Origin: Methylomonas sp. 11b
GTDB lineage: Bacteria > Pseudomonadota > Gammaproteobacteria > Methylococcales > Methylomonadaceae
Length of the DNA: 64,000 bases
Direction of reading: 5' to 3'
Assembly: GCF_000515215.1 (NCBI RefSeq)
Contig: NZ_KI911557.1
Location: 868,001-932,000 of the forward strand
Shown here: positions 1 to 64,000 of the stretch, piece after piece
Numbering within the stretch: position 1 is the stretch's first letter
How the letters are laid out: each line of letters begins with the position of its first letter
Notes under the pieces: generated by a model
What the model was told of the DNA's origin: nothing
Seen by the model: only the letters and a program-made list of their open reading frames with translations
Database searches by the model: none
Translations under genes and position numbers: made by a program

Positions 1-5
1 AAAAC

Positions 6-1049
6 ATGAGTATTTTGTTAAACAATATCAGCAAAAACTTCGGCAAATTTGCCGCCTTGTACGACGTCAGTTTGGAAATTCCGGAAGGCGAACTGGTAGC
101 CTTGTTGGGCCCGTCCGGCTGCGGCAAGACCACCTTGTTACGCATCATCGCCGGCCTGGAAACCCCGGATTTCGGCCGGGTTCTACTCAGCGGCGAAGAC
201 AAGACCGAGCAACATGTCAGCCGGCGCGGCATCGGCTTTGTGTTTCAACATTACGCCTTGTTCCGGCATATGACGGTGTTCGACAACATCGCCTTTGGTT
301 TGCGGGTCAAACCGCGCAAGGAACGGCCAACCGAAGCCTTTATCAGCAAAAAAGTGCACGCCTTATTGGAGTTGGTGCAATTGGATTGGCTGGCGGATCG
401 TTTTCCGGATCAACTATCGGGCGGGCAGCGGCAGCGCATTGCTTTAGCTAGAGCCTTGGCGGTGGAACCCAGCGTGTTATTACTCGACGAACCGTTCGGC
501 GCCCTAGATGCCAGCGTGCGCAAGGACCTGCGGCAATGGCTGCGCAATCTGCATCAGGAATTGCACGTCACCAGTATTTTTGTGACCCACGATCAGGAAG
601 AAGCGATGGAAGTGGCCAGCCAAGTCGTCGTATTGAATCAAGGCCGTATCGAGCAACAAGGCGCACCGGCCGATATTTACGATCATCCGGCCAATGCCTT
701 TGTTTCCAAATTCATCGGCCAAACCAACGTTTTCGACCTGTCGGAAACTGAAAGCAACTGGCTGCAACGTGCGGGGATTCTGGCGGAAAAACCGCAAGGC
801 ATCTTCGCGCACGTGCGCCCGCATCATATCGACATCGTCAAGGCCGAAGAACCTTTCGGCTCGCCGGTGACGTTGAAAGACTGGCAACATCTGGGCGCGA
901 CGATACGCGTCGAGCTGTTCAATCCGCAACATAACGGTTCCGGCGCAACACTGTTTGCGGAAATGCCTAACGAACGCTTCAAACAATTGAATTTAAACAA
1001 GGGCGACCGCGTGGCTGTGCATATCAAGCAGGCGCATTGGTTTAATTGA
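6..1049 (+). CDS. cysA: Sulfate/thiosulfate ABC transporter ATP-binding protein CysA
   Basis: ATPase subunit that powers import of sulfate or thiosulfate across the inner membrane with the CysT/CysW permeases. The 347-residue protein has Walker [10 protein letters not shown] near residue 35, the ABC signature LSGGQRQR near 137, Walker [13 protein letters not shown] near 158, and a C-terminal TOBE-like domain (about 230-347). The permease genes would be expected just upstream, outside the window. The cysB-type gene begins about 110 bp downstream on the same strand and the cysK-cysE-encapsulin cluster follows, which supports the sulfate assignment over other CUT1/MOI-type ATPases. Confidence 0.93.
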
Positions 1050-1157
1050 CAGCACCCCTTCATAGCTCGGGCTATGCCGAGCATAGCCCCGAACAGGAAT
1101 TTGACACGGCTCACGATTGTTGCCCCATCGCTCAAATCACCCCATGGAAAGACCGAT

Positions 1158-2060
1158 ATGAATCTAAATCAGCTTGAATTATTGCGTGTCCTGAAGGACA
1201 CCCAGTTCAACCAATCCAAAGCCGCGGAAATTATGCATGTCGTGCAGTCGGCTGCCAGCCGGCAATTGCAGTTACTGGAGGAGGAATTGGGCTCTCCTTT
1301 GTACGAACGCCACGGCAAAAAACTGCTGGGCCTGACCCCGCTGGGTGAGCAGGTGATGGAACAGGTGGACAGGATCAATCAGGCCAAAAAGAACATCCTG
1401 TCGATAGCCGACGACTTTCGCGAGAATCGCAACGGCGCTTTACATATCGCCACCACCCATACTCAAGCCAAGTACTTGCTGCCGGAACCGGTGCAAAAAT
1501 TCCGGGAAAAATATCCGGGCATTACTATCTACATGGTGCAATCCTCGCCCCAGGAGCTGATTGAGCAACTCCATCAGCATCGGGCCGATATTGCCATCTG
1601 CACCGAAAAGCTGGACGAGGACGAGAAACTGGTCGTCAAATCCTGCTACGAATGGCAGCACATTGCCGTAGTGCCGCGCCATCACCCCTTGGCGCAAGGC
1701 GATGTGACCTTGGGCCGGCTGGCCGCATTTCCGATTTTAACTTACTCGCAAGGCTATACCGGCCGTTCGACCATCGAAAAAGCCTTTAAGAACGCCGGTA
1801 AAGAGCTGGACATCACCCTGTCCGCCGCCGATTCCGACATCATCAAAACCTATGTCAGATTGGGTTTGGGCGTGGGAATTATCGCCGGCACGTCGTATGA
1901 ATCGCGCAACGACAATGATTTGGTCGCCAGGGATTTGTCACACCTGATCCCGCGCTCGGTAACGAAAATTGCCTACTTGAAGCAATTATATCTGCCGACT
2001 TATTTGCAATATTTCATTAACGAGCTGCTTTCCAAAGCCACCAAGGAGCATCAATATTAA
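1158..2060 (+). CDS. cysB: CysB-family LysR-type transcriptional regulator
   Basis: LysR regulator of sulfate assimilation; CysB proteins activate cys genes when N-acetylserine or O-acetylserine accumulates. The start at 1158 (MNLNQLELLR) places the winged HTH at residues 1-60 (FNQSKAAEIMHVVQSAASRQ); an in-frame ATG at 1074 would add an unconserved 28-residue extension. The effector domain (about 90-290) contains the CysB-like TTHTQAKYLLP segment and the GLGVGIIAG strand. At 300 residues it is slightly shorter than enterobacterial CysB (324). Its place between cysA and cysK fits. Cbl or another CysB paralogue is possible. Confidence 0.88.
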   Translation: MNLNQLELLRVLKDTQFNQSKAAEIMHVVQSAASRQLQLLEEELGSPLYERHGKKLLGLTPLGEQVMEQVDRINQAKKNILSIADDFRENRNGALHIATTHTQAKYLLPEPVQKFREKYPGITIYMVQSSPQELIEQLHQHRADIAICTEKLDEDEKLVVKSCYEWQHIAVVPRHHPLAQGDVTLGRLAAFPILTYSQGYTGRSTIEKAFKNAGKELDITLSAADSDIIKTYVRLGLGVGIIAGTSYESRNDNDLVARDLSHLIPRSVTKIAYLKQLYLPTYLQYFINELLSKATKEHQY

Positions 2061-2305
2061 AATCCAGCAGGAATTTCGGTTTTTATTTCCATATTTATCA
2101 TAAGAGCAGCCCTAAAAATTTTGACTTTGCGCTGCTTCACGCAAAAACAAAGACTTACAAACAACCCAACCACCGCAGCAAGCCCGTTGCAACGAGGTAA
2201 ATCATATTTTTAGATTTATATATCTCAAATAGGCATTACACAAACCTAGGCTGCCCGCACCTGTATTGACAGCCTTCGTTTAAACCAAGTACTTTAAAAA
2301 AAATC
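2061..2305. other. Intergenic region between cysB and the cysK leader
   Basis: No convincing ORF. It is AT-rich around 2200-2240, contains a short inverted repeat TTTGCG-N8-CGCAAA at 2126-2145, and ends with the promoter-like sequence described separately. The inverted repeat could be a regulator site, but it lacks a T-run and is not a good terminator. Confidence 0.4.
2266..2295 (+). promoter_or_regulatory. Putative sigma-70-type promoter for the cysK leader RNA
   Basis: A perfect -35 hexamer TTGACA at 2266-2271 is followed after 18 bp by a weak -10, TACTTT (2290-2295). The predicted start (about 2302) falls just before the conserved RNA element at 2306. The -10 is poor, so an activator such as CysB may be needed. 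Confidence 0.45.
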
Positions 2306-2371
2306 GCTGACCGGACCGCCGGAAGCCAGTACGCCTGAACTCATAAGCAGGCTGCTGGCTTTTTTTTGGCC
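2306..2371 (+). ncRNA. Conserved two-hairpin leader/sRNA element with intrinsic terminator, copy 1 (upstream of cysK)
   Basis: The element starts with a small CCGG-ACCG-CCGG hairpin (2311-2322), followed by a terminator hairpin (GCCAG...CTGGC, apical CCTG/CAGG pairing) and eight T residues at 2360-2367. A second copy on the - strand at 27468-27526 shares 25 identical bases at the 5' side and 20 at the 3' side. The loops differ but still pair. The terminator ends 34 bp before the cysK ATG, so this could be an attenuator or riboswitch-like leader, or a free small RNA. I do not recognise a known riboswitch class. Confidence 0.6.
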
Positions 2372-2401
2372 CGCAGAAAACCGACAGGGAGTAATACCGC
2401 C

Positions 2402-3379
2402 ATGACGCATTGGTATCCAGATAACTCGCAATCGATAGGCAACACCCCATTAGTCCGGCTAAACCGCATTACCGACGGTGCGCCGGTGACTTTGCTGGCC
2501 AAGATTGAAGGCCGCAATCCAGCCTATTCCGTGAAATGCCGCATCGGTGCGGCCATGATCAACGACGCCCAGCAGCGCGGTCTGCTCACCGACGGCAAAG
2601 AATTGATAGAACCGACCAGTGGCAATACCGGCATCGCCCTGGCCTTCGTGGCCGCCGCCCGCGGTATTCCATTGACTTTGACGATGCCGGAGACGATGAG
2701 TCTGGAACGGCGCAAATTATTGGTGGCTTACGGCGCCAAACTGGTCCTCACCGAGGGCGCCAAGGGTATGAAAGGCGCAATCACCAAAGCTGAAGAAATT
2801 GCCGCATCCGATCCGGACCGCTACGTATTGCTGCAACAGTTTAAAAATCCCGCCAATCCAACCATCCACGAACTGACCACCGGCCCGGAAATCTGGACCG
2901 ACAGCGACGGCGCTATCGACATTTTGGTGTCCGGCGTCGGCACCGGCGGCACCATTACCGGGGTTTCGCGCTATATCAAATTCAAACAGCGCAAACCGAT
3001 CATTTCGGTAGCAGTAGAACCCGAAGCCAGTCCGATCTTGACCCAATTCCGCGCCGGCGAACCCCTGCAGCCGGCGCCGCACAAGATTCAGGGCATCGGT
3101 GCGGGATTTGTGCCGGAAGTATTGGATTTGTCCCTGGTTGACGAAATTGCCCTGGTCAGTAACGACGATGCCATAACCTATGCCCGCCGTCTGGCGCGCG
3201 AGGAAGGCATCCTGGCTGGCATCTCCTGCGGTGCGGCCGTGGCTGCGGCGGTGCGGGTGGCAAAGCGTCCGGAACACGAAGGCAAAACGATTGTGGTCAT
3301 CTTGCCGGACTCCGGCGAGCGCTACTTGAGCTCGGCCTTGTTCGAAGGCCTATTCGACCCGCAAGGTGTGGCGCTATGA
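2402..3379 (+). CDS. cysK: Cysteine synthase A (O-acetylserine sulfhydrylase)
   Basis: PLP enzyme making cysteine from O-acetylserine and sulfide. The start ATG at 2402 has a GGGAG ribosome site; an upstream in-frame TTG would lie inside the terminator T-run and is rejected. The PLP lysine motif is [11 protein letters not shown] (SVKCR is the CysK form), the substrate loop is TSGNTG near residue 70, and the phosphate-binding loop is GTGGTITG near 180. Length 325 is normal. The stop codon overlaps the start of cysE (ATGA), so the two are translationally coupled and form the last two steps of cysteine synthesis. Confidence 0.93.
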
Positions 3380-4305
3380 CCTTAACTGAAAACGGCCAAC
3401 GCTGGGAAATCGATGCACTGGTCGCCGAACTGCGCGAACTGCGTCTGCAATCCCTGGAAAACCGCCACCGCCGCGAACATCCGCCCAAATTGCCTTCGCG
3501 CAAAGTGTTAAGCCAAATCGTCGACAATTTGGGCGCGGTGCTGTTCCCAAACCGGCTGGGGATGCCCGACCTGACTGACGAAGGTATCGATTATTTTGTC
3601 GGCCACACATTGGATAGTCTGCTACGACAATTGCAACGGCAAATCGGCCTGGAATTGCAATTTGTCGCCGAACAGCAAGGCCTGTCCCTGGACACGCATA
3701 GTCAAGCGACAGACATCACTCGGCAGTTTGCTGCTCAATTACCTGGCGTGCGGCAATTGATCGACAGCGACATTCAAGCCGCTTACGAAGGCGATCCCGC
3801 CGCACGTTGCGCCGACGAAGTATTGGTCTGTTACCCAGGCATCACAGCCGTAATTCATCACCGGCTGGCGCATGTGCTTTACGAGTTAGGTCTGCCGCTG
3901 GTGGCGCGGGTCATCAGCGAAGTGGCGCATTCCGCCACCGGCATCGACATCCATCCCGGTGCGCAAATTGGCGAAAGCTTTTTTATCGATCACGGCACCG
4001 GCGTGGTGATAGGCGAAACCGCCGTCATCGGCCGTCGGGTGCGTCTCTATCAAGCCGTGACGCTCGGTGCCAAACGCTTTGACAAAGACGACAACGGCAT
4101 TCTGGTCAAGGGCCACGCCCGCCACCCCATCGTCGAGGACGATGTGGTGATTTATGCCGGCGCCACGATTTTGGGGCGCATCACCATCGGCCACGGCTCG
4201 ACGATAGGCGGTAACGTCTGGCTAACCCACAGCGTACCGCCCGACAGCCTGGTCAGCCAAGGCCAGAACCGCACCGAAGTATTTGCCGGCGGTGGCGGGA
4301 TTTAA
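3376..4305 (+). CDS. cysE: Serine O-acetyltransferase (EpsC-type, long form)
   Basis: Acetylates serine with acetyl-CoA to make O-acetylserine, the CysK substrate and the inducer precursor for CysB. The 309-residue protein has an alpha-helical N-terminal domain and a left-handed beta-helix of hexapeptide repeats from about residue 188 ([35 protein letters not shown]). The catalytic histidines of the family lie in the HPGAQIG and DHGTG turns. It overlaps cysK by 4 bp and lies about 100 bp before the encapsulin gene. This arrangement is known for family 2A encapsulin loci. Confidence 0.92.
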
Positions 4306-4406
4306 ACGCCGACGGCAAATCGGTATTTTTAACACCAACATTAAAAACATCTGCAACGAAAACACCCAGTTAACAACCCACCACCCACTAAGAAAGGAAA
4401 ATCACC

Positions 4407-5324
4407 ATGTCAGACATTCATCAAGCCCATACCGCGTTAGGCGACGTCGCTGCGCGCACCTTATCCAACGCCACCAAAACCGTGCCCATGATGGGTACCA
4501 TCACCCCTCGCTGGCTGGTGCATTTGATGCACTGGGTACCAGTCGAAGCGGGTATTTACCGGGTCAACAAAGTAAAAAGCGAAACCAGCATTGCCGTGGA
4601 TTGCTCCAGCCTGGATGAAAAAGTCCTGCCGCAAACCTATGTAGATTACGAAGAATGGGGCCGTGAATATCGCCTGAACGCCGTCAACACCGTGCTGGAC
4701 GTTCACACTCGCGTGGCGGATTTGTACAGCAGTCCGTACAACCAAATCCACGAACAGCTGCGCCTGACCATCGAAACCGTCAAAGAGCGCCAAGAAAGCG
4801 AGCTGATCAACAACACCGAATACGGTTTGTTGAACAACGTTGCGCCCGCGCAAAAAGTGCAAACCCGCAAAGGTTCGCCAACCCCGGACGACCTGGACGA
4901 GTTGATTGCCAGAGTCTGGAAAGAACCCGCTTTCTTCCTGGCCCACCCACGCGCCATCGCCGCGTTCGGCCGTGAAGCGACTCGCCGCGGTACACCGCCA
5001 CCTACCATTTCCATGTTCGGTTCGCAATTTTTAACCTGGCGCGGCCTGCCCTTGATTCCGACCGACAAACTAAAAATCACCAACGGCAAAACCAATATTC
5101 TGTTGTTGCGCACCGGCGAAAGCCGTCAAGGCGTGGTTGGTTTGTATCAACCCAACTTGACCGACGAATTGAGCATGGGCCTGTCCGTGCGCTTCATGGG
5201 CATCAACCACAAGGCCATCGCTTCTTATCTGGTATCGCTGTATTGCTCGCTGGCGGTGTTAACTGAAGATGCCATCGGCGTATTGGAGAATGTCGAAATA
5301 GGCAACTACTATGACTACCAATAA
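4407..5324 (+). CDS. srpI: Family 2A encapsulin shell protein (SrpI-like)
   Basis: HK97-fold shell protein that self-assembles into a cytoplasmic protein nanocompartment. The 305-residue protein has the features of the SrpI/major membrane protein I family: the N-terminal segment TPRWLVHLMHWVPVEAGIYRVNKV, a long helix with ETVKERQESELINN, and the C-terminal region VRFMGINHKAIASYLVSLY. In characterised family 2A systems the cargo is a cysteine desulfurase and the shell is linked to sulfur storage or starvation. Here the cargo gene overlaps the shell gene by 14 bp. A good ribosome site (AAGGAAA) precedes the ATG. Confidence 0.9.
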   Translation: MSDIHQAHTALGDVAARTLSNATKTVPMMGTITPRWLVHLMHWVPVEAGIYRVNKVKSETSIAVDCSSLDEKVLPQTYVDYEEWGREYRLNAVNTVLDVHTRVADLYSSPYNQIHEQLRLTIETVKERQESELINNTEYGLLNNVAPAQKVQTRKGSPTPDDLDELIARVWKEPAFFLAHPRAIAAFGREATRRGTPPPTISMFGSQFLTWRGLPLIPTDKLKITNGKTNILLLRTGESRQGVVGLYQPNLTDELSMGLSVRFMGINHKAIASYLVSLYCSLAVLTEDAIGVLENVEIGNYYDYQ

Positions 5325-6957
5325 CATAGACTTAGCCGGTCTGGCGCAACAAGCGCTGAGCGGCGGCGCGGTGCCCGATGGCTTGCCGGATACCGCCGAA
5401 CTGACGCGCTTGGCAAATCAGTTTTTCCGGGAAGTACCTAACGCAGGCGAAGCAATCGATACCGTGCCAGTGTCGGCGGCAACATCAGTTCCGTTCACCA
5501 ATGTACCGGCAGGTTTCGATTCCCGGCCCGGCATCGACGACAGCGCGATTTCGGCCCTGGTGCAGCGCAGTTTTGCGTTGCCCGGCACCACGGATTTGCA
5601 AACCGCCTTGTCCACGCCCATGGGCCATGCGCCGCAACCGCCGACGACTGGCGGTTCAGCGTTTTATTTTTTAAACGACGTATCGGCATTGGCTCGCGCT
5701 GCGCAAATACCGGGCTTAGGCTCCGCGCATCCGCCCTTTGATGTGCATGCGGTGCGCAAAGACTTTCCGATTCTGCAAGAACGTGTAAACGGTTACCCGC
5801 TAGCCTGGCTGGATAACGCCGCCACGACGCAAAAACCGCAGGTGGTGATTGATCGGATCTCGGAGTTTTATCAACACGAAAATTCCAACATCCACCGCGC
5901 CGCGCATGAATTGGCGGCACGAGCGACCGATGCTTATGAGGGAGCACGACAAATCGTCGCCCGCTTCATAAATGCCTCGTCGGCCGATGAAGTGGTGTTC
6001 GTGCGCGGTGCTACCGAAGCCATCAATCTGGTTGCGAAAAGTTGGGGCAAGCAGAATATTGGCGCAGGCGACGAAATCGTCATCAGCTGGCTGGAACATC
6101 ACGCCAATATCGTGCCCTGGCAGCAGCTTTGTGCAGAAACCGGTGCGGTGTTAAGAGTCATTCCGGTCGACGACAACGGCCAGGTGATTTTGGCCGAATA
6201 TCAAAAACTGCTGAATGCCAAAACCAAGCTGGTGTCGTTTACGCAGGTCTCGAATGCGTTGGGCACCGTCACGCCAGCACAGGAAATGATCGAATTGGCA
6301 CACCGGGCCGGCGCTAAGGTATTGTTGGACGGCGCCCAATCGGTGTCGCATCTGAAGGTTGATGTACAGACCTTGGATTGCGATTGGCTGGCATTTTCCG
6401 GACACAAAATCTTCGGTCCGACCGGTATCGGCGTACTTTACGGCAAGGCGGAAGTTCTGGAAGCTACCCAGCCTTGGCAAGGCGGCGGGAATATGATCGA
6501 AGACGTCACCTTCGAGAAAACCGTCTATCAGCCGGCACCCGCCAAATTCGAAGCCGGCACCGGGAATATTGCCGATGCGGTGGGCTTGGGTGCGGCGCTG
6601 GAATATCTGAACAAGATTGGCATCGAAAACGTAGCCCGCTACGAGCATGAATTGCTGGTTTATGCGATGCATGCCTTGCAAGCTATTCCCGGACTACGCT
6701 TGATCGGCACCGCGCCGGAAAAGACCAGTGTGGTCTCGTTCGTAATGGATGGCCACAGCACGCAAGACATTGGAAAAGCCTTGAATGAGGTGGGCATTGC
6801 AGTGCGCTCCGGACATCACTGCGCACAACCCATCTTGCGGCGTTTTGGTTTGGAAAGTACCGTAAGACCTTCGTTGGCGTTTTATAACACTTACGAGGAA
6901 ATCGATAGGTTATCGGCAACCCTAAAACGGCTGCAGTGCACTTCTCGGCGGTTTTAG
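5311..6957 (+). CDS. Encapsulated cysteine desulfurase (SufS-like) with disordered N-terminal cargo-loading extension
   Basis: Class II (SufS/CsdA-type) PLP desulfurase that removes sulfur from cysteine as a persulfide. The catalytic domain begins near residue 145 (FDVHAVRKDFPIL). The PLP lysine is K366 in SGHKIFGPTG and the catalytic cysteine is C504 in RSGHHCAQP. Residues 1-140 are rich in Ala, Pro, Gly and Thr with no clear fold, as expected for the targeting extension of family 2A cargo enzymes. The start overlaps the shell gene by 14 bp. A hairpin at 6966-6998 follows the stop and probably ends the operon. Confidence 0.9.
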   Translation: MTTNNIDLAGLAQQALSGGAVPDGLPDTAELTRLANQFFREVPNAGEAIDTVPVSAATSVPFTNVPAGFDSRPGIDDSAISALVQRSFALPGTTDLQTALSTPMGHAPQPPTTGGSAFYFLNDVSALARAAQIPGLGSAHPPFDVHAVRKDFPILQERVNGYPLAWLDNAATTQKPQVVIDRISEFYQHENSNIHRAAHELAARATDAYEGARQIVARFINASSADEVVFVRGATEAINLVAKSWGKQNIGAGDEIVISWLEHHANIVPWQQLCAETGAVLRVIPVDDNGQVILAEYQKLLNAKTKLVSFTQVSNALGTVTPAQEMIELAHRAGAKVLLDGAQSVSHLKVDVQTLDCDWLAFSGHKIFGPTGIGVLYGKAEVLEATQPWQGGGNMIEDVTFEKTVYQPAPAKFEAGTGNIADAVGLGAALEYLNKIGIENVARYEHELLVYAMHALQAIPGLRLIGTAPEKTSVVSFVMDGHSTQDIGKALNEVGIAVRSGHHCAQPILRRFGLESTVRPSLAFYNTYEEIDRLSATLKRLQCTSRRF

Positions 6958-6965
6958 ACTAGCAT

Positions 6966-6998
6966 TTTGAGGTCAAGACATACAGTCTTGACCTCAAA
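6966..6998. terminator. Hairpin after the encapsulin-desulfurase operon
   Basis: Perfect 14-bp inverted repeat TTTGAGGTCAAGAC with a 5-base loop, 9 bp after the desulfurase stop. There is no long T-run after it, so it may act as a weak terminator or an mRNA-stabilising 3' hairpin. Confidence 0.5.
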
Positions 6999-7107
6999 TA
7001 CTCGCGCTGGACATGCCAACCTATTTCTTAGAAGCATTTACAACGTGAGGAAATGGGACCAAGCCGCTATAAAACCATATTGGTTCTGGCGTTATATCTG
7101 AGCGTAT

Positions 7108-7136
7108 CGGTAACGCCAGTTGTCCTGGCGTTACCG
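7108..7136. terminator. Hairpin between convergent genes
   Basis: Perfect 12-bp stem (CGGTAACGCCAG, 5-base loop) just after the end of the - strand PepSY gene. The T-tract is weak on both strands. A bidirectional terminator is the simplest reading. Confidence 0.5.
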
Positions 7137-7149
7137 AGCATTTACTGTC

Positions 7150-8790
7150 TTAACTACGGGTTTCCGTAGCCAGTTCCAGCACCGACTGCGGTCCGGCCGC
7201 CTTGCGTTTTTTCGGCTTAAAGGTTTTAACCAGCCTTTTCCAGCCGACCACCAGCGAACTGGCACCCAGCACCAAACCGAAACCCACCCAAGTCAACATC
7301 CAGACATCCCAAATCGGCCGTTGATAGAGCCAACCGAAATCCCAATGATGCAAGCCGGAATACAACCAACGAAACACCCGGCGACTGCGATCCAGCTTGG
7401 CTAGCAAGCTACCGTCTTGCGGATCCAGATAAAACCGGGTACCGGCTTCGTCGGCCAACTGCACCGCCACCACCGGCAAGGGTTTTTCCACCAAGCTTTG
7501 ATTATGCCGCGGATAATAATAACTGTCGTAGTCGTCCAATAGTTCCTGGCTGGCGATGGGCGTATCTTCCGCCACACGCTGAATCGCTTCGGTTACCGAG
7601 ACCTTATTGAATTGCTGAACCGCCCCATCCACCGCTTGCGGCAATCGCTGACCATCGCGGCTGTAGGCCAATAACACGGCTTCCCCTCCCAAGCGGCGCC
7701 AGCCCAGTTCAACAATGTCCTTGCCCTGGGCCGTGTTAAGCGGGCCGGGTTGCCAATTGCGCATCGCATCGGGCAACACCTTGCCCAAATAACGGTTCAG
7801 TTCTTGCCGCGTCGGGTTGGCTTCGGAAAATAATTTGCCGGGATTGGTATCGATAAATCCGCTCAACGCCCAGGACAGCGCCACGGTACCACCGATCAAA
7901 CCGCTCCAGAAATGCCATTTAAACCAAAATTCGCGGTAGGGTTGCGTGCGGCCTTGTGAGTAAGTGGGCTTGCCATTAAAACCCGGCCGCCAGCGCAGCC
8001 AACCGATAATCAAACCAGTGATACAAGCGATAGTCGCGCCCAAGCCTGACCACAATTGCACATCGCGACGATATTGCCCTAGACCGATAGCTTCCAGAGG
8101 TTTGAACAAATGCAGCCAGTTGCCGGCGTAGTAAAACGCTCTATCGACGCGGGTCGAGGCATGCAGCACTTCGCCGGTGCGCGCCGAAATCAACAACTCG
8201 TCGCCAGCGTCGCTAGCCACCCGATGAAACGGCCGCAAGGCATCCTGATTGCGCAGAATGATCGGCGCTTCTACCGTTTCCAGTACGTGCAAATTTTGGT
8301 TAATACCATCGCGTTTGAACCAGTCATCGGCGATGCGTAACGCCTGCTCCACCGAGGTTTCGCGTAAGCTGCCGTCTAGCGCGGACAACGCAAAACGCGC
8401 GCCTTTGCTATCTTCCACCAACCAAAACGGCTCATCGTTTCGTCTTACCAAGCGTGCATCAGCTATCCCGACCACTTGTTCTACGCCATTGCCCGCCTCG
8501 GCTTTTGCCTGCATGCCGTGTTCCCCCATCGTTGCCGGCTTTGATTTATGTTGCGCGGCAAACAGCTTACGTTGCTCGGTACTGTGCTCCCAGGCTTCGC
8601 CCAGGCTCAACCAGCCCGCTTCCGGGGCCAGGCTTTCCGCATGCGCCAGTTGTTGACTGCGGCTTTGCGTGGTCGGCGTCGAATAGATGATCGCGATGCC
8701 GGTAAAAAACCAGAAAAACATGAACAAAGCCAACACCACCCCCAGCCAGCGGTGGGTTTCATATAACAACCAATTCAAAGACTTCTTCAT
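7150..8790 (-). CDS. PepSY-associated transmembrane domain protein
   Basis: Inner-membrane PepSY_TM protein of about 546 residues. The start at 8790 (MKKSLNWLLYETHRWLG) has a GAGGG ribosome site; an upstream GTG at 8808 is less likely. The N-terminal helix (GVVLALFMFFWFFTGIAIIY) and the HRWLG motif are typical. Further helices lie near residue 235 and 290 and at the C terminus (VWMLTWVGFGLVLGASSLVVGW). Relatives are linked to iron-siderophore reduction or membrane redox chemistry. It is a single gene between two hairpin regions, so its exact role cannot be read from context. Confidence 0.8.
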   Translation of the reverse strand: MKKSLNWLLYETHRWLGVVLALFMFFWFFTGIAIIYSTPTTQSRSQQLAHAESLAPEAGWLSLGEAWEHSTEQRKLFAAQHKSKPATMGEHGMQAKAEAGNGVEQVVGIADARLVRRNDEPFWLVEDSKGARFALSALDGSLRETSVEQALRIADDWFKRDGINQNLHVLETVEAPIILRNQDALRPFHRVASDAGDELLISARTGEVLHASTRVDRAFYYAGNWLHLFKPLEAIGLGQYRRDVQLWSGLGATIACITGLIIGWLRWRPGFNGKPTYSQGRTQPYREFWFKWHFWSGLIGGTVALSWALSGFIDTNPGKLFSEANPTRQELNRYLGKVLPDAMRNWQPGPLNTAQGKDIVELGWRRLGGEAVLLAYSRDGQRLPQAVDGAVQQFNKVSVTEAIQRVAEDTPIASQELLDDYDSYYYPRHNQSLVEKPLPVVAVQLADEAGTRFYLDPQDGSLLAKLDRSRRVFRWLYSGLHHWDFGWLYQRPIWDVWMLTWVGFGLVLGASSLVVGWKRLVKTFKPKKRKAAGPQSVLELATETRS

Positions 8791-9005
8791 TGCCGCCCTC
8801 TTAAACACCTTTTGTTGATGACACTATCCGTTGAAAATAAGCTTGCACTTCGCCCCCTATACCTTTCCTTAAACAGCTATTGACCAGCGCTTACGCTCTC
8901 CTGATTCTTTTCGCGATTTACAACCACAAGCGCTACCGATAAAAACGTTTCATATCGACGCCGTAAAAACGATGGGAATAAGCTTCCGGCCGCGTAATCG
9001 ACTTG

Positions 9006-9728
9006 TTACAACCCCGATAGGTATTCGACCAGGGCATTCAATTCGTCGTCGTTTAACGACTTGGCGACCTTGATCATCACCGCTTCCGGGCTGTTTTTGC
9101 GTTCGCCCAGCTTCCAGTTGGTCAGTTGACTACGCAGATAAACCCGGCGCTGCCCACCTATCACCGGGTAAATGACGTTATCGGCAATCTTGCCTTTCCC
9201 GTTTTCGCCGTGGCAACTGGCGCAAGCCGGCAAATCTCGCGCCGCATCACCGTTCACAAACAAATTCTTAGCAAGAGGATTGTCGGCAATCCGCTCGCCA
9301 CGCATGACTTTTTGGCTGGCAAAATATGCGGCAATGTCGGCCATGTCTTCTTGTGTCAGATCGGCGGCCATCACATTCATGATTTCGTGACTGCGGGCGC
9401 CGGATTTAAAATCGCTGAGCTGCTTAACCAGATAACCGGCGTATTGACCGGCGTGGCTGGGAATTCTGACATCGCCACTGTTGCCGTCCTCGCCATGACA
9501 TTCCTGGCAACGTTCGTCAGCTGACTTTTGTTTACCGGCGACAGGATTGCCGTTGCCTATGCGTTGCGAGGCAAGCTCACCGCCCTGCTCGGCAAATACG
9601 GTTTTCGCAGAGGCCAACAAGGCAAAGGTACTGACGGCCAGCCACGGACTGCGGCGGCGCCAATGACTTATAGCTCTGCGGGGTTTGGTTTTGGGCGTCA
9701 CAGCAAATAGCCAGCGGCAAAACCCCAT
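9006..9728 (-). CDS. Cytochrome c4-like di-heme c-type cytochrome
   Basis: Periplasmic or membrane-tethered electron carrier with two heme-binding sites: CQECH (residues 74-78) and CASCH (169-173), each in a cytochrome c domain of about 85 residues, as in cytochrome c4. An arginine-rich N terminus precedes a hydrophobic signal segment (WLAVSTFALLASAKTVFA). The start lies 2 bp after the stop of the peroxiredoxin gene, so the two are co-transcribed with the upstream cytochrome c'-like gene. The set suggests a periplasmic redox or peroxide-defence unit. Confidence 0.87.
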   Translation of the reverse strand: MGFCRWLFAVTPKTKPRRAISHWRRRSPWLAVSTFALLASAKTVFAEQGGELASQRIGNGNPVAGKQKSADERCQECHGEDGNSGDVRIPSHAGQYAGYLVKQLSDFKSGARSHEIMNVMAADLTQEDMADIAAYFASQKVMRGERIADNPLAKNLFVNGDAARDLPACASCHGENGKGKIADNVIYPVIGGQRRVYLRSQLTNWKLGERKNSPEAVMIKVAKSLNDDELNALVEYLSGL

Positions 9729-9730
9729 AC

Positions 9731-10321
9731 TTAGTTAGCCTTCGATCGATCGGCGGCGAGTTTTTCCACAACTTCCAGGGCTTTGGCGACATTTTCTTCG
9801 GGCTTCAAGCCGCCCAAGGTCGCGACGATTTTGCCGTCTGGCGTGACCACGAAGGTCGTGCGTTCGGCAAAGCCGTGGTTGATTTCCACGCCTCGGCTAT
9901 CGGTTTTACCCGGCGCAGCGGCTTTGACAGCAATATCGTAGTTACTTGATATTTTGCCGTCGGCATCGGATGCCACCGGAAACTTGCTGGCGCAGTAATT
10001 GGGGTCTGCCGAAAAGTCGTTCAGGCGTTCGATGCTGTCCAAAGATACCCCGACGATGCTGGCTCCAGCGGCGGCAAATTTTTCGTGATTGACCGCAAAA
10101 CTATGCGCCTGCAAATTGCAGCCGCCGGTATAAGCAGACGGATAGAAATACACCACGACCGGGCCTTTTTTCAAAGCGTCTTCCAGCGTGTAATTAAAAG
10201 CCTTGCCGGCCAGGGAAGCTTGCGCTTGAAAATCCGGGGCGGGATGGCCTTCCGGCAGCGCGGCCATCACCGGCAAAGCAAATACGGCAGGCAGCAGGCT
10301 TTTCAAAATTAGGTTTTTCAT
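9731..10321 (-). CDS. Periplasmic peroxiredoxin (AhpC/TSA, BCP-like)
   Basis: Thiol peroxidase with a signal peptide (MKNLILKSLLPAVFALPVMA). The peroxidatic cysteine is in PSAYTGGC; the residue five positions later, cysteine in BCP-type enzymes, is histidine here. Another cysteine in the NYCASKF segment could act as the resolving residue. Total 196 residues. The gene is 10 bp downstream of the cytochrome c'-like gene and 2 bp before the cytochrome c4 gene. Confidence 0.85.
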   Translation of the reverse strand: MKNLILKSLLPAVFALPVMAALPEGHPAPDFQAQASLAGKAFNYTLEDALKKGPVVVYFYPSAYTGGCNLQAHSFAVNHEKFAAAGASIVGVSLDSIERLNDFSADPNYCASKFPVASDADGKISSNYDIAVKAAAPGKTDSRGVEINHGFAERTTFVVTPDGKIVATLGGLKPEENVAKALEVVEKLAADRSKAN

Positions 10322-10331
10322 AATGCTTCAA

Positions 10332-10718
10332 TTAGAGGGGTTTGTATTTGTCGTGGCAGGCGCCGCGGCATTGTTTGGAAAAGTCATTGGCGACAACGGC
10401 AGCTGTATCGAAATCGCCGGCCGTCAGCGCATTTTGAATATTCGCCGCCTTGTCCTGATATTCCTTGGCGTTATGCGTGGCATCGTCGGCATTGCCGCGC
10501 TTCGCAAAAAAGCCTTCAACCAGCTTGAATTCGTCCTGTAATTGCTTGGCTTGCGTTACCGCGGTGTTGGCGTCCTTGGCGGCAATATTGTTTTGCACTT
10601 CCTGAATTTTGGTTTCCACATCATTCATTAACTCTTCGAAATCAAATTCGCTTTCGGCAATCACCGCACTGCTGCTGAGCACTAACCACACTCCGAAAAG
10701 ATAAATCGTCTTTCGCAT
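10332..10718 (-). CDS. Cytochrome c'-like (class II) protein with CX3CH motif
   Basis: Small secreted helical protein of 128 residues from the ATG at 10718 (MRKTIYLFG); a start 27 bp upstream is less likely because it would extend the signal peptide. The helical pattern and the C-terminal CRGACHDKYKPL resemble the heme end of cytochrome c', where CxxCHxxYR is usual. Here three residues (Arg, Gly, Ala) lie between the cysteines, giving CX3CH; the codons (tgc cgc ggc gcc tgc cac) are unambiguous. It may be a cytochrome c' that needs special heme attachment, or a protein that binds no covalent heme. It is the first gene of the peroxiredoxin/cytochrome c4 operon. Confidence 0.72.
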   Translation of the reverse strand: MRKTIYLFGVWLVLSSSAVIAESEFDFEELMNDVETKIQEVQNNIAAKDANTAVTQAKQLQDEFKLVEGFFAKRGNADDATHNAKEYQDKAANIQNALTAGDFDTAAVVANDFSKQCRGACHDKYKPL

Positions 10719-10768
10719 ATCACTAACCCTGTCACGGCATTGCATACCGCACTAAATTGTTTTCTCAG

Positions 10769-10980
10769 AACATCTCTAAAATTCCCTCTTCGTCAAACAA
10801 GACTCAAACGAAACACTGTCACCCATGGCCCCCACAAAGGCCTAGCTTCGCGTTTTACCGGGAGATAATCCGGTTCGCCATCCATTGGCCACCCAACTTC
10901 CTTGCCGGGATAAACGCTTGCTCTCTGACAGCGTCGTCCTAACGCCCTGTTTAATAAAGAAGGAATTTCAGAGATGTCCA
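10769..10980. mobile_element. MITE-like element with imperfect terminal inverted repeats
   Basis: About 212 bp bounded by roughly 35-bp imperfect inverted repeats: the left end begins GAACATCTCTAAAATTCC and the right end, read on the other strand, begins GGACATCTCTGAAATTCC. The inside is GC-rich and encodes no credible transposase; a 62-codon - strand frame spans it but looks spurious. It sits in the promoter region of the cytochrome c' operon and may influence its transcription. Confidence 0.6.
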
Positions 10981-11078
10981 CATTGATTCAAATTCGCGTT
11001 ACACCAGGCTAATAGCCGGCTCGGCGAATCGCTTACCCGAAAGCGCCGCGCCTTCGGGTAAGACTCTAAAGCTCGGCC

Positions 11079-12542
11079 TTAGGCAATCAATTCCTTGATC
11101 ACTTTGCCGTACACCACGGTTGGGCGTTCCGAACGGCCTTGATACTTGTAAATCAGTTTCAAGTGATCCAGACCCAACTGGTTCAGCACCGTCGCGTGCA
11201 AGTCATAGGTATCCACTTCGGTGCCTTTGATAGCTTGTACGCCCAGTTCGTCAGTACCACCATGGGTGTAGCCGGCTTTGACGCCGCCGCCCGCCATCCA
11301 TTGGGTGTAGCCCCAAGGGTTGTGGTCGCGACCGTCGCCGGATTCGCTCCATGGCGTGCGGCCGAACTCGGAGGTCCACACCACCAGCGTTTCATCCAAC
11401 AAACCTTTGGCTTTCAAATCTTTCAACAAGCCGGCGATCGGTTTGTCGATAATTTTTGAATGTTTACTGTGGTTGTCTTCGATGTTTTGGTGCGCGTCCC
11501 AATCGCGGCTGTCGCCTTTGATGTCGGTCGGGCCGGATACGACTTGCACGAAGCGCACACCGCGCTCGGTCAAGCGTCTGGCACGCAATAACAACTCGCC
11601 GTAGGGGCGGGTGATTTCGTCGTTCAAGCCATACAGCGCTTTAGTCGCGTCGGACTCCTTGCTAAAGTCAACCGCTTCCGGTGCGGTTTCCTGCATGCGG
11701 TAAGCCAGCTCGTAAGACTCGGTGCGAGCTTGTAACTCGCTATCGGTGGGATAGTTGGACGCATGTTGTTGATTAATCTGTTTCAACAAGTCCAGCGCAT
11801 GGCGCTTTTCCGCGTTAGCCAGATATTCTGGGTTATTCAAATGCAGGATCGGCGAATTGCCGGGACGGAACGGCGTACCTTGATACACCGCCGGCAAAAA
11901 CCCGGACTCCCAGTTGGTCACACCGCCGCGAGGTTCGCGTTTGTCGTTATATAACACCACGTAGGCAGGTAGATTCGGGTTTGCCGAACCCAAGGCATAT
12001 TGCACCCAGGCGCCCAATGTTGGCCGGCCGGGGTTTAAACCGCCGGTGTTCAACTTCATGATAGAAATATCGTGGGTGGCGCCAACGGTCACACTGGATT
12101 TAATAAAGGCTAAATCGTCGGCATGTTCCGCTAGGTTAGGCAACCAATCGGAAAACCAGGCGCCGCTTTGACCATGCTGTTTCCAGTCGCGTTTGGTGGC
12201 GATCAATTTGGTGATGCCGCCTTGGGTACTGGTTTTGATACCCTGCAAAAACGACGCCGGAATACCGGTCCCGGCTTGTTTGACCAATTGCGGTTTGTAG
12301 TCGTACAAATCCAGCGTGCTGGGCGCACCGGACATATGCAGCCAGATGACGGTTTTGGCTTTAGGCGCAAAATGCGGCGCTTTCGGTGCTAAGGGGTTGG
12401 CACCGGCCAAGGCTTGCAAAGCCGGATCATCCGCAAAGGCACTGGCAATGACGCCACCGCCAGGCAGGAAACCGCTGACGGCCAAGCCGCCCAAGCCATA
12501 GCCGGTTTTTATTAAAAAATCGCGACGTGATTTGTTGTTCAT
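11079..12542 (-). CDS. Tat-exported DUF1501 protein (sulfatase-like fold family)
   Basis: DUF1501 proteins belong to the alkaline phosphatase/sulfatase superfamily; their substrates are mostly unknown. The 487-residue protein starts with a twin-arginine signal (SRRDFLIKTGYGLGGLAVSG). Conserved segments include VIWLHMSGAPSTLDLYDYKP near residue 65, VQYALGSANPNLPAYV near 180, WDAHQNIEDNHSKHS near 350 and VVWTSEFGRTPWSE near 390. It follows the DUF1549/DUF1553 gene by about 100 bp, the usual pairing of these families. With the rhodanese-like gene it forms a three-gene operon behind a sigma-54-type promoter at 15630. Confidence 0.85.
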   Translation of the reverse strand: MNNKSRRDFLIKTGYGLGGLAVSGFLPGGGVIASAFADDPALQALAGANPLAPKAPHFAPKAKTVIWLHMSGAPSTLDLYDYKPQLVKQAGTGIPASFLQGIKTSTQGGITKLIATKRDWKQHGQSGAWFSDWLPNLAEHADDLAFIKSSVTVGATHDISIMKLNTGGLNPGRPTLGAWVQYALGSANPNLPAYVVLYNDKREPRGGVTNWESGFLPAVYQGTPFRPGNSPILHLNNPEYLANAEKRHALDLLKQINQQHASNYPTDSELQARTESYELAYRMQETAPEAVDFSKESDATKALYGLNDEITRPYGELLLRARRLTERGVRFVQVVSGPTDIKGDSRDWDAHQNIEDNHSKHSKIIDKPIAGLLKDLKAKGLLDETLVVWTSEFGRTPWSESGDGRDHNPWGYTQWMAGGGVKAGYTHGGTDELGVQAIKGTEVDTYDLHATVLNQLGLDHLKLIYKYQGRSERPTVVYGKVIKELIA

Positions 12543-12646
12543 TATCTAAACCTCTTGAATAGTATTTTGTGTCGGCAACTGTTTCGGGTTCGGTAAGGCG
12601 CCTGCCGACTCGACAGACGCTCACTTAGACCGAGTCGTATGTATCG

Positions 12647-14983
12647 TTAAAACCGGTAGATAAACTCATTGGAGTTGGCTACGACGTGCACTAAATCCAC
12701 GAATGCAGCAGCTCTAACAGGATCACCCAGCGGCTTGTCCTTGACGCCTGCCGGCACGTTTACTTCAAACTTGCCATCCGCTGCCTTGGCGCGAATGATG
12801 GCTTCCTGTTCATTCAAGAAGGCCTGCAACGACTCTTTTTCATCATCCTTCGGTTGCCGTGCAAACAAGATTTGATAGAGTCTGCTGATCCGATCTTCTT
12901 CGTCTTCACCCGCCTCGTTGATCACCCGGCCGGCCAAGGATTTAGACCAATCGAAAATCAATTCACTGTTGTACAAGGTCAGGGCTTGCAGCGGCGTGGT
13001 GGTTACCTCGCGTTTGCTGTGCGCTTCCTGTGGCGACGCCATGTTGAAGGAATCCAGGATCGGATAAGGGATACTGCGCCGGGTAAAGATGTACAAACTG
13101 CGGCGGTTCTGATCGTGCACATCCTTAGAGGTTTTCCAGGCAGGATCGCCTTGGAAGTTACCGCTGGCCGTGTTAATCGCTTTTGGCAAGGGTGGGTAAA
13201 CGCTAGGACCGCCCACTTTCTCTTCCAATTTGCCCGCCGCGGCTAACAAGGAATCCCTGACTTGCTCGGCTTCCAGACGTTGGCGTGGAAACACTGCCAG
13301 CAATTGATTTTCGGCGTCGGCTTGGGCCACATCTTCGCGGTAAGCGGACGATTGGCGATAGACGCTTGAAAGCAAAATTTCGCGGTGCAGTTTTTTCACG
13401 CTCCAGCCGTCGTTGACGAATTTGGAGGCCAGGTAATCCAGCAACTCGGGGTGCGTCGGTTTTTGGCCGGCTTTACCGAAATCGCTGACGGTGGTAACGA
13501 TACCTTTACCGAAATACTGGTCCCAAATCCGGTTGGTAAATACCCGAGCGGTCAATGGATTGGTTGGGCTGGTAATCCATTTAGCCAATGCTGAACGGCG
13601 ACCGGATGAAAACGGCAACGGTTTGATGTCCGGTTTTTCGTCGGTAATCGCTTCCGGGAACGCCGGTTGCACTTCTTCCAATGGCTTTTCGTGATCGCCC
13701 ACCGCAAACACATAGCTAGGCGGCGCATCCGGATGACCCAACTCGGTCATCGCTGAAATAGTGTTGGAGGATGTGGTCGGTTTCAGATCGTTGAATTTTT
13801 TCAGCTCCTTATCCAGTTTTTCCAACTCAGCCCATTGCTCGGCAATTTTTGGATCGCGCGTTTTTGCATCGGTACTTTCACCTTTTTCCCGAAAATACGA
13901 TTCCAAGCTACCTTCATCGGTCACATTAGCCAAACGGTGGTTTACCCAACGGTCGCGAGCGGTCCATTGCTCTTTGGGTTTGAAAATCGCTTCCCGCGAG
14001 TCAGTCAAATAACGTTCCTTGTGATATTTAAGCGCTTCTTCCCTATGCGTATCGATAATGGCCTTTTTCTTGGCACGAATATCTTTAGTCGCCTCTTCCC
14101 ATTTGGCGTACTGCTGTTCGTAGGCTTTTTCCACCTCGCCTTTCTTCGCGGGGATATTGTCTACCGGCGCGACATTGGCAAAGAACGACTGCAACGAGAA
14201 ATAATCTTTCTGGCTGATCTTGTCGAATTTGTGGTTATGGCAACGCGCGCATTCCACGGTTTGACCCAGCACCACCTTGCCCACGGTATCGGTAATATCC
14301 GTGGTAATTTGGTATTTGCGCTGCACCAAGTCGCGGGAGTTGCTGTTATCCGGGAATTGCGCCATGAAGCCGGTGGCAACCAAGGCTTGTTCGTCGCCCG
14401 GCCACAATTCGTCGCCGGCTAATTGTTCCTGAATAAATTTGCTGTAAGGCTTGTCCTGATTAAATGAGTTAATCACATAATCGCGGTAACGCCACATGTT
14501 CAAGCGGTCGTTATCGTTTTGAAAACCGGTACTGTCGGCGTAACGTGCCAAATCCAGCCATTTACGCCCTTGACGCTCTCCGTATTTCGGCGAAGCCAAC
14601 AAACGGTCAGCCAATTTTTCGTAAGCATCGGCCGATTTGTCATTAACAAACGCTTCGACTTCTTCCGGGGTTGGAATGACGCCCCAAACGTCCAGCGTGG
14701 CCCGGCGAATGAATGACGCGCGGTCGGTATCTTGCGAAGGTTTGATGCCTTTGGCTTCCAGAGGCGCCAACACGAAAGCATCGATAGGGGTTCTCACCCA
14801 ATCCTTCTGCTGCACGTCAGGAACGGCCGGCGCTTTTACCGGCTGATACGACCAGAGCTTGGATTTGGATTGTCCGGCTGGTGCAGCCGCTTCGGTGGCC
14901 GGCTTTTCATCGGCTGCCTGGGCTGCGTCTGAGAGCGCAATTGCCAGCCCCCAGACCACAGCGCAATAGAGTTTGATTTTCAT
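12647..14983 (-). CDS. DUF1549/DUF1553 secreted protein with a single cytochrome-type heme motif
   Basis: Large 778-residue exported protein with a signal peptide (residues 1-23, cleavage after AQA). The DUF1549 (PSCyt2) domain spans about 65-275 and carries a heme-like CARCH motif at 245-249. A charged helical segment follows (about 280-400), then DUF1553 (about 460-740, from GRRSALAKWITSPTNPL). Such proteins are abundant in Planctomycetes and nearly always paired with DUF1501, as here. The biochemical role is not established; the context suggests outer-cell metabolism of sulfated or oxidised organics. Confidence 0.85.
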   Translation of the reverse strand: MKIKLYCAVVWGLAIALSDAAQAADEKPATEAAAPAGQSKSKLWSYQPVKAPAVPDVQQKDWVRTPIDAFVLAPLEAKGIKPSQDTDRASFIRRATLDVWGVIPTPEEVEAFVNDKSADAYEKLADRLLASPKYGERQGRKWLDLARYADSTGFQNDNDRLNMWRYRDYVINSFNQDKPYSKFIQEQLAGDELWPGDEQALVATGFMAQFPDNSNSRDLVQRKYQITTDITDTVGKVVLGQTVECARCHNHKFDKISQKDYFSLQSFFANVAPVDNIPAKKGEVEKAYEQQYAKWEEATKDIRAKKKAIIDTHREEALKYHKERYLTDSREAIFKPKEQWTARDRWVNHRLANVTDEGSLESYFREKGESTDAKTRDPKIAEQWAELEKLDKELKKFNDLKPTTSSNTISAMTELGHPDAPPSYVFAVGDHEKPLEEVQPAFPEAITDEKPDIKPLPFSSGRRSALAKWITSPTNPLTARVFTNRIWDQYFGKGIVTTVSDFGKAGQKPTHPELLDYLASKFVNDGWSVKKLHREILLSSVYRQSSAYREDVAQADAENQLLAVFPRQRLEAEQVRDSLLAAAGKLEEKVGGPSVYPPLPKAINTASGNFQGDPAWKTSKDVHDQNRRSLYIFTRRSIPYPILDSFNMASPQEAHSKREVTTTPLQALTLYNSELIFDWSKSLAGRVINEAGEDEEDRISRLYQILFARQPKDDEKESLQAFLNEQEAIIRAKAADGKFEVNVPAGVKDKPLGDPVRAAAFVDLVHVVANSNEFIYRF

Positions 14984-15046
14984 GGAATTCCTCCAAAATG
15001 TCAGCTTGATGGAACGAAGCCGGGATCACCCAGCCTCATTCGGAAA

Positions 15047-15556
15047 TTAACCTTTGTGCTTATGGCCTTTGCTGTGCTCTTGCTCTGTGGCATGTTCTTC
15101 AGGCTTAGGCGCGGGAGGCACGATTTTGGTAATTTTGCCGCCCTCTTCTTCATAGTTTTGCGAACCTATCGCACCCACCACTTTGAATCCCTTCTCAGCC
15201 AACAAGTCGGCGGATTTACCGGCACGGCCAGCGTGATTGGAGACGGTGACGATGGAGCGCTCCTTAGGAATAAACGGTAAAACCTTATCCAGCTCATCAA
15301 TTTGTACGTTCAAATAGACGGGAAAGGTACCGATCTTGCTGATTTCATCGGGACGACGCACATCGATAAACAACACTTGCTCGGGCTTGGCGAGCAAGGC
15401 ATCGATTTCAGCGCGCTTCAATTTTGGGGTTTTATAGGTATAAGGCCGCGCAGCCGGCGCCGCGGTTTTTTTGCCTGCATCCGCGTCGGCGGCAAACGCT
15501 ACCGGAGCGGCCAAGATCAGAGCTAATAAAGCAGCAGTGGTCGTGTTTTTCATCAA
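15047..15556 (-). CDS. Secreted rhodanese-fold protein lacking the catalytic cysteine
   Basis: 169 residues with a signal peptide (to about residue 22) and one rhodanese-like domain (about 44-140, starting LKRAEIDALL and including VLFIDVRRPDE). In active rhodaneses the loop after the central strand starts with cysteine; here it reads VSNHAGRAGKSA with Ser106 at that position, so sulfur transfer by a persulfide is unlikely. The tail is rich in histidine and lysine (HSKGHKHKG) and might bind metal. It is the first gene of the operon with the DUF1549/DUF1553 and DUF1501 genes and lies about 65 bp downstream of the predicted sigma-54 start site. Confidence 0.8.
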   Translation of the reverse strand: MMKNTTTAALLALILAAPVAFAADADAGKKTAAPAARPYTYKTPKLKRAEIDALLAKPEQVLFIDVRRPDEISKIGTFPVYLNVQIDELDKVLPFIPKERSIVTVSNHAGRAGKSADLLAEKGFKVVGAIGSQNYEEEGGKITKIVPPAPKPEEHATEQEHSKGHKHKG

Positions 15557-15629
15557 TATTTCTTCCTGTTATTAATTTTGCTAATTGCACGGTTTAGCGC
15601 GCGTAAATAAGGTTCCTCATTAGGTAAAA

Positions 15630-15645
15630 AGCAACTAGCATGCCA
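15630..15645 (-). promoter_or_regulatory. Sigma-54 (-24/-12) promoter for the rhodanese-DUF1549-DUF1501 operon
   Basis: On the - strand: TGGCATGCTAGTTGCT, with the invariant GG and GC separated by 10 bp and a near-consensus match. The predicted start is about 15620, roughly 65 bp upstream of the rhodanese-like ATG. Confidence 0.78.
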
Positions 15646-15774
15646 CTCAAAAAACACCCGCCACGAAAAACGATAATTAGCTTGTTAGTCATTGATTTAA
15701 AACGGTATATTTATTCACCACCCCACTCAATAACACTTGATAAATCCATAAATATCCAAGTAAAGCCCAAGCAA

Positions 15775-15792
15775 CTGGTGGAAATTCAGCAG
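15775..15792. promoter_or_regulatory. Activator site, proximal member of pair (rhodanese operon)
   Basis: CTGGTGGAAATTCAGCAG fits the CTGTTG-N6-CARCAG pattern. Its centre is about 152 bp upstream of the -12 element, and its partner lies exactly 32 bp further out. Confidence 0.6.
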
Positions 15793-15806
15793 GGGCGCAA
15801 CATGCG

Positions 15807-15824
15807 CTGTTGCTGGGCTAGCAC
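15807..15824. promoter_or_regulatory. Activator site, distal member of pair (rhodanese operon)
   Basis: CTGTTGCTGGGCTAGCAC has a perfect left half-site and a degenerate right half. It is exactly 32 bp from the proximal site. It is also embedded in a GCAACA-N5-TGTTGC inverted repeat. Confidence 0.5.
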
Positions 15825-15861
15825 CACACCAACCGTTGATTAACCCGGCCCGATTTATCCC

Positions 15862-15955
15862 TGATGCCCCGTTCGGGCTGAGTTCGTCGAAGCCTGAGGT
15901 GCTTGGCCATTCGACAGTTCCCTCAAAGGCATAAAGGCGAGCGGTACTGAGGGCG
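15862..15955. repeat. Dispersed palindromic repeat (REP-like)
   Basis: The sequence around GTTCGGGCTGAGTTCGTCGA and the later CATTCGACAGTTCCCTCA / CGGTACTGAGGGC resembles widespread gammaproteobacterial intergenic repeats of the TTCGGGCTGAGCCTGTCGAA type. The match is from memory of the pattern; no other copy was found in this window. Confidence 0.4.
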
Positions 15956-16065
15956 GTGTTGATAAAGTGGTTTTGGTATGTAGAAAGGAGGCATACAGAA
16001 AGGCCGAGCAGGCACTTTGTAACTTCCCGATCTGCGAAACTTGGATCTCGGCAAAAAACACCGGA

Positions 16066-16101
16066 CAAAAAAAACGGGCAAAGGATAAATCCTTGCCCGT
16101 T
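16066..16101 (-). terminator. Intrinsic terminator of the TonB receptor-lactonase unit
   Basis: On the - strand a strong hairpin (ACGGGCAAGGAT pairing with ATCCTTTGCCCGT) is followed by eight T residues. It lies 110 bp after the stop of the SMP-30-like gene. Confidence 0.85.
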
Positions 16102-16210
16102 AGAGGTTATCACCACGAGAGCTTGATGAATGATTGCGACGCCCCTTACATTCGCCAGCGCGACGATGGTTTAAGAGTCCGGTTAATTCAGATGCACCAA
16201 CAACACCATG

Positions 16211-17170
16211 TTATTTCGGCCGACTGCTGATACCGGCAGTCAGCAACGGAATTTTATAGGCCGCGCCGCGACCGACTACATATAACGTTTTCTTATCGAT
16301 ACCGGCGAATGCCAGGTTTTGCGGCTTTTTGGGTAGCGGAATCACGCCCAGAATCTCACCTTTAGCGCTGATGATTTCTACGCCGGCGTTGGAGGCAACA
16401 TACAATCTGCCTTCATCGTCCAATGCAATGCCATCGGCGCCGCTGGACCAAGTGCCGTCTTCACCTTTTTTCCAACCGTCCAACTTGGCAAAATTACGGC
16501 GATTCTGAATCGAACCGTCCGCAGCAACGTCGTAAGCCAAAATGTGTTCGCCTTGAGTATTAGCAACGTACAAGACCTTCTCGTCTTTACTCAATTGAAT
16601 GCCGTTGGGCCGTTCGATGTCGGTAGCCAACTGCTTAAGATCGCCGCCCGGTGAAATATAAAACACGCCGGGATGCGATGGCGGCGGATTAGGATTTTCC
16701 TTACTCGGCCGCGTGCCGCTATCGGTAAAGTAGATGCCGCCATTGCTGGCGCGCACTAAATCGTTGGGCCGTTGAAATGCCGTACCTTGATAGTTTTCGG
16801 CCAAGGTGTTTTTCTTGTTGGCTGGATAGACTACGCCGACTTTGGTTTTTAGGGTTTGTACTGCGACGATTTCGCCATCGGGCGTCAAAGCCAGACCGTT
16901 AGCGCCGTTGGAATTTTCAAGAAACGTCGAGACTTTATCGTCCAAGCCGATACGCACGATTTTGTTGGCCTGGGTTTCCGTGAACAATAAACTGCCGTCG
17001 GTATAGCCAATGGGTCCTTCCGTGCCGTTAAAGCCATCCTTGATTAGCTCGGCAACCACGCCACCGGCTGAGACACCGGGAATAGCCGGCGTAACCGGGT
17101 CGTCCGCGCAAGCGGCCGCCGCGTAAATCAACGCCCCAAAACCAAGTAAATATAAGTGTTTAGATAACAT
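16211..17170 (-). CDS. Periplasmic SMP-30/gluconolactonase-like beta-propeller protein
   Basis: Secreted six-bladed propeller of the SMP-30/LRE family, typically lactone hydrolases. The ATG at 17170 (MLSKHLYLLGFG) is preceded by AAGGAAA and gives a signal peptide ending near ACADD. Family segments: FNGTEGPIGYTDGSLLFTE near residue 45, RPNDLVRASNGGIYFTDSG near 130, RPNGIQLSKDEKVLYVAN near 190, and ADGIALDDEGRLYVASNAG near 240; the Glu, Asn and Asp metal ligands of the family are present. It follows the TonB receptor by 75 bp and is probably co-transcribed from the sigma-54 promoter at 20091. Confidence 0.82.
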   Translation of the reverse strand: MLSKHLYLLGFGALIYAAAACADDPVTPAIPGVSAGGVVAELIKDGFNGTEGPIGYTDGSLLFTETQANKIVRIGLDDKVSTFLENSNGANGLALTPDGEIVAVQTLKTKVGVVYPANKKNTLAENYQGTAFQRPNDLVRASNGGIYFTDSGTRPSKENPNPPPSHPGVFYISPGGDLKQLATDIERPNGIQLSKDEKVLYVANTQGEHILAYDVAADGSIQNRRNFAKLDGWKKGEDGTWSSGADGIALDDEGRLYVASNAGVEIISAKGEILGVIPLPKKPQNLAFAGIDKKTLYVVGRGAAYKIPLLTAGISSRPK

Positions 17171-17244
17171 AAGTATTTCCTTTGCAAATGTTTCGATCAA
17201 TCAGGTTGCCGAGCGGCGCTCTAACCGCCCGGCGACTATTCAAA

Positions 17245-20004
17245 TTAGAACTTGGCTCTAAAGTGCACCCCGTAGTAACGCGCATCGCCGAATGACGCGC
17301 TAGCCGCGCCGGTACCGGAAAAGTTACTGGCATTGGTAAAGTAGATGGTGTCGAAAATGTTTCTACCGACCAAATCCAGGTTGTACTTACCGTTTTTGGT
17401 ACCCACACCAATCCCGCCGTCGGTGACGTGATAGGCATCCTGCTTACCGTAACGCGACAAACTGGCGTTGTAGTTGGCTGCCGATTTAAAGCTATCGATC
17501 AGATAGGCATGCCACTGTAGACCGTAGTCATTACCGTAACCAAAGGTGAGCGGTGCCCGGTAATCTATTCCGTAGTTGGCGGTAAAGGCCGGTGCGTTGG
17601 GGATGGTTTTGCCGGTCTGATCGCAATATCCCGTGTTATTAGCCTCCGGCGGGCAAGGCGCGTTGGCAAAGTCGGTATAAATAGCCTTGTTATACGAACC
17701 GTTCAGAAACACATTCAAACCTTGAGTAATGTCCCAATTGGTTTCCAGCTCGATACCGCGCAATTGGATACCGCCAATATTGCCGAGCTGCGACAAAAAT
17801 TGGCCTGAGCGCAATGGATCGGGCGCAACCAACTGCGATTGAAAACTTTGAATATCGGTTTGGTATAAGTTGACGTTGAACACCAGCTTGCGATCCAGCC
17901 AAGTACTCTTAAAGCCAAATTCGTAGTCCATCACGTCTTCCGGTTTGACGTTTTCCGTGGCCCCGGTATTGAAGTTAAACTGCGCGGCACCGGATTTTTG
18001 GCCTCCGGCCACCGAACCGTAGACCATCAAATCTTTATTGACTTTGTAGCTGGGGTTGATTAACCAGTTTTGCGAATTCTGATCAAAACCTTGCCGCGGA
18101 GCGTCCCATTCCGGACCCAAGCGATTGCTGCGGATGGCTTTGGCAGCAGCAATTTGTGCTGCGTTGGCGCCCAATGACGCGCCCAAAGTATCCAAATTGA
18201 CCCCGCCTAAATTCCGGCTGTAGCCGGTGTTCTCCCGGCGTTCGAAAGTGTTGCGCAAGCCTAAGGTCAAGGTCGCATCATCGGTGACATGCCAGTTGAT
18301 CTGACCGTAGCCGGCATAGCTGTCAGTGGCCGGCACCACGTTTTGCGTCAACATGGTGTCGCGCATGGACGCCGCCAATAATTGCCGGGATGCCGGAGTG
18401 GCATTCAATAGGGCATATTGGCTGTTGCTTGCGTGGAAGGCGCCAGCATCAACGCCGAAAAGGCGTTGATTAAACGTATCGGCGATAGCCCGCATCGCAA
18501 ATACCCCAAATTGGTAATCGACTGGCCCGGGATCTTTAGACGCCAACCTGAGTTCCTGCGACCATTGCTCGTTTTTAACCGTCCAACCGGAGATACGCTC
18601 GACGTCAGCGGTGCTTGACTCGCCATCATGATTCGGTTCAAACAACGCATCCCGGTAAGCGGAGATAGAAGTGAAGCGATGTCCTGCCACATCCCAGTTA
18701 ATTTCAGCGGACACACCCGACCCGTCGCCGCGCGATTGGCGTCTTTCATTATTCGCCATCGCCCTAGGATCGCCGATGACGGTCACTGCTTGCCCGTTGC
18801 TGCGCAGTGTATTAAACCAATCCCTGGCCAAGCGGGTGCTGAAGGTCGTAGTCCGCAGGGTACCATCATCAAATCGCGTTGGATCGGCGATGAGTGGTTG
18901 CACGCTCATGGTTTGGGTCGAGGCGGTTTTATCGACAATCAGCCGCGCGCTCAAATCTTCGCTCGGCGTAAACAAAAATTGCAAACGGCCGCCCAGGGCG
19001 TTGGTTTCGCCTAAATCACCCTCGCTACGATGCACATCAAAGTTCTTCACAAAACCGTCGCGCTTATCGATAAAACCCGAAGCCCGGTAGGCTAATAAGC
19101 CGGGCAGTATCGTGCCTGTGGCGCCGAACTTGCCTTGCAGCGCATCGCGGCTTCCGGCAAAACCATCCACGTAATAGCTGTTTTTAAACGACGGTGCCTT
19201 GGTGGTAATGTTCAGCAAACCCAGGTTGCTGTTTTTACCTTGCAGCGTACCTTGCGGACCGCGTAACACTTCCACTTGATCCAGGTCGGCAAAGTTGGCC
19301 CAGGCCGCCCCGGTCCAGGCCCGCCAGACGTTATCCACCATCACCCCAACACTGGGTTCCATGGATTCGTTACCGCTGTTTTTACCCAAACCCCGCAAAG
19401 CAATACTGGTTTGCCGAGCGTTAGCCGACGTGACACCCAGGTTGGGCGCGCGCCGCGAGAAATCTTGTACCGACACCACGTTATCCCGCTCCAGTGTTTC
19501 CCGGTTGATTACCGCCACCGGAATCGGCACTTCCTGTAACTTTTCTTCCTTACGCCGAGACGTGACGACCACTTCCGAAAGGTCTTGCGGCTCGTCGGCT
19601 TTTTCTTCCGGCTCCGGCTCAGCAGCGGCAACGACATTGTCAGGCTCCTGGCTGCTTAACGCAGCTGCGTCGGCGTTGCCAACCGCAGCAGGCGCGGCCG
19701 CCACGCCTTTCTTGAGCAGATCCTGCTCACGCCGTTTTGAGGCTTCCAGCTCCCGGCTCAAGCGCTCGACTTGTGCTTGTAAATCGCTAACCTGGGTATC
19801 GGCAACTTGTTTGTTTCCGGTTTTTTTCGCGCTCTTTTTTACCGATGCCGTTTGGGCGGTCGCATCGTTAGCAAGTAACATTGAACCACCTGCTATTGCC
19901 ATTGCCACGCACACCGACAAACCGCGCCGATTGCTGATGTGCAGCGGCACTTTCACCGTTTCAATGTTGTCTGCCGACAGACTCCCAATTGAATATTCCT
20001 TCAC
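17245..20004 (-). CDS. TonB-dependent receptor with N-terminal coiled coil (receptor 1)
   Basis: Outer-membrane beta-barrel importer of unknown substrate. I chose the GTG at 20004 (VKEYSIGSL) because AGGTGAG lies just upstream; an ATG 48 bp further out is possible. After the signal peptide (LSVCVAMAIAGGSMLLANDATA) comes a Lys-rich coiled coil (VSDLQAQVERLSRELEASKR), then an acidic linker, a TonB-box-like LSEVVVTSRRKEEK, the plug (SVQDFSRRAPNLGV to VEVLRGPQGTLQGKN) and a barrel ending in aromatic-Arg-Ala-Lys-Phe. The coiled coil is unusual for classical siderophore receptors and is shared with receptor 2. The sigma-54 promoter and paired operators upstream place it in the local regulon. Confidence 0.87.
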   Translation of the reverse strand: MKEYSIGSLSADNIETVKVPLHISNRRGLSVCVAMAIAGGSMLLANDATAQTASVKKSAKKTGNKQVADTQVSDLQAQVERLSRELEASKRREQDLLKKGVAAAPAAVGNADAAALSSQEPDNVVAAAEPEPEEKADEPQDLSEVVVTSRRKEEKLQEVPIPVAVINRETLERDNVVSVQDFSRRAPNLGVTSANARQTSIALRGLGKNSGNESMEPSVGVMVDNVWRAWTGAAWANFADLDQVEVLRGPQGTLQGKNSNLGLLNITTKAPSFKNSYYVDGFAGSRDALQGKFGATGTILPGLLAYRASGFIDKRDGFVKNFDVHRSEGDLGETNALGGRLQFLFTPSEDLSARLIVDKTASTQTMSVQPLIADPTRFDDGTLRTTTFSTRLARDWFNTLRSNGQAVTVIGDPRAMANNERRQSRGDGSGVSAEINWDVAGHRFTSISAYRDALFEPNHDGESSTADVERISGWTVKNEQWSQELRLASKDPGPVDYQFGVFAMRAIADTFNQRLFGVDAGAFHASNSQYALLNATPASRQLLAASMRDTMLTQNVVPATDSYAGYGQINWHVTDDATLTLGLRNTFERRENTGYSRNLGGVNLDTLGASLGANAAQIAAAKAIRSNRLGPEWDAPRQGFDQNSQNWLINPSYKVNKDLMVYGSVAGGQKSGAAQFNFNTGATENVKPEDVMDYEFGFKSTWLDRKLVFNVNLYQTDIQSFQSQLVAPDPLRSGQFLSQLGNIGGIQLRGIELETNWDITQGLNVFLNGSYNKAIYTDFANAPCPPEANNTGYCDQTGKTIPNAPAFTANYGIDYRAPLTFGYGNDYGLQWHAYLIDSFKSAANYNASLSRYGKQDAYHVTDGGIGVGTKNGKYNLDLVGRNIFDTIYFTNASNFSGTGAASASFGDARYYGVHFRAKF

Positions 20005-20090
20005 GATCTCACCTATTCGAATGTTACAAAAACCAATTCGAGCCAACGCCACGACGACGCCCGCAATCCGAACTTTCTGTAACGCTCAAC

Positions 20091-20105
20091 GCAACGACCG
20101 TGCCA
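20091..20105 (-). promoter_or_regulatory. Sigma-54 (-24/-12) promoter for TonB receptor 1 and the lactonase
   Basis: On the - strand: TGGCACGGTCGTTGC, a perfect match to TGGCACG-N4-TTGC. The predicted start (about 20080) is 75 bp upstream of the receptor start codon. This is the best sigma-54 match in the window. Confidence 0.87.
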
Positions 20106-20228
20106 CAGGATGATAAACATCCGCCTAGCCATCCATTAATTAGATTTAAATAATTGAATTTAATAACTAACTTTAAAACCCAATTTATCCATCCCTCTAA
20201 CACCATAAGAAAGCCGCCAGCTGAAAAA

Positions 20229-20246
20229 CTGTTGAAAGGTCATCAG
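20229..20246. promoter_or_regulatory. Activator site, proximal member of pair (TonB receptor 1)
   Basis: CTGTTGAAAGGTCATCAG, centre about 146 bp upstream of the -12 element. It is exactly 32 bp from the next site. Confidence 0.65.
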
Positions 20247-20260
20247 TCCTTGCTGACCAT

Positions 20261-20278
20261 CTGTCTGCCTGTCAACAG
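20261..20278. promoter_or_regulatory. Activator site, distal member of pair (TonB receptor 1)
   Basis: CTGTCTGCCTGTCAACAG has CTG/CAG ends and a perfect CAACAG right half-site. The spacing of 32 bp matches the other pairs. Confidence 0.65.
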
Positions 20279-20334
20279 TTCTATTCCAAGTTTACGAGTT
20301 GGTCTGAATGGCATCTTTTGCTCCAGCTCCCATC

Positions 20335-23300
20335 CTAAATTTTCCCGCTTAGCTGAATACCGAACCAACGCGGATAAGGATCCGGCGCATAGGAATTCCA
20401 GCCTACTTCGTGATTTCTATCGTTGAAGATGTTTTTACCGATCAGGCTTAAATCCCAGTGTTTGTCGCGGGTACCTATGCCGATCGCCGCGTCCGTTCTG
20501 GCTCTGTCCCCCACCCAACCATAGGCGGATAAGGTATCGCTGTTATTGAACTCGGTTTGGTAGTTGGTGTTAAAACTGGTGTGTGCAATGTATTTGCTGT
20601 CGAAAATCGGCTTGGCATATTCGGCACCAACGTTGAAATTCCATTTGGAAGCGCCCGGCAGATACTGGCCGGTCATATCGACGTAATCCCCGGTGAGATA
20701 ACCCAGTTCATCGGGTTTAGGCGCATTTTTGTAATCCAGGTATTCGGCCACGTTATAGGCCCCGTTGAAACGGATCGACAAATCGGGAATGGTGTTGATT
20801 ACACTGTCCAATTCCACGCCATGCACCCGCACCCTGCCGACATTGCCCTGAGTCGTCGCATAGGCTGTCAAGCCGGAGCCGCCGGGCGCCAGATTGACTT
20901 CGGTTTGGAATTGATCGACCACCTGTACCGCTTGCTGGTAGTTTTTAATATCCATGACAAACGCATCGACGTTGACCACCACCGACTTATCCAGCCAAAA
21001 AGATTTAAAACCCAACTCCAAAGCATGGGTCTCCTCCGGCTTGACCGTAAAAGGCAGCCCGTTAACCGGCGCAATCGAACCGGATTTCTCGCCGTATTGC
21101 CAGGACAAATAAGTCGTGAGGTCTTCATTGATTTTATAGCTGGGCGTCAGTTGCGCGGTATACAGCACATCCCGGTAATTATCTTCGACGGTTTGATTCA
21201 AGCGACCGATTTGCGAGGCACGCAAGGTTTTGGCATTGGCGACCATGGTTTTTTGCGCGGCAGTCAACGCCGAATAGCTGGAACCGCCAAAGTACCGAGC
21301 AGCCAAGGAATCGGCCAGAGCGGTTTGCTCGGCACTATTCGCTACAGCGTCGCCCGCAACTACGCCGGTTTGCGCCGCGTTGAGCTTTCCGTAGTTGGTG
21401 GTCGATCCGAAGAAGGTGTTGGTTACCGTTTTATTCGATCCATCGGGGTTTTTGTCGGGCACGCCATCGCCGTTCTGATCCACCGTAAAGGATTGCGCCG
21501 TGTCGGAATTAAAGCCGCCCGTGGCCACATCGCGCACCGATTCCGGATTAAACGCCCCGCCAACGCCGTTTCTGGCAATATTCTTAAAGTTTCGCGACTT
21601 ACGGTCCTCATGCGTAGCTCTCACCCCGGCGGTGAGGGTAAATTTATCGGTAAAGTGCAAATCCGACTCACCGTATAGGGCGCCGGATTGGGTGCGGATC
21701 TCGGTAGATTCGAAGGTGCGCGCATCCTGCAACAAGTCTTTTAGAATCGCTTCGCCGGCACCGCGATTGCTGCCGGCATTTCTATATAAGGCATTGTATT
21801 GGCCATTGGTGGCAAACCAGGCGCCGGCGTCGGCGCCCCAACCGGCTTTCGAGTCCACATTATCCTTGGTCCATAAACCGATCACGCCGGCCTTGTAATC
21901 CAGAAAGCCGCCCGGCTTGTTGACGATTTTAAATTCCTGCGTCCATTGATTGTATTTCACCCCGCCGCCGCCATCGGCACTGATGTCAAACGGCGTACCT
22001 TCGTCGTTGTGCGCATCGAATCGATATTCGCGCACCCCGGTCCTGGAACTCAACACATGATTGCCGACTTCCCAGTCGATTAAAGCCGCCGCGCCCTGAT
22101 TGTTGACGGTTTGGCCTTTATTTTGGTCGAACCAGACCGTACCGCGTTGTTCGCCGCCAATGTAGTCGTTATAGGTAAAGCCTCGATTCGCAAAATATTG
22201 CCCGGCCGCCGCTCTTGAGCCAACAGCGCTGATCGCACCCGGACTGGTGGTATCGGTCAGTGCAAATTGGTTGCTATGACTGAAATAGCCGTTAAGTTTG
22301 GAATAAGCGGACGTGCCGTTTCGGTCGGTGAGGCTACCGTCGGCAAATCTGAAAGGCTGATCGTGATAGAAGGTCAAACCGTTTTGCAGCTGCGGCTGTT
22401 TCGGCTCAAAGTCGGCGATGAATCTGGCCGTCAGATTGGACGTTGGGGTAAATAGCAACTGGGCGCGACCACTCAAGCGATCACGGTTGTACAGGGTGTA
22501 ATTCCTGTCGTATTCGTTTTCATAAAAACCACGCGCTTTATCGACGATAAACGAACCGCGCCAGGCCAGAAAATTATCGATTACCGTCCCACCCAAGGCA
22601 CCTTGCAATATCAGCGACTCCCGTTGCCCATAGGCAACGGACAATTCTGCCGTGGGTGCGAAGGTCGGTAGTTTAGAGGTGACATTAACCTTACCCGAGC
22701 TTGCCGCTAGACCACCTTCGGTACCGCGCGGCCCGCGCGTTACTTCCACCGCTTCCACGTCGTAAAAACTGAAGTTAGCCAGCTGCGTTAAGGCGTACGG
22801 TACGCCGTCCACTGTCACACCGACGCTGGGGTCCTGGGTTTCGGTGAAACTTCGTTTACCCAAACCGCGCACCGATAGCGAGGCACCACGCGTGTTGTTC
22901 TGGTTGAATTGTACGTTGGAAGCGCGGCGGGTGATGTCGCCCAAGTCTCTGGACAATTCCCGGTTAAGCTCGGTGCCGGATACCACCGATACCGATTGCG
23001 CCACCTCGTGTAATTTCGCCAATTTGGGTTTGGCCTTCACAACCACTTCACCCAAATCCTCTTTTTGGTCTTCGTCGTTCTTGGCTAAAGCCTCAGCCGG
23101 CGCTTCATTCTGCGCGGCAGTGGTTTCTGTAGAGGTTACAGCGGCTCCGGCTGGCGCAGAACCTATTGCACCTTGCTTGATAAATTCCAATTCACGTTGT
23201 TTGGCGGCGGCAAGCTGCTGACGCAAAGCCTGATTTTCCGCTTCCAAATCGCTAACCGCTTTGCTATTTATGCTTTTGCTTTTGCTGTTTTTTTTCGGTG

Positions 23301-23451
23301 CGGCTTCCACGTCAAATGCCGACACCAGGTACACCCCGGCGATAGCCATTGCCACGCAAGTCGATAACCTGCGGCGCGCACTGATTGCTTGAGGAACTCC
23401 ATCCTGTCGAGTAGCGCTTACTGAAAAAGCACTTGCTAATTTATCGCTCAC
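20335..23451 (-). CDS. TonB-dependent receptor with N-terminal coiled coil (receptor 2)
   Basis: Outer-membrane receptor of about 1038 residues, a diverged paralogue of receptor 1. The GTG start at 23451 (VSDKLASAF) has AGGTGGA just upstream, the same context as receptor 1; an ATG 48 bp upstream is the alternative. Layout: signal peptide (LSTCVAMAIAGVYLVSAFDVEA), coiled coil (VSDLEAENQALRQQLAAAKQ), TonB-box-like LGEVVVKAKPK, plug (ITRRASNVQFNQNN, VEAVEVTRGPRGTEGG) and a long barrel with large extracellular insertions. The substrate is unknown. The sigma-54 promoter at 23543 and the divergent arylsulfotransferase gene point to uptake of an organosulfur compound or a chelate. Confidence 0.87.
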   Translation of the reverse strand: MSDKLASAFSVSATRQDGVPQAISARRRLSTCVAMAIAGVYLVSAFDVEAAPKKNSKSKSINSKAVSDLEAENQALRQQLAAAKQRELEFIKQGAIGSAPAGAAVTSTETTAAQNEAPAEALAKNDEDQKEDLGEVVVKAKPKLAKLHEVAQSVSVVSGTELNRELSRDLGDITRRASNVQFNQNNTRGASLSVRGLGKRSFTETQDPSVGVTVDGVPYALTQLANFSFYDVEAVEVTRGPRGTEGGLAASSGKVNVTSKLPTFAPTAELSVAYGQRESLILQGALGGTVIDNFLAWRGSFIVDKARGFYENEYDRNYTLYNRDRLSGRAQLLFTPTSNLTARFIADFEPKQPQLQNGLTFYHDQPFRFADGSLTDRNGTSAYSKLNGYFSHSNQFALTDTTSPGAISAVGSRAAAGQYFANRGFTYNDYIGGEQRGTVWFDQNKGQTVNNQGAAALIDWEVGNHVLSSRTGVREYRFDAHNDEGTPFDISADGGGGVKYNQWTQEFKIVNKPGGFLDYKAGVIGLWTKDNVDSKAGWGADAGAWFATNGQYNALYRNAGSNRGAGEAILKDLLQDARTFESTEIRTQSGALYGESDLHFTDKFTLTAGVRATHEDRKSRNFKNIARNGVGGAFNPESVRDVATGGFNSDTAQSFTVDQNGDGVPDKNPDGSNKTVTNTFFGSTTNYGKLNAAQTGVVAGDAVANSAEQTALADSLAARYFGGSSYSALTAAQKTMVANAKTLRASQIGRLNQTVEDNYRDVLYTAQLTPSYKINEDLTTYLSWQYGEKSGSIAPVNGLPFTVKPEETHALELGFKSFWLDKSVVVNVDAFVMDIKNYQQAVQVVDQFQTEVNLAPGGSGLTAYATTQGNVGRVRVHGVELDSVINTIPDLSIRFNGAYNVAEYLDYKNAPKPDELGYLTGDYVDMTGQYLPGASKWNFNVGAEYAKPIFDSKYIAHTSFNTNYQTEFNNSDTLSAYGWVGDRARTDAAIGIGTRDKHWDLSLIGKNIFNDRNHEVGWNSYAPDPYPRWFGIQLSGKI

Positions 23452-23542
23452 TATTCCACCTAAACGAATGTTAAAAAAATCGATATAAACCAACATCAAA
23501 ACTCTGCCGGCAACAAAATAAAACCGGCTCTAATATCAATTT

Positions 23543-23558
23543 TGCAATAGGCATGCCA
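23543..23558 (-). promoter_or_regulatory. Sigma-54 (-24/-12) promoter for TonB receptor 2
   Basis: On the - strand: TGGCATGCCTATTGCA, with GG and GC 10 bp apart and one mismatch to the strong consensus. The predicted start is about 23532, some 80 bp upstream of the GTG start. Confidence 0.82.
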
Positions 23559-23584
23559 GCAGTAAGTAAATAGCGCTAACAGGC

Positions 23585-23607
23585 GAATTACATTGGCAAT
23601 GTAATTC
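23585..23607. promoter_or_regulatory. Perfect 23-bp palindrome upstream of TonB receptor 2
   Basis: Arms GAATTACATTG and CAATGTAATTC around a single G. It lies 27-49 bp upstream of the sigma-54 promoter. It differs from the paired activator sites and could bind a repressor or another architectural protein. Confidence 0.5.
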
Positions 23608-23699
23608 ACAACTACATGTTTTTATTTATTTTTTAAATTTTCTACAAGTTATTAATCAGCGAGAACAAACAAAAAATCACTCAGCGTTTTTACGTAAAA

Positions 23700-23717
23700 C
23701 TGCTGAAACTCAAACAG
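23700..23717. promoter_or_regulatory. Single candidate activator site, TonB receptor 2 side
   Basis: CTGCTGAAACTCAAACAG resembles the CTGTTG-N6-CARCAG pattern and lies about 164 bp upstream of the TonB receptor 2 -12 element. No partner is visible 32 bp away. Confidence 0.35.
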
Positions 23718-23786
23718 CAGCTGCTGACAGAATGAATAGCCTTTGTTGTTAGCCTGAATCAGCCTTGCTGAGCACCTGATCGGCAT

Positions 23787-23836
23787 CTGTTGAATTAGAA
23801 ATACAATTTGCTGGCAGCCTGCCCGCCATTCAACAA
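23787..23836. promoter_or_regulatory. Degenerate activator site pair between TonB receptor 2 and the arylsulfotransferase gene
   Basis: CTGTTGAATTAGAAATAC (23787-23804) has a perfect left half and CTGCCCGCCATTCAACAA (23819-23836) a perfect CAACA right half. They are offset by exactly 32 bp like the other pairs. They could serve both divergent promoters. Confidence 0.45.
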
Positions 23837-24008
23837 GCTCAGCCAGAAGCCGATAGATTCCGGATCAATTTGCAGCACGGCTTGCTTGAAAACATTTCCC
23901 GGCAGCAACGGTGCATTGATGGCAAGGCCTTGATTCACGAGGCCTTTATCGGGTTTGAGTTTATTAGGTGGAGGTTTTCGGCAGGCAAATGGATTAAATA
24001 AAAATTGT

Positions 24009-24024
24009 TGGCTTGATCATTGCT
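24009..24024 (+). promoter_or_regulatory. Sigma-54 (-24/-12) promoter for the arylsulfotransferase gene
   Basis: TGGCTTGATCATTGCT, with GG and GC 10 bp apart and a perfect TTGCT. The predicted start is about 24035, 46 bp before the ATG. Confidence 0.75.
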
Positions 24025-24080
24025 TACAGCCATCCTCGAGCACCAGCACAGCCATCCGCCCGTTCATAAAGGAATAAGCA

Positions 24081-25517
24081 ATGACCCAAATAAGACCATC
24101 CGTAACCGCACGCGGCCGCAAACCAAACCGGCCATTGCGTAAATCCCAAACCTGGCAGCAAGCGGCGTTAATTGTGCTGGGTACCGCGCTTAGCGTCTCG
24201 GCCTTATCAGGACCGAGCGTGTTCCCTACAGGCACCACACGCTACGACCCGGGCAAAGCGTATAACTCGTTTGTATTGTTCAGCGGCGGCGACAACATCG
24301 CGCATCTGATCGATTTAAACGGCAATTCCGTTCACGAATGGCCGGATGCCGCCAGCCACAGCACCCTTATCAATCCCGCCGTGAGCGGCGGTAAACTGGG
24401 ACATGTATTTGTCACGCAGGAAACGACCGAAGGCAAAGGAACCGATCTGGTGCCAGGACAAGTGAGTAAGAAGATCACCAAAACCATCGCCGAGCTGGAC
24501 TGGGACGGCAAAACCGTCTGGAGCTTCGGCGACAAAGCGCCTGGCGCCGCCGCGCAACAACATCATGACTGGGCCAGATTACCCAACGGCAATACCGTGG
24601 TATTGGCTAACCTCGTGCATCCGGTGAAAGGCTTTAAGCAACCGCAAGTGCTAGACGATGTGATTTATGAAGTCAATCCGGCAGGCGAAGTGGTCTGGAA
24701 ATGGATTGCCTCGGAGCATTTGCAGGAATTTGGCTTTACGCCGGCCGAACTTAAATTGGTCCGCAACGCCGAGATTGCCGACTACCTGCATGTGAACAAT
24801 CTAAAAGTAGTCGGCCCGAACCGCTGGTATGCGGCCGGCGACCAGCGTTTTCATCCCGATAATCTATTGATCGATGCGCGCAACGCTAATTTCATAATCA
24901 TCATCGACCGCAAGACCGGCAAAGTGGTCTGGAACCTGGGACCGCACTACCCAGCCGCGTCCATCGAAGAACAACTGGCCCGCAAAGTACCGCGCCCGGT
25001 CGATCAAATCAGTGCCCAACACGATGCGCATATCATCCCGGAAGGCTTGCCCGGAGCGGGTAATTTACTGGTATTCGACAATCAAGGCATCGCCGGTTAT
25101 CCGCCGGCTCCGGTGCCGCGCACCGGCGGTTCGCGGGTGTTGGAAATCGATCCGATCAAGAAAGAAATTGTCTGGCAATACACCGGCGAGAGTTCCGGCG
25201 GCCCCAGTTGGTCGTTTCGCAGCACGCATATCAGCGCCGCCCGCCGCCTGCCTAACGGCAATACCTTTATAGACGAAGGCCAGAGCGGCCGCTTGTTTCA
25301 AGTAACAGCCGACGGCGACATAGTCTGGGAATACATCAATCCTTATTTTCGTACCGGTAAGGACGCTGTGACCGGCCACGCCACTGCCAACAATTCGCTG
25401 TATCGCGGCCAACCGGTACCTTACGATTGGGTACCGGCCGGCACACCGCATAGCGAAAAACCGGTCAGCCCGCCGGAATTGAGCAAATTCCGAATACCGG
25501 CAGTTCCGGCTTTATAA
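24081..25517 (+). CDS. Arylsulfotransferase (ASST)-family protein
   Basis: ASST enzymes move sulfuryl groups between phenolic donors and acceptors in the periplasm; the family has a beta-propeller fold. The 478-residue protein has an N-terminal hydrophobic segment (WQQAALIVLGTALSVSALSG) after a basic stretch. Propeller-type repeats include HDWARLPNGNTVVLAN, VIYEVNPAGEVVWKWIASEHL, QISAQHDAHIIPEGLPGAGNLLVFDNQ, SRVLEIDPIKKEIVWQY and AARRLPNGNTFIDEGQSGRLF. The histidines near HHDW, QHDAH and RSTHISAA are candidates for the catalytic set. The ribosome site AGGAA precedes the ATG. A cupin follows on the same strand. The true substrate may differ from aryl sulfates. Confidence 0.82.
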   Translation: MTQIRPSVTARGRKPNRPLRKSQTWQQAALIVLGTALSVSALSGPSVFPTGTTRYDPGKAYNSFVLFSGGDNIAHLIDLNGNSVHEWPDAASHSTLINPAVSGGKLGHVFVTQETTEGKGTDLVPGQVSKKITKTIAELDWDGKTVWSFGDKAPGAAAQQHHDWARLPNGNTVVLANLVHPVKGFKQPQVLDDVIYEVNPAGEVVWKWIASEHLQEFGFTPAELKLVRNAEIADYLHVNNLKVVGPNRWYAAGDQRFHPDNLLIDARNANFIIIIDRKTGKVVWNLGPHYPAASIEEQLARKVPRPVDQISAQHDAHIIPEGLPGAGNLLVFDNQGIAGYPPAPVPRTGGSRVLEIDPIKKEIVWQYTGESSGGPSWSFRSTHISAARRLPNGNTFIDEGQSGRLFQVTADGDIVWEYINPYFRTGKDAVTGHATANNSLYRGQPVPYDWVPAGTPHSEKPVSPPELSKFRIPAVPAL

Positions 25518-25540
25518 GGTAAAGATTTTCATGCAAACAA

Positions 25541-25643
25541 CCGTGGGTTTCGGAGTATCCGGTAGTGAGGTTTGGCAGACGGGTTACTGCCATTAAGTCA
25601 AAAGGAACAGACACTGAGCAACCGGATACCCCGAAACCCATGG
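25541..25643. repeat. Imperfect 23-bp inverted repeat between the arylsulfotransferase and cupin genes
   Basis: Arms at 25541-25563 (starts CCGTGGGTTTCGGAG) and 25621-25643 (ends CCCCGAAACCCATGG) match with two differences around a 57-base centre. It may be a small transposable repeat or an mRNA processing or attenuation hairpin. There is no T-run. Confidence 0.5.
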
Positions 25644-25672
25644 CGGCAACTTTCTATTTTTTGGAGATTCAG

Positions 25673-26140
25673 ATGTTACATACACGTATTCGGCCGCAGT
25701 TATCGCTACTGACCTTGGCAGTCGCATTTTCCTTTACTTATAGCTCGGCGGCAGCGGTGGAACTTGACCCCAAAGCCATTTCCATCCAATTGCCGGACCA
25801 AATTAATTGGGTCGCAAATCCCAGCGGGTCGGAAAGCGCGGTACTGGTCGGCGATCCGAACAAACCCGGCCTGTATGTGGTGCTGAATAAATGGAAGGCT
25901 CATCACAACAGCAAGCCGCATTCGCACCCAAACGACCGCTTCATCACTGTGATTTCAGGCACTTGGTGGGTTGGCACCGGCAGCGATTACGACCCCGAGC
26001 ATTTGCAACCGGTACCGGCGGGCAGCTTCGTCACCCATTACGGTAACGAAATCCATTACGACGGCGCGAAGGACGAAGACACGGTTTTACAGATTGTCGG
26101 CATCGGTCCGGCTACATCGACCCCGGCACCTGCAAAGTAA
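25673..26140 (+). CDS. Secreted cupin-domain protein
   Basis: 155-residue protein from the ATG at 25673, chosen for its GGAGA ribosome site and a clear signal peptide (LSLLTLAVAFSFTYSSAAA). A single cupin domain (about 30-145) has the histidine motif HSHPND (in KPHSHPNDRF) and a second-motif segment FVTHYGNEIHYDGA, consistent with a metal-binding beta barrel. It lies 155 bp after the arylsulfotransferase gene on the same strand and may be in its operon. The substrate is unknown. Confidence 0.75.
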   Translation: MLHTRIRPQLSLLTLAVAFSFTYSSAAAVELDPKAISIQLPDQINWVANPSGSESAVLVGDPNKPGLYVVLNKWKAHHNSKPHSHPNDRFITVISGTWWVGTGSDYDPEHLQPVPAGSFVTHYGNEIHYDGAKDEDTVLQIVGIGPATSTPAPAK

Positions 26141-26152
26141 GGTATTGCGATG

Positions 26153-26181
26153 CCGGCACCCCGCTACAGGTGAGGTGCCGG
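26153..26181. terminator. Hairpin between the convergent cupin and activator genes
   Basis: CCGGCACC (26153-26160) pairs with GGTGCCGG (26174-26181). A second perfect hairpin, GGCGAAGA-ttac-TCTTCGCC (26191-26210), overlaps the activator stop codon. There are no strong T-tracts. Confidence 0.4.
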
Positions 26182-26198
26182 AAGGAACTTGGCGAAGA

Positions 26199-27275
26199 TT
26201 ACTCTTCGCCTTCTTGATAAGCGACGGCCAATTTCCGCTGGCTATTAGCCAACATGCCGTACAACCCCAGCTTGTGCCGCAAGACATTGCGGCTAATATC
26301 CAGCAAACGCGCGGTTTGCACTTGGTTTTCTTCGCAAAACTCGAATGCCGTGCGAATCACGGTTTCTTCGATGATGTCGAACAACTTGGGCGGCGCTTGT
26401 TCGCACAAACGCAGTAGCGAACTTTCCAGCGAAGAGGTGGAAACCACCGGCCCGCTCTGCGAGACTCGTACCCCCGATAACTTAAAGTCCTCCGGACGCA
26501 AGCGATTGCCTGGGCAGACCAACAAGGCCCTATGCACCGCATTTTCCAACTCGCGAATATTGCCGGGCCAATCGTAATTTAACAAGGCCAGCTCGGTGGA
26601 AGGCGATAATTTGATTTCACCGTAGCCCAAGCGGTCGCCGTAGACTTTCAGAAAGTGCCTGGCCAAGGGCAAAATATCGCCCGGCCGTTCCCGCAACGGC
26701 GCCAAGTGAATCGCCGCCACATTGAAACGGTAATACAGGTCGGCGCGAAAATGCGACGCCGCCACCGCTTCTTCCAAATTAACATTGGTAGCGGCGATGA
26801 CTCTGACATCCACCGGCGAAGGCGTCCGCGAACCCACCTTTACCACTTCCCTTTCCTGCAATACCCGCAATAATTTCGCTTGCAAGCCCAGCGGTAAATC
26901 GCCGACTTCGTCCAGAAACAAACTGCCTTTATTGGCGGTTTCGAACCAACCTTCTTTTGTATTCAAGGCGCCGGTGAAAGCGCCTTTTTCGTGGCCGAAC
27001 AATTCGCTTTCGATGAGGTTTTCACTGAGTGCCGCGCAATTTAGAGCACCGAACGGTCCTTTGGCGCGCTTACTAAGTGCATGTACATGCCTGGCCACCA
27101 ATTCCTTGCCGGTGCCGGTCTCGCCGATGATCAGCACTGTCGCATCGCTGGGCGCGATCCGCTCGATGTGCTCCAACAGTTTTCGTGAAACCGGATCCTC
27201 AAACACCATCGCCGTGGCCCGCACCGTGTGCGACAGCTGTCGTAATTGCAATTCGTCAAATGCCAATAATGTCAT
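26199..27275 (-). CDS. Sigma-54-dependent activator without N-terminal sensory domain (SfnR-like)
   Basis: Enhancer-binding AAA+ protein that remodels sigma-54 RNA polymerase. Only about 28 residues precede the AAA+ domain, so no receiver or GAF domain is present. Motifs: Walker A GETGTGKE (51-58), GAFTGA (98-103), Walker B GSLFLDE (117-123) and a C-terminal Fis-type HTH (TARLLDISRNVLRHKL, about 318-333). In Pseudomonas, SfnR is a sensorless regulator of this type that acts in organosulfur use under sulfate limitation; that parallel is an inference from architecture and context. The AGGGGAAA ribosome site supports the start. Its own leader has a sigma-54 promoter and a paired operator, suggesting autoregulation. 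Confidence 0.87.
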   Translation of the reverse strand: MTLLAFDELQLRQLSHTVRATAMVFEDPVSRKLLEHIERIAPSDATVLIIGETGTGKELVARHVHALSKRAKGPFGALNCAALSENLIESELFGHEKGAFTGALNTKEGWFETANKGSLFLDEVGDLPLGLQAKLLRVLQEREVVKVGSRTPSPVDVRVIAATNVNLEEAVAASHFRADLYYRFNVAAIHLAPLRERPGDILPLARHFLKVYGDRLGYGEIKLSPSTELALLNYDWPGNIRELENAVHRALLVCPGNRLRPEDFKLSGVRVSQSGPVVSTSSLESSLLRLCEQAPPKLFDIIEETVIRTAFEFCEENQVQTARLLDISRNVLRHKLGLYGMLANSQRKLAVAYQEGEE

Positions 27276-27467
27276 ACGGTTTCCCCTGTACTGCGAGCAA
27301 CGATGCCGTCACTCAATAATATATCCATGAAAGATCTTTTCCTAAGATGTCAAAAATAGTGATTCGTCGCGGCATCACAAGTTAACTGCCGATACGCAAA
27401 CGCCGAACAAAAATCAGCCTTACCGTGCCCAAAGTCAGTCCACAAACTGCCGCCTTCGCTGAGCACA

Positions 27468-27526
27468 GGCCAAAAAAAAGCCAGCAGTCCTTTGGGGACA
27501 AACTGGCTTCCGGCGGTCCGGTCAGC
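27468..27526 (-). ncRNA. Conserved two-hairpin leader/sRNA element with intrinsic terminator, copy 2
   Basis: Reads on the - strand from GCTGACCGG at 27526 to an eight-T run (27479-27472) and GGCC. It shares the 5' 25 bases and 3' 20 bases with the cysK copy. The apical stem is GTCC/GGAC here rather than CCTG/CAGG, which is compensatory change. It lies about 50 bp after the predicted sigma-54 start and about 190 bp before the activator ATG. It could be a sigma-54-dependent small RNA of about 110 nt, or a terminator controlling read-through into the activator gene. Confidence 0.65.
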
Positions 27527-27585
27527 AGAAGTGGATGTTATGGAGACAAAATGCTCGGATAATAACAGCGAGATACCAGGCTCCA

Positions 27586-27601
27586 AGCATGGTTCATGCC
27601 A
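27586..27601 (-). promoter_or_regulatory. Sigma-54 (-24/-12) promoter driving RNA copy 2 and possibly the activator gene
   Basis: On the - strand: TGGCATGAACCATGCT, with GG and GC 10 bp apart and two mismatches to the full consensus. The predicted start is about 27575. Confidence 0.75.
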
Positions 27602-27652
27602 CTTCGTATTTACAGCACATAATAAAGGATTACGGGTTTTTGCGAAACACCA

Positions 27653-27670
27653 ATGTTGCCACAGCAACAT
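27653..27670. promoter_or_regulatory. Activator site, proximal member of pair (activator/RNA promoter)
   Basis: ATGTTGCCACAGCAACAT is a near-perfect palindrome with 7-bp arms (TGTTG-N6-CAACA core). Its centre is 74 bp upstream of the -12 element. Confidence 0.72.
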
Positions 27671-27684
27671 AATCTGTTGTTTAA

Positions 27685-27702
27685 GTGTTGATATATCAAC
27701 AC
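27685..27702. promoter_or_regulatory. Activator site, distal member of pair (activator/RNA promoter)
   Basis: GTGTTGATATATCAACAC is a perfect 18-bp palindrome with the same TGTTG-N6-CAACA core, offset by exactly 32 bp from the proximal site. Confidence 0.75.
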
Positions 27703-27828
27703 ATTTCCATGAGTCTGAATTTACTTGCGAAGCATTGGCCTTTTTCGCGCTAATCCAATTGAGTCGGGCTTTTTCGACAAGCCCAGTCAGCCGAAATCGT
27801 TCGCCAAACATGCCTGCTATGTTTCGAC

Positions 27829-27846
27829 CTGTTCGTATACCAGCAG
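27829..27846. promoter_or_regulatory. Activator site, distal member of pair (tatA)
   Basis: CTGTTCGTATACCAGCAG: palindromic with a GTATAC centre and CTGYTG/CAGCAG-type arms. It is 32 bp from the proximal site. Confidence 0.7.
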
Positions 27847-27860
27847 CATTTGCTGACGCC

Positions 27861-27878
27861 ATGCTGATAAATCAGCAT
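27861..27878. promoter_or_regulatory. Activator site, proximal member of pair (tatA)
   Basis: ATGCTGATAAATCAGCAT, perfect 8-bp arms, centre about 141 bp upstream of the tatA -12 element. It is followed by seven T residues and could in isolation be read as a terminator, but the 32-bp pairing favours an operator. Confidence 0.68.
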
Positions 27879-27996
27879 TTTTTTGGATATTTGCCGTTAA
27901 CCCGCATGCTTCCATGTTCGGTAACTCAAACGGGTGTTGTTGATCTGCCTGGAACACAGGGGTAATTTGGCGTATTCCAGCAATCACCCAGCATAT

Positions 27997-28012
27997 TGGC
28001 CCTTATCTTGCT
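27997..28012 (+). promoter_or_regulatory. Sigma-54 (-24/-12) promoter for tatA
   Basis: TGGCCCTTATCTTGCT, with GG and GC 10 bp apart and a perfect TTGCT. The predicted start (about 28023) lies 70 bp before the tatA ATG. Confidence 0.72.
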
Positions 28013-28092
28013 GAAAACCACACTGGAAAAGTTAAGTCAATATTCGCAAGCGACTTACCTAAAATCGGCAACTTTTAACTTTGGAGAAAAAA

Positions 28093-28320
28093 ATGGGCTT
28101 GAGCGTTCCCCACTTATTAGTAGTTTTAGCAATCGTGGTCTTGGTGTTCGGCACCAAGCGCCTGAAAAATGTCGGCGCCGACCTAGGCGATGCGATCAAG
28201 GGATTTCGTAATGCTGTAAAGGAAAGCGAAGACGCCGAAGACGCCAAAGCCATCACTCAGCTCTATCAGCAGGAATTATCCAACGAATTGATAAGTGAAA
28301 CTGACCGCACCAAGGCTTGA
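28093..28320 (+). CDS. tatA: Twin-arginine translocase subunit TatA/E (orphan copy)
   Basis: 75-residue Tat pore subunit. The start at 28093 ([24 protein letters not shown]) has GGAG seven bases upstream. One short N-terminal membrane helix is followed by the hallmark FGTKRL hinge, then an amphipathic helix ([21 protein letters not shown]) and an acidic tail. No tatB or tatC is nearby, so this is an extra copy. It has its own sigma-54 promoter and paired operators, which suggests it is made together with regulon proteins that need Tat export, such as the DUF1501 protein. Confidence 0.9.
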
Positions 28321-28365
28321 TACGTCGGGTTGCGGCCTCAGGCTAAAGACGCTCAGACCAGCGCC

Positions 28366-28383
28366 CTGTTGCCAGAGCAGCAG
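28366..28383. promoter_or_regulatory. Activator site, distal member of pair (RND pump)
   Basis: CTGTTGCCAGAGCAGCAG matches the activator-promoter site ATGTTGCCACAGCAACAT at 14 of 18 positions and lies 32 bp from its partner. Confidence 0.7.
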
Positions 28384-28397
28384 CATTTGATCGCCGT

Positions 28398-28415
28398 CTG
28401 TTCGGCTAACAACAG
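28398..28415. promoter_or_regulatory. Activator site, proximal member of pair (RND pump)
   Basis: CTGTTCGGCTAACAACAG, centre about 120 bp upstream of the -12 element. Confidence 0.7.
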
Positions 28416-28512
28416 CTTAGAACATTTACCCGGTAAAAATTATGCTGCTGATTCTCACCTGAGCCCAAACGCATGCAGTGCACTATGCTTCGAAAAATCT
28501 GTGCAGATTGAT

Positions 28513-28528
28513 TGGTATAGCACTTGCT
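28513..28528 (+). promoter_or_regulatory. Sigma-54 (-24/-12) promoter for the RND operon
   Basis: TGGTATAGCACTTGCT, with GG and GC 10 bp apart and a perfect TTGCT. The predicted start is about 28539, 80 bp before the ATG. Confidence 0.74.
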
Positions 28529-28618
28529 TAAGACAAACATTAAATTGCCTTTGCCGGAAAAACGATAGCTTTAAAACCGGCCGGACCTCGCTAACCAATC
28601 GGATCTCCCGAGAAATCC

Positions 28619-31600
28619 ATGTGGATCGTTAATATTGCTTTACGCCGCCCCTATACCTTTATCGTGGCGGCGCTGTTGATTCTATTGTCTACCCTCTATG
28701 TGCTGCGGAAAATGCCCACCGATATTTTCCCAACCATCGATATTCCGGTGGTAGCGATGCTGTGGCAATACAACGGCATGACCGCCAAGGAAATAGCGGA
28801 CCGCTTAACGACCACGGTCGAACGCTCCATGGCCTTGATCGACGGCATAGAACACAGTGAATCTTTGTCTTACAGCGGCGCGGCCGTGGTTAAAGTATTT
28901 TTCCATCCAGGCACCGACATTCGCACGGCCATCGCCCAGGTGATGTCCAGCAGCAACTCGGTTTATCGCTCACTGCCGACCAATGTCGCACCGCCGCAAG
29001 TCATTCAATATTCGGCCGCCGACCTGCCGCTGGTGCAATTGGGCATTTCCAGCAGCACCGTCCCGGAAACCGATGTCAACGATCTGGTGAATAACATCGC
29101 CAGAACCGCATTGCAATCCAAGCCCGGCGTGGCAATGACTAATCCGTTCGGCGCCAAAAGCCGGCAAATTACGTTGGATGTCGATGCGCCGGCTCTGTTG
29201 GCGCGCGGACTGTCGCCCGCCGATTTAAACGATACCCTGGCCGCACAAAATCTGATTTTACCCACCGGCACCGTAAAAATCGGCAGTAACGAATACGATG
29301 TCAGCCTGAACGGGGCAGTGGCCGCGATTCCGCGTCTGGCCGACCTACCGGTTCGCACTGTGAACGGCGTTACCACGCTGGTCCGCGACGTAGCGACAGT
29401 GCGCGACGGCGCGGCGCCAGTAACCACCATCGCCCGCCAAAATGGCGAGCGTGGCATTCTGACCTCAATTTTCAAAGTCGGTCGCACCTCGACCCTGGAA
29501 GTAGTGGAACACGTCCGGCAAACCATTCCGAAAATGCTGGGGATGATGCCGGAAGGCATCAATATGCGTTTGATGTTCGACCAATCGTTGTTCGTGAAGG
29601 CCGCAATCGGCAACGTGCTGCACGAAGCACTGATCGCCGCCGGCCTGACCGCCGCGATGATCTTGCTGTTTCTGGGTAACTGGCGTACCACCTGCATCAT
29701 TGCGGTGTCGATACCGCTGTCGATTATGTGTTCCTTGATTGCTTTATATTTAGTCGGTGAAACCATCAATCTGATGACGATGGGCGGTTTGGCTTTAGCG
29801 GTGGGGATATTGGTCGACGATGCCACCGTGGAAATCGAAAACATCGAGCGGCAAATGCTGCTGGGCAAAAACCCTCATCAAGCCATACTGGACGGCGCGG
29901 CGGAAATCGCGATGCCTGCATTGGTGTCTACCTTATGTATCTGCATCGTGTTTGTGCCGATGTTTTTCCTGTCCGGCGTGGCCCGTAGCCTGTTTGTGCC
30001 GATGGCGGAAGCGGTGGTATTTGCCATGCTGGCGTCTTACGTTTTATCGCGCACCCTGGTGCCGACGCTGGTGATGTATGTCATGTCCGATCATCATGGG
30101 CATACCGATGCGCCACCAACCAACGCACTGGCGCGCGGCTTTCAACGCCTGCATCACGCCTTCGAGCGCGGCTTCGAACAGTTTCGCGGCCACTATCTGA
30201 TCCTGGCCAGTCATTTACTCAAACACCGCTTGCGCTACAGTTCGGCGATTTTAGGTTTTTGCCTGGCATCCCTGGGTCTGGTGCCACTGCTCGGAGAAGA
30301 TTTGTTTCCGGCGGTGGACGCCGGGCAGATTCGCCTGCATGTCCGTGCGCCGTCCGGCACCCGCATTGAGGAAATGCCGCAACAGATCGATGCGGTGGAA
30401 AAAGTCATTCGCGGCATCATTCCAGCCGAAGAAATCGCCGATCTACTGGACATCATCGGCGGCCCCTACAGCACCCGGAACACCTTGTTCGGCAATTCCG
30501 GCACCGTGGAAACCGCCGACACCGAAATCATGATTTCGCTGCGACCAAGCAACCATGCCCCCAGCGCCGACTATATCAAACGCCTACGCGCGGAACTGCC
30601 CGGACGCTTTCCCAACCTGGAATTCTTCTTCCAACCCGCCGATCAGGTCAGCCAGACTTTGAATTTCGGCGTGCCCGCCCCTATCGACATCCAGTTCATC
30701 GGCGGTAAACCCGACGAAGTGATGCCGCAGGTCATCGCCTTGCAAAATCGCTTGCGGCAAGTTCCCGGCATCGTCGATGCGCACATTTATCAACGCATGA
30801 ACCGGCCGGCGCTGGATTTGGAAATGAATCGCCAGCAATTGCAGCAACTGGGTTTGTCAGCTCGGGATCTGGCGCAAAATCTTTTACTGACCCTGAGCGG
30901 CAGCATGCAAACCGCGCCGTCATTCTGGCTAAATCCGGCCAACGGCAACTCGGTGAATATCGGCGTGATGGGTAATCCGCTGGACTTGGATAATCTGGAT
31001 GCCTTGCTGCGCACGCCGGTCGGCGGCGGTAACGGCCAGCCGCAATTGCTGGGCAATCTGGTCAAACTGAAACGCACCGTGTTACCGGTCGCGGTAACGC
31101 ATTACAACGCCAATAATGTGTTCGATATTTACGCCAGCGTCGAAGGCCGCGATTTGGGTTCGGTGAGCCGGGAAATCGAAACGCTGGTTGCCGACAGCCG
31201 CGGCCATTTGCCGCGCGGCGTCGAATTGAGCGTGCGCGGCCAAATCGAAACCCTGAAAAGCTCGTTCACCGGTTTGGGAGCCGGCTTGGCCGTGGCGATT
31301 GTGCTGCTGTACCTGTTGCTGGTGGTGAATTTTCAATCCTGGCTGGACCCGCTGATTATCGTCAGCGCCCTGCCCGCTGCCTTGGCCGGCATCGCCTGGA
31401 CGCTATTTTTAACCGGCACCACGCTGAGTATTCCAGCCTTGACCGGTAGCATCATGGCGATGGGTGTAGTGACCGCTAATAGCATTTTGTTGGTGTCGTT
31501 TGCCCGTACTCGCTTGGCTGATGGCGTACCACCGGTGACGGCCGCTTTGGAAGCTGCGGCCACACGGCTCAGACCGGTACTAATGACCGCCTTTGCGATG

Positions 31601-31795
31601 ATCGTCGGCATGTTACCGATGGCTATTGGCTGGGGCGAAGGTGCCGAACAAAATGCGCCGCTGGGCCGCGCGGTAATCGGCGGCCTGGCCTTTGCCACCG
31701 TGTCCACTTTACTGTTCGTGCCGCTGGTTTTTGCCGGCACTCATCGCTGGCTGGCGCACCGACTTTCGCATCGTACAAGCTTTGTAACTCCCTAA
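28619..31795 (+). CDS. RND-family efflux transporter, inner-membrane subunit
   Basis: Proton-driven tripartite efflux pump subunit of 1058 residues with two six-helix halves and two large periplasmic loops. Visible landmarks: RRPYTFIVAALLILLSTLYVLRKMP (TM1), the paired acidic residues of TM4 in VGILVDDATVEIEN, PMFFLSGVARSLFVPMA (TM5-6), and the C-terminal repeat NSILLVSFARTRLADG. The partner adaptor gene follows after 6 bp; the adaptor-after-pump order is less common. No outer-membrane factor is encoded nearby. The sigma-54 promoter and paired operators suggest induction with the sulfur regulon. Confidence 0.92.
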   Translation: MWIVNIALRRPYTFIVAALLILLSTLYVLRKMPTDIFPTIDIPVVAMLWQYNGMTAKEIADRLTTTVERSMALIDGIEHSESLSYSGAAVVKVFFHPGTDIRTAIAQVMSSSNSVYRSLPTNVAPPQVIQYSAADLPLVQLGISSSTVPETDVNDLVNNIARTALQSKPGVAMTNPFGAKSRQITLDVDAPALLARGLSPADLNDTLAAQNLILPTGTVKIGSNEYDVSLNGAVAAIPRLADLPVRTVNGVTTLVRDVATVRDGAAPVTTIARQNGERGILTSIFKVGRTSTLEVVEHVRQTIPKMLGMMPEGINMRLMFDQSLFVKAAIGNVLHEALIAAGLTAAMILLFLGNWRTTCIIAVSIPLSIMCSLIALYLVGETINLMTMGGLALAVGILVDDATVEIENIERQMLLGKNPHQAILDGAAEIAMPALVSTLCICIVFVPMFFLSGVARSLFVPMAEAVVFAMLASYVLSRTLVPTLVMYVMSDHHGHTDAPPTNALARGFQRLHHAFERGFEQFRGHYLILASHLLKHRLRYSSAILGFCLASLGLVPLLGEDLFPAVDAGQIRLHVRAPSGTRIEEMPQQIDAVEKVIRGIIPAEEIADLLDIIGGPYSTRNTLFGNSGTVETADTEIMISLRPSNHAPSADYIKRLRAELPGRFPNLEFFFQPADQVSQTLNFGVPAPIDIQFIGGKPDEVMPQVIALQNRLRQVPGIVDAHIYQRMNRPALDLEMNRQQLQQLGLSARDLAQNLLLTLSGSMQTAPSFWLNPANGNSVNIGVMGNPLDLDNLDALLRTPVGGGNGQPQLLGNLVKLKRTVLPVAVTHYNANNVFDIYASVEGRDLGSVSREIETLVADSRGHLPRGVELSVRGQIETLKSSFTGLGAGLAVAIVLLYLLLVVNFQSWLDPLIIVSALPAALAGIAWTLFLTGTTLSIPALTGSIMAMGVVTANSILLVSFARTRLADGVPPVTAALEAAATRLRPVLMTAFAMIVGMLPMAIGWGEGAEQNAPLGRAVIGGLAFATVSTLLFVPLVFAGTHRWLAHRLSHRTSFVTP

Positions 31796-31801
31796 AATCT
31801 T

Positions 31802-33019
31802 ATGAATAGCATCCCTTCATCGCCCTTTGCGCGACCGGCTTCCGAGCATTCGCACCGCACCCTGCTGGTAGTAAAACGGCTCGGTTTGGGGCTATTGTTA
31901 TTGCTCCTGCTGGCGGGCGCTTGGCGCCTGGCGCAGAACCTGCGACAAGCAGAAACTTTGCAGGCACAAACCGCGGCCAGCCAACAGCGCAGCGTCATCG
32001 CCGCGCATTCAAGGCCCGGCGAGGCAACCCGCAAACTGGTATTGCCTGCCAGTTTGCGCGGCAACACCGAAACCCAACTCTACGCGCGCAGCAACGGCTA
32101 CTTAAGCGCCTGGCACAAGACCATAGGCGATCAGGTCAAAAAAGGCGACCTGTTGGCGGTTATCGACGTACCCGAGCTTGAACAGGAACTGGCGCAATCG
32201 CGCGCCGCGCTGGCCCAGGTCAAAGCCCGCTTGGAACTGACCCGCACTACCCTGCAACGCTGGACGCAATTAAACGGCACCGACAGCGGCACGCAACAGG
32301 AGTTCGACGAAAAACGTAGCGCTTTCCTGCAAGCCGAAGCCGATTTCTCAGCCGCGCAAGCCAACGTTAAACGCCTGGAAAATATCGAAGGCTATCGGCG
32401 CATCGTCGCGCCGTTTTCCGGGGTGATTACCCGTCGGGCGGTCGATGTCGGCAGCTTGATCGTGGCGGGCAGTCAGGAGTTATTTGCCTTGACCCAAACC
32501 GACCCGTTGCGGTTGACGGTTTGGGTGCCGCAAGTCTACGCGGACGACATCAAAGCCGGCCAGGAAGTCTCGGTCAGAGTACTGGATTCGCAAGGCAAAC
32601 CGGTTAGCGCCCATGTGGATCATGTCGCCGGGGCATTAGACCCGGTCAACCGCTCTCGACAGGTGGATATTACCCTGTCCAACAAGGACGGTAAGTTACT
32701 GCCCGGCTCCTACGTGGAAATCTCCATCAACGTCGCCGGCAAATCCAGCCCCTTGGTGGTGCCGGCTAATGTGTTGGTGATCGATCAAGCCGGTCCGCAT
32801 GTGGTAGTGGTCGATGCGGAACATCACGTGGCGTTTCGCCCCGTGAAACTGGGCCGCGACTTTGGCCGTGAGCTGGAAATATTGGAAGGCATCTCCGCCA
32901 GCGATACCTTGGTCGCCAGCCCCTCTGATCTCTTGGTGGAAGGCGAAACCGTGAGCGTGGTGGAAGCTCAAGCAAAGCCGGCGGAGCAACCCAAGGACAA
33001 AACCGCCGGCAAATCGTGA
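31802..33019 (+). CDS. RND efflux periplasmic adaptor (membrane fusion) protein
   Basis: 405-residue adaptor linking the RND pump to an outer-membrane channel. It has an N-terminal membrane anchor (LGLGLLLLLLLAGAWRL), a biotinyl-lipoyl-like half (NGYLSAWHKTIGDQVKKGDLLAVI), an alpha-helical hairpin (ELEQELAQSRAALAQVKARLELTRTTL, about 125-200), the second lipoyl half (RIVAPFSGVITRRAVDVGSLI) and beta-barrel/membrane-proximal domains. It starts 6 bp after the pump gene, so the two are one operon. GC-rich hairpins between 33070 and 33110 may end the transcript. Confidence 0.9.
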   Translation: MNSIPSSPFARPASEHSHRTLLVVKRLGLGLLLLLLLAGAWRLAQNLRQAETLQAQTAASQQRSVIAAHSRPGEATRKLVLPASLRGNTETQLYARSNGYLSAWHKTIGDQVKKGDLLAVIDVPELEQELAQSRAALAQVKARLELTRTTLQRWTQLNGTDSGTQQEFDEKRSAFLQAEADFSAAQANVKRLENIEGYRRIVAPFSGVITRRAVDVGSLIVAGSQELFALTQTDPLRLTVWVPQVYADDIKAGQEVSVRVLDSQGKPVSAHVDHVAGALDPVNRSRQVDITLSNKDGKLLPGSYVEISINVAGKSSPLVVPANVLVIDQAGPHVVVVDAEHHVAFRPVKLGRDFGRELEILEGISASDTLVASPSDLLVEGETVSVVEAQAKPAEQPKDKTAGKS

Positions 33020-33174
33020 AACATTTCAGTAATCCGTAGCAGGGCGGACCATCCGCTTACAATACCCAAACGGCATGTGACGCTGGTCTCATGCCGGCTT
33101 GCCGGTCCGCCGGGTGATTTATTTTTGTCTACACCCTCTTAGTGAAAAGTTTTTTGGGGAAATAGGCATCATCG

Positions 33175-33669
33175 CTACGAACCGGAGTTTAGGGCTGAGG
33201 ATGGCAATTGCATCGGTACAAATGCCACGCCTTTGTCCTCAATCTTTGGCCCCAGAGGCTGAAAGCCCAACCGAACATAAAACGGCACAGAGGGCAGCGA
33301 GGCATTCACCGTGAAGGTCTCCGACGGGCTTGCGGCCAACGATAACGCGATGGCGCGCAACGCCAATGCCGTGCCGATACCTTGGTATTGGCAGGCAGGC
33401 GCAACAAACAGATGAAACAGATGCCGGGCATCGCGGACGGCAACGACGCCGGCAAGCTTACCGTTTAGCCAACCCACGAGATAAAGAAAATTGGCATTGT
33501 TGATGTAGCTGCCAATCGCTTGAGGGCTGATGCTCGAATAAAACAACTCGGCACCGTCGCCAGTTGGGGAAATCGTACAACAGTTGGCAACACTGCAAAT
33601 CAGTTGGCTGACGCACTCGGCATCGGTCGCGACGGCGGGACGAATAATCAACGGCGAGTTTGTCGTCAT
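33175..33669 (-). CDS. GNAT-family N-acetyltransferase
   Basis: 164-residue GNAT enzyme. The acetyl-CoA site is visible as VAPACQYQGIGTALALRAI (Q/R-x-x-G-x-G/A type) near residue 90, after a conserved LAGVVAVRDARHLFHLFV strand. The start codon overlaps the end of the upstream fusion gene by 4 bp (ATGA), so they are translationally coupled. The substrate is unknown. Confidence 0.82.
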   Translation of the reverse strand: MTTNSPLIIRPAVATDAECVSQLICSVANCCTISPTGDGAELFYSSISPQAIGSYINNANFLYLVGWLNGKLAGVVAVRDARHLFHLFVAPACQYQGIGTALALRAIALSLAASPSETFTVNASLPSVPFYVRLGFQPLGPKIEDKGVAFVPMQLPSSALNSGS

Positions 33670-34775
33670 GGCTCGGTAGCGGCAATGTCCGGCAAATTCT
33701 GGTAAACCAGCTCAACGGTCTGGTTTTCGGTTAAGGCTTTGACGACAGCCGGCAAAGGTTCCGCCAAGATGCCGGGCAAATCCTGCTCCAAGGGACTCAT
33801 GATCGGAAAGGCCAATTTCTCCAGCGGCGGGCAAAAGCCAGCCTCCACGCCGGGCTTGTTGCCGCGCGCATCAACCCGGTACCAACCGTGTTGCGGCAGG
33901 TAAACTACGTTCAAACCGTGCAGGCAGAAAGGCGGCTGGTCGCCGTCTATCGTCAATCGCTGGTAACACAGTCCAGCCGGAATACCGTTGGCGCGCAACA
34001 ATGCGGCCAACAAATGGCTTTTGGCATAGCAGTAGCCGGTACCGTGGATTAACACCTCGGAGGCTTTACAGGTCACCGGGTTCAGCCGGTAGTCCCAGCT
34101 ATGCTTGATTTGGTCGCGGACGAATTCGAAACAGCGCTTGGTGATTGCTACCTCATCGGCGCTGCCGTCCGCCAGTTTTCCGGCTTGGGCGACGATGGCC
34201 GGATGTTGGCTATCGATATAAAGACTGCTGCTGAGGTAAGGCTTCATGTCCGGCAAGCGCTTTACCGCGCGTTGGATTTTGGTTAACACGCCGGTCAGTA
34301 ATGAAACGATTTCCGGCGCGGCCAACAGTTCCGCTTCGCTGATATTGGTACTCGGCAACGCCAAGGTGATCGAGGCAGCTTCTATCAGCGTGGCTGACAT
34401 GGTGACCAAGGTTTCCCGGAGCGCGGCATCGGCGTGGTGGGCGCGCGGCGCGGCGTTCAATACCGCCACCGGTTTTTCAGCAAAGCCCTCAAATGCCACC
34501 AACCAATCCAGCGCATTTTTGACGGTGCCGGTAACACCGTGGGCATATTCCGGGCTGGCGATCAGCAAGGCATCCGCCGCGGCCACTTCGTTGCGCAAGT
34601 GCTGTGCGACGCCGGGAAGCGCGCTTTCCAAATCCGGATTGTATAAGGGCAAGTCGCCAAGCCCAGAAAACAAACGAACTTCGATGGGGGCCGGCGCTAA
34701 ATACTTCACAGTGCGCAGCACAGCGGAATTAATGGACGCCGCCCGTAAGCTGCCGGATAAAGCCAATATTTTCAT
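33666..34775 (-). CDS. NADPH-dependent FMN reductase fused to a transglutaminase-like domain
   Basis: Single 369-residue ORF. Residues 1-175 are an SsuE/ChrR-like flavodoxin-fold FMN reductase (LALSGSLRAASINSAVL, LIASPEYAHGVTGTVKNALDW, AVLNAAPRAHHADAALRETL). Residues about 185-369 form a transglutaminase-like cysteine hydrolase domain with Cys249 (GTGYCYAKSHLL), His286 (CLHGLNVVYL) and Asp302 (YRVDARGNKPG), a plausible catalytic triad. I see no frameshift or internal start that would split it. Downstream genes are GNATs, so a small-molecule modification role is possible. Function unknown. Confidence 0.8.
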   Translation of the reverse strand: MKILALSGSLRAASINSAVLRTVKYLAPAPIEVRLFSGLGDLPLYNPDLESALPGVAQHLRNEVAAADALLIASPEYAHGVTGTVKNALDWLVAFEGFAEKPVAVLNAAPRAHHADAALRETLVTMSATLIEAASITLALPSTNISEAELLAAPEIVSLLTGVLTKIQRAVKRLPDMKPYLSSSLYIDSQHPAIVAQAGKLADGSADEVAITKRCFEFVRDQIKHSWDYRLNPVTCKASEVLIHGTGYCYAKSHLLAALLRANGIPAGLCYQRLTIDGDQPPFCLHGLNVVYLPQHGWYRVDARGNKPGVEAGFCPPLEKLAFPIMSPLEQDLPGILAEPLPAVVKALTENQTVELVYQNLPDIAATEP

Positions 34776-34782
34776 GGCAATG

Positions 34783-35214
34783 CTAGATGTTGAATGTCAG
34801 GGAAAAGTGGTGGCTGCTCAGTCGAAAGCCCTTGTTAAGATACAAACGATGGGCATGATGACGCTGATAGCCGGAATCCAAATGCACACCCGGACAGCCG
34901 TGCGCTTGCGCATGTTCGATCAGCCAATCGAGCAAGGCGCCGGCGAAGCCTTGCGACGTTTCGCCGCTTAGCGTGGCTAAATCATCAATATACAAAACTT
35001 TGCCCCAGGCCAAAAACTCGGCGAAACGAAAACCCGCCACGCTTTTAACCGTGCCTTGCTGTCTAACAGCCAGAATTTGGTAGGACTGCGTTTGCTGGCG
35101 GCGAACCTGGGCCAGAAACTGATCCGCCTCAATATGCGGGCGCAACTCGTGGAACACCGGAAAACAGGCTTGAATTTCGGCGTCGGTATTGGCAATAAAT
35201 ATATCGAGAGTCAT
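34783..35214 (-). CDS. GNAT-family N-acetyltransferase
   Basis: 143-residue GNAT protein from the ATG at 35214 (MTLDIFIANTDAE); an upstream in-frame TTG is less likely. It contains VAGFRFAEFLAWGKVLYIDDLATL, an acetyl-CoA loop region (GETSQGFAGALLDWLIEHAQ) and the C-terminal HLDSGYQRHHAHRLYLNKGF. It lies 7 bp before the FMN reductase-transglutaminase fusion and probably heads that three-gene operon. Confidence 0.8.
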   Translation of the reverse strand: MTLDIFIANTDAEIQACFPVFHELRPHIEADQFLAQVRRQQTQSYQILAVRQQGTVKSVAGFRFAEFLAWGKVLYIDDLATLSGETSQGFAGALLDWLIEHAQAHGCPGVHLDSGYQRHHAHRLYLNKGFRLSSHHFSLTFNI

Positions 35215-35319
35215 GGGGTATCGCTTAACAAACAAAAGGATGGCCGTTGGCTTAAAAGAGCATTTCGATTTTTGCTTTCAGCGCCGAGACTCAAGAGGGG
35301 GCACACCTGTCCAGAGACA

Positions 35320-36240
35320 TCATTTGCTCGCGCCTGACGCCTCTGTCCGCTTGGCCCGTGAACCGTGGGCGCTGTTCATAAATACGATAGCTCCGATAAT
35401 GATCGCCGACGCACTCAGGATGCGCGGCGTGAGCGGTTCGTTCGCGAACCAGTTGCCTAACAACACCGCTACCAGCGGATTGACGTAAGCGTATGTCGCT
35501 ACCAGCGGGATCGGCGCATTCTGCAGTAGCCAGGCGTAAGACGCGAAACCGATCATAGAGCCGAACACTATCAGATACGCCAAGGCCAGCCAGGAGTTAA
35601 GCGATACCTGGGACAGGTTGAAAACACTCCATTGTTCGCTGAGCGCACTGACAAGCAACAAGGCAAAGCCGCCGGCCAGCATTTCCGCACCGGTTGTCAT
35701 CAGCGCCGTCTTCGGCAAATCCGCGCTCTTGCTGTAGATTGAACCCACGGCCCAAAGCAAACTGGCGAGCAGTAGCGCCGCTACACCGGGCATGTTTAAT
35801 GGCATACCGTCCGAAAACACCGACGGACCGACCAGCAGGTAAATTCCCAGGAAGCCTATGATAAGGCCGACCAGTACGCGTAGCGTCGGCCGGACGCCGT
35901 TAGGTCTGAGTGCGTCGGCAATCACCAGAAACATAGGCACGGCACCGATGATCAGCGCGGCAACGCCGGACGGGACGGTTTGTTCGGCCCAACAGACCAA
36001 GCCGTTGCCGCCGAGCAATAACAAAATACCGACAATAGCGGCCGAACGCCACTGCCTTAAGGTCGGCGCGGCATCGCCGGCCAAACGCCGCCAGGCCAGC
36101 AAAATGGCGCCGGAAACCACAAAACGCAATCCGGCCGACAAAAATGGCGGCAAGGTCTCGACCACAAAGCGAATCATCAAATAAGTCGATCCCCACACCA
36201 GATAAACGGCCAACAACGCGGCCCAAATCTTCGCCTTCAT
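35320..36240 (-). CDS. EamA/DMT-family transporter (YedA-like)
   Basis: 306-residue drug/metabolite transporter with about ten membrane helices in two EamA repeats. The start KIWAALLAVYLVWGSTYLMIRFVVETLPPFLSAGLRF is the classic opening of the YedA/RhaT-like group, and the second repeat begins near NMPGVAALLLASLLWAVGSIYSK. Such proteins export amino acids or other metabolites. The gene stands alone with no linked biosynthetic genes. Confidence 0.88.
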   Translation of the reverse strand: MKAKIWAALLAVYLVWGSTYLMIRFVVETLPPFLSAGLRFVVSGAILLAWRRLAGDAAPTLRQWRSAAIVGILLLLGGNGLVCWAEQTVPSGVAALIIGAVPMFLVIADALRPNGVRPTLRVLVGLIIGFLGIYLLVGPSVFSDGMPLNMPGVAALLLASLLWAVGSIYSKSADLPKTALMTTGAEMLAGGFALLLVSALSEQWSVFNLSQVSLNSWLALAYLIVFGSMIGFASYAWLLQNAPIPLVATYAYVNPLVAVLLGNWFANEPLTPRILSASAIIIGAIVFMNSAHGSRAKRTEASGASK

Positions 36241-36545
36241 TCTGTAAACGCCTGACTAATTACAGTTTCTACGTGCTCCTCTGCCAGCCAAGGGCGTAAC
36301 GACCAGGACGTATATTTTTTGTTGCCAATAATTGAGGTGGGTGCCATGAAACAGCCTATCGGTTGGAAAATCGGTTAAAGCGTATCGAAGCTTTGCTAAG
36401 ACATGGGTTGCCCACCGGGACAAAGGTTTGTAACCCGCCATGCATCCGGTAATGACAAAGCTTATGCGGTGATAAAACGTCCATGCGTGTGAAAATGTTG
36501 AAGAATGCCAATTGTTTGAGAGTCTGTTAGACCTAAAGGGTTTGC
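36241..36545. other. Intergenic stretch with a doubtful small - strand frame
   Basis: A 61-codon - strand frame (36256-36441) lacks a convincing ribosome site and looks like part of a dispersed repeat. No promoter or terminator could be assigned with confidence. Confidence 0.3.
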
Positions 36546-38321
36546 TTATTTTTTCCGCAATAAATATCCGGAATAGGCGACAAAATCTTGGCCATTGATC
36601 GTCTCCAGCCGAACGGTTTCCTGCATGCCTCGTCCCAGCCCAAGAATGACGGCTGCATTTTCCGATACCGGTGCAATGGGAAAAGTCAGATTATTCATGT
36701 CGAAAGTGGGGATGGAATACTCCAGCATCAAAAAACCGTCCCGTTCGCGTAGCGCGCATTTTTCCGGAACCATCGCCGCACCTTCGGCAAGATTCACAAT
36801 CTCGTATTCGCCCAGACGGCTACGCATGGAGTCGGGAATCGCTACCGGTTGAATTTTCTCGCCCAACACAAAGGTTTGGCCGTGCCAATGGGCCAGCGCC
36901 AGGTCATGACCGTCGACATGGCGCACCGATACGCCCACTTCGGTCAGTTGCTTGGGTTGTAGCGGTATCAATCCCAGCAGCTTGTAGCGAATGCCGAATT
37001 TGCCATCATCCCTGCCGACCAAATCCATGCTGCTGCCGTTCAACTCGGTGGACAGGGTATCGCCATCCGCCGTTAACTTGATGTAGCCCAGCGCGGTTGC
37101 ATATTGCCCGGCCGCCAACTGCTGTTCTTGCGGGGTTAAGCCGCGGGTTTCGACCACGGGTGTTTCGGTTTCCTCCGGCGGCGGCATACCGGTTTTTATC
37201 GCAACCGCCAGTTTTAGGGCTTTATCGGTGACTTTGTCGATCAAGTCGCCGGTGGGCGGGGAATTCGCCAACACGACCACGCCCAGCTTGTGTTCCGGCA
37301 GCACCGTCAGCAAGCTACGATGAAAAAGCGTGGCTCCGCCGTGTGCGGCGACATCGCCGATACCGGGCTTGCTGGTCAAGAACCAACCCAAACCGGTTTT
37401 GGTGCCCACATCCAGCGCCACATCCTGGTTTTGCTGGCGCAGCATTTCATGCAGAGTTTCCGGTTTCAATATGAGCCGGCCATTGGTTTTGCCGTCCGCC
37501 AAGACCATGGCGATAAAGCGGCTTAGGTCCAAGACATTCGCGTTCAAGCCCCCGGCCGGCATATCGCGCAGCGCCACTTCCGTCTGTTCGTGATCATTTT
37601 TATAGGCTTTCGAGGCCAGTTCCCCCTCGATGCCAAGCGAAAAAGCCGCATTCGTCATCCCGAGCGGTTTTAACAACTGACGGTCGGCATAACTGCTGAA
37701 ATCCTGGCCTGTAAGCCGTTCCAACATCGTCCCTAATAAGGTGATGCCCAGATTCGAATAGGCCCAGATACGATTGGGCGGATAAGCGACGTATTCGTCT
37801 TTCAGCATGCCGACAAGCTGACTGAACGGCGCCGGAGTTTTAGTCCACATGCCATTGCCTCTATCGCCCGGCAAACCGGAATGATGCGTCATGATATTGC
37901 GTGGCGTTATCGGCCCGGCCTCCGGGAAGCGGCTTTTGATGGCGAAATTTGGCAGATAGGTTTGCAACGGTCGATCAATATCCAGTTTGCCTTGCTCGGC
38001 GAGTTGCATCACCAGCGTATCGGTGAATAGTTTGGAGATGGAGCCGACTCGATAAACCGTTTCCGGTGTGGCGGCAATCTGCTTGGCTTGATCGGCGTAG
38101 CCGAAACCTTGCGACCAGACGACCTGTTGATCGTCCACCACGGCAATACTCAAACCTTCCACGTCCTGTGCGGACATTTCCTGTTCAATCAGCCAGGCAA
38201 GATGGGCTTTGAGGTAACTGTAATCACCGCGTTGTACCGTATCCGGCATTAGCGGCGGCGAACCGGCGCAACCGCTTAGCACCAGCAATATCGCGCTTAA
38301 ATATGTCAAATAGGTTTTCAT
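36546..38321 (-). CDS. Serine hydrolase of the beta-lactamase/class C (PBP4*-like) family, lipoprotein
   Basis: 591-residue lipoprotein (lipobox LSGC, Cys18). The N-terminal domain (about 35-380) is a class C beta-lactamase-like serine hydrolase with the SxxK motif SISK (Ser94-Lys97) and a YSN motif in WAYSNLGIT. Toward the end of that domain, AAHGGATLFHRSLL gives the H(G)G-type third motif. The C-terminal third is a beta-rich domain of unknown function. Relatives act as esterases or D-amino-acid peptidases rather than true beta-lactamases. Confidence 0.87.
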   Translation of the reverse strand: MKTYLTYLSAILLVLSGCAGSPPLMPDTVQRGDYSYLKAHLAWLIEQEMSAQDVEGLSIAVVDDQQVVWSQGFGYADQAKQIAATPETVYRVGSISKLFTDTLVMQLAEQGKLDIDRPLQTYLPNFAIKSRFPEAGPITPRNIMTHHSGLPGDRGNGMWTKTPAPFSQLVGMLKDEYVAYPPNRIWAYSNLGITLLGTMLERLTGQDFSSYADRQLLKPLGMTNAAFSLGIEGELASKAYKNDHEQTEVALRDMPAGGLNANVLDLSRFIAMVLADGKTNGRLILKPETLHEMLRQQNQDVALDVGTKTGLGWFLTSKPGIGDVAAHGGATLFHRSLLTVLPEHKLGVVVLANSPPTGDLIDKVTDKALKLAVAIKTGMPPPEETETPVVETRGLTPQEQQLAAGQYATALGYIKLTADGDTLSTELNGSSMDLVGRDDGKFGIRYKLLGLIPLQPKQLTEVGVSVRHVDGHDLALAHWHGQTFVLGEKIQPVAIPDSMRSRLGEYEIVNLAEGAAMVPEKCALRERDGFLMLEYSIPTFDMNNLTFPIAPVSENAAVILGLGRGMQETVRLETINGQDFVAYSGYLLRKK

Positions 38322-38610
38322 CTGGTCCTTGAAGGGGTGATCATCGATTAGTCGGCCAGCAAGATTTTAAGCCCGTGTGGCTGGGGCTGCGAGGCTTTTT
38401 CCAAAGCCATGTTGGGACGCGGATAGTATTTGGCGAGCCCATTCCAGTCAAACGTTTTAACAGTGCTGCCTTGAGCCTACGTGATGGCAGACTTTAACAT
38501 CGGAAGTAGTTGCACGTTGAGTGATGATTGCAGTGTTCATTTTTTGTGTAACGGTTTGAGTCAGTATTTTGCCATGTTAGCAAACTCGGCCGGCAATGGG
38601 TTCGGAACGA

Positions 38611-39084
38611 TCATAGCCCTACCCCGACCGGAAACGCCGTCTTATCCACCACGCGCCGCAACACGAAGCTGGAATGCACCCCGGTCACGCCGGGAATACC
38701 GGTGATGCGTTTCAACAGCAATTCCTGGTAGGCATCCAAGTCCTTGACCATAACCTTGAGCTGATAATCGGCGGTCTGGCCGGTGATCAACAGGCATTCC
38801 ATCACTTCCGGAATGCCGGCAATCGCCGCTTCGAAGGTGCTGAAACGTTCCGGCGTGTGTTGGTCCATCGAAATGTGGATCAAGGCCATCAGCGTCAGAC
38901 CCAAGGCTTTGGCATCCAGCAGCGCCCGGTAGCCGACGATCAGGCCGCCCTCCTCCAACGCTCGCACCCGTCGCAAGCAAGGCGACGGCGATAAGCCGAT
39001 GCGATCAGCCAACTCCTGATTGCTGATGCGGCCATCGGCTTGCAGGATGTTCAAAATTTGCCTGTCGTAGCGATCCAGTTCCAT
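38611..39084 (-). CDS. Lrp/AsnC-family transcriptional regulator
   Basis: 157-residue feast/famine regulator. N-terminal HTH in residues 1-60 (LDRYDRQILNILQADGRISNQELADRIGLSPSPCLRRVRALEE) and a C-terminal RAM ligand domain (ALIHISMDQHTPERFSTFEAAI, VMECLLITGQTADYQLKVMVKDLDAYQELL). It is divergent from leuA, with a 160-bp AT-rich spacer, and may control it. Confidence 0.9.
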   Translation of the reverse strand: MELDRYDRQILNILQADGRISNQELADRIGLSPSPCLRRVRALEEGGLIVGYRALLDAKALGLTLMALIHISMDQHTPERFSTFEAAIAGIPEVMECLLITGQTADYQLKVMVKDLDAYQELLLKRITGIPGVTGVHSSFVLRRVVDKTAFPVGVGL

Positions 39085-39246
39085 AAAATACCCGATATTT
39101 ACATATTAAAACAATTAAATAAACAATATTCCAGTTAGATAGCAATATTCTATCAATGATTTGTGTTTTATATGGCATAAACGCAATCGCCTAGCGGACG
39201 GTTTGGCTTATCTTATCGGCATCCCATTGACCGAGAGCATTCAGCC

Positions 39247-40977
39247 ATGTTGACCAATCCTTCTTGCAAATACCATCCATTCCCACCTGTGGCGCTTGCC
39301 GACCGCCGATGGCCCAATCGCACAATCAGCCAAGCGCCGATCTGGATGAGCACAGACTTGCGCGACGGCAACCAAGCCTTGTTCGAACCGATGAACGCCG
39401 AACGCAAATTGCGCCTGTTCCGCACCTTGTGCGGCATCGGTTTCAAGGAAATCGAAGTGGCGTTTCCGTCGGCCTCGCAGACTGATTTCGATTTCGTGCG
39501 CCGTTTGATAGACGAGGCGTTGATCCCCGAAGACGTCACCATCGAAGTGCTCAGCCACGCCCGCGAACCGTTGCTCCGCCGAACCGTCGAAGCCCTGCGC
39601 GGTGCGCGCTCGGCCATCGTGCATATCGTCAACGCGACCTCCCCACCGTTTCGCGAACTGGTATTGGGCATGAGCCGGGCCGAGGTATTGGCGATGGCCG
39701 TCAATGCGGTGCGGCTGGTCAAACAATTGACCGCCGAACAGCCGCAAACCCAATGGCGCTTGCAATACAGCCTGGAAACCTTCAGCGCCACCGAACCGGA
39801 TTTCGCCGTCGAGTTTTGCGATGCGGTCAGCGCCGCCTGGGGCGCGACACCGGACAACAAGATCATTCTGAATTTACCGTCATCGGTGGAAACCGCGACG
39901 CCGAACGTCTACGCCGACCAGATCGAATGGGTGCACCGCCATATCGCCCGCCGCGACAGCGTCATCCTCAGCGTGCATCCGCACAACGACCGCGGCACTG
40001 CGGTAGCCGCCGCCGAACTGGCGTTGATGGCTGGTGCCGAGCGCGTCGAGGGTTGCTTGTTCGGCAACGGCGAACGCACCGGCAACGTGGATTTGGTGAC
40101 GCTGGCATTGAATCTGTATACCCAGGGCGTGGCGCCGGGCTTGGATTTTTCCGACATCAATGCGGTGGTAGGCGATTTCGAGGCTTGTACCGGCCTAAGC
40201 GTGCCGCCGCGCCAACCCTATGCCGGCGAGTTGGTGTTCACCGCATTTTCCGGCTCACACCAGGACGCGATCAAGAAAGGATTTGCCGCGCGGCAGCCAG
40301 ATAGTGTCTGGAATGTGCCCTATCTGCCGTTCGATCCGGCCGACGTCGGCCGCGGTTACGACGCGGTGATCCGCATCAACAGCCAGTCCGGCAAGGGCGG
40401 CATCGCCCATTTGCTGGAAAGCCATTATGGCGTCGTGTTGCCGCGCCGTCTGCAGGTGGAGTTTTCGCAAATAGTGCAAGGCCATGCCGACCGCCAAGGC
40501 GGTGAAATCGGCGCGGGCCAGTTATGGCGATTGTTCGCACAGACGTATCTCGATGTGGCAAAGCCTATGCGTTATCTCGGCCATCAATTGTCCGAGCATT
40601 CGCAAGGACAAGGCATACAGCTGCAAATCGAATGCGACGGCGAACCGCGCGCATTGATGGGCGTGGGTAACGGACCGATAGCCGCTGCCATCCAGGCTTT
40701 AGGCTCGCTCGGCGGCGCAGTGTCGGTGTGCAGCTACGAGGAACGCTCGGTCGGCAGTGGCGGCGATGCCCAGGCCTGCGCCTTTGTCGAACTAACGGCT
40801 GCGAACGGCTCAACCGCCTATGGTGTCGGCCTGGACGGCAACATCGTCACCGCATCCATCAAGGCGCTGATCGGTGGCTGCAATCGCTTGGCCAAGGATA
40901 CCGGCTGGCAACGCGGCGAGTTTGATAACGGCGGTTTTAGCGCGGATAGCACGCCAGCCGTAACCCCTACAGAGTGA
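39247..40977 (+). CDS. leuA: 2-isopropylmalate synthase (LeuA, long type)
   Basis: First committed enzyme of leucine synthesis: acetyl-CoA plus 2-ketoisovalerate. The 576-residue protein has the HMGL-like TIM barrel (WMSTDLRDGNQALFEPMN near residue 35; metal ligands in LSVHPHNDRGTAVAAAELALMAGAERVEG near 240; GNGERTGNVDL near 275) and a C-terminal LeuA allosteric dimer domain (about 440-550). The YHPFPPVALADRRWP start is typical of the actinobacterial-style long LeuA. It is divergent from an Lrp regulator. A second LeuA-like protein is encoded at 47293. Confidence 0.93.
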   Translation: MLTNPSCKYHPFPPVALADRRWPNRTISQAPIWMSTDLRDGNQALFEPMNAERKLRLFRTLCGIGFKEIEVAFPSASQTDFDFVRRLIDEALIPEDVTIEVLSHAREPLLRRTVEALRGARSAIVHIVNATSPPFRELVLGMSRAEVLAMAVNAVRLVKQLTAEQPQTQWRLQYSLETFSATEPDFAVEFCDAVSAAWGATPDNKIILNLPSSVETATPNVYADQIEWVHRHIARRDSVILSVHPHNDRGTAVAAAELALMAGAERVEGCLFGNGERTGNVDLVTLALNLYTQGVAPGLDFSDINAVVGDFEACTGLSVPPRQPYAGELVFTAFSGSHQDAIKKGFAARQPDSVWNVPYLPFDPADVGRGYDAVIRINSQSGKGGIAHLLESHYGVVLPRRLQVEFSQIVQGHADRQGGEIGAGQLWRLFAQTYLDVAKPMRYLGHQLSEHSQGQGIQLQIECDGEPRALMGVGNGPIAAAIQALGSLGGAVSVCSYEERSVGSGGDAQACAFVELTAANGSTAYGVGLDGNIVTASIKALIGGCNRLAKDTGWQRGEFDNGGFSADSTPAVTPTE

Positions 40978-41459
40978 AACAGGAGACAACATTGAATACT
41001 TATCGCAGGAATGCCCAGGATTACGCACAAAACTCGCAAGCCCAACAGTAATGGGCCGAAGAACTGATGGCAAAGCCCATATGGCTATGGTCTTGCTCGA
41101 GATTGAAGCGGAGAAATCGACAAAACGTTGGCCTGCATGGCCTGAAATAGCGAAGCGTTTTCGGAAGAATGGGAGGCCTTTTTCCGTGCGAGTATTCTTC
41201 GATATTCGCACGGCTTTCATGCTCAAATGCTTATCTGATTGTGTCAGTTCGGCCAAAATTCGCCAGAAGAAACGAAAATGCCAATTGCAAACATCCAGCC
41301 AATAGCAGGCATAGGGTGTGGTGATTTTACTAACCGCACGAATCGCGAACGATGCGGAGCACGTTGTTTACCGCATCCTCCGGGCTACCTTCAAACTGCT
41401 CCATACTTTATTTCTTTTCGTTTATTTTCCAAAATGCGGTTTATTTAAAATTAGTACGG
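40978..41459. other. Gene-free interval between leuA and TonB receptor 3
   Basis: No credible ORF on either strand. A stem-like GTGCGA...TCGCAC repeat near 41188-41213 could be part of a transcript end. The segment from about 41404 is the left copy of a ~110-bp direct repeat shared with 43759-43870. Confidence 0.4.
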
Positions 41460-41513
41460 TTAAAAATTAACCCTGATTTCCCCGTAAAAACTCCTACCCG
41501 CCAAGGGCAGGTC
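41404..41513. repeat. Direct repeat flanking TonB receptor 3, copy 1
   Basis: Covers the last codons of TonB receptor 3 and about 55 bp beyond. It closely matches 43759-43870 on the other side of the gene, including CCTGATTTCCCCGTAAAAA and the downstream TACTTTATTTCTTTT. Confidence 0.7.
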
Positions 41514-43625
41514 GTTGGGGATAGCGGCCGTGGGATTGCCGGCCAAGCTGGGTTCGCGGGCGTCCACGTCGAACAAATTCCGTACCGAGAACGCCACTTC
41601 GAAATGATCGTGGATATTCTTACGGCGCAAGGTCAGGTCGACCCAGGTGTAATCGTCTATGGCAGGGCGGTTGTCACCGGCGGCCCGTTCGCGACCGATG
41701 ATCCATTTGGCCTGAGGGGTGAATTGCCAGTCAGGGACAAATTCCCAGATGGTGCGCAGATAGACTTGGTGATGCGGCGCATAGCCGGCGTCTTGTTGGG
41801 CTGCGTTGTCCGTGGATTTCTGATAGGAATAGCTTCCCGCCAGTTTGAGGTTGTCTAGGGCTTTCCATTCGGCCTCCAGTTCGCCGCCGTAGCCGGTCTG
41901 GGTGCCGGTGTTCTGCGCGGTGGAGGAAGGCGCTCGGGTGTCAGGTACGTAGCGGATGATGTCCTTCCACCAATAATTGAAGACATTCAATCCCAGCCGC
42001 AGCTTATCGTGGGGCCGGTAATCGAAGGCCAGCTCGATGGTATCCATAGTTTCCGGCTTAAGACCTGAATTGCCCAGCTGCGCCGGATTGTTCGTGGCAT
42101 ACAATTCCGCGAAATTCGGCGCGCGGAAGGCGCTGCCATACATGAATTTGGTGGTGAGGTCGTATCGGGTTTCCCACACCAGGGCCGCCCGCGGGTTTAC
42201 CGTTTCGCCGAAGTCAGAATACCTGTCGTAACGCACTCCGCCGGTCAAGGCCCAATCCTTGGCGAATTTCCATTGGTCCTGAACGAAAAAGAAAAAATCC
42301 TTGCGGTCTTTTGTCGGCAAGAAGGTCGAGGAGGTACCTGAGACGTCTATCAGCGGTACACCGGGCATGAAAGGAATCGGAGTTCCCGTAGCCGGATCCA
42401 CGCCGAAGTTTTGGCTGACCTTAACCTTGTAAATGCTGTCGTAGTTGATGCCGGCGCCGAATCGCAAGATGTGATTTTCAAATCCATTATAAATCGCCGA
42501 CAGGTTGCCGCGGGCATGGCGTTCCCAGTTCTCCGGGTTGCCGATGTAGCCATTGGGAAAGGCTACCAAACCCACGGGATTGGCAAAATCGATCTGGCCG
42601 TTGGCGCCGATGGGCAGGCGAGCGCCGGGGGGAAACAGGGTCAGATTACGCTCGACAATCTGGCTGGTGTTCAGGTAGCTGAGTTGCCCCGTGACCTCCC
42701 AGTTATCGGCAAACTCGGCATTCTGATAGGTCAGGTCCGCATTCCAGCGGTCGCTGCCGTAACGATTGGTGGAATCCAGAGCCTGGGCGACACCGGCGCC
42801 GTTGCCAAAATTGCTGCGGTGCTGCAAGCCGCCGCGGAACCGCCAATGGTCGCGGGACAAATCCAGACGTGCGTCCAAATTGTCGCGCGACAGATTGACC
42901 GGACCGGGCGCCAGCGAGGCATGGGTGCCCAAAGCCTGGTCCAATTGGGTCTGCAAATCGTATTCGATAATGGATTTCTGCCCGGCAGAGGTGTGGTATT
43001 CCACGCTTGCGGCCACGTCGAAGCCGGCCCATTCGCCGCCGTGCAAGGCCCAGCCCTCGTAGGTGTCGAAACTGCCGACGCGGCCACCGACCTCCGTGCC
43101 TTCAATGTCCTGCTTGGTCTTGGTGATGATGTTAATCACCCCGGCGAAGGCATCGGCGCCATACACGGCCGACCCCGGCCCGCGCACCACCTCAATGCGG
43201 GCGATGGACTGTATCGGCATACCGCCCCAAATTTGCCCCCTATCGCCGGCAAACGAGTTGCTGATGGGTATGCCGTTAACCAGCACCAGAACCTGCGGGT
43301 TGAATGCCGAATGGATTCCGCGAAAAGTGTAAATGGGGTTGTAACCGCTATTGCTGCGCGCTACGTGCAAGCCTGGCACGGTTTCCAGCACCTCGTCGAT
43401 GTCCGTCGCACCCATGGCCTTGATGTCCGCCGCAGTGACGACCGATGCCACCGCTGGCGCCTTGCTCACCGGCTGCCGAGTGCCGGTGGCGATGCTGACC
43501 ATTTCCTCGCTGCCGTATATCTGTGCCAAGTCTTCTTCCTCGATAGACGATGCGGCCAGCGAGGCTGTCGCCCAGATCAATACTGGCGCGGCAGTCACAA
43601 GAGATACTGTCAAACTTTTCATCAT
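41460..43625 (-). CDS. TonB-dependent receptor (receptor 3, BtuB/FepA size)
   Basis: Outer-membrane receptor of about 721 residues; the start at 43625 (MMKSLTVSLVTAAPVLIWATASLA) follows a GGGGG ribosome site. The plug covers about 50-165 (SVVTAADIKAMGATDIDEVLETVPGLHVARSN, RIEVVRGPGSAVYGADAFAGVINIITKTK) and the barrel ends GRSFYGEIRVNF. Sequence style is that of vitamin B12, colicin or metal-complex receptors, but no cobalamin riboswitch was seen upstream. Its ends share a ~110-bp direct repeat, suggesting loss of a tandem paralogue. Confidence 0.88.
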   Translation of the reverse strand: MMKSLTVSLVTAAPVLIWATASLAASSIEEEDLAQIYGSEEMVSIATGTRQPVSKAPAVASVVTAADIKAMGATDIDEVLETVPGLHVARSNSGYNPIYTFRGIHSAFNPQVLVLVNGIPISNSFAGDRGQIWGGMPIQSIARIEVVRGPGSAVYGADAFAGVINIITKTKQDIEGTEVGGRVGSFDTYEGWALHGGEWAGFDVAASVEYHTSAGQKSIIEYDLQTQLDQALGTHASLAPGPVNLSRDNLDARLDLSRDHWRFRGGLQHRSNFGNGAGVAQALDSTNRYGSDRWNADLTYQNAEFADNWEVTGQLSYLNTSQIVERNLTLFPPGARLPIGANGQIDFANPVGLVAFPNGYIGNPENWERHARGNLSAIYNGFENHILRFGAGINYDSIYKVKVSQNFGVDPATGTPIPFMPGVPLIDVSGTSSTFLPTKDRKDFFFFVQDQWKFAKDWALTGGVRYDRYSDFGETVNPRAALVWETRYDLTTKFMYGSAFRAPNFAELYATNNPAQLGNSGLKPETMDTIELAFDYRPHDKLRLGLNVFNYWWKDIIRYVPDTRAPSSTAQNTGTQTGYGGELEAEWKALDNLKLAGSYSYQKSTDNAAQQDAGYAPHHQVYLRTIWEFVPDWQFTPQAKWIIGRERAAGDNRPAIDDYTWVDLTLRRKNIHDHFEVAFSVRNLFDVDAREPSLAGNPTAAIPNDLPLAGRSFYGEIRVNF

Positions 43626-43758
43626 GCCCCCTGCCGTGCAAAAGCGATTGCCGCTACTGAAAAAATAATGCGTCATCTACCTTGTCCACGCTCCCAATCA
43701 TCCAGTGCGATCGAGTACTTCGCTTTACCAAATAAAATAGCTCGGTTCAAACCGCCCC

Positions 43759-43870
43759 TACTTTATTTCTTTTCCTGTATTTTCCAAAACTCGGTTTACT
43801 TAATCATAGTACGGTTAAAAGTTAACCCTGATTTCCCCGTAAAAACGCCTGCCGACTCAAGAGCAGGTCG
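43759..43870. repeat. Direct repeat flanking TonB receptor 3, copy 2
   Basis: Partner of 41404-41513. Immediately to the right, three copies of a 10-bp unit CTGCTTTTAT (last one diverged) occur at about 43958-43987. Confidence 0.65.
43815..43870 (-). pseudogene. Remnant 3' end of a TonB receptor gene
   Basis: On the - strand the last codons read GRRFYGEIRVNF and a stop, matching the C terminus of receptor 3 (GRSFYGEIRVNF). Just upstream the frame is broken by a one-base insertion and a stop. The flanking ~50 bp also match the region beyond receptor 3, so this is the scar of a deleted tandem copy. Confidence 0.75.
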
Positions 43871-44087
43871 GCGGCGGTAATCAGTCATCGTTTTGGTTTA
43901 TGTCGATAATTTTCTCGATTGATGCGATTCGTGCCTCACCGCACCCGAATCGTTTGTCTGCTTTTATCTGCTTTTATCTGCTTTTGCAGGAATACTTTCC
44001 GTTTGAAAACTTGAAGCTGCGGCTGCTAGGGTCGGCTTTAATCAGGGACCAGCCGATACTATTTCGTAATCAGGCCATTCTGAGCGA

Positions 44088-44678
44088 TTAGCGTTTTACG
44101 TTCTCACGCAGACCAACATTGACGCCGCCGCATTCATACACCCCATACTCCCAAAACCGCTTTCCCGGCTTGGTCGGGCCGTGCCAGCCGTTGGCGCGCA
44201 GTTGTTCGGCAATCAGGTAATTCATCAGGCCGTGGCCGACCAGCAGGACGTTGTCGTGTGCTTCCGCCAATTCGATCAGCCGGTTTGCGGCCTGTCGCGC
44301 CCGGCATTTGGCGAACGCATAAGCTTCGCCGTTTTGCGAGAAACCGGCCAACCAGAGCAATCGACAAACCGTCACCCACGCCGTAATGGGTAGCGCTATC
44401 GCGCCGCTGCCGAAATGCGGCAGCGCCGATTCGCGAAACAAGCTATCCGCCACAGGCAATTGGGCAAACCCCAACGCATGAGCCGATTCGACAGAGCGCG
44501 GCAAGTCACTGCACGCTACGTAGTTGGTATGGCGCAGCTCCGCCAAGGTTTCCGGCGGCGGCCGGTCGACGATGCCGGATGCGTCGTAAGCCTTGGCGAT
44601 GGCGGGCAAATCCCTGCCGCGAGCCATGCCCGACAGTTCGACGGCCGGTTTGCCGTGTCTGATCAAGATGATTTGCAT
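44088..44678 (-). CDS. Histidine phosphatase family protein
   Basis: 196-residue member of the phosphoglycerate-mutase-like phosphatase superfamily. The catalytic RHG motif is at the N terminus (IILIRHGKPAVE), the second conserved arginine lies in CSDLPRSVESAHALG, a glutamate is in LFRESALPHFG, and the second histidine is in NVLLVGHGLMNYLIA. The substrate is not evident. It stands alone, divergent from the PEP-CTERM-like gene. Confidence 0.87.
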   Translation of the reverse strand: MQIILIRHGKPAVELSGMARGRDLPAIAKAYDASGIVDRPPPETLAELRHTNYVACSDLPRSVESAHALGFAQLPVADSLFRESALPHFGSGAIALPITAWVTVCRLLWLAGFSQNGEAYAFAKCRARQAANRLIELAEAHDNVLLVGHGLMNYLIAEQLRANGWHGPTKPGKRFWEYGVYECGGVNVGLRENVKR

Positions 44679-45189
44679 GTCAGCTTAATGTACCGATGTA
44701 ACGGGCTTCGGCAGCGAAAAGTTTCAAAGTGCTCATGCGGCCCATTCCTACAAGTATTCACCTTGATGCTCGCGCACCATACGAACGGCCGGTTCTCGGA
44801 TTTCCGATGAAGTTTGGTTTGACCTTTTCCGTCTCATTGCTCCTTTCTCTCAAAATTGGAGCCTCCAGGAAATCCGGGGCGATTCAGTTACACACGGGGC
44901 AACTCGATAAAGCGTTATTGTCATATAAACCCAGCAATATTTTGTTATGATCAGAACCGCATATGCAGACTGCTATCTGCCTAGAATATTAACCCGGCCC
45001 TTACATTCCCGGCATTCTTCGTTCCCGCGGGGCGAGCGCCTTTAGATCGCGAAGCAAACCATTTTAAGCGCTGGGCTATCTCCTTCGTGAGAGCGGCGAT
45101 ATTGACGGGTTGAATTAGTAATCGAGCTAAAGGGTTAGGCCTCTTGGGGAAAATGATTTTCAAGCGCTTATAAATTGGAGAAATACGTT
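44679..45189. other. Intergenic region upstream of the PEP-CTERM-like gene
   Basis: About 510 bp without a convincing ORF. A 60-codon - strand frame (44981-45163) has no supporting features. No recognisable promoter pair or repeat was found. Confidence 0.35.
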
Positions 45190-46014
45190 ATGTCTAAATT
45201 AAGATTTGTTGTTTCCACATTGGCGCTGGCTTGGCTACCCAATGCGCAGGCGGCCTACAGCGGTAGTCTGTCTTTCGTTCAACCTACCGGCACTGTCGTT
45301 GCGACCGATAACATTCCAGTTTGGTTGAAACTAAGTTTGGACGCCGTATCAGATCCCTTGGTTTATTCCAGCACGGGTGGCGGTACCCCGCCGTTTGGCA
45401 TCAATCCAGCCAACTACCCAACCAACTTTTCTTATTACGATTCAAACACTAGCCAAAGCATCTACATAAACAATGGCGTACTCATCGCCGTGAATAGCAT
45501 TTCTTTCAGTACCTCTATTGGTTGTAACGGTACATTTCTGGCCGATACCTGTTCTTCCGGACCTTACGAATTCAACTTCGACACCACTAGCCCGGACAGT
45601 ATCCTCACCCAACAGAATATCGCCTTAAACCCTGGCGATAGCTTTGAGTATTTGCTCGGCAACTTTACCCCAACCAATGGCGCAGCCCCAGCCGGCAACT
45701 ACGAGTTTTATGCATCGGGATTGACTATGTATTTTTACGGCACGGTTAGGGGCCCGAAATTGGATGAAAACGGTGCGCCGGTTCTGGATGGGAACGGCGA
45801 TCCAATTTTGGTGGATTTTGTTAACGCTGAAGGGAGTCTGGAAATCGCCACTACAGCCTGTGCAGTCCAAACAGGCCCAACTTGCTCGGACATATTTGCG
45901 CGAACAGTCGTCGCAGCCCCCGTACCCGTTCCTGCCGCTTTTTGGTTATTTGGTTCAACCCTGCTCGGTTTTGTCGGCTACAGTCGTCGCGGTGTCGCCG
46001 CGCGGCTTGTCTAA
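45190..46014 (+). CDS. Secreted protein with VPxPAAFWLFGS C-terminal sorting signal (PEP-CTERM-like)
   Basis: 274-residue protein from the ATG at 45190, with GGAG about 10 bases upstream. A signal peptide (LRFVVSTLALAWLPNAQAA) is followed by a Ser/Thr/Asn-rich beta-sheet body. The C terminus has VPVPAAFWLFGSTLLGFVGYSRRG: a Pro-Ala motif, one membrane helix and a basic end, the layout of gammaproteobacterial PEP-CTERM variants anchored or processed by exosortase. No exosortase gene is in the window. Function unknown, probably cell surface or exopolysaccharide-associated. Confidence 0.8.
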   Translation: MSKLRFVVSTLALAWLPNAQAAYSGSLSFVQPTGTVVATDNIPVWLKLSLDAVSDPLVYSSTGGGTPPFGINPANYPTNFSYYDSNTSQSIYINNGVLIAVNSISFSTSIGCNGTFLADTCSSGPYEFNFDTTSPDSILTQQNIALNPGDSFEYLLGNFTPTNGAAPAGNYEFYASGLTMYFYGTVRGPKLDENGAPVLDGNGDPILVDFVNAEGSLEIATTACAVQTGPTCSDIFARTVVAAPVPVPAAFWLFGSTLLGFVGYSRRGVAARLV

Positions 46015-46345
46015 TCCTTGTTAATGCCTGATCTCTCTATCCCAAATATTATTAGCCGTCAGCCCTCGAATGTGTTGGCGGTTTCTTCAATGGTTGTCGC
46101 CAAGTAGGTCAGGTTGCGCGCTAGCGTTACCTGACATTTCCGCCGGTCGAAATGATGCCTTCTGATAATAAAGCATCCGTTTAAAACAAACGAGCATTTG
46201 TACCTCTGGAGTCTATTCTCTGCTACCATTCGGAGCGGTCAAGGCGGGATTGCTTGGCCGTAAATGGATTTCGGTTTTGCAGGGCAGCCTCAATGCATGA
46301 TCGAGCAAACCACTATCGATGAGGCGCAATATCAGAGGGACCATA
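46015..46345. other. Intergenic region, nothing assigned
   Basis: About 330 bp between the PEP-CTERM-like and DUF1097 genes. No ORF, hairpin with T-run or repeat was convincing. Confidence 0.35.
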
Positions 46346-46867
46346 ATGGACAAACTTACAGCACTTTCTTTAAGCATCGGCGTATTGGCTGGAGTCGCCA
46401 CATTTTTGGCGGTGGGGCCGGCTAGCGGCGTGTTCTTTATCTGGGCCGCCACCATTGCCTGGGCAGCCTATTTTTTCTTGGGTGCGACCAAGGAAGCCTT
46501 GAAAAATACTATCGTCTGCGGGATTTTCGGCGTATTCATGGCCTGGGTAACAGCGATTATCTTGACCGGTATTTCGCCGGATACCGCCTTAGGTTTCCCG
46601 GCAATGGCGGCCATTACGGTAACTTTTGCGGTCGTGGTGATGTGTCTGGCCGCCAATTTTCCACAATTGGCGACCATTCCCGCCAGCGTTTTGGGCTATT
46701 CGTCTACATTCGCCTATTTATTGCAAACACCGGACAAGTTGACGCAAGAAGTCTTGTTCGGCGCGTCGCTGAGCAATCCTTTGCTGGTGATTTCGATCTC
46801 GATTGTGGTGGGCACATATTTTGGCCAGCTGTCCGCGCAATTAGCCGCCAAGTGGACCAAAGAGTAA
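46346..46867 (+). CDS. DUF1097 domain membrane protein
   Basis: 173-residue integral membrane protein from the ATG at 46346 (MDKLTALSLSIGVLAG), with GAGGGA upstream. It has about five to six helices: ALSLSIGVLAGVATFLAV, GVFFIWAATIAWAAYFFLG, NTIVCGIFGVFMAWVTAIIL, MAAITVTFAVVVMCLAA and PLLVISISIVVGTYFG. DUF1097 proteins are of unknown function; the E. coli member is YcdZ. It stands alone. Confidence 0.82.
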   Translation: MDKLTALSLSIGVLAGVATFLAVGPASGVFFIWAATIAWAAYFFLGATKEALKNTIVCGIFGVFMAWVTAIILTGISPDTALGFPAMAAITVTFAVVVMCLAANFPQLATIPASVLGYSSTFAYLLQTPDKLTQEVLFGASLSNPLLVISISIVVGTYFGQLSAQLAAKWTKE

Positions 46868-47292
46868 CCATGTTTTAGGCTGAACCGTCGGGGTTACGGG
46901 CAAACACCCACTCCGATTGTTCGGCGAAAATAGGCGGAAAGTAAAAACTCCGCCTAACCATCAAAAAATTTCGGTCATTTCATTATCGTTCCGCCCAGAA
47001 CTCTCTGGCTCCAAACGAGGATTCTGAGAGCCGATTTCCCTCCCATGAGTTTGGCTGCTCGCAGACCCGGAATTAGCCGCAAATTGCCAATTCATTCTGT
47101 TTTAGGTGAAAATGGCAAGTTACGCATAGTTCAGTCTCTGCCGGAATAAGCAATCAGATTGCTGATAAGCCGCGCGACGGGCTTATGCACAAAGGCCATT
47201 GACTAAATGTCGCACGGGGTGTCGCTGTACCCTGTCTACGGCATTCACTTAGTCAGATACAGCTACAGGACGCATCGAGAATAACAAAAATC
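46868..47292. other. Intergenic region upstream of the second LeuA-like gene
   Basis: About 425 bp with no credible ORF. Presumably it holds the promoter of the synthase gene, but no clear -35/-10 pair stands out. Confidence 0.35.
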
Positions 47293-48846
47293 ATGTCTAC
47301 CCATTCAAGACACATCCAGTTAATGGATACCACGCTGCGCGACGGCGAACAAACCCAGGGCGTAGCGTTTACGCCGATGGAAAAAGTCAGCATAGCCAAA
47401 GCTTTGTTGCAGTTTTTGCGCGTTGACCGTATCGAAGTCGCTTCGGCGCGGGTTTCGGAAGGCGAGAAGGAAGCCGTCAGCCTGATCAATCAGTGGGCGC
47501 GGCAGGAAGGTTTTGCCGAACGCGTCGAAGTGCTAGGTTTTGTGGACCATACCCGCAGCGTCGATTGGATCAAATCGACCGGCGGCAGCGTGATCAATCT
47601 ACTGGCGAAGGGCAGCGAAAAACATTGCCGCGAACAGCTCGGCAAAACTCTGGAGCAACACAGCGCCGATGTCCTGCAAACCATCGCCTATGCCCACGAG
47701 CAAGGCTTGAAGATCAATGTGTATCTGGAAGACTGGTCAAATGGTTACAAAGATAGCCGGGATTATGTTTACGGCTTGATGGAACGCTTGCAACAAGCCC
47801 CGATCAGTCATTTCATGCTCCCCGATACCTTGGGCGTGATGGCGCCGGACGAAGTTTTCGCCAGCTTTAGCGATATGTGCCAGCGCTACCCTGCCCTGCA
47901 ATTTGATTTCCATCCGCACAACGATTACGGTCTGGCGACCGCCAATGTGATGGCGGCGGTGCGGGCCGGCGTCAGCGCGGTGCATTGCACCGTCAATTGC
48001 CTGGGCGAGCGCGCCGGCAACGCCTCTATCGCCGAAGTAGCGGTGGTGCTGCGCGATAAAATGGCGATGCAATTGTCCGTGGACGAAAGCCATTTGGTGC
48101 GCATCAGCGAGATGGTGGAGAACTTCTCCGGCAAGCGCGTTGCAGCCAACGCCCCTATCGTCGGCGCCGATGTCTTCACGCAAACCGCCGGCATCCACGC
48201 CGACGGCGACCAAAAAGGCGGTTTGTATAAAACCAAACTGGGGCCGGAGCGTTTCTCGCGGATTCGTAGTTACGCCTTGGGCAAGATGAGCGGCAAGGCA
48301 TCGTTGAAGAAAAATCTCGAACAACTCGAATTGGATTTATCCGAAGAAGACCAAAAGAAAGTATTGGCACGCATCGTCAGCATCGGCGACTCCAAACAGA
48401 CCATCACTACCGACGACCTGCCCTTCATCATCGCCGACGTGCTGGAAAGCAAGAGTTACCAGCACATCAAATTACTGGCTTGCTCCATCAACAGCGGCCT
48501 GGATTTACCGTCCACCGTCAGCATCCGCGTCGATGTGAAAGGCGAGAAACATCAGACCACCGGCGCCGGCAGCGGCGGTTTCGACGCCTTTATTGATGCC
48601 ATCGGCAAAGTGCTGCCACATTACGATTACACCTTGCCGACCCTGGCCGATTATGAAATTCGCATTCCCAAAGGCGGCCACACCAGCGCCCTGACCGAAT
48701 GCGTGATTACCTGGGATTGCGGCACCGAGCTGCGCAAAACCCGCGGCGTTCATGTCAACCAGGTGTTTGCCGGGATTTTGGCGACGATCAAATTGATCAA
48801 CATTCAATTACACGAGATGACAGGCAATCCACAGACAACGGTGTAG
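47293..48846 (+). CDS. Isopropylmalate/citramalate synthase-family enzyme
   Basis: 517-residue HMGL-like condensing enzyme with a C-terminal LeuA regulatory domain. The barrel opens with LMDTTLRDGEQTQGVAFTP; metal and acetyl-CoA sites lie in FDFHPHNDYGLATANVMAAVRAGVSAVHCTVNCLGERAGNAS, and AGIHADGDQKGGLY follows. The regulatory domain is about 380-510. It is more like the citramalate/2-isopropylmalate synthase subgroup than the long LeuA at 39247. With two such enzymes in one region, this one may make citramalate for isoleucine synthesis from pyruvate; substrate specificity cannot be read with confidence. Confidence 0.82.
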   Translation: MSTHSRHIQLMDTTLRDGEQTQGVAFTPMEKVSIAKALLQFLRVDRIEVASARVSEGEKEAVSLINQWARQEGFAERVEVLGFVDHTRSVDWIKSTGGSVINLLAKGSEKHCREQLGKTLEQHSADVLQTIAYAHEQGLKINVYLEDWSNGYKDSRDYVYGLMERLQQAPISHFMLPDTLGVMAPDEVFASFSDMCQRYPALQFDFHPHNDYGLATANVMAAVRAGVSAVHCTVNCLGERAGNASIAEVAVVLRDKMAMQLSVDESHLVRISEMVENFSGKRVAANAPIVGADVFTQTAGIHADGDQKGGLYKTKLGPERFSRIRSYALGKMSGKASLKKNLEQLELDLSEEDQKKVLARIVSIGDSKQTITTDDLPFIIADVLESKSYQHIKLLACSINSGLDLPSTVSIRVDVKGEKHQTTGAGSGGFDAFIDAIGKVLPHYDYTLPTLADYEIRIPKGGHTSALTECVITWDCGTELRKTRGVHVNQVFAGILATIKLINIQLHEMTGNPQTTV

Positions 48847-48983
48847 ATACCTTACCGTTCTGCGAAATCGCACCTTGCGGAGCCCAGGAATTCATGCGCC
48901 GCTGAACTTGGGACAGATAAAACCGGGCAACGGCTGGAAAACAGTCTTAAAATCCGCCGCTGGGTTCCGGAAAAACGCTTATC

Positions 48984-50555
48984 GTGGAAAAACAAAATCA
49001 AAACGGCAAGATGCACGGCTCGAATGAACAACCCCGGTTCATATCCGAGCCGCCAGGCCTCCGGCAACCATCGCCAACCGCCGAGCAAGTCGCACGAGTC
49101 CATCTGCTTTATTCCAATCTGCCTTTTTCCATCGGCATTAGCGGATTGCTTGCTTGCATCCTGATGTTCGTTTTAACGCCTGCAAGCAATTCCCATCGCT
49201 TGCTTGCCTGGTTCGGCATATTGAGCTTGGTTTTAATGGCAAGAGGCATACTGTTTGTTTTTTGGCGAAAACACGCTTATTCCAGAGGCGAAATCGACGA
49301 TCTGGACGACTGGCTCCGATGGTTCCGCATCGGAACGATTGCCGGCGGGGTCGTTTGGGGCATCGGCGGCATCGTGCTTGCGCCGTTGGGCGATATAGGT
49401 CATAAGGTCTACGTATCCTTTGCGTTGGGCGGCTTGTGCGCCGGCGCCGCCTCGACCCTGGCGATCGACCGCCTCTCCGTAGTCGGCTTTTTATTGACGG
49501 TTCTGCTGCCGCAAATTGTTTTTCTGGCCTTACAGGACGATACGCTCTCCTATGGCATGAGCGCGATGGAAACCCTGTTTTTGCTGTTCCTATTGGCTAG
49601 TTCCAGACAAACGCGTCTGCACCTGGAGGAAAATGTACGATTGCGATTAAGGGCTACCGAAAACGAATTCCGATTGCGCCATATGCTGGAGAGCAGCCCA
49701 ATCGCGACCTGCATCGAGGATGCCGTCGACGGCCGGGTGATTTTTGCCAACTTAAGCTACGCCTCGCTGATCGATACCACGCCGGATCGGGCCATCGGTG
49801 CCTTTACCACCGATTTTTATGCCCGTCCGGAAGAATATGCCGAGGTGATGGACAGGCTGAGTAAGGGCGAACACGTCACCAACCAACTGGTCGAGTTGCG
49901 TAGCCCAGGCGAACCTCACTGGATTAAGTGGACATTGACATCCTATTTTCCGGTGGAATATCAGAATAAATCGGCGCTTCTGGTTTGGTTCTACGATATT
50001 ACCGACCGTAAGATTTCGGAAGACAGGGTTCAACATTTAGCCTATCACGACACGCTGACCGGTTTACCGAACCGCTCGCTGTTCCGGGATCGCCTGCAAC
50101 AAGCCATCGCCACCGCCGAACGCGAACAAAGCGCGCTAGCCCTGATGTTCGTCGATCTGGATCAATTCAAACCGGTGAACGACGGCTACGGACACGGCAT
50201 CGGCGACCTGCTGTTAAAGGCCGTTGCCGAACGCATTGGCCGCTGTCTGCGCAAATCGGATTCCCCGGCCAGAATCGGCGGCGACGAATTTGTCGTGCTG
50301 TTGCCGGCCATCAAAACCGAGCAGAATGCCTTGGAAATCGCGGAAAAGGTCCGGTACGAGTTAAGTCAGCCATTCGAGATCGAAGGCTTGACGCTAGGCA
50401 TTTCGGCTAGCATCGGCTTGGCTGTTTATCCGGATCATGCCGATGAAATACAGCAATTGATCAATCGCGCAGACACGGCGATGTATTACGCAAAAAGCGA
50501 AGGCAGGAATTGCGTGCGTATCTACCGGCCCGACATGCGGGAACAAAATTGCTGA
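48984..50555 (+). CDS. Membrane PAS-GGDEF diguanylate cyclase
   Basis: 523-residue signalling protein. N-terminal membrane region (about 50-210) with five to six helices (FSIGISGLLACILMFVL, LLAWFGILSLVLMARGILFVF, IAGGVVWGIGGIVL, GFLLTVLLPQIVFLAL, LFLLFLLASS), a PAS domain (about 230-350: MLESSPIATCIEDAVDGRVIFANLSY) and a GGDEF domain (355-520). The active site is RIGGDEF and an RxxD I-site (RKSD) sits five residues upstream, so it is probably an active, product-inhibited cyclic di-GMP synthase. No EAL domain is present. Confidence 0.88.
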   Translation: MEKQNQNGKMHGSNEQPRFISEPPGLRQPSPTAEQVARVHLLYSNLPFSIGISGLLACILMFVLTPASNSHRLLAWFGILSLVLMARGILFVFWRKHAYSRGEIDDLDDWLRWFRIGTIAGGVVWGIGGIVLAPLGDIGHKVYVSFALGGLCAGAASTLAIDRLSVVGFLLTVLLPQIVFLALQDDTLSYGMSAMETLFLLFLLASSRQTRLHLEENVRLRLRATENEFRLRHMLESSPIATCIEDAVDGRVIFANLSYASLIDTTPDRAIGAFTTDFYARPEEYAEVMDRLSKGEHVTNQLVELRSPGEPHWIKWTLTSYFPVEYQNKSALLVWFYDITDRKISEDRVQHLAYHDTLTGLPNRSLFRDRLQQAIATAEREQSALALMFVDLDQFKPVNDGYGHGIGDLLLKAVAERIGRCLRKSDSPARIGGDEFVVLLPAIKTEQNALEIAEKVRYELSQPFEIEGLTLGISASIGLAVYPDHADEIQQLINRADTAMYYAKSEGRNCVRIYRPDMREQNC

Positions 50556-50588
50556 CGCCAACGGCAATGACACCAAACGCAACATACT

Positions 50589-50625
50589 ATTTATCGTTCC
50601 CACGCGGAGCGTGGGAACGATAAAT
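50589..50625. repeat. REP-like palindrome
   Basis: Perfect 17-bp inverted repeat with a GGA loop; the core arm is CGTTCCCACGC. Related palindromes occur at 52722-52743 and 57795-57848. It lies between the GGDEF gene and the DUF4124-like gene and may also act as a terminator hairpin. Confidence 0.7.
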
Positions 50626-50757
50626 GATTGCTCTAATTTGGCGCATCGTATCGTGGTAATTAGAATTATGTATCAACAACATCTCAAGCCCAGTTTATCC
50701 ATAATAATCCGGGTTCAGGCAGTGAATGTCATTCTTATGTATTGATGGAGCGAAGCC

Positions 50758-51123
50758 ATGAAAATCCTATTTCTGATCGGCTTTAGCATGTCCGTGTTTT
50801 TTCCGGATTCCCAGGCGCTGGCGGAACCTATGAAGTGCGTAGTGGAAGGAAAAACTCTTTACACCGACGATCAGGCCCGTTGCGTCAAGGGAGCCATCAA
50901 GCCCATCAATGGTAGTGTGCTAATGTCATCTTCTCCAAAGAAGGGTGTAGATGCACCAAATGGTAGCGCTAAACCAGGGCTTGACCTGCCGTCCGGGCTT
51001 GATGGAATTCTCCAGCATTTCGGCATCACCGAAAAGGAAGTAAAGGATGGTTGGCAAACAGTTATGGATGCACATAAACGAGGTTCTTGGAAGGCTCCTG
51101 AACTGCCTGATGATGACAAATAG
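50758..51123 (+). CDS. Small secreted protein, DUF4124-like N-terminal part
   Basis: 121-residue exported protein with a signal peptide (MKILFLIGFSMSVFFPDSQALA). The segment MKCVVEGKTLYTDDQARCVKGAIKPI resembles the first half of DUF4124 proteins, with a pair of cysteines that may form a disulfide. The rest is hydrophilic, with EVKDGWQTVMDAHKRGSW near the end. The start has GGAGCGAAG upstream. Function unknown. Confidence 0.65.
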   Translation: MKILFLIGFSMSVFFPDSQALAEPMKCVVEGKTLYTDDQARCVKGAIKPINGSVLMSSSPKKGVDAPNGSAKPGLDLPSGLDGILQHFGITEKEVKDGWQTVMDAHKRGSWKAPELPDDDK

Positions 51124-51300
51124 TGCTGGCGATGGGTTGGTTTCCGTCGATCAATAGTTGACTACATTAGTATGAGGCAAGTACAGATTGGCGCGGCTTA
51201 TCAAACATTGCAGAGCACGAATTGACTTAAACGCGTTCCGTGCGGATAGTTACCTCTCCGCACGCTACGAGCTAAATTTATGATCACAGGAAGTAAAACT

Positions 51301-52569
51301 ATGTGGACGGAAAGCAAAGATATACTAGAGAAAATACGAGAAACAATTATAGATAATAATAAAAAAGATATGGCCATAGCCGTAGATAATATATTTTATC
51401 ACTATACCAACTCTTCTGGACTGCTAGGAATATTTGAATCAAATAAACTTTGGGCAACACACTTCAGGTTTTTGAATGACTCGTCTGAGTTTGAATATGG
51501 CATGGAAATTGTATTCGATGTTCTAAATGAATATCTTGATTCAAAGCTGATTGCCGAAGAGGAAAAAAAACGAATTATTGAAGTGTTCAAGCTACAGGGA
51601 TCGTTATTCAATCATAATAACGCTTACATAGCTTGCTTTTGCACCGATGGTGATCTCTTGAGTCAATGGCGAGGATATGCTGGTGGATCCGGTTATTCCA
51701 TAGGATTTGATGGAAAATTGCTAACCAATAATATTTTTTTTGACGAGCTTAAAGATAAAACCAATATTAGATGGGATTTCGGTAGAGTCAGGTATGGTGA
51801 CGAAGCAAAACAGTTCGTAAAAAATTTAATTCCTGATTGTGTGAATATTATTACAGATTATCTAATTGAATTCCCAGAAGGACTTAGTAGGACAAGGAGT
51901 GGTAAATCTGTAATAGAGGTTATTCCATCACTGCAATCGTTAAAATGGCTCTTTTATTACGTACCTTTTTTCTCAAAACATGAAGGCTTTCGTGAGGAAA
52001 TGGAATGGAGACTTGTTGGCACACCAACCGGTATTCCTCAAACCAGATACAGAGCAGCAAGCATAGGCATGATTCCATATGTCGAGTTTGATTTTTCCGA
52101 TGGATTTTTTACTATTCATCCAGCAAGATATTTTCCTGATGAATATTTAGATGAAAACAACATGCCTAAGAAGAGACGGGAAACTCCTTTTTCTAAAGAT
52201 GAGTATAGAGAGATGTATGATAATCTATGGAAAATGGGTCCAGAGCAGGGAAAAGTCAATTATATTAAAAGAATTATCATTGGACCATCTTCTAACTTCG
52301 AACAACAAAAATATGCTGTTAACGATTTAATTAAACAATTGACGCACAGGTCTATTTATAAAGATATGCTTTCTCGCAGAATAGATTGCAGTATTAACAA
52401 TTTGACGGAGGATTTATCGAAAATACCTGATGGGTTAAATTCTGGAGATTTGAAGCCTGAATATATGAACTCAATTAGAGTTGAAGAAAATTATGCCTAT
52501 TTCTGCATGAGCGAGCGCTACATTGACCTTCCTAATATATGTCAGTCCATAATACCTTATAATGCATAA
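51301..52569 (+). CDS. DUF2971 domain protein, AT-rich (probably acquired)
   Basis: 422 residues from the ATG at 51301, chosen for AGGAAG seven bases upstream; an ATG at 51280 is in frame. The N-terminal part is DUF2971 (FYHYTNSSGLLGIFESNKLWATHFRFLNDSSEFEYGMEIV, then IACFCTDGDLLSQWRGYAGGSGYSIGFDG). Base and codon use are clearly AT-rich compared with the flanking genes (AAT, ATA and AAA are common). REP-like palindromes lie on both sides. DUF2971 is a common accessory-genome family, sometimes near defence genes, but no partner gene is present. Its role is unknown. Confidence 0.8.
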   Translation: MWTESKDILEKIRETIIDNNKKDMAIAVDNIFYHYTNSSGLLGIFESNKLWATHFRFLNDSSEFEYGMEIVFDVLNEYLDSKLIAEEEKKRIIEVFKLQGSLFNHNNAYIACFCTDGDLLSQWRGYAGGSGYSIGFDGKLLTNNIFFDELKDKTNIRWDFGRVRYGDEAKQFVKNLIPDCVNIITDYLIEFPEGLSRTRSGKSVIEVIPSLQSLKWLFYYVPFFSKHEGFREEMEWRLVGTPTGIPQTRYRAASIGMIPYVEFDFSDGFFTIHPARYFPDEYLDENNMPKKRRETPFSKDEYREMYDNLWKMGPEQGKVNYIKRIIIGPSSNFEQQKYAVNDLIKQLTHRSIYKDMLSRRIDCSINNLTEDLSKIPDGLNSGDLKPEYMNSIRVEENYAYFCMSERYIDLPNICQSIIPYNA

Positions 52570-52721
52570 TAACCATAATTAATACTATGAGAAAACATGC
52601 GAGCTCCTTGCAAACCATGCAGTTATTGTTTCGCTGTGAGCTGAAGAATTAGACCTAAATTAAGAATTCGACAAATTTTTAACACCAATTCAATACGCCT
52701 GCCCCCCCAAACTTTTCATAG

Positions 52722-52743
52722 TTCCCACGCTCCGGCGTGGGAA
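52722..52743. repeat. REP-like palindrome
   Basis: TTCCCACGC-tccg-GCGTGGGAA, sharing its core with 50589-50625. A further imperfect palindrome around TGTCCCCACACTGGAGCGCA follows at about 52798-52828. Confidence 0.65.
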
Positions 52744-52894
52744 TACAGCTGCGCTTCTCAAGCGGCGTACTGTCTAGGATGCTAGAGCGTCCACCGCTGT
52801 GTCCCCACACTGGAGCGCAGGGACAATAAAGACGAATGCATTGGCTGCGGTAAATAAGCCGACTACTGATTATCTGCTCGTCACCGCTTTACTT

Positions 52895-53195
52895 TTCTAC
52901 TCGGCCGTTGAACAAATTTTCTCCCACGCCCAAGCTATTTTCTCGGTCATTGGACAAAATAACTCCAACGTTTTCGCTCTGAGTTTGAACGATGCAGTTC
53001 GGCGGGAGAATGATCGAGAAAAATGCTCGGACGTTTTGGTTTGGAGCCACAGCGTTTTAGAAAATTTCTCGATCATCCGAGCTCGGCGCTCGAGCAATGC
53101 AGTAATTTTCTTGATCGTTGGCGTCCGGAGCTCGGCCGTTCCGAAAAATTTCTAAAACGTTGCCGCTCTGAGCTCGAATGCTGGAGAAAATTACT
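52895..53195. repeat. Degenerate tandem repeat, unit about 42-53 bp
   Basis: Recurring modules of the form GAGCTCGG-NCGTT...AAAATTTTCTCGATCATT appear with GAG(C/T)T starts near 52979, 53079, 53128 and 53170. Copies are diverged and spacing is irregular (42-53 bp). In one frame this gives a repeating peptide pattern (FLDRWRPELGRSEKFLKRCR), but there is no good start site, so I treat it as noncoding. Confidence 0.5.
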
Positions 53196-53422
53196 CTGTT
53201 TCCCGGCATGGACGGCTTACTCAAGCCTTCCGAAACGATTCGGCTTCCCGGTAAATCAGACTAAAACGTCTATAAAGCCCGTTCCGGTCAGGTTTTGCCT
53301 GTCTTTGTCGAGCGAGCGGTTTTTCGGGGGAAGCATCGCAACCAATCTGATAAAATCCGCCGTTTAGTTATCGATCAAACATTCCCGATTTATCGCTTTA
53401 ACCACTGAGTACTCACCATCCT

Positions 53423-54529
53423 ATGAAAAATTACAAAATCGCAATATTGGCCGGCGACGGCATCGGCCCTGAGATTACTGCGGAAGCCGTTAAGGTTCTG
53501 AAAGTGATTGAAGAACGTAACGACGTAAGCTTCGAATTGTTGCCGGCTGCGTTCGGTGCCTGCGCGTATTTCGAATCCGGCTCGGCGTTTCCGCATCAAA
53601 CCAAAGCCATTTGCGACGAGGCAGACGCGATCTTGAAAGGTCCAATTGGCTTGAGCCACGAAGACTCCAAGCGCATTCCCATCGACGAGCAGCCCGAACG
53701 CGGCGCGTTGCTGCCTCTGCGCCGCCGTTACAACACCTACGCCAACTTCCGTCCGGTGTCCTTGCCTAAATCGCTGGGGCATTTTTCGCCGTTAAAAGCG
53801 GAAATCATCGGCGAAGGCATTGATTTGGTGATTGTCCGTGAATTGGTCGGCGGCTTGTATTTCGGCGAAAAGGAAATGGGCGTCAACGATGCCGGTTTGC
53901 GTTACGTGCGCGAAACTCTGGAATACGACGAATCGCAAATTCGCCAAATCATGCAGCAAGCTTTCAAACTGGCTAGCAAACGCCGGAAATTGCTGCACAA
54001 CATTCATAAAAGCAACGTGCTGAAATCCAGTGTGTTGTGGAATGAGGTGATGGAAGAAGTCGCGAAAGATTATCCGGACGTGCAAGTCGTGAATATGCTG
54101 GTCGATGCCGCCGCCACCGCGCTATGCCTGAAACCGACCCAGTTCGATGTGATGGTGATGGAAAACATGTTCGGCGATATTCTCAGCGACCAAGGCGGCG
54201 GTATCTTGGGCTCCTTGGGTTTGATGCCCTCGGCCTGTATCGGTCCGGATAAAGCCTATTACGAACCTTCGCACGGTTCGGCGCCGGACATCGCCGGCAA
54301 AAACATCGCTAATCCTTACTCGATGATAGGTTCGGTGGCGATGATGCTGGAAAACAGTTTCGACATGGAAGCCGAAGCCAAAAACGTCTGGGCGGCGATG
54401 CAGGGCGTATTTGCCGACGGCTACTCTACCGCCGACTTATCCAAACCCGGTAGCGGCGTGACTATGATCAGTACCGTCGAGTTCGGCGACAAAGTGGTTG
54501 AAAAGCTGCGCACTATGCCTAAGGTCTAA
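53423..54529 (+). CDS. leuB: 3-isopropylmalate dehydrogenase-family enzyme
   Basis: 368-residue decarboxylating dehydrogenase with NAD and divalent metal. N-terminal [21 protein letters not shown]; substrate arginines in [17 protein letters not shown] and [17 protein letters not shown]; the Lys in [11 protein letters not shown]; aspartates in [16 protein letters not shown] and [13 protein letters not shown]; and the NAD site in [22 protein letters not shown]. These motifs fit LeuB. It is not next to leuC or leuD, so it could be a paralogue. A 11-bp inverted repeat at 54561-54600 follows. Confidence 0.83.
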
Positions 54530-54560
54530 GCGGGCTTTTGGCTTTTAGACCTGAACACGA

Positions 54561-54600
54561 TAACGGGCATAGTACGGTCCGTCCGGTATTATGCCCGTTA
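54561..54600. terminator. Hairpin after leuB
   Basis: TAACGGGCATA (54561-54571) pairs with TATGCCCGTTA (54590-54600). No strong T-run follows; probably a bidirectional terminator between convergent genes. Confidence 0.5.
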
Positions 54601-54623
54601 ACGTCTTTGTGGCCGTGACAAGC

Positions 54624-54902
54624 CTAATGTGCGTTTTTTAAAAGCACGCGAAACGATTCCGGCTCTTCATGACTGTCGATTAGGGCGACATGGATAATGC
54701 GCTTGTGGGAGGGAAACGCCAGCCGATACGACGACTTGGCGGCATTCAGCACACTGCTTTTGGAAGTCGTCGCTACCTTGCTTAACGGCTGACGCTTAGG
54801 CTTGCAGCGTTCATTGTCCCGCAGCCGCCGGTTAAATCCTGGTATGGTGATGCAAGAAAAAATCGATGATGGCATCGCTAGTCTGTTCCGGCCATTGCGC
54901 AT
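54624..54902 (-). CDS. Doubtful small protein downstream of the esterase gene
   Basis: A 92-codon frame whose C-terminal part (SYRLAFPSHKRIIHVALIDSHEEPESFRVLLKNAH) looks protein-like, but the N-terminal third overlaps the esterase gene in another frame and no ribosome site is evident. A shorter start within 54624-54830 is possible. Listed because the segment is otherwise empty. Confidence 0.25.
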   Translation of the reverse strand: MRNGRNRLAMPSSIFSCITIPGFNRRLRDNERCKPKRQPLSKVATTSKSSVLNAAKSSYRLAFPSHKRIIHVALIDSHEEPESFRVLLKNAH

Positions 54903-55716
54903 GCGGTTTGTCGCCTTCGCAATACACGGTTTTTACGCCATTGGCGCAACCGGAATAGGCCACGCAACCGTTGCCTATCGTATCGGGAATCGGCTCGCAT
55001 TTGTTACAGGCCGCCCACCAGCCGGCCGTTTGCTGCCCGTAACCCGGAAACAGCCGGTCCTTGCTGCTGTGCATGATCATCACCGGCAAGGGTTCCGGGC
55101 ATTTGCGGTCGCGTAAGTCCTCATACGTTACGCCGGCGGCACTGGGGGCAATTGCTGTAGGAACGTGCCGGGTGCCGGTCATAAAGGCTAAAGCCATTGC
55201 CGAGGTGCCGCCATCGGAATGGCCGGTTACATAGACCTGTTTTTCATCGATACACCATTTTTTGGCCATCGCATGGGGGATCGTACCCAGTTCCACGGTC
55301 GTGCTTGGCGAAAGCTCGGGATGATCGGCATAAGCAACGATAAAGCCAGAGCGGGTAGCGGGTAAAGTGAATCCAGTCATCTTCTCCGTCTTGGCGCGAT
55401 TCGCGCCCGCCGCTGAAAATACCAGTAATAAAGGATGGGCAATCGATGCATCATAATTCTTAGGGGTGCGGACGTTGTAATTTATGCCGTTTTCGGTTTC
55501 TTCCCCGTATGTTTCTCCGGCATCGCCACTCAATAGGTCCGGCTGGCAAGCGCCATGCAGCATATCCGGTCGGTAAACGGTTTGCCCGAGTTCCACCGGA
55601 ACGCCGCTATGATCCAGCCAGAGCATGCCGACCAGCGCTATTACCGGCAATCCGAACAAGACTTTTTGCCAACGATTGCTTTCAAGAAGATAGGACTTTA
55701 ACTGCGCGATATTCAT
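54832..55716 (-). CDS. PHB-depolymerase-family esterase (alpha/beta hydrolase), membrane-anchored
   Basis: 294-residue hydrolase with an N-terminal membrane anchor (KVLFGLPVIALVGMLWL). The nucleophile elbow is GHSDGG (VYVTGHSDGGTSAMALA), the aspartate is in MIMHSSKDRLFP and the histidine in GDKPHAQWP, forming a Ser-Asp-His triad of the LpqC/PHB-depolymerase type. Several cysteines near the C terminus (CNKCEPIPDTIGNGCVAYSGC) may form disulfides in the periplasm. It lies 34 bp after the 195-residue hypothetical gene, in a group headed by an EthD gene and divergent from a LysR regulator. Confidence 0.83.
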   Translation of the reverse strand: MNIAQLKSYLLESNRWQKVLFGLPVIALVGMLWLDHSGVPVELGQTVYRPDMLHGACQPDLLSGDAGETYGEETENGINYNVRTPKNYDASIAHPLLLVFSAAGANRAKTEKMTGFTLPATRSGFIVAYADHPELSPSTTVELGTIPHAMAKKWCIDEKQVYVTGHSDGGTSAMALAFMTGTRHVPTAIAPSAAGVTYEDLRDRKCPEPLPVMIMHSSKDRLFPGYGQQTAGWWAACNKCEPIPDTIGNGCVAYSGCANGVKTVYCEGDKPHAQWPEQTSDAIIDFFLHHHTRI

Positions 55717-55750
55717 TTTGATGGCTCCCTTGATGGGTTCGACGCTTGGT

Positions 55751-56338
55751 TTAGGCTTCCGGATTTTGCTTGGGCGTAAGCTTTAACGCAGCCCGGAATA
55801 AGCCGTAAGCCAGCAAAGACAGGCTGGCTATCGTTATCAGCAGCGGCGTATAGTTTTTACCCGGCACGGACTCCAGCCCGACTGAGAACGGAATATGGGT
55901 ATCCAGGCGCTTATCCTTATCAACGATAGCAATATGCGCCAGGTAATTGCCGGCGCCATAACGGCTAAAGTCCACCGAGACGTTCGCCGTGCCGGTTTTG
56001 ACTTTTTGTGGTTCCTGATAAAACACCCGCGTACCATCCGGCTCTTTGGTGATCTCGAATTCGACGCTGACATGGCGCAGGCTTTTGCCCTCGTAATCGA
56101 ACACTAGCTTGGTGGGGCCGACGCCTGGAATGATGTTGCAGTATTCCCGGTTGCCGGACAATGTCGGGGTATACGCCGTAAAATGCACGCGTTCAAAGCC
56201 CACTCGCGCATTGCAGTTATCGACCTCTTCGGCCGCGCCGCGATGAGCGTGGGCATTGCCCAACAGCAGGCAGGCCAGCGCCAAGGTCAAGGCAAACCTT
56301 GTTCCCTGGCTTTTATAACTGTTATGTGCGGTGTTCAT
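55751..56338 (-). CDS. Exported membrane-anchored protein of unknown function
   Basis: 195 residues: signal peptide (FALTLALACLLLGNAHA), a beta-rich extracytoplasmic domain with two conserved-looking cysteines (NCNARVGFERVHFTAY, REYCNIIPGVGPTKLVFDYEG), and a C-terminal membrane helix (LLITIASLSLLAYGLFRAAL). The mature protein begins HRGAAEE, so the N-terminal histidine could serve as a copper ligand. I do not recognise the family. It sits between the EthD and esterase genes and is probably co-transcribed with them. Confidence 0.7.
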   Translation of the reverse strand: MNTAHNSYKSQGTRFALTLALACLLLGNAHAHRGAAEEVDNCNARVGFERVHFTAYTPTLSGNREYCNIIPGVGPTKLVFDYEGKSLRHVSVEFEITKEPDGTRVFYQEPQKVKTGTANVSVDFSRYGAGNYLAHIAIVDKDKRLDTHIPFSVGLESVPGKNYTPLLITIASLSLLAYGLFRAALKLTPKQNPEA

Positions 56339-56382
56339 CGGGTTCCTCCTGCAAAGCGTTTAACTTAAGCTGGTCAACGCAA

Positions 56383-56709
56383 TTAGAAATCGAAGGTTTC
56401 CACTTCGGAAATCAGAAACGTCGGCGCGCCGCCGCTGGAAATCTCGACCGCATGTGCCGCCGTTTCCTGGCCGCCGGGCGAACTTAGGCAGGCTTGCAAG
56501 TCGCTCAGCGTAGGGAAGTACACTTCCGCGATACGATGAAACTGCGCGGCGCTTTGGTCTGCGTTGGATTTAATCAGGGAGGCGACGAAACGGGTTTTGC
56601 CGGCCAGTTTTTCCACGGCCATCGGCACGTGTTCGTCGGCATAGCGGCGTTCGAAGGTTTCCAGATCGGTCGGTACTGGATACATCACAATTAATTTTGC
56701 TGCTTTCAT
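56383..56709 (-). CDS. EthD-domain protein
   Basis: 108-residue dimeric alpha/beta-barrel (ferredoxin-like) protein of the EthD family, with KLIVMYPVPTDLETFERRYADEHVPMAVEKLAG at the N terminus and the matching FHRIAEVYFPTLSDLQACLSSPGGQET segment. Relatives act in ring or ether cleavage pathways with an unclear biochemical role. It is the first gene of a - strand group and is divergent from the LysR gene at 56828, the typical arrangement for a regulated target. Confidence 0.83.
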   Translation of the reverse strand: MKAAKLIVMYPVPTDLETFERRYADEHVPMAVEKLAGKTRFVASLIKSNADQSAAQFHRIAEVYFPTLSDLQACLSSPGGQETAAHAVEISSGGAPTFLISEVETFDF

Positions 56710-56827
56710 AGGTTTCTCGAATGTTTTTGTAAAGGGGAGATGCTATGAGACTCCTATTTTGTTGATTAGTAAAATACCGGTTTTCTATGGAATAATAGGC
56801 TTCGCCTATTCAAGTGATGAGCTAAAC

Positions 56828-57703
56828 ATGGAAATGCAACAAATACGCTACTTCCTGGCAGTTTGCGATAAGGGCTCGTTTACCCGCGCCGCGCAATCGA
56901 CTTACGTCGCGCAGCCGTCGTTGACGCAAGCAATCAAAAAGTTGGAAGACGAACTGGGCGGGGAGTTATTCAGCCGCGAACGTAGCGGCTGTCGTTTGAC
57001 ATCGCTGGGGCGTTTGGTGGAGCCGAGCCTGAGGCAGATCTTTCGCGAGGCGCAAACCATCAAGGCCGAGGCTGTCCGCTTCAGCCGCTTGAACACCGTG
57101 CCGCTGCGCATAGGCGTGATGGCTACTATTGCCGCGCAACATCTCAGCCCTTTCTTCGCCGACTTCCAGCAAGAACGGCCGCATGTGGAATTGGAACTGG
57201 TGGTGGATAACGAGTGTAATCTGTTGCAACAATTGGACGAGGGGCAGCTGGATTTGATGGTCAGTGCGCCGACCTCGCCGCTACCGGCGCATTTACAGTC
57301 CTTAAAGCTTTACGAAGAGCGTTATGTCGTGGTTTTTAACGACAAGCATCGCTTCAATCAATTATCGGTCATCGATTTGGCGACCATCCAATCCGAGCCT
57401 TATCTGGACCGGCTAAACTGCGAATTACGCGAAACCTTGCGCGGTGTTTGCCTAGGCCGGCAGATCAATCTTTATGCGGCTTATAGAAGCAACAGCGAGG
57501 AATGGATATTGAACATGGTGCGGGCCGGGATAGGCGTGGCGTTGATGCCGGAATTCAGCGTACCGAAGCGGGGCGATAAGCTCAAAACCCGATATTTATC
57601 CGATCCGGAAATTCGGCGCACGATTTGTGCGGTTTACCAGGACTCGGCGGCTACAAATCCGGAAGTAAACCAGTTGCTGGAAAAGTTTAAAGTTGGTTTT
57701 TGA
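56828..57703 (+). CDS. LysR-family transcriptional regulator
   Basis: 291 residues from the ATG at 56828 (MEMQQIRYFLAVCDKGSFTRAAQSTYVAQPSLTQAIKKLEDELGGELFSRE), which places the winged HTH at the N terminus. The effector domain runs from about residue 90 (PLRIGVMATIAAQHLSPFFADFQQERPHVELELVVD). It resembles CynR/HcaR/OxyR-like members. It is divergent from the EthD-195 aa-esterase group, which it probably regulates. Confidence 0.88.
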   Translation: MEMQQIRYFLAVCDKGSFTRAAQSTYVAQPSLTQAIKKLEDELGGELFSRERSGCRLTSLGRLVEPSLRQIFREAQTIKAEAVRFSRLNTVPLRIGVMATIAAQHLSPFFADFQQERPHVELELVVDNECNLLQQLDEGQLDLMVSAPTSPLPAHLQSLKLYEERYVVVFNDKHRFNQLSVIDLATIQSEPYLDRLNCELRETLRGVCLGRQINLYAAYRSNSEEWILNMVRAGIGVALMPEFSVPKRGDKLKTRYLSDPEIRRTICAVYQDSAATNPEVNQLLEKFKVGF

Positions 57704-57794
57704 CGAGGGCGATTAGCTTATCCGCGTCTTCGCTAAACAATTGTGTCAATTTGCGCACAAACCGCCGCCGCTTAGCCGGGCGAACCCGGATTAA

Positions 57795-57848
57795 TCATCG
57801 TTCCCAAGCTCTGCGTAGGAACGCAGCCTCTGACGCTCCGGCGTCCTG
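57795..57848. repeat. REP-like palindrome upstream of the RAYT remnant
   Basis: CGTTCCCAAGCTCTGCGTAGGAACG followed by GACGCTCCGGCGTC. It shares its CGTTCCCA core with the repeats at 50589 and 52722. A related fragment (GACGCTGGAGCGTCCG) follows the transposase at about 58384, so the transposase is bracketed by REP sequence. Confidence 0.6.
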
Positions 57849-57863
57849 CTGAACAAGGCAAAC

Positions 57864-58383
57864 ATGGGCAGAAGCCGCTACGTCATCACCGAAGCCAACA
57901 AAGCGCATGTCATCACCTGCAAGGTAGTGGAATGGCTGGCCGTTTTCACGCGCCCGGAACCGGGCCAGTCGTCCTGGACAGTTGGCAATATCAACGCCAA
58001 CGCATCGGTTTGAAACTATACGGCTACGTGATCCTGGAAAATCATCTGCACTTCATCGCCCAGGCCCCGGAGCTGGACAAATACGTGGCCAGTTTCAAAG
58101 CCTATACCTCCCGCCGGATCATCAATCATTTGCAGCAACAAAAAGCGGAGCTCCTGCTCCAACGGCGGTGCTTTGCCAATGCGGCGCATAAACAAGATCG
58201 CGAATATCAGTTCTGGCAAGAAGGCGTGCATGCCGAATTGATTTTGAACGAAGCGATAATGCGGGAAAGCTGGCTTATATCCACGTCAATCCGGTTAAAC
58301 GCGGTTACGTGAATTTGCCGCAGTATTGGCGCTATTCTAGCGCCGCTAACTATGAGGGGTTGATGGTGATCGACGTTTGGTGA
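57864..58383 (+). pseudogene. REP-associated tyrosine transposase (RAYT/IS200-like Y1_Tnp), frameshifted
   Basis: The protein is readable in three successive frames: MGRSRYVITEANKAHVITC... (frame of 57864), LDSWQYQRQRIGLKLYGYVILENHLHFIAQAPELDK (frame of 57932), then AYIHVNPVKRGYVNLPQYWRYSSAANYEG to a stop at 58383. Breaks lie near 57965-57985 and near 58265 (one base lost in GGGAAAGCTGG). The metal-binding HLHF motif and the REFWQEGVHAE-like region are intact in pieces. It is a decayed domesticated transposase flanked by REP sequences. Confidence 0.82.
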
Positions 58384-58485
58384 CGGACGCTGGAGCGTCC
58401 GTGGCGGCGCTCATTTTAACTAATTCCAAAGCAAGGAATCATGTCAGTAAAATCGTGCCCGCGGCCAAATCGGTAAACGTAAGCT

Positions 58486-60561
58486 TTAATCCCTTACCCA
58501 TTCTTCCACCAGCCGGCTAGGCATATGCGGAGATTCGCTGGATTGCGGGTGGTTTTTGCCGGCGATGACGCAATAGATCACGCGCAGGGTGTCTGCCAGT
58601 AATAGCCAGGTGATCAGCATGAATAAGCTGGTTAAGCCGGCATTCAAATAGTCATTGAAGATCAAATGGGGCGCGTTTTTCACTTGCTCGGCGGGGAGAG
58701 CGCCGTTGGCGAGTCTGGCGGATAAATCCGCGGCATGCGATAAAAATCCCACCCGCAAATCGGCGGCAAACAATTTTTCCCAAGCGGCGGTGCTGGTGAC
58801 GATAATCAACCAGGCTAAGGGGGTTGCCGTTACCCACACATATTTCAATTTGTCCGACTTCACCAAGATTGTGGTGGCCACGCATAAGGCAATTGCCGCC
58901 AGCATTTGGTTGGCAATACCGAATAAAGGCCACAGGCTGTTGATACCGCCCAAGGGGTCGATGGTGCCCATGTACAGAAAATAGCCCCAAGCGCCCACTA
59001 CTAATCCACTGGTCAACAAGATGCTGGGGTAGCTGTTGGTTTTCGCCAAACCCACATTACCCAGAATGTCTTGCAGCATGAAGCGGGCGACGCGGGTGCC
59101 TGCGTCCAGAGTGGTCAAAATGAATAAAGCCTCGAACATGATCGCAAAGTGGTACCAGGCCGCCAGTAGATGTGCGCCGAAGACTTGCGCGAATAAGCTG
59201 GCCATACCTACCGCCAGCGACGGCGCGCCGCCGGTACGGGCGAACAGCGTGGATTCGCCCATGGTTTTGGCCAGGGTCTGCATCTGCTCGACGCTCACCG
59301 GAAAGCCCCAGCTGCTGATCTTGGCCACGGCATCCGCCGCTTCTTTACCGACAATGCCAGCCGGGCTATTGATCGCAAAATATACGCCAGGCTCCAACAC
59401 CGATGCGGCAATCATGGCCATGATGGCGACGAAGGATTCCATCATCATCGCCCCGTAGCCGATGAAGCGGGCGTCTTGCTCGTTAGCCAGCAATTTGGGC
59501 GTAGTCCCGGAGGAAATCAGCGCATGAAAGCCGGAAATGGCTCCGCAGGCGATGGTGATAAACACAAACGGAAACAGTTTGCCGCCGAAAATCGGCCCCG
59601 TGCCGTCGATGAATTGGGTGAGCGCCGGCATTTTCAATTCCGGGCGTAACACGACGATAGCAACTGCCAACGCGGCGATGGTACCCAGTTTCATAAAGGT
59701 GGACAAATAGTCGCGCGGCGCAAGTAAAAGCCAGACCGGCAATACCGCCGCCGCGAAGCCGTACAAAATGACCATAACCGCCAATTGCGGGGCGTCGTAA
59801 TCAAACCAGCTGCGTATTGTCGGACTATCATCGATCCAGCCGCCGCCGAGGACCGCAAATATCAACAACGAGACCCCGATTAAAGTGGCCTCCAACACCC
59901 GGCCCGGTCTTAAATGGTGTAAGTAACAGCCCATCAGTACGGCTATCGGAATAGTAGCCGCTACTGTGGAAGTGGCCCAAGGGCTGTGTTTCATGGCATT
60001 CACGACCACCAACCCCAGTACCGCGATCAGGATCACCATAATCATCATCACGCCTATCATGGCTGCGGTGCCGCCAATAGCGCCCAACTCGTCTTTCGCC
60101 ATTTGCCCTAGTGAACGGCCATCCCGGCGGATCGAGAAAAATAGCGTGACAAAATCCTGTACACAGCCGCCAAGCACTGCTCCCACCAGTATCCACAGCG
60201 TGCCCGGCAGATAGCCGAATTGGGCGGCCAAGGTCGGCCCGATTAAGGGGCCGGGACCCGCGATTGCTGCAAAATGGTGCCCGAACACCACCCATTTATG
60301 GGTAGGCATAAAGTCGCGGCCGTCGTCGAAACGCTCTGCGGGGGTGGCGCGGCTTGGGTCCAATACCAAAACTTTGGTCGCAACAAATGCGCTATAGAAA
60401 CGATAACCCAGCGCGTAGATACAAATCGCCGCGACGATCAGCCACATGCTATTAATGGATTCGCCGCGTTGCAAAGCAATGCCGCCGACGGCGAAGGCGC
60501 CGGTCAGGGCGACGCAAGCCCAGAAAAAAATGGACGGTACTTGTTTGTTGGGGCCAGACAT
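58486..60561 (-). CDS. cstA: Carbon starvation protein CstA family transporter
   Basis: 691-residue multispanning inner-membrane protein from the ATG at 60561 (MSGPNKQVPSIFFWACVAL), with AAGGAA upstream; an upstream in-frame ATG would add 24 hydrophilic residues. Family hallmarks: FMPTHKWVVFGHHFAAIAGPGPLIGP near residue 85, SLGQMAKDELGAIGGTAAMIGVMMIM, LISSGTTPKLLANEQDARFIGYG near 355, and FGIANQMLAAIALCVATTILVK. CstA/BtsT proteins import pyruvate or peptides. It is a single gene. Confidence 0.92.
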   Translation of the reverse strand: MSGPNKQVPSIFFWACVALTGAFAVGGIALQRGESINSMWLIVAAICIYALGYRFYSAFVATKVLVLDPSRATPAERFDDGRDFMPTHKWVVFGHHFAAIAGPGPLIGPTLAAQFGYLPGTLWILVGAVLGGCVQDFVTLFFSIRRDGRSLGQMAKDELGAIGGTAAMIGVMMIMVILIAVLGLVVVNAMKHSPWATSTVAATIPIAVLMGCYLHHLRPGRVLEATLIGVSLLIFAVLGGGWIDDSPTIRSWFDYDAPQLAVMVILYGFAAAVLPVWLLLAPRDYLSTFMKLGTIAALAVAIVVLRPELKMPALTQFIDGTGPIFGGKLFPFVFITIACGAISGFHALISSGTTPKLLANEQDARFIGYGAMMMESFVAIMAMIAASVLEPGVYFAINSPAGIVGKEAADAVAKISSWGFPVSVEQMQTLAKTMGESTLFARTGGAPSLAVGMASLFAQVFGAHLLAAWYHFAIMFEALFILTTLDAGTRVARFMLQDILGNVGLAKTNSYPSILLTSGLVVGAWGYFLYMGTIDPLGGINSLWPLFGIANQMLAAIALCVATTILVKSDKLKYVWVTATPLAWLIIVTSTAAWEKLFAADLRVGFLSHAADLSARLANGALPAEQVKNAPHLIFNDYLNAGLTSLFMLITWLLLADTLRVIYCVIAGKNHPQSSESPHMPSRLVEEWVRD

Positions 60562-60802
60562 GGCGAGTTCCTTTGGATTGTAATCGGTGTACTGCGTGAT
60601 AGAGTTCGCAAAATGGTAGCATGTCAGCGTCAATTGCTGTTGGCGGATTAGCTCGGAAACCTACTGTTTTGAACAGTTTTACCGTCAATTCGCCACCGCC
60701 ATTGGCTGGTTTTGTTCAATTGGATTGAATAGGCCTTAGCCGCTGACTTGCCGGCGTATAATTAAGACTTGCTATCCATTACAGATAAAGGAGGACGAGA
60801 AG

Positions 60803-61294
60803 ATGAACAGAACGATTTTCAGCGGTTTATGTTTGGTTGCTTTGGCTTTAATGCCGTTTGGCTGGGCTTTCGCGGAAGCCCAACCGACTGCTAAACCCGA
60901 ACATGGCGAATACCGCGACTGGCGTTTGTTGGGTGTATCTTTGCGCCACGACAAAAACAGCATACGCGCCATCGTCGGTAACCATGTGGCTATCACCGCC
61001 GCACGCGCAGGTAAAGTTAAACCATGGCCGGACGGCAGCATCATAGCCAAAATTAAGTGGGGCGAAAGAAAGCATCCGAATTGGGAACAAGCGACTGTGC
61101 CAGGCGAATTCACCGCTGCGGAAGCGATGGTGAAAGACAGCAAGAAATACGCTGATACCGGCGGTTGGGGTTTCGGCATTTGGGAAGGCAAAACCTTAAA
61201 AATGCTGGATCAAGAAAAATCCGCGCCGTGTTTCGCTTGCCATTTGCCCATGAAAGACAGCGACTACGTTTATACCCTGCCTAATCTCCAATAA
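60803..61294 (+). CDS. Cytochrome P460 / cytochrome c'-beta family protein
   Basis: 163-residue periplasmic c-type heme protein with a signal peptide (IFSGLCLVALALMPFGWAFA). The heme motif is CFACH (Cys143-His147) near the C terminus. The P460-family segments are YRDWRLLGVSLRHDKNSIRAIVGN, WPDGSIIAKIKW and GGWGFGIWEGKTLK. In P460 enzymes a lysine crosslinks to the heme and hydroxylamine is oxidised; lysines in IIAKIKW are candidates, but the P460 versus c'-beta choice cannot be settled here. AGGAGG lies upstream of the start. Confidence 0.85.
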   Translation: MNRTIFSGLCLVALALMPFGWAFAEAQPTAKPEHGEYRDWRLLGVSLRHDKNSIRAIVGNHVAITAARAGKVKPWPDGSIIAKIKWGERKHPNWEQATVPGEFTAAEAMVKDSKKYADTGGWGFGIWEGKTLKMLDQEKSAPCFACHLPMKDSDYVYTLPNLQ

Positions 61295-61321
61295 ACGCGG
61301 TTTTTTGAGACAAGAGGCGGT

Positions 61322-62269
61322 TCATTCGCCTCTAGTTGGGCTACCCATCAAACTGCCGACATGGGCGGCAACACTGTTAGCCAACGCGCTTAAATTGTAT
61401 CCGCCTTCCAATGCTGAAATGATTCGCCCCTGGCAGCAGGCATCGGCGATGCAAAGCAATTCGTCGGTAATCCAGCGATAGTCGTCTTCCACTAGGCCAA
61501 GTGATGCTAAAGGGTCGTCTCTGTGGGCGTCGAAACCGGCGGAAACCAAAATCAGTTCGGGGTTGAATGTTTTCAGTGCCGGCAAAATGGACTGGCGATA
61601 TTTATCCCGAAAAACCTCGCCGCCGCTGCCTGTGGGTAGGGGAACATTGATAATGTTCCCGACACCGCATTCCGAGGGATGGCCGGTGCCGGGGTAATGC
61701 GGCCATTGATGGCTGGACGCATACAGTACTTGCGGCTGTTCGCAAAAAGCCGCTTGGGTGCCGTTGCCATGGTGCACGTCAAAATCCACGATGGCTATCC
61801 TGGTCAGGCCGTAGCGGCTGCGGGCATATTCGGCGGCAATGGCGATATTGTTGAACAGGCAAAACCCCATCGCATAATCCGGCATGGCATGGTGGCCGGG
61901 AGGGCGGGTAGCGCAAAAGGCCCTGGCGTTTTGGCCGGTGCAAATTCTATCGACGGCGTCGCACACTGCGGCCACCGCGCGCAGAGCCGCTGGTTTGGAG
62001 CCGGGCGATACCACGGTATCCGCGTCAAAATTGGCGTAGCCTTGTTCAGGGATGGTTGATAGCACTTTCGCTATCATGGCTTTGCTGTGTATCAAGCCAA
62101 TCTTATCTTGGATATCGGTGGGAATATCGGGTGCGATTCTTTGCAATGGTGCAAATTGGGGTGCCGACAACGCTTGTTCGATCACATGGAGCCGGTCGAT
62201 GCTCTCTGGATGGGCTACGCCGGTGTCGTGGCCCAAAAAATCCGGGTGACTATAGTAAAGTGTGCGCAT
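61322..62269 (-). CDS. Histone-deacetylase-family amidohydrolase
   Basis: 315-residue zinc-dependent deacetylase-fold protein. It starts LYYSHPDFLGHDTGVAHPESIDRLHVI (substrate loop), with the conserved TRPPGHHAM, the zinc motif IVDFDVHHGNGTQAAF, and downstream LILVSAGFDAHRDDPLASLGL and LEGGYNLSAL. Bacterial members act on acetylated polyamines or other amides. It converges on the cytochrome P460 gene with a 27-bp gap. Confidence 0.9.
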   Translation of the reverse strand: MRTLYYSHPDFLGHDTGVAHPESIDRLHVIEQALSAPQFAPLQRIAPDIPTDIQDKIGLIHSKAMIAKVLSTIPEQGYANFDADTVVSPGSKPAALRAVAAVCDAVDRICTGQNARAFCATRPPGHHAMPDYAMGFCLFNNIAIAAEYARSRYGLTRIAIVDFDVHHGNGTQAAFCEQPQVLYASSHQWPHYPGTGHPSECGVGNIINVPLPTGSGGEVFRDKYRQSILPALKTFNPELILVSAGFDAHRDDPLASLGLVEDDYRWITDELLCIADACCQGRIISALEGGYNLSALANSVAAHVGSLMGSPTRGE

Positions 62270-62544
62270 AAGCTTACTCCTGCGGATGTTGCTTAAAGTC
62301 GTATCTTTATCGGATTGGCTTCGGCAGTGTATATCCCTTATGCAAATATATCTATAAATATTAATTGGTTAGCAAATTTTTATTGAGCTGAGTTTTTGTG
62401 CTGGGGTATAGCGGCACGGGGTCTTTCGTGGACAATCAACGGCTGCGGGTGATGGTGTCGGCCGTGGAAGAGCTTTGCAGGAATCGCTTGGCCTCAAGCG
62501 ATTCCGCATGATTTCGACTTAAAAGATTGGCTTTGAATGAGCTT

Positions 62545-64000
62545 TCAAAGTTCTCTAGTCTGACTAAAATGAATGTCGGGCCAACGCTCTTCAGTCAATT
62601 GCAAGTTCACCCGGCTGCTGGCCAGATAAACCAAATAGCCGCCGCCATCTTCGGCAAGATTTTCAAAGGCCTTGTTCTTAAACTCTTCCAGTTTGGCCGG
62701 ATTTTTCGCGCTGACCCAACGCACGGTATTGATCGGCGAAACATCGTAAGCACATTCCACGTTGTATTCGTTTTTTAGACGATGGGCGGTGACATCAAAC
62801 TGCAAAATACCCACCGCACCAAGGATTAAATCGTTGTTTTTCAGCGGGCGGAACAGCTGGGTAGCGCCTTCTTCGGTCAATTGAATCAAACCTTTTTGCA
62901 GCGCTTTGGCACGGAGCGGATCTTTTAACACCACGCGGCGAAACAATTCCGGCGCGAAGTATGGGATGCCGCCGAATTTCAATACTTCGCCTTGGGTAAA
63001 GGTGTCGCCAACTTGAATGGTGCCGTGGTTATGCAAGCCTATGATGTCGCCGGCATATGCTTCCTCGACGTTTTTACGGCTGTCCGCCTGAAAGGTAATG
63101 GCGTTGGCGACCTGGATGTTTTTGCCAATCCGCACATGATTGACCTTCATACCTTTATCGAATTTGCCGGAACAGATTCTTAAAAAAGCCACGCGGTCGC
63201 GGTGCGCCGGATCCATATTGGCTTGGATTTTAAACACAAAGCCGGTGAATTTTTCTTCATCGGGCAGCACTTCGCGTTGCTCGGCTTGGCGTGATCTAGG
63301 ACCGGGCGCGTATTCCGCAAAGGCGTCCAGCAATTCGATGATGCCGAAGTTATTGATCGCCGAACCGAAAAACACCGGCGTTTGTTGACCCGCCAAATAT
63401 TTAGCATGATCGAATTCGTGGCTGGCACCTTTTACCAGTTCAATCTCGTCACGCAATTCTTCCGCCTGATAGCCTAGCAGTTCGTCGAGCTTAGGATTGT
63501 TCAAGCCTTTGATGATTTCGGCCTTGGCGATACGACCGCCGTGGTGTGGACTGAACAGCAAGATCTCATCTTTATACAGCTGGTAAACCCCTTTGAAGCG
63601 CTTGCCCATACCTATCGGCCAAGTCATTGGCGTACATTGAATTTTTAGCACGCTTTCGACTTCGTCAAGCAGTTCGATCGGTTCGCGGCCTTCGCGATCC
63701 AGCTTGTTGATGAAGGTCAGGATTGGCGTATCCCGTAGCCGGCATACTTCCATCAATTTGATGGTCCTATCCTCTACGCCTTTCGCCACGTCAATCACCA
63801 TCAACGCCGAGTCTACGGCTGTTAATGTCCGGTAAGTATCTTCGGAAAAGTCTTCATGGCCCGGGGTGTCCAGCAAATTGATGATGCAATCATTATGCTC
63901 AAACTGCATGACAGAAGTGGTGACGGAAATCCCCCGCTCTTTTTCCATTTCCATCCAGTCGGAGGTGGCGTGGCGGGCCGCTTTGCGACCTTTGACCGAG
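62545..64000 (-). CDS. prfC: Peptide chain release factor 3 (partial, start beyond the window)
   Basis: GTPase that recycles class I release factors from the ribosome. About 485 codons are visible; the frame continues past 64000 (upstream residues [25 protein letters not shown] match RF3). Visible GTPase motifs: switch [24 protein letters not shown] in [12 protein letters not shown], and the translation-factor domains II-III ending [15 protein letters not shown]. The full family length is about 527 residues, so roughly the first 40 are missing. Confidence 0.93.

Follow-up and report, generated by a model that had tools for sequence, protein, structure and literature searches.

Site pairs at a fixed 32-bp spacing as probable enhancers of an SfnR-family sigma-54 activator in Methylomonas sp. 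11b

Pairs of 18-bp dyads whose starts lie 32 bp apart recur upstream of genes in the 64,000-nucleotide stretch of Methylomonas sp. 11b DNA analysed here (contig NZ_KI911557.1, positions 868,001 to 932,000; the window). These pairs are very likely to be the enhancers (UAS) of a sigma-54 activator of the SfnR family, most probably the product of the gene at 26199-27275, and the genes that they adjoin would form a regulon, apparently undescribed, whose content points to a probable role in sulfur scavenging. An earlier note on this DNA had listed the six pairs, and all twelve starts are present in the window sequence, with 32 bp from start to start in every pair:

15775-15792 and 15807-15824, minus strand: putative UAS pair 1, upstream of the rhodanese/DUF1549-1553/DUF1501 genes
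20229-20278 (starts 20229/20261), plus strand: putative UAS pair 2, upstream of TonB receptor 1
27653-27702 (starts 27653/27685), plus strand: putative UAS pair 3, upstream of an RNA element and the activator gene
27829-27878 (starts 27829/27861), plus strand: putative UAS pair 4, upstream of tatA
28366-28415 (starts 28366/28398), plus strand: putative UAS pair 5, upstream of the RND pump
23787-23836 (starts 23787/23819), plus strand: degenerate sixth pair, between TonB receptor 2 and the arylsulfotransferase

The consensus proposed for the sites, CTGTTG-N6-CARCAG, stands less well than the sites themselves, as it fits only one of the ten main sites exactly (28366), the other nine carrying 1 to 3 mismatches; TGYTG-N6-CARCA is the better description. 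The concern that such pairs might be as frequent in shuffled sequence is not borne out: with up to 3 mismatches allowed in each site, 6 pairs at spacing 32 occur in the window, whereas 60 first-order Markov sequences average 0.083. A spacing of 3 is commoner in the window (8 pairs), an excess that is slippage inside CTG/CAG triplets, and 8 is also the largest pair count at any single spacing in the Markov sequences, where the spacing concerned was not recorded. Single-site matches are likewise numerous (136 observed, 79 expected) because the sequence is rich in CTG/CAG. The degenerate pair retains the left half of site 1, the right half of site 2 and a linker TGCTG (23809-23813), is part of a longer half-site array that starts at 23700, and has its blocks kept in 7 of 7 aligned genomes.

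Among eight close relatives, conservation in orthologous promoters, which had been proposed as a check, is close to complete. The five main pairs recur in 39 of the 40 promoters concerned (pairs 1, 2, 3 and 5 in 8/8 regions, pair 4, at tatA, in 7/8), and the alignments show the motif kept while the spacer bases vary. When the window and 20 ortholog regions were scored over 20 core positions, spacing 32 accounted for 41 pairs at no more than 2 mismatches, the next best being 8 pairs at spacing 35; at no more than 3 mismatches the counts were 52, 23 and 15 for spacings 32, 35 and 29, the last two of which are 3-bp slips of 32. At this looser threshold 14 of the 20 ortholog regions contain a pair and 6 contain none. 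Covariation within the dyads is modest and lends weak support: paired cells make up 81.1% against 77.4% in shuffles, and pairs with both sides changed number 4 against 3.2 in shuffles, a value reached in 145 of 500.

The distribution of the pairs among genomes follows that of the activator gene. In the window's own 5.4-Mb genome a model of the pair recovers the five good window pairs and one more at 790485-790531, the degenerate pair being a partial match only (E = 1.6), and among the 150 of 2644 first-look candidates that were scored no further match is better than E = 0.14. Across 61 genomes, where weak matches are partial, a scan of the kind that the earlier note had called for found matches in 25, all of them among the 27 that carry a close relative of the activator gene, and in 0 of the 34 that do not (Fisher 4e-15); within the genus the figures are 22/23 and 0/14. 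Twelve of the 27 activator-bearing genomes served to train the model, and outside these 12 the matches number 13/15 against 0/34, the untrained set including near-identical relatives (G028, G031 and G036). Two genomes, G005 and G039, have an activator relative and lack a pair-model match. Near 37 SfnR-like loci in other taxa there are 43 non-coding pairs, of which 26 have a spacing of 30-33 (11 of them exactly 32), whereas no pair at spacing 30-33 was found at 42 loci of other activators.

The proposal that the pairs are operators of a sigma-54 activator is supported by this co-occurrence and by the promoter matches that they adjoin. A -24/-12 (sigma-54) match, scored against the general consensus, adjoins each pair and points at its gene, with the five main pairs sitting 51-128 bp upstream:

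15629-15646, minus strand: -24/-12 match GTGGCATGCTAGTTGCTT, 128 bp from pair 1
20089-20106, minus strand: -24/-12 match GTGGCACGGTCGTTGCGT, 122 bp from pair 2
23542-23559, minus strand: -24/-12 match CTGGCATGCCTATTGCAA, toward TonB receptor 2
24008-24025, plus strand: -24/-12 match TTGGCTTGATCATTGCTT, facing the arylsulfotransferase and unchanged in all 7 genomes aligned
27585-27602, minus strand: -24/-12 match GTGGCATGAACCATGCTT, 51 bp from pair 3
27996-28013, plus strand: -24/-12 match TTGGCCCTTATCTTGCTG, 118 bp from pair 4
28512-28529, plus strand: -24/-12 match TTGGTATAGCACTTGCTT, 96 bp from pair 5

Around pair-model matches, elements scoring at least 11 point outward at 30 of 34 distinct loci and inward at 2 of 34, these loci not being independent because orthologs are included. 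Helical phasing between pair and promoter is not claimed (p = 0.18 at 10.5 bp and 0.013 at 11.0 bp, for 17 distances hand-collapsed by target and uncorrected over four periods). Sigma-54 itself is encoded in the genome. Genes of the window referred to here are:

1074-2060: LysR regulator gene
11079-12542, minus strand: DUF1501 protein, whose N-terminal SRRDFL looks like a possible Tat signal
12647-14983, minus strand: PSD1/PSCyt2 (DUF1553/DUF1549) protein
15047-15556, minus strand: rhodanese-like protein (21.9 bits, slightly below the Pfam cut-off of 22.2)
17245-20052, minus strand: TonB-dependent receptor 1
20335-23499, minus strand: TonB-dependent receptor 2
24081-25517, plus strand: arylsulfotransferase (ASST) family protein
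26199-27275, minus strand: SfnR-family sigma-54 activator, with AAA+ domain and GAFTGA
28093-28320, plus strand: tatA (TIGR01411 above cut-off)
28619-31795, plus strand: RND (ACR_tran) transporter
31802-33019: HlyD-type adaptor, after the RND transporter gene

The activator has a sigma-54 interaction domain of the AAA+ type (PF00158, 233.7 bits, residues 24-189) that contains GAFTGA and begins at residue 24 of 358, and it is without an N-terminal sensor domain. Its C-terminal Fis-type HTH scores 20.1 bits with PF02954, below the 22-bit cut-off, and the alignment to ZraR extends through residue 336. Among known systems it resembles SfnR/SfnR2 of Pseudomonas, which are organosulfur sigma-54 activators, and its relatives in Pseudomonas, Herbaspirillum and other taxa are about 55-62% identical. 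The Herbaspirillum homolog L012 (60-61%) adjoins sfnG and msuE, both above the SfnG and MsuE cut-offs, and pairs with a spacing of 30-33 lie near such genes; L022 and L030 have SfnB-like neighbours that fall below the cut-off, and the neighbours of an SfnR-like gene in a Nitrospira MAG include cysA, cysK and a serine acetyltransferase gene. The targets differ from those of SfnR/SfnR2, being here TonB receptors, an arylsulfotransferase, tatA, DUF1501 and an RND pump, and no sulfonate or sulfone enzyme was found within the regulon.

An additional half-site distinguishes these enhancers. Of 39 distinct pairs, 29 carry a perfect fifth half-site, TGYTG, at a single register of the linker, compared with at most 1 of 39 at nine other registers; it follows the first left half by 21 bp (two turns) and precedes the second by 11 bp (one turn). 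In the window it reads TGTTG in pair 1 (about 15798-15802, minus strand) and pair 3 (27675-27679) and TGCTG in pair 2 (20251-20255) and pair 4 (27851-27855), whereas that of the RND pair, pair 5, is weak (TGATC, 3/5). In other taxa it is perfect in only 5 of 12 pairs. This linker half-site is apparently undescribed.

The earlier suggestion that the paired architecture is new does not hold. Two dyads exactly 32 bp apart also lie upstream of the sigma-54 promoter of E. coli glnA (positions 2209 and 2241 of locus L219); these are the NtrC sites. Their half-sites are GCAC/GGTGC rather than TGYTG/CARCA, their linker is without TGYTG at the corresponding place, and NtrC has a receiver domain whereas the Methylomonas activator has none. 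Tandem palindromic sites are described in excerpted literature as very frequent for sigma-54 activators, and CbrB of Pseudomonas putida as recognizing non-palindromic subsites on one DNA face (PMC6296734); CbrB lacks palindromic dyads and has variable spacing, in contrast with the fixed dyads and single half-site described here. For NorR (three essential enhancer sites; PMC2941729) and GcsR (three 18-bp sites; PMC4894688), extracts of the papers describe the sites as a scaffold for the hexamer. Those enhancers comprise three full dyads, whereas in Methylomonas there are two and one half-site. At aatJ of P. aeruginosa, AauR has two motifs resembling a 14-bp consensus 233-278 bp upstream (PMC7962211), which would be 32 bp apart if they fill the ends of this 46-bp stretch; the sites differ in sequence, and the extracts of that paper mention no linker half-site. 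Our literature search, which covered excerpts and had the SfnR operator papers outside its scope, found no description of the operator or of the RNA element.

That RNA element precedes the activator gene, and a copy stands directly before cysK:

27472-27527, minus strand: conserved RNA element, with GCTGA, a small CCGG hairpin, then a GCCAG..CTGGCTTTTTTTT terminator
2305-2368, plus strand: second copy, directly before cysK
2402-3379: cysK, after the second copy
3376-4305: serine O-acetyltransferase gene, after cysK

Among the 52 strong copies that relatives carry, 49 stand in front of the activator gene, of cysK or cysE, or of a gene for a family 2A encapsulin. Rfam gave no match at the gathering score in the whole window, the best sub-threshold match for the 27472-27527 stretch being sX5 (17.1 of 50 bits, E = 0.13), and the element linked to the activator gene appears to be undescribed. 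Judged from its sequence, it may be a transcription attenuator; the 107-nt leader does not fold into an unusually stable structure (z = -1.57). A third match in the same genome (3836338, E = 0.16) was dropped, as it lies inside a coding frame. The linker half-site, the sulfur context and the RNA element with its second copy are observations beyond the earlier note.

It could be argued that the enhancers are of the type proposed and that their main binder is a paralog of the activator (1862842-1863864), or that both proteins share the sites. The two are 58% identical, homologs from Pseudomonas often come out slightly nearer to the paralog in percent identity, and in G017 a pair-model match adjoins the second homolog. 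About 1.7 kb before the paralog lies an N-terminal fragment of SfnG (33 of 350 positions, below cut-off), and the genome has no intact SfnG above the curated cut-off. Against the paralog as main binder, none of the pair-model matches among the scored candidates of this genome lies near its gene, five of the six have the 26199-27275 gene within 13 kb, and 5 to 9 matches still occur in genomes where there is a single such gene at E <= 1e-100 (G006, G012, G023, G024, G025, G028, G031 and G036 among them), which makes this alternative unlikely.

Less probable still is that a repressor, or another sulfur regulator such as one of the LysR/CysB type, uses the sites as its operators, notwithstanding the LysR gene within the window and the regulation of SfnR by CysB in Pseudomonas that the title of a paper cited in PMC8234197 reports. 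Both the position of the pairs upstream of outward-facing -24/-12 matches and the fact that their presence tracks the sigma-54 activator gene, exactly and in one direction, argue against such a reading. That the pairs reflect chance or a dispersed repeat devoid of regulatory function is highly improbable: the CTG/CAG-rich sequence does inflate single matches, but the excess at spacing 32, the retention of the motif while spacer bases change, and the lack of matches in all genomes without an activator relative speak against it.

We therefore favour enhancers of the SfnR-family activator, and infer that the 26199-27275 protein binds them. Two activator dimers would occupy the two dyads, three helical turns apart, and the linker TGYTG would probably dock one arm of a third dimer, so that five half-sites on about one DNA face could seed a hexamer. 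This hexamer would make contact with sigma-54 polymerase where the -24/-12 element lies. The predicted regulon would comprise the two TonB receptors, the arylsulfotransferase, the rhodanese/DUF1501 genes, tatA and the RND pump, together with the leader of the activator gene itself and a molybdopterin/2Fe-2S oxidoreductase located about 78 kb ahead of the window. More tentatively, and with the odds rather against it, the enhancer may be an asymmetric scaffold of two and a half sites, in which two full dimers and one half-anchored dimer seed the hexamer, with the sulfur signal reaching the sensorless activator through the leader of its own gene. The activator's sigma-54 promoter would then feed the hairpin-plus-terminator leader common to cysK, cysE and family 2A encapsulin genes, which would terminate transcription when sulfur is plentiful and permit read-through when it is scarce.

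These findings provide a testable operator for a sulfur-related family of sigma-54 activators, and the linker half-site, with its fixed position, makes it possible to study hexamer assembly on an enhancer that has fewer than three full dyads. In methanotrophs they point to a probable regulon in which genes for outer-membrane uptake, Tat export and arylsulfotransferase are linked. The RNA element, which stands in front of genes for cysteine synthesis, encapsulin and the activator, could account for the tuning of a sensorless regulator to sulfur supply.

The earlier note proposed a repeated operator consisting of two 18-bp dyad sites, and all twelve site starts that it listed (ten in the main pairs and two in the degenerate pair at 23787/23819) are present, with a start-to-start distance of 32 bp in each pair. 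The consensus CTGTTG-N6-CARCAG stood at one site, 28366, where it is exact, but the nine other main sites depart from it by one to three mismatches. The window holds six pairs at spacing 32, against a mean of 0.083 in 60 Markov sequences; the eight pairs at spacing 3, which reflect triplet slippage, equal the maximum reached in random sequences at some spacing. In the divergent gap between TonB receptor 2 and the arylsulfotransferase (23700-23836), left-type half-sites (CTGCTG, TTGTTG, TTGCTG, CTGTTG and weaker ones) are arrayed some 10-12 or 21 bp apart. This array is partly conserved in 7/7 aligned genomes, and both promoter matches of the gap are conserved in all seven.

Conservation was assessed in 20 regions of relatives, each of ~7-18 kb and surrounding an ortholog of the activator gene. 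In these regions and the window together, 41 pairs with up to two mismatches in 20 core positions occur at spacing 32, compared with at most eight at any other spacing from 17 to 70; when three mismatches are allowed the count is 52, the runner-up being spacing 35 with 23. A pair is present in 14 of the 20 regions and six have none. That the sites would persist in orthologous promoters was borne out in the eight closest regions (L118-L125): of 40 possible instances of the five good pairs, 39 were recovered, the tatA pair being degenerate in L122. Alignments of these promoters reveal variable spacers and constant motif positions.

The linker contains a further element. Among 39 distinct spacing-32 pairs, selected blind to the linker and scored for the better of two orientations at every register, 29 carry a perfect TGYTG at linker index 4, whereas each of nine other registers has one in at most one pair. 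From the first left half to this half-site the distance is 21 bp, and from there to the second left half 11 bp. It occurs in all good window pairs but that of the RND pump (four of five), in 5/12 pairs of other taxa and, after one of 15 additional loci was dropped, in 11 of the remaining 14, which were picked by a model that included the linker. The author of the earlier note knew of no description of this exact architecture. The pair itself is ordinary for its class, as GCAC-N6-GGTGC matches in the E. coli K-12 glnA-bipA gap (2209 and 2241 of L219) are likewise 32 bp apart, and tandem or triple sites of sigma-54-type activators are described in PMC6296734, PMC2941729, PMC4894688 and PMC7962211. 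The linker half-site and the regulon apparently lack a description in the literature searched.

A sequence-only pair model, trained on 30 pairs from 12 genomes, recovered from the window's own genome the five window pairs and one other:

790485-790531 of G000:C1 (L145; outside the window), upstream of genes for 2Fe-2S and Tat-type molybdopterin oxidoreductase subunits, which brings the good operator pairs in the genome to six

At E <= 0.01 the model has hits in 25/61 genomes. These comprise 25 of the 27 genomes with a relative of the activator (E <= 1e-100) and none of the remaining 34 (Fisher 4e-15); G005 and G039 have the relative and no hit. Within the genus the figures are 22/23 with the relative versus 0/14 without, and, with the training genomes left out, 13/15 versus 0/34. 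The pairs would be bound by the activator, and might seed its hexamer. Promoters were sought with a simple -24/-12 (sigma-54) consensus. All seven gene-ward regions contain a match pointing to the gene; two plus-strand control stretches contain none, and the whole window has 56 at the threshold used. At 34 distinct model-hit loci (35 supplied, one duplicate removed), many of them orthologs, the best outward score was at least 11 at 30 and the best inward score at two. Activation would proceed from the pairs. General helical phasing of pair to promoter gave no convincing result; upstream of tatA in L120 an 11-bp gap relative to orthologs, about one helical turn, falls between pair and promoter.

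The AAA+ domain of the activator begins at residue 24 and contains GAFTGA, its HTH scores under Pfam's cut-off and can be aligned to ZraR, and sigma-54 is encoded in the genome. The 80% match in the protein search is from Methylomonas sp. SURF-2. A paralog at 1862842 shares 58% identity. All 38 loci retrieved with the window protein have higher bit scores with it than with the paralog, but by percent identity many are nearer to the paralog, so that either protein may be their ortholog. About 1.7 kb before the paralog (G000:C1:1861002-1861100, L240, outside the window) lies an SfnG-like N-terminal fragment (33/350 profile positions), apparently a gene remnant.

Other taxa contributed 37 SfnR-like loci, in which non-coding DNA is ~1/6 of the sequence. 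Of their 43 non-coding pairs (up to two mismatches), 26 have spacings of 30-33, and 11 exactly 32, two of these being a single place in two registers. Around more distantly related activators (42 loci) there are no pairs, coding or non-coding, at this stringency. At E <= 1 the pair model gave 15 matches in the former loci, many weak or partial, and none in the latter. A Nitrospira MAG activator gene adjoins cysA-, cysK- and serine-acetyltransferase-type genes, and sfnG and msuE lie near that of Herbaspirillum; the signal may be sulfur. In the Nitrospira locus (L016), from another phylum, four non-coding spacing-32 pairs (12392, 16132, 18745 and 19754) flank the SfnR-like gene beside the cys genes; transfer or MAG contamination may account for their presence there.

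A conserved hairpin-plus-terminator occurs twice in the window:

27472-27527 (-), RNA element lying downstream of the 27602 promoter and ahead of the activator gene: GCTGACCGG-N4-CCGGAAGCCAG, loop, CTGGCTTTTTTTT
2305-2368 (+), second copy of the RNA element, upstream of cysK

It has no Rfam match at gathering score. A covariance model gave 75 matches at E <= 0.01 in 40/61 relatives, including genomes without the activator (G001, G003, G007, G019, G020, G035), and at E <= 1e-4 matches in 3/274 genomes of the class. Among the strong copies in relatives (E <= 9e-7; 52 of the 75 matches), 49 are upstream of one of four genes: cysK in 24 instances, the activator gene in 12, a family 2A encapsulin gene in 10 and cysE in 3; L178, L218 and L238 have none of these genes downstream, and nor does the class hit L216. 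The encapsulin label derives from one N-terminus that matched NF041162 (6.5e-22, below the full-length cut-off), to which the other nine are similar. Family 2A-type encapsulins increase in a sulfur-starved cyanobacterium, according to PMC8049743. Because the element sits just ahead of several start codons, a leader terminator is the favoured reading, and attenuation would occur there; an independent sRNA is a possible alternative. The stability of the leader fold is not unusual. The element is a candidate new cis-regulatory RNA with a link to sulfur.
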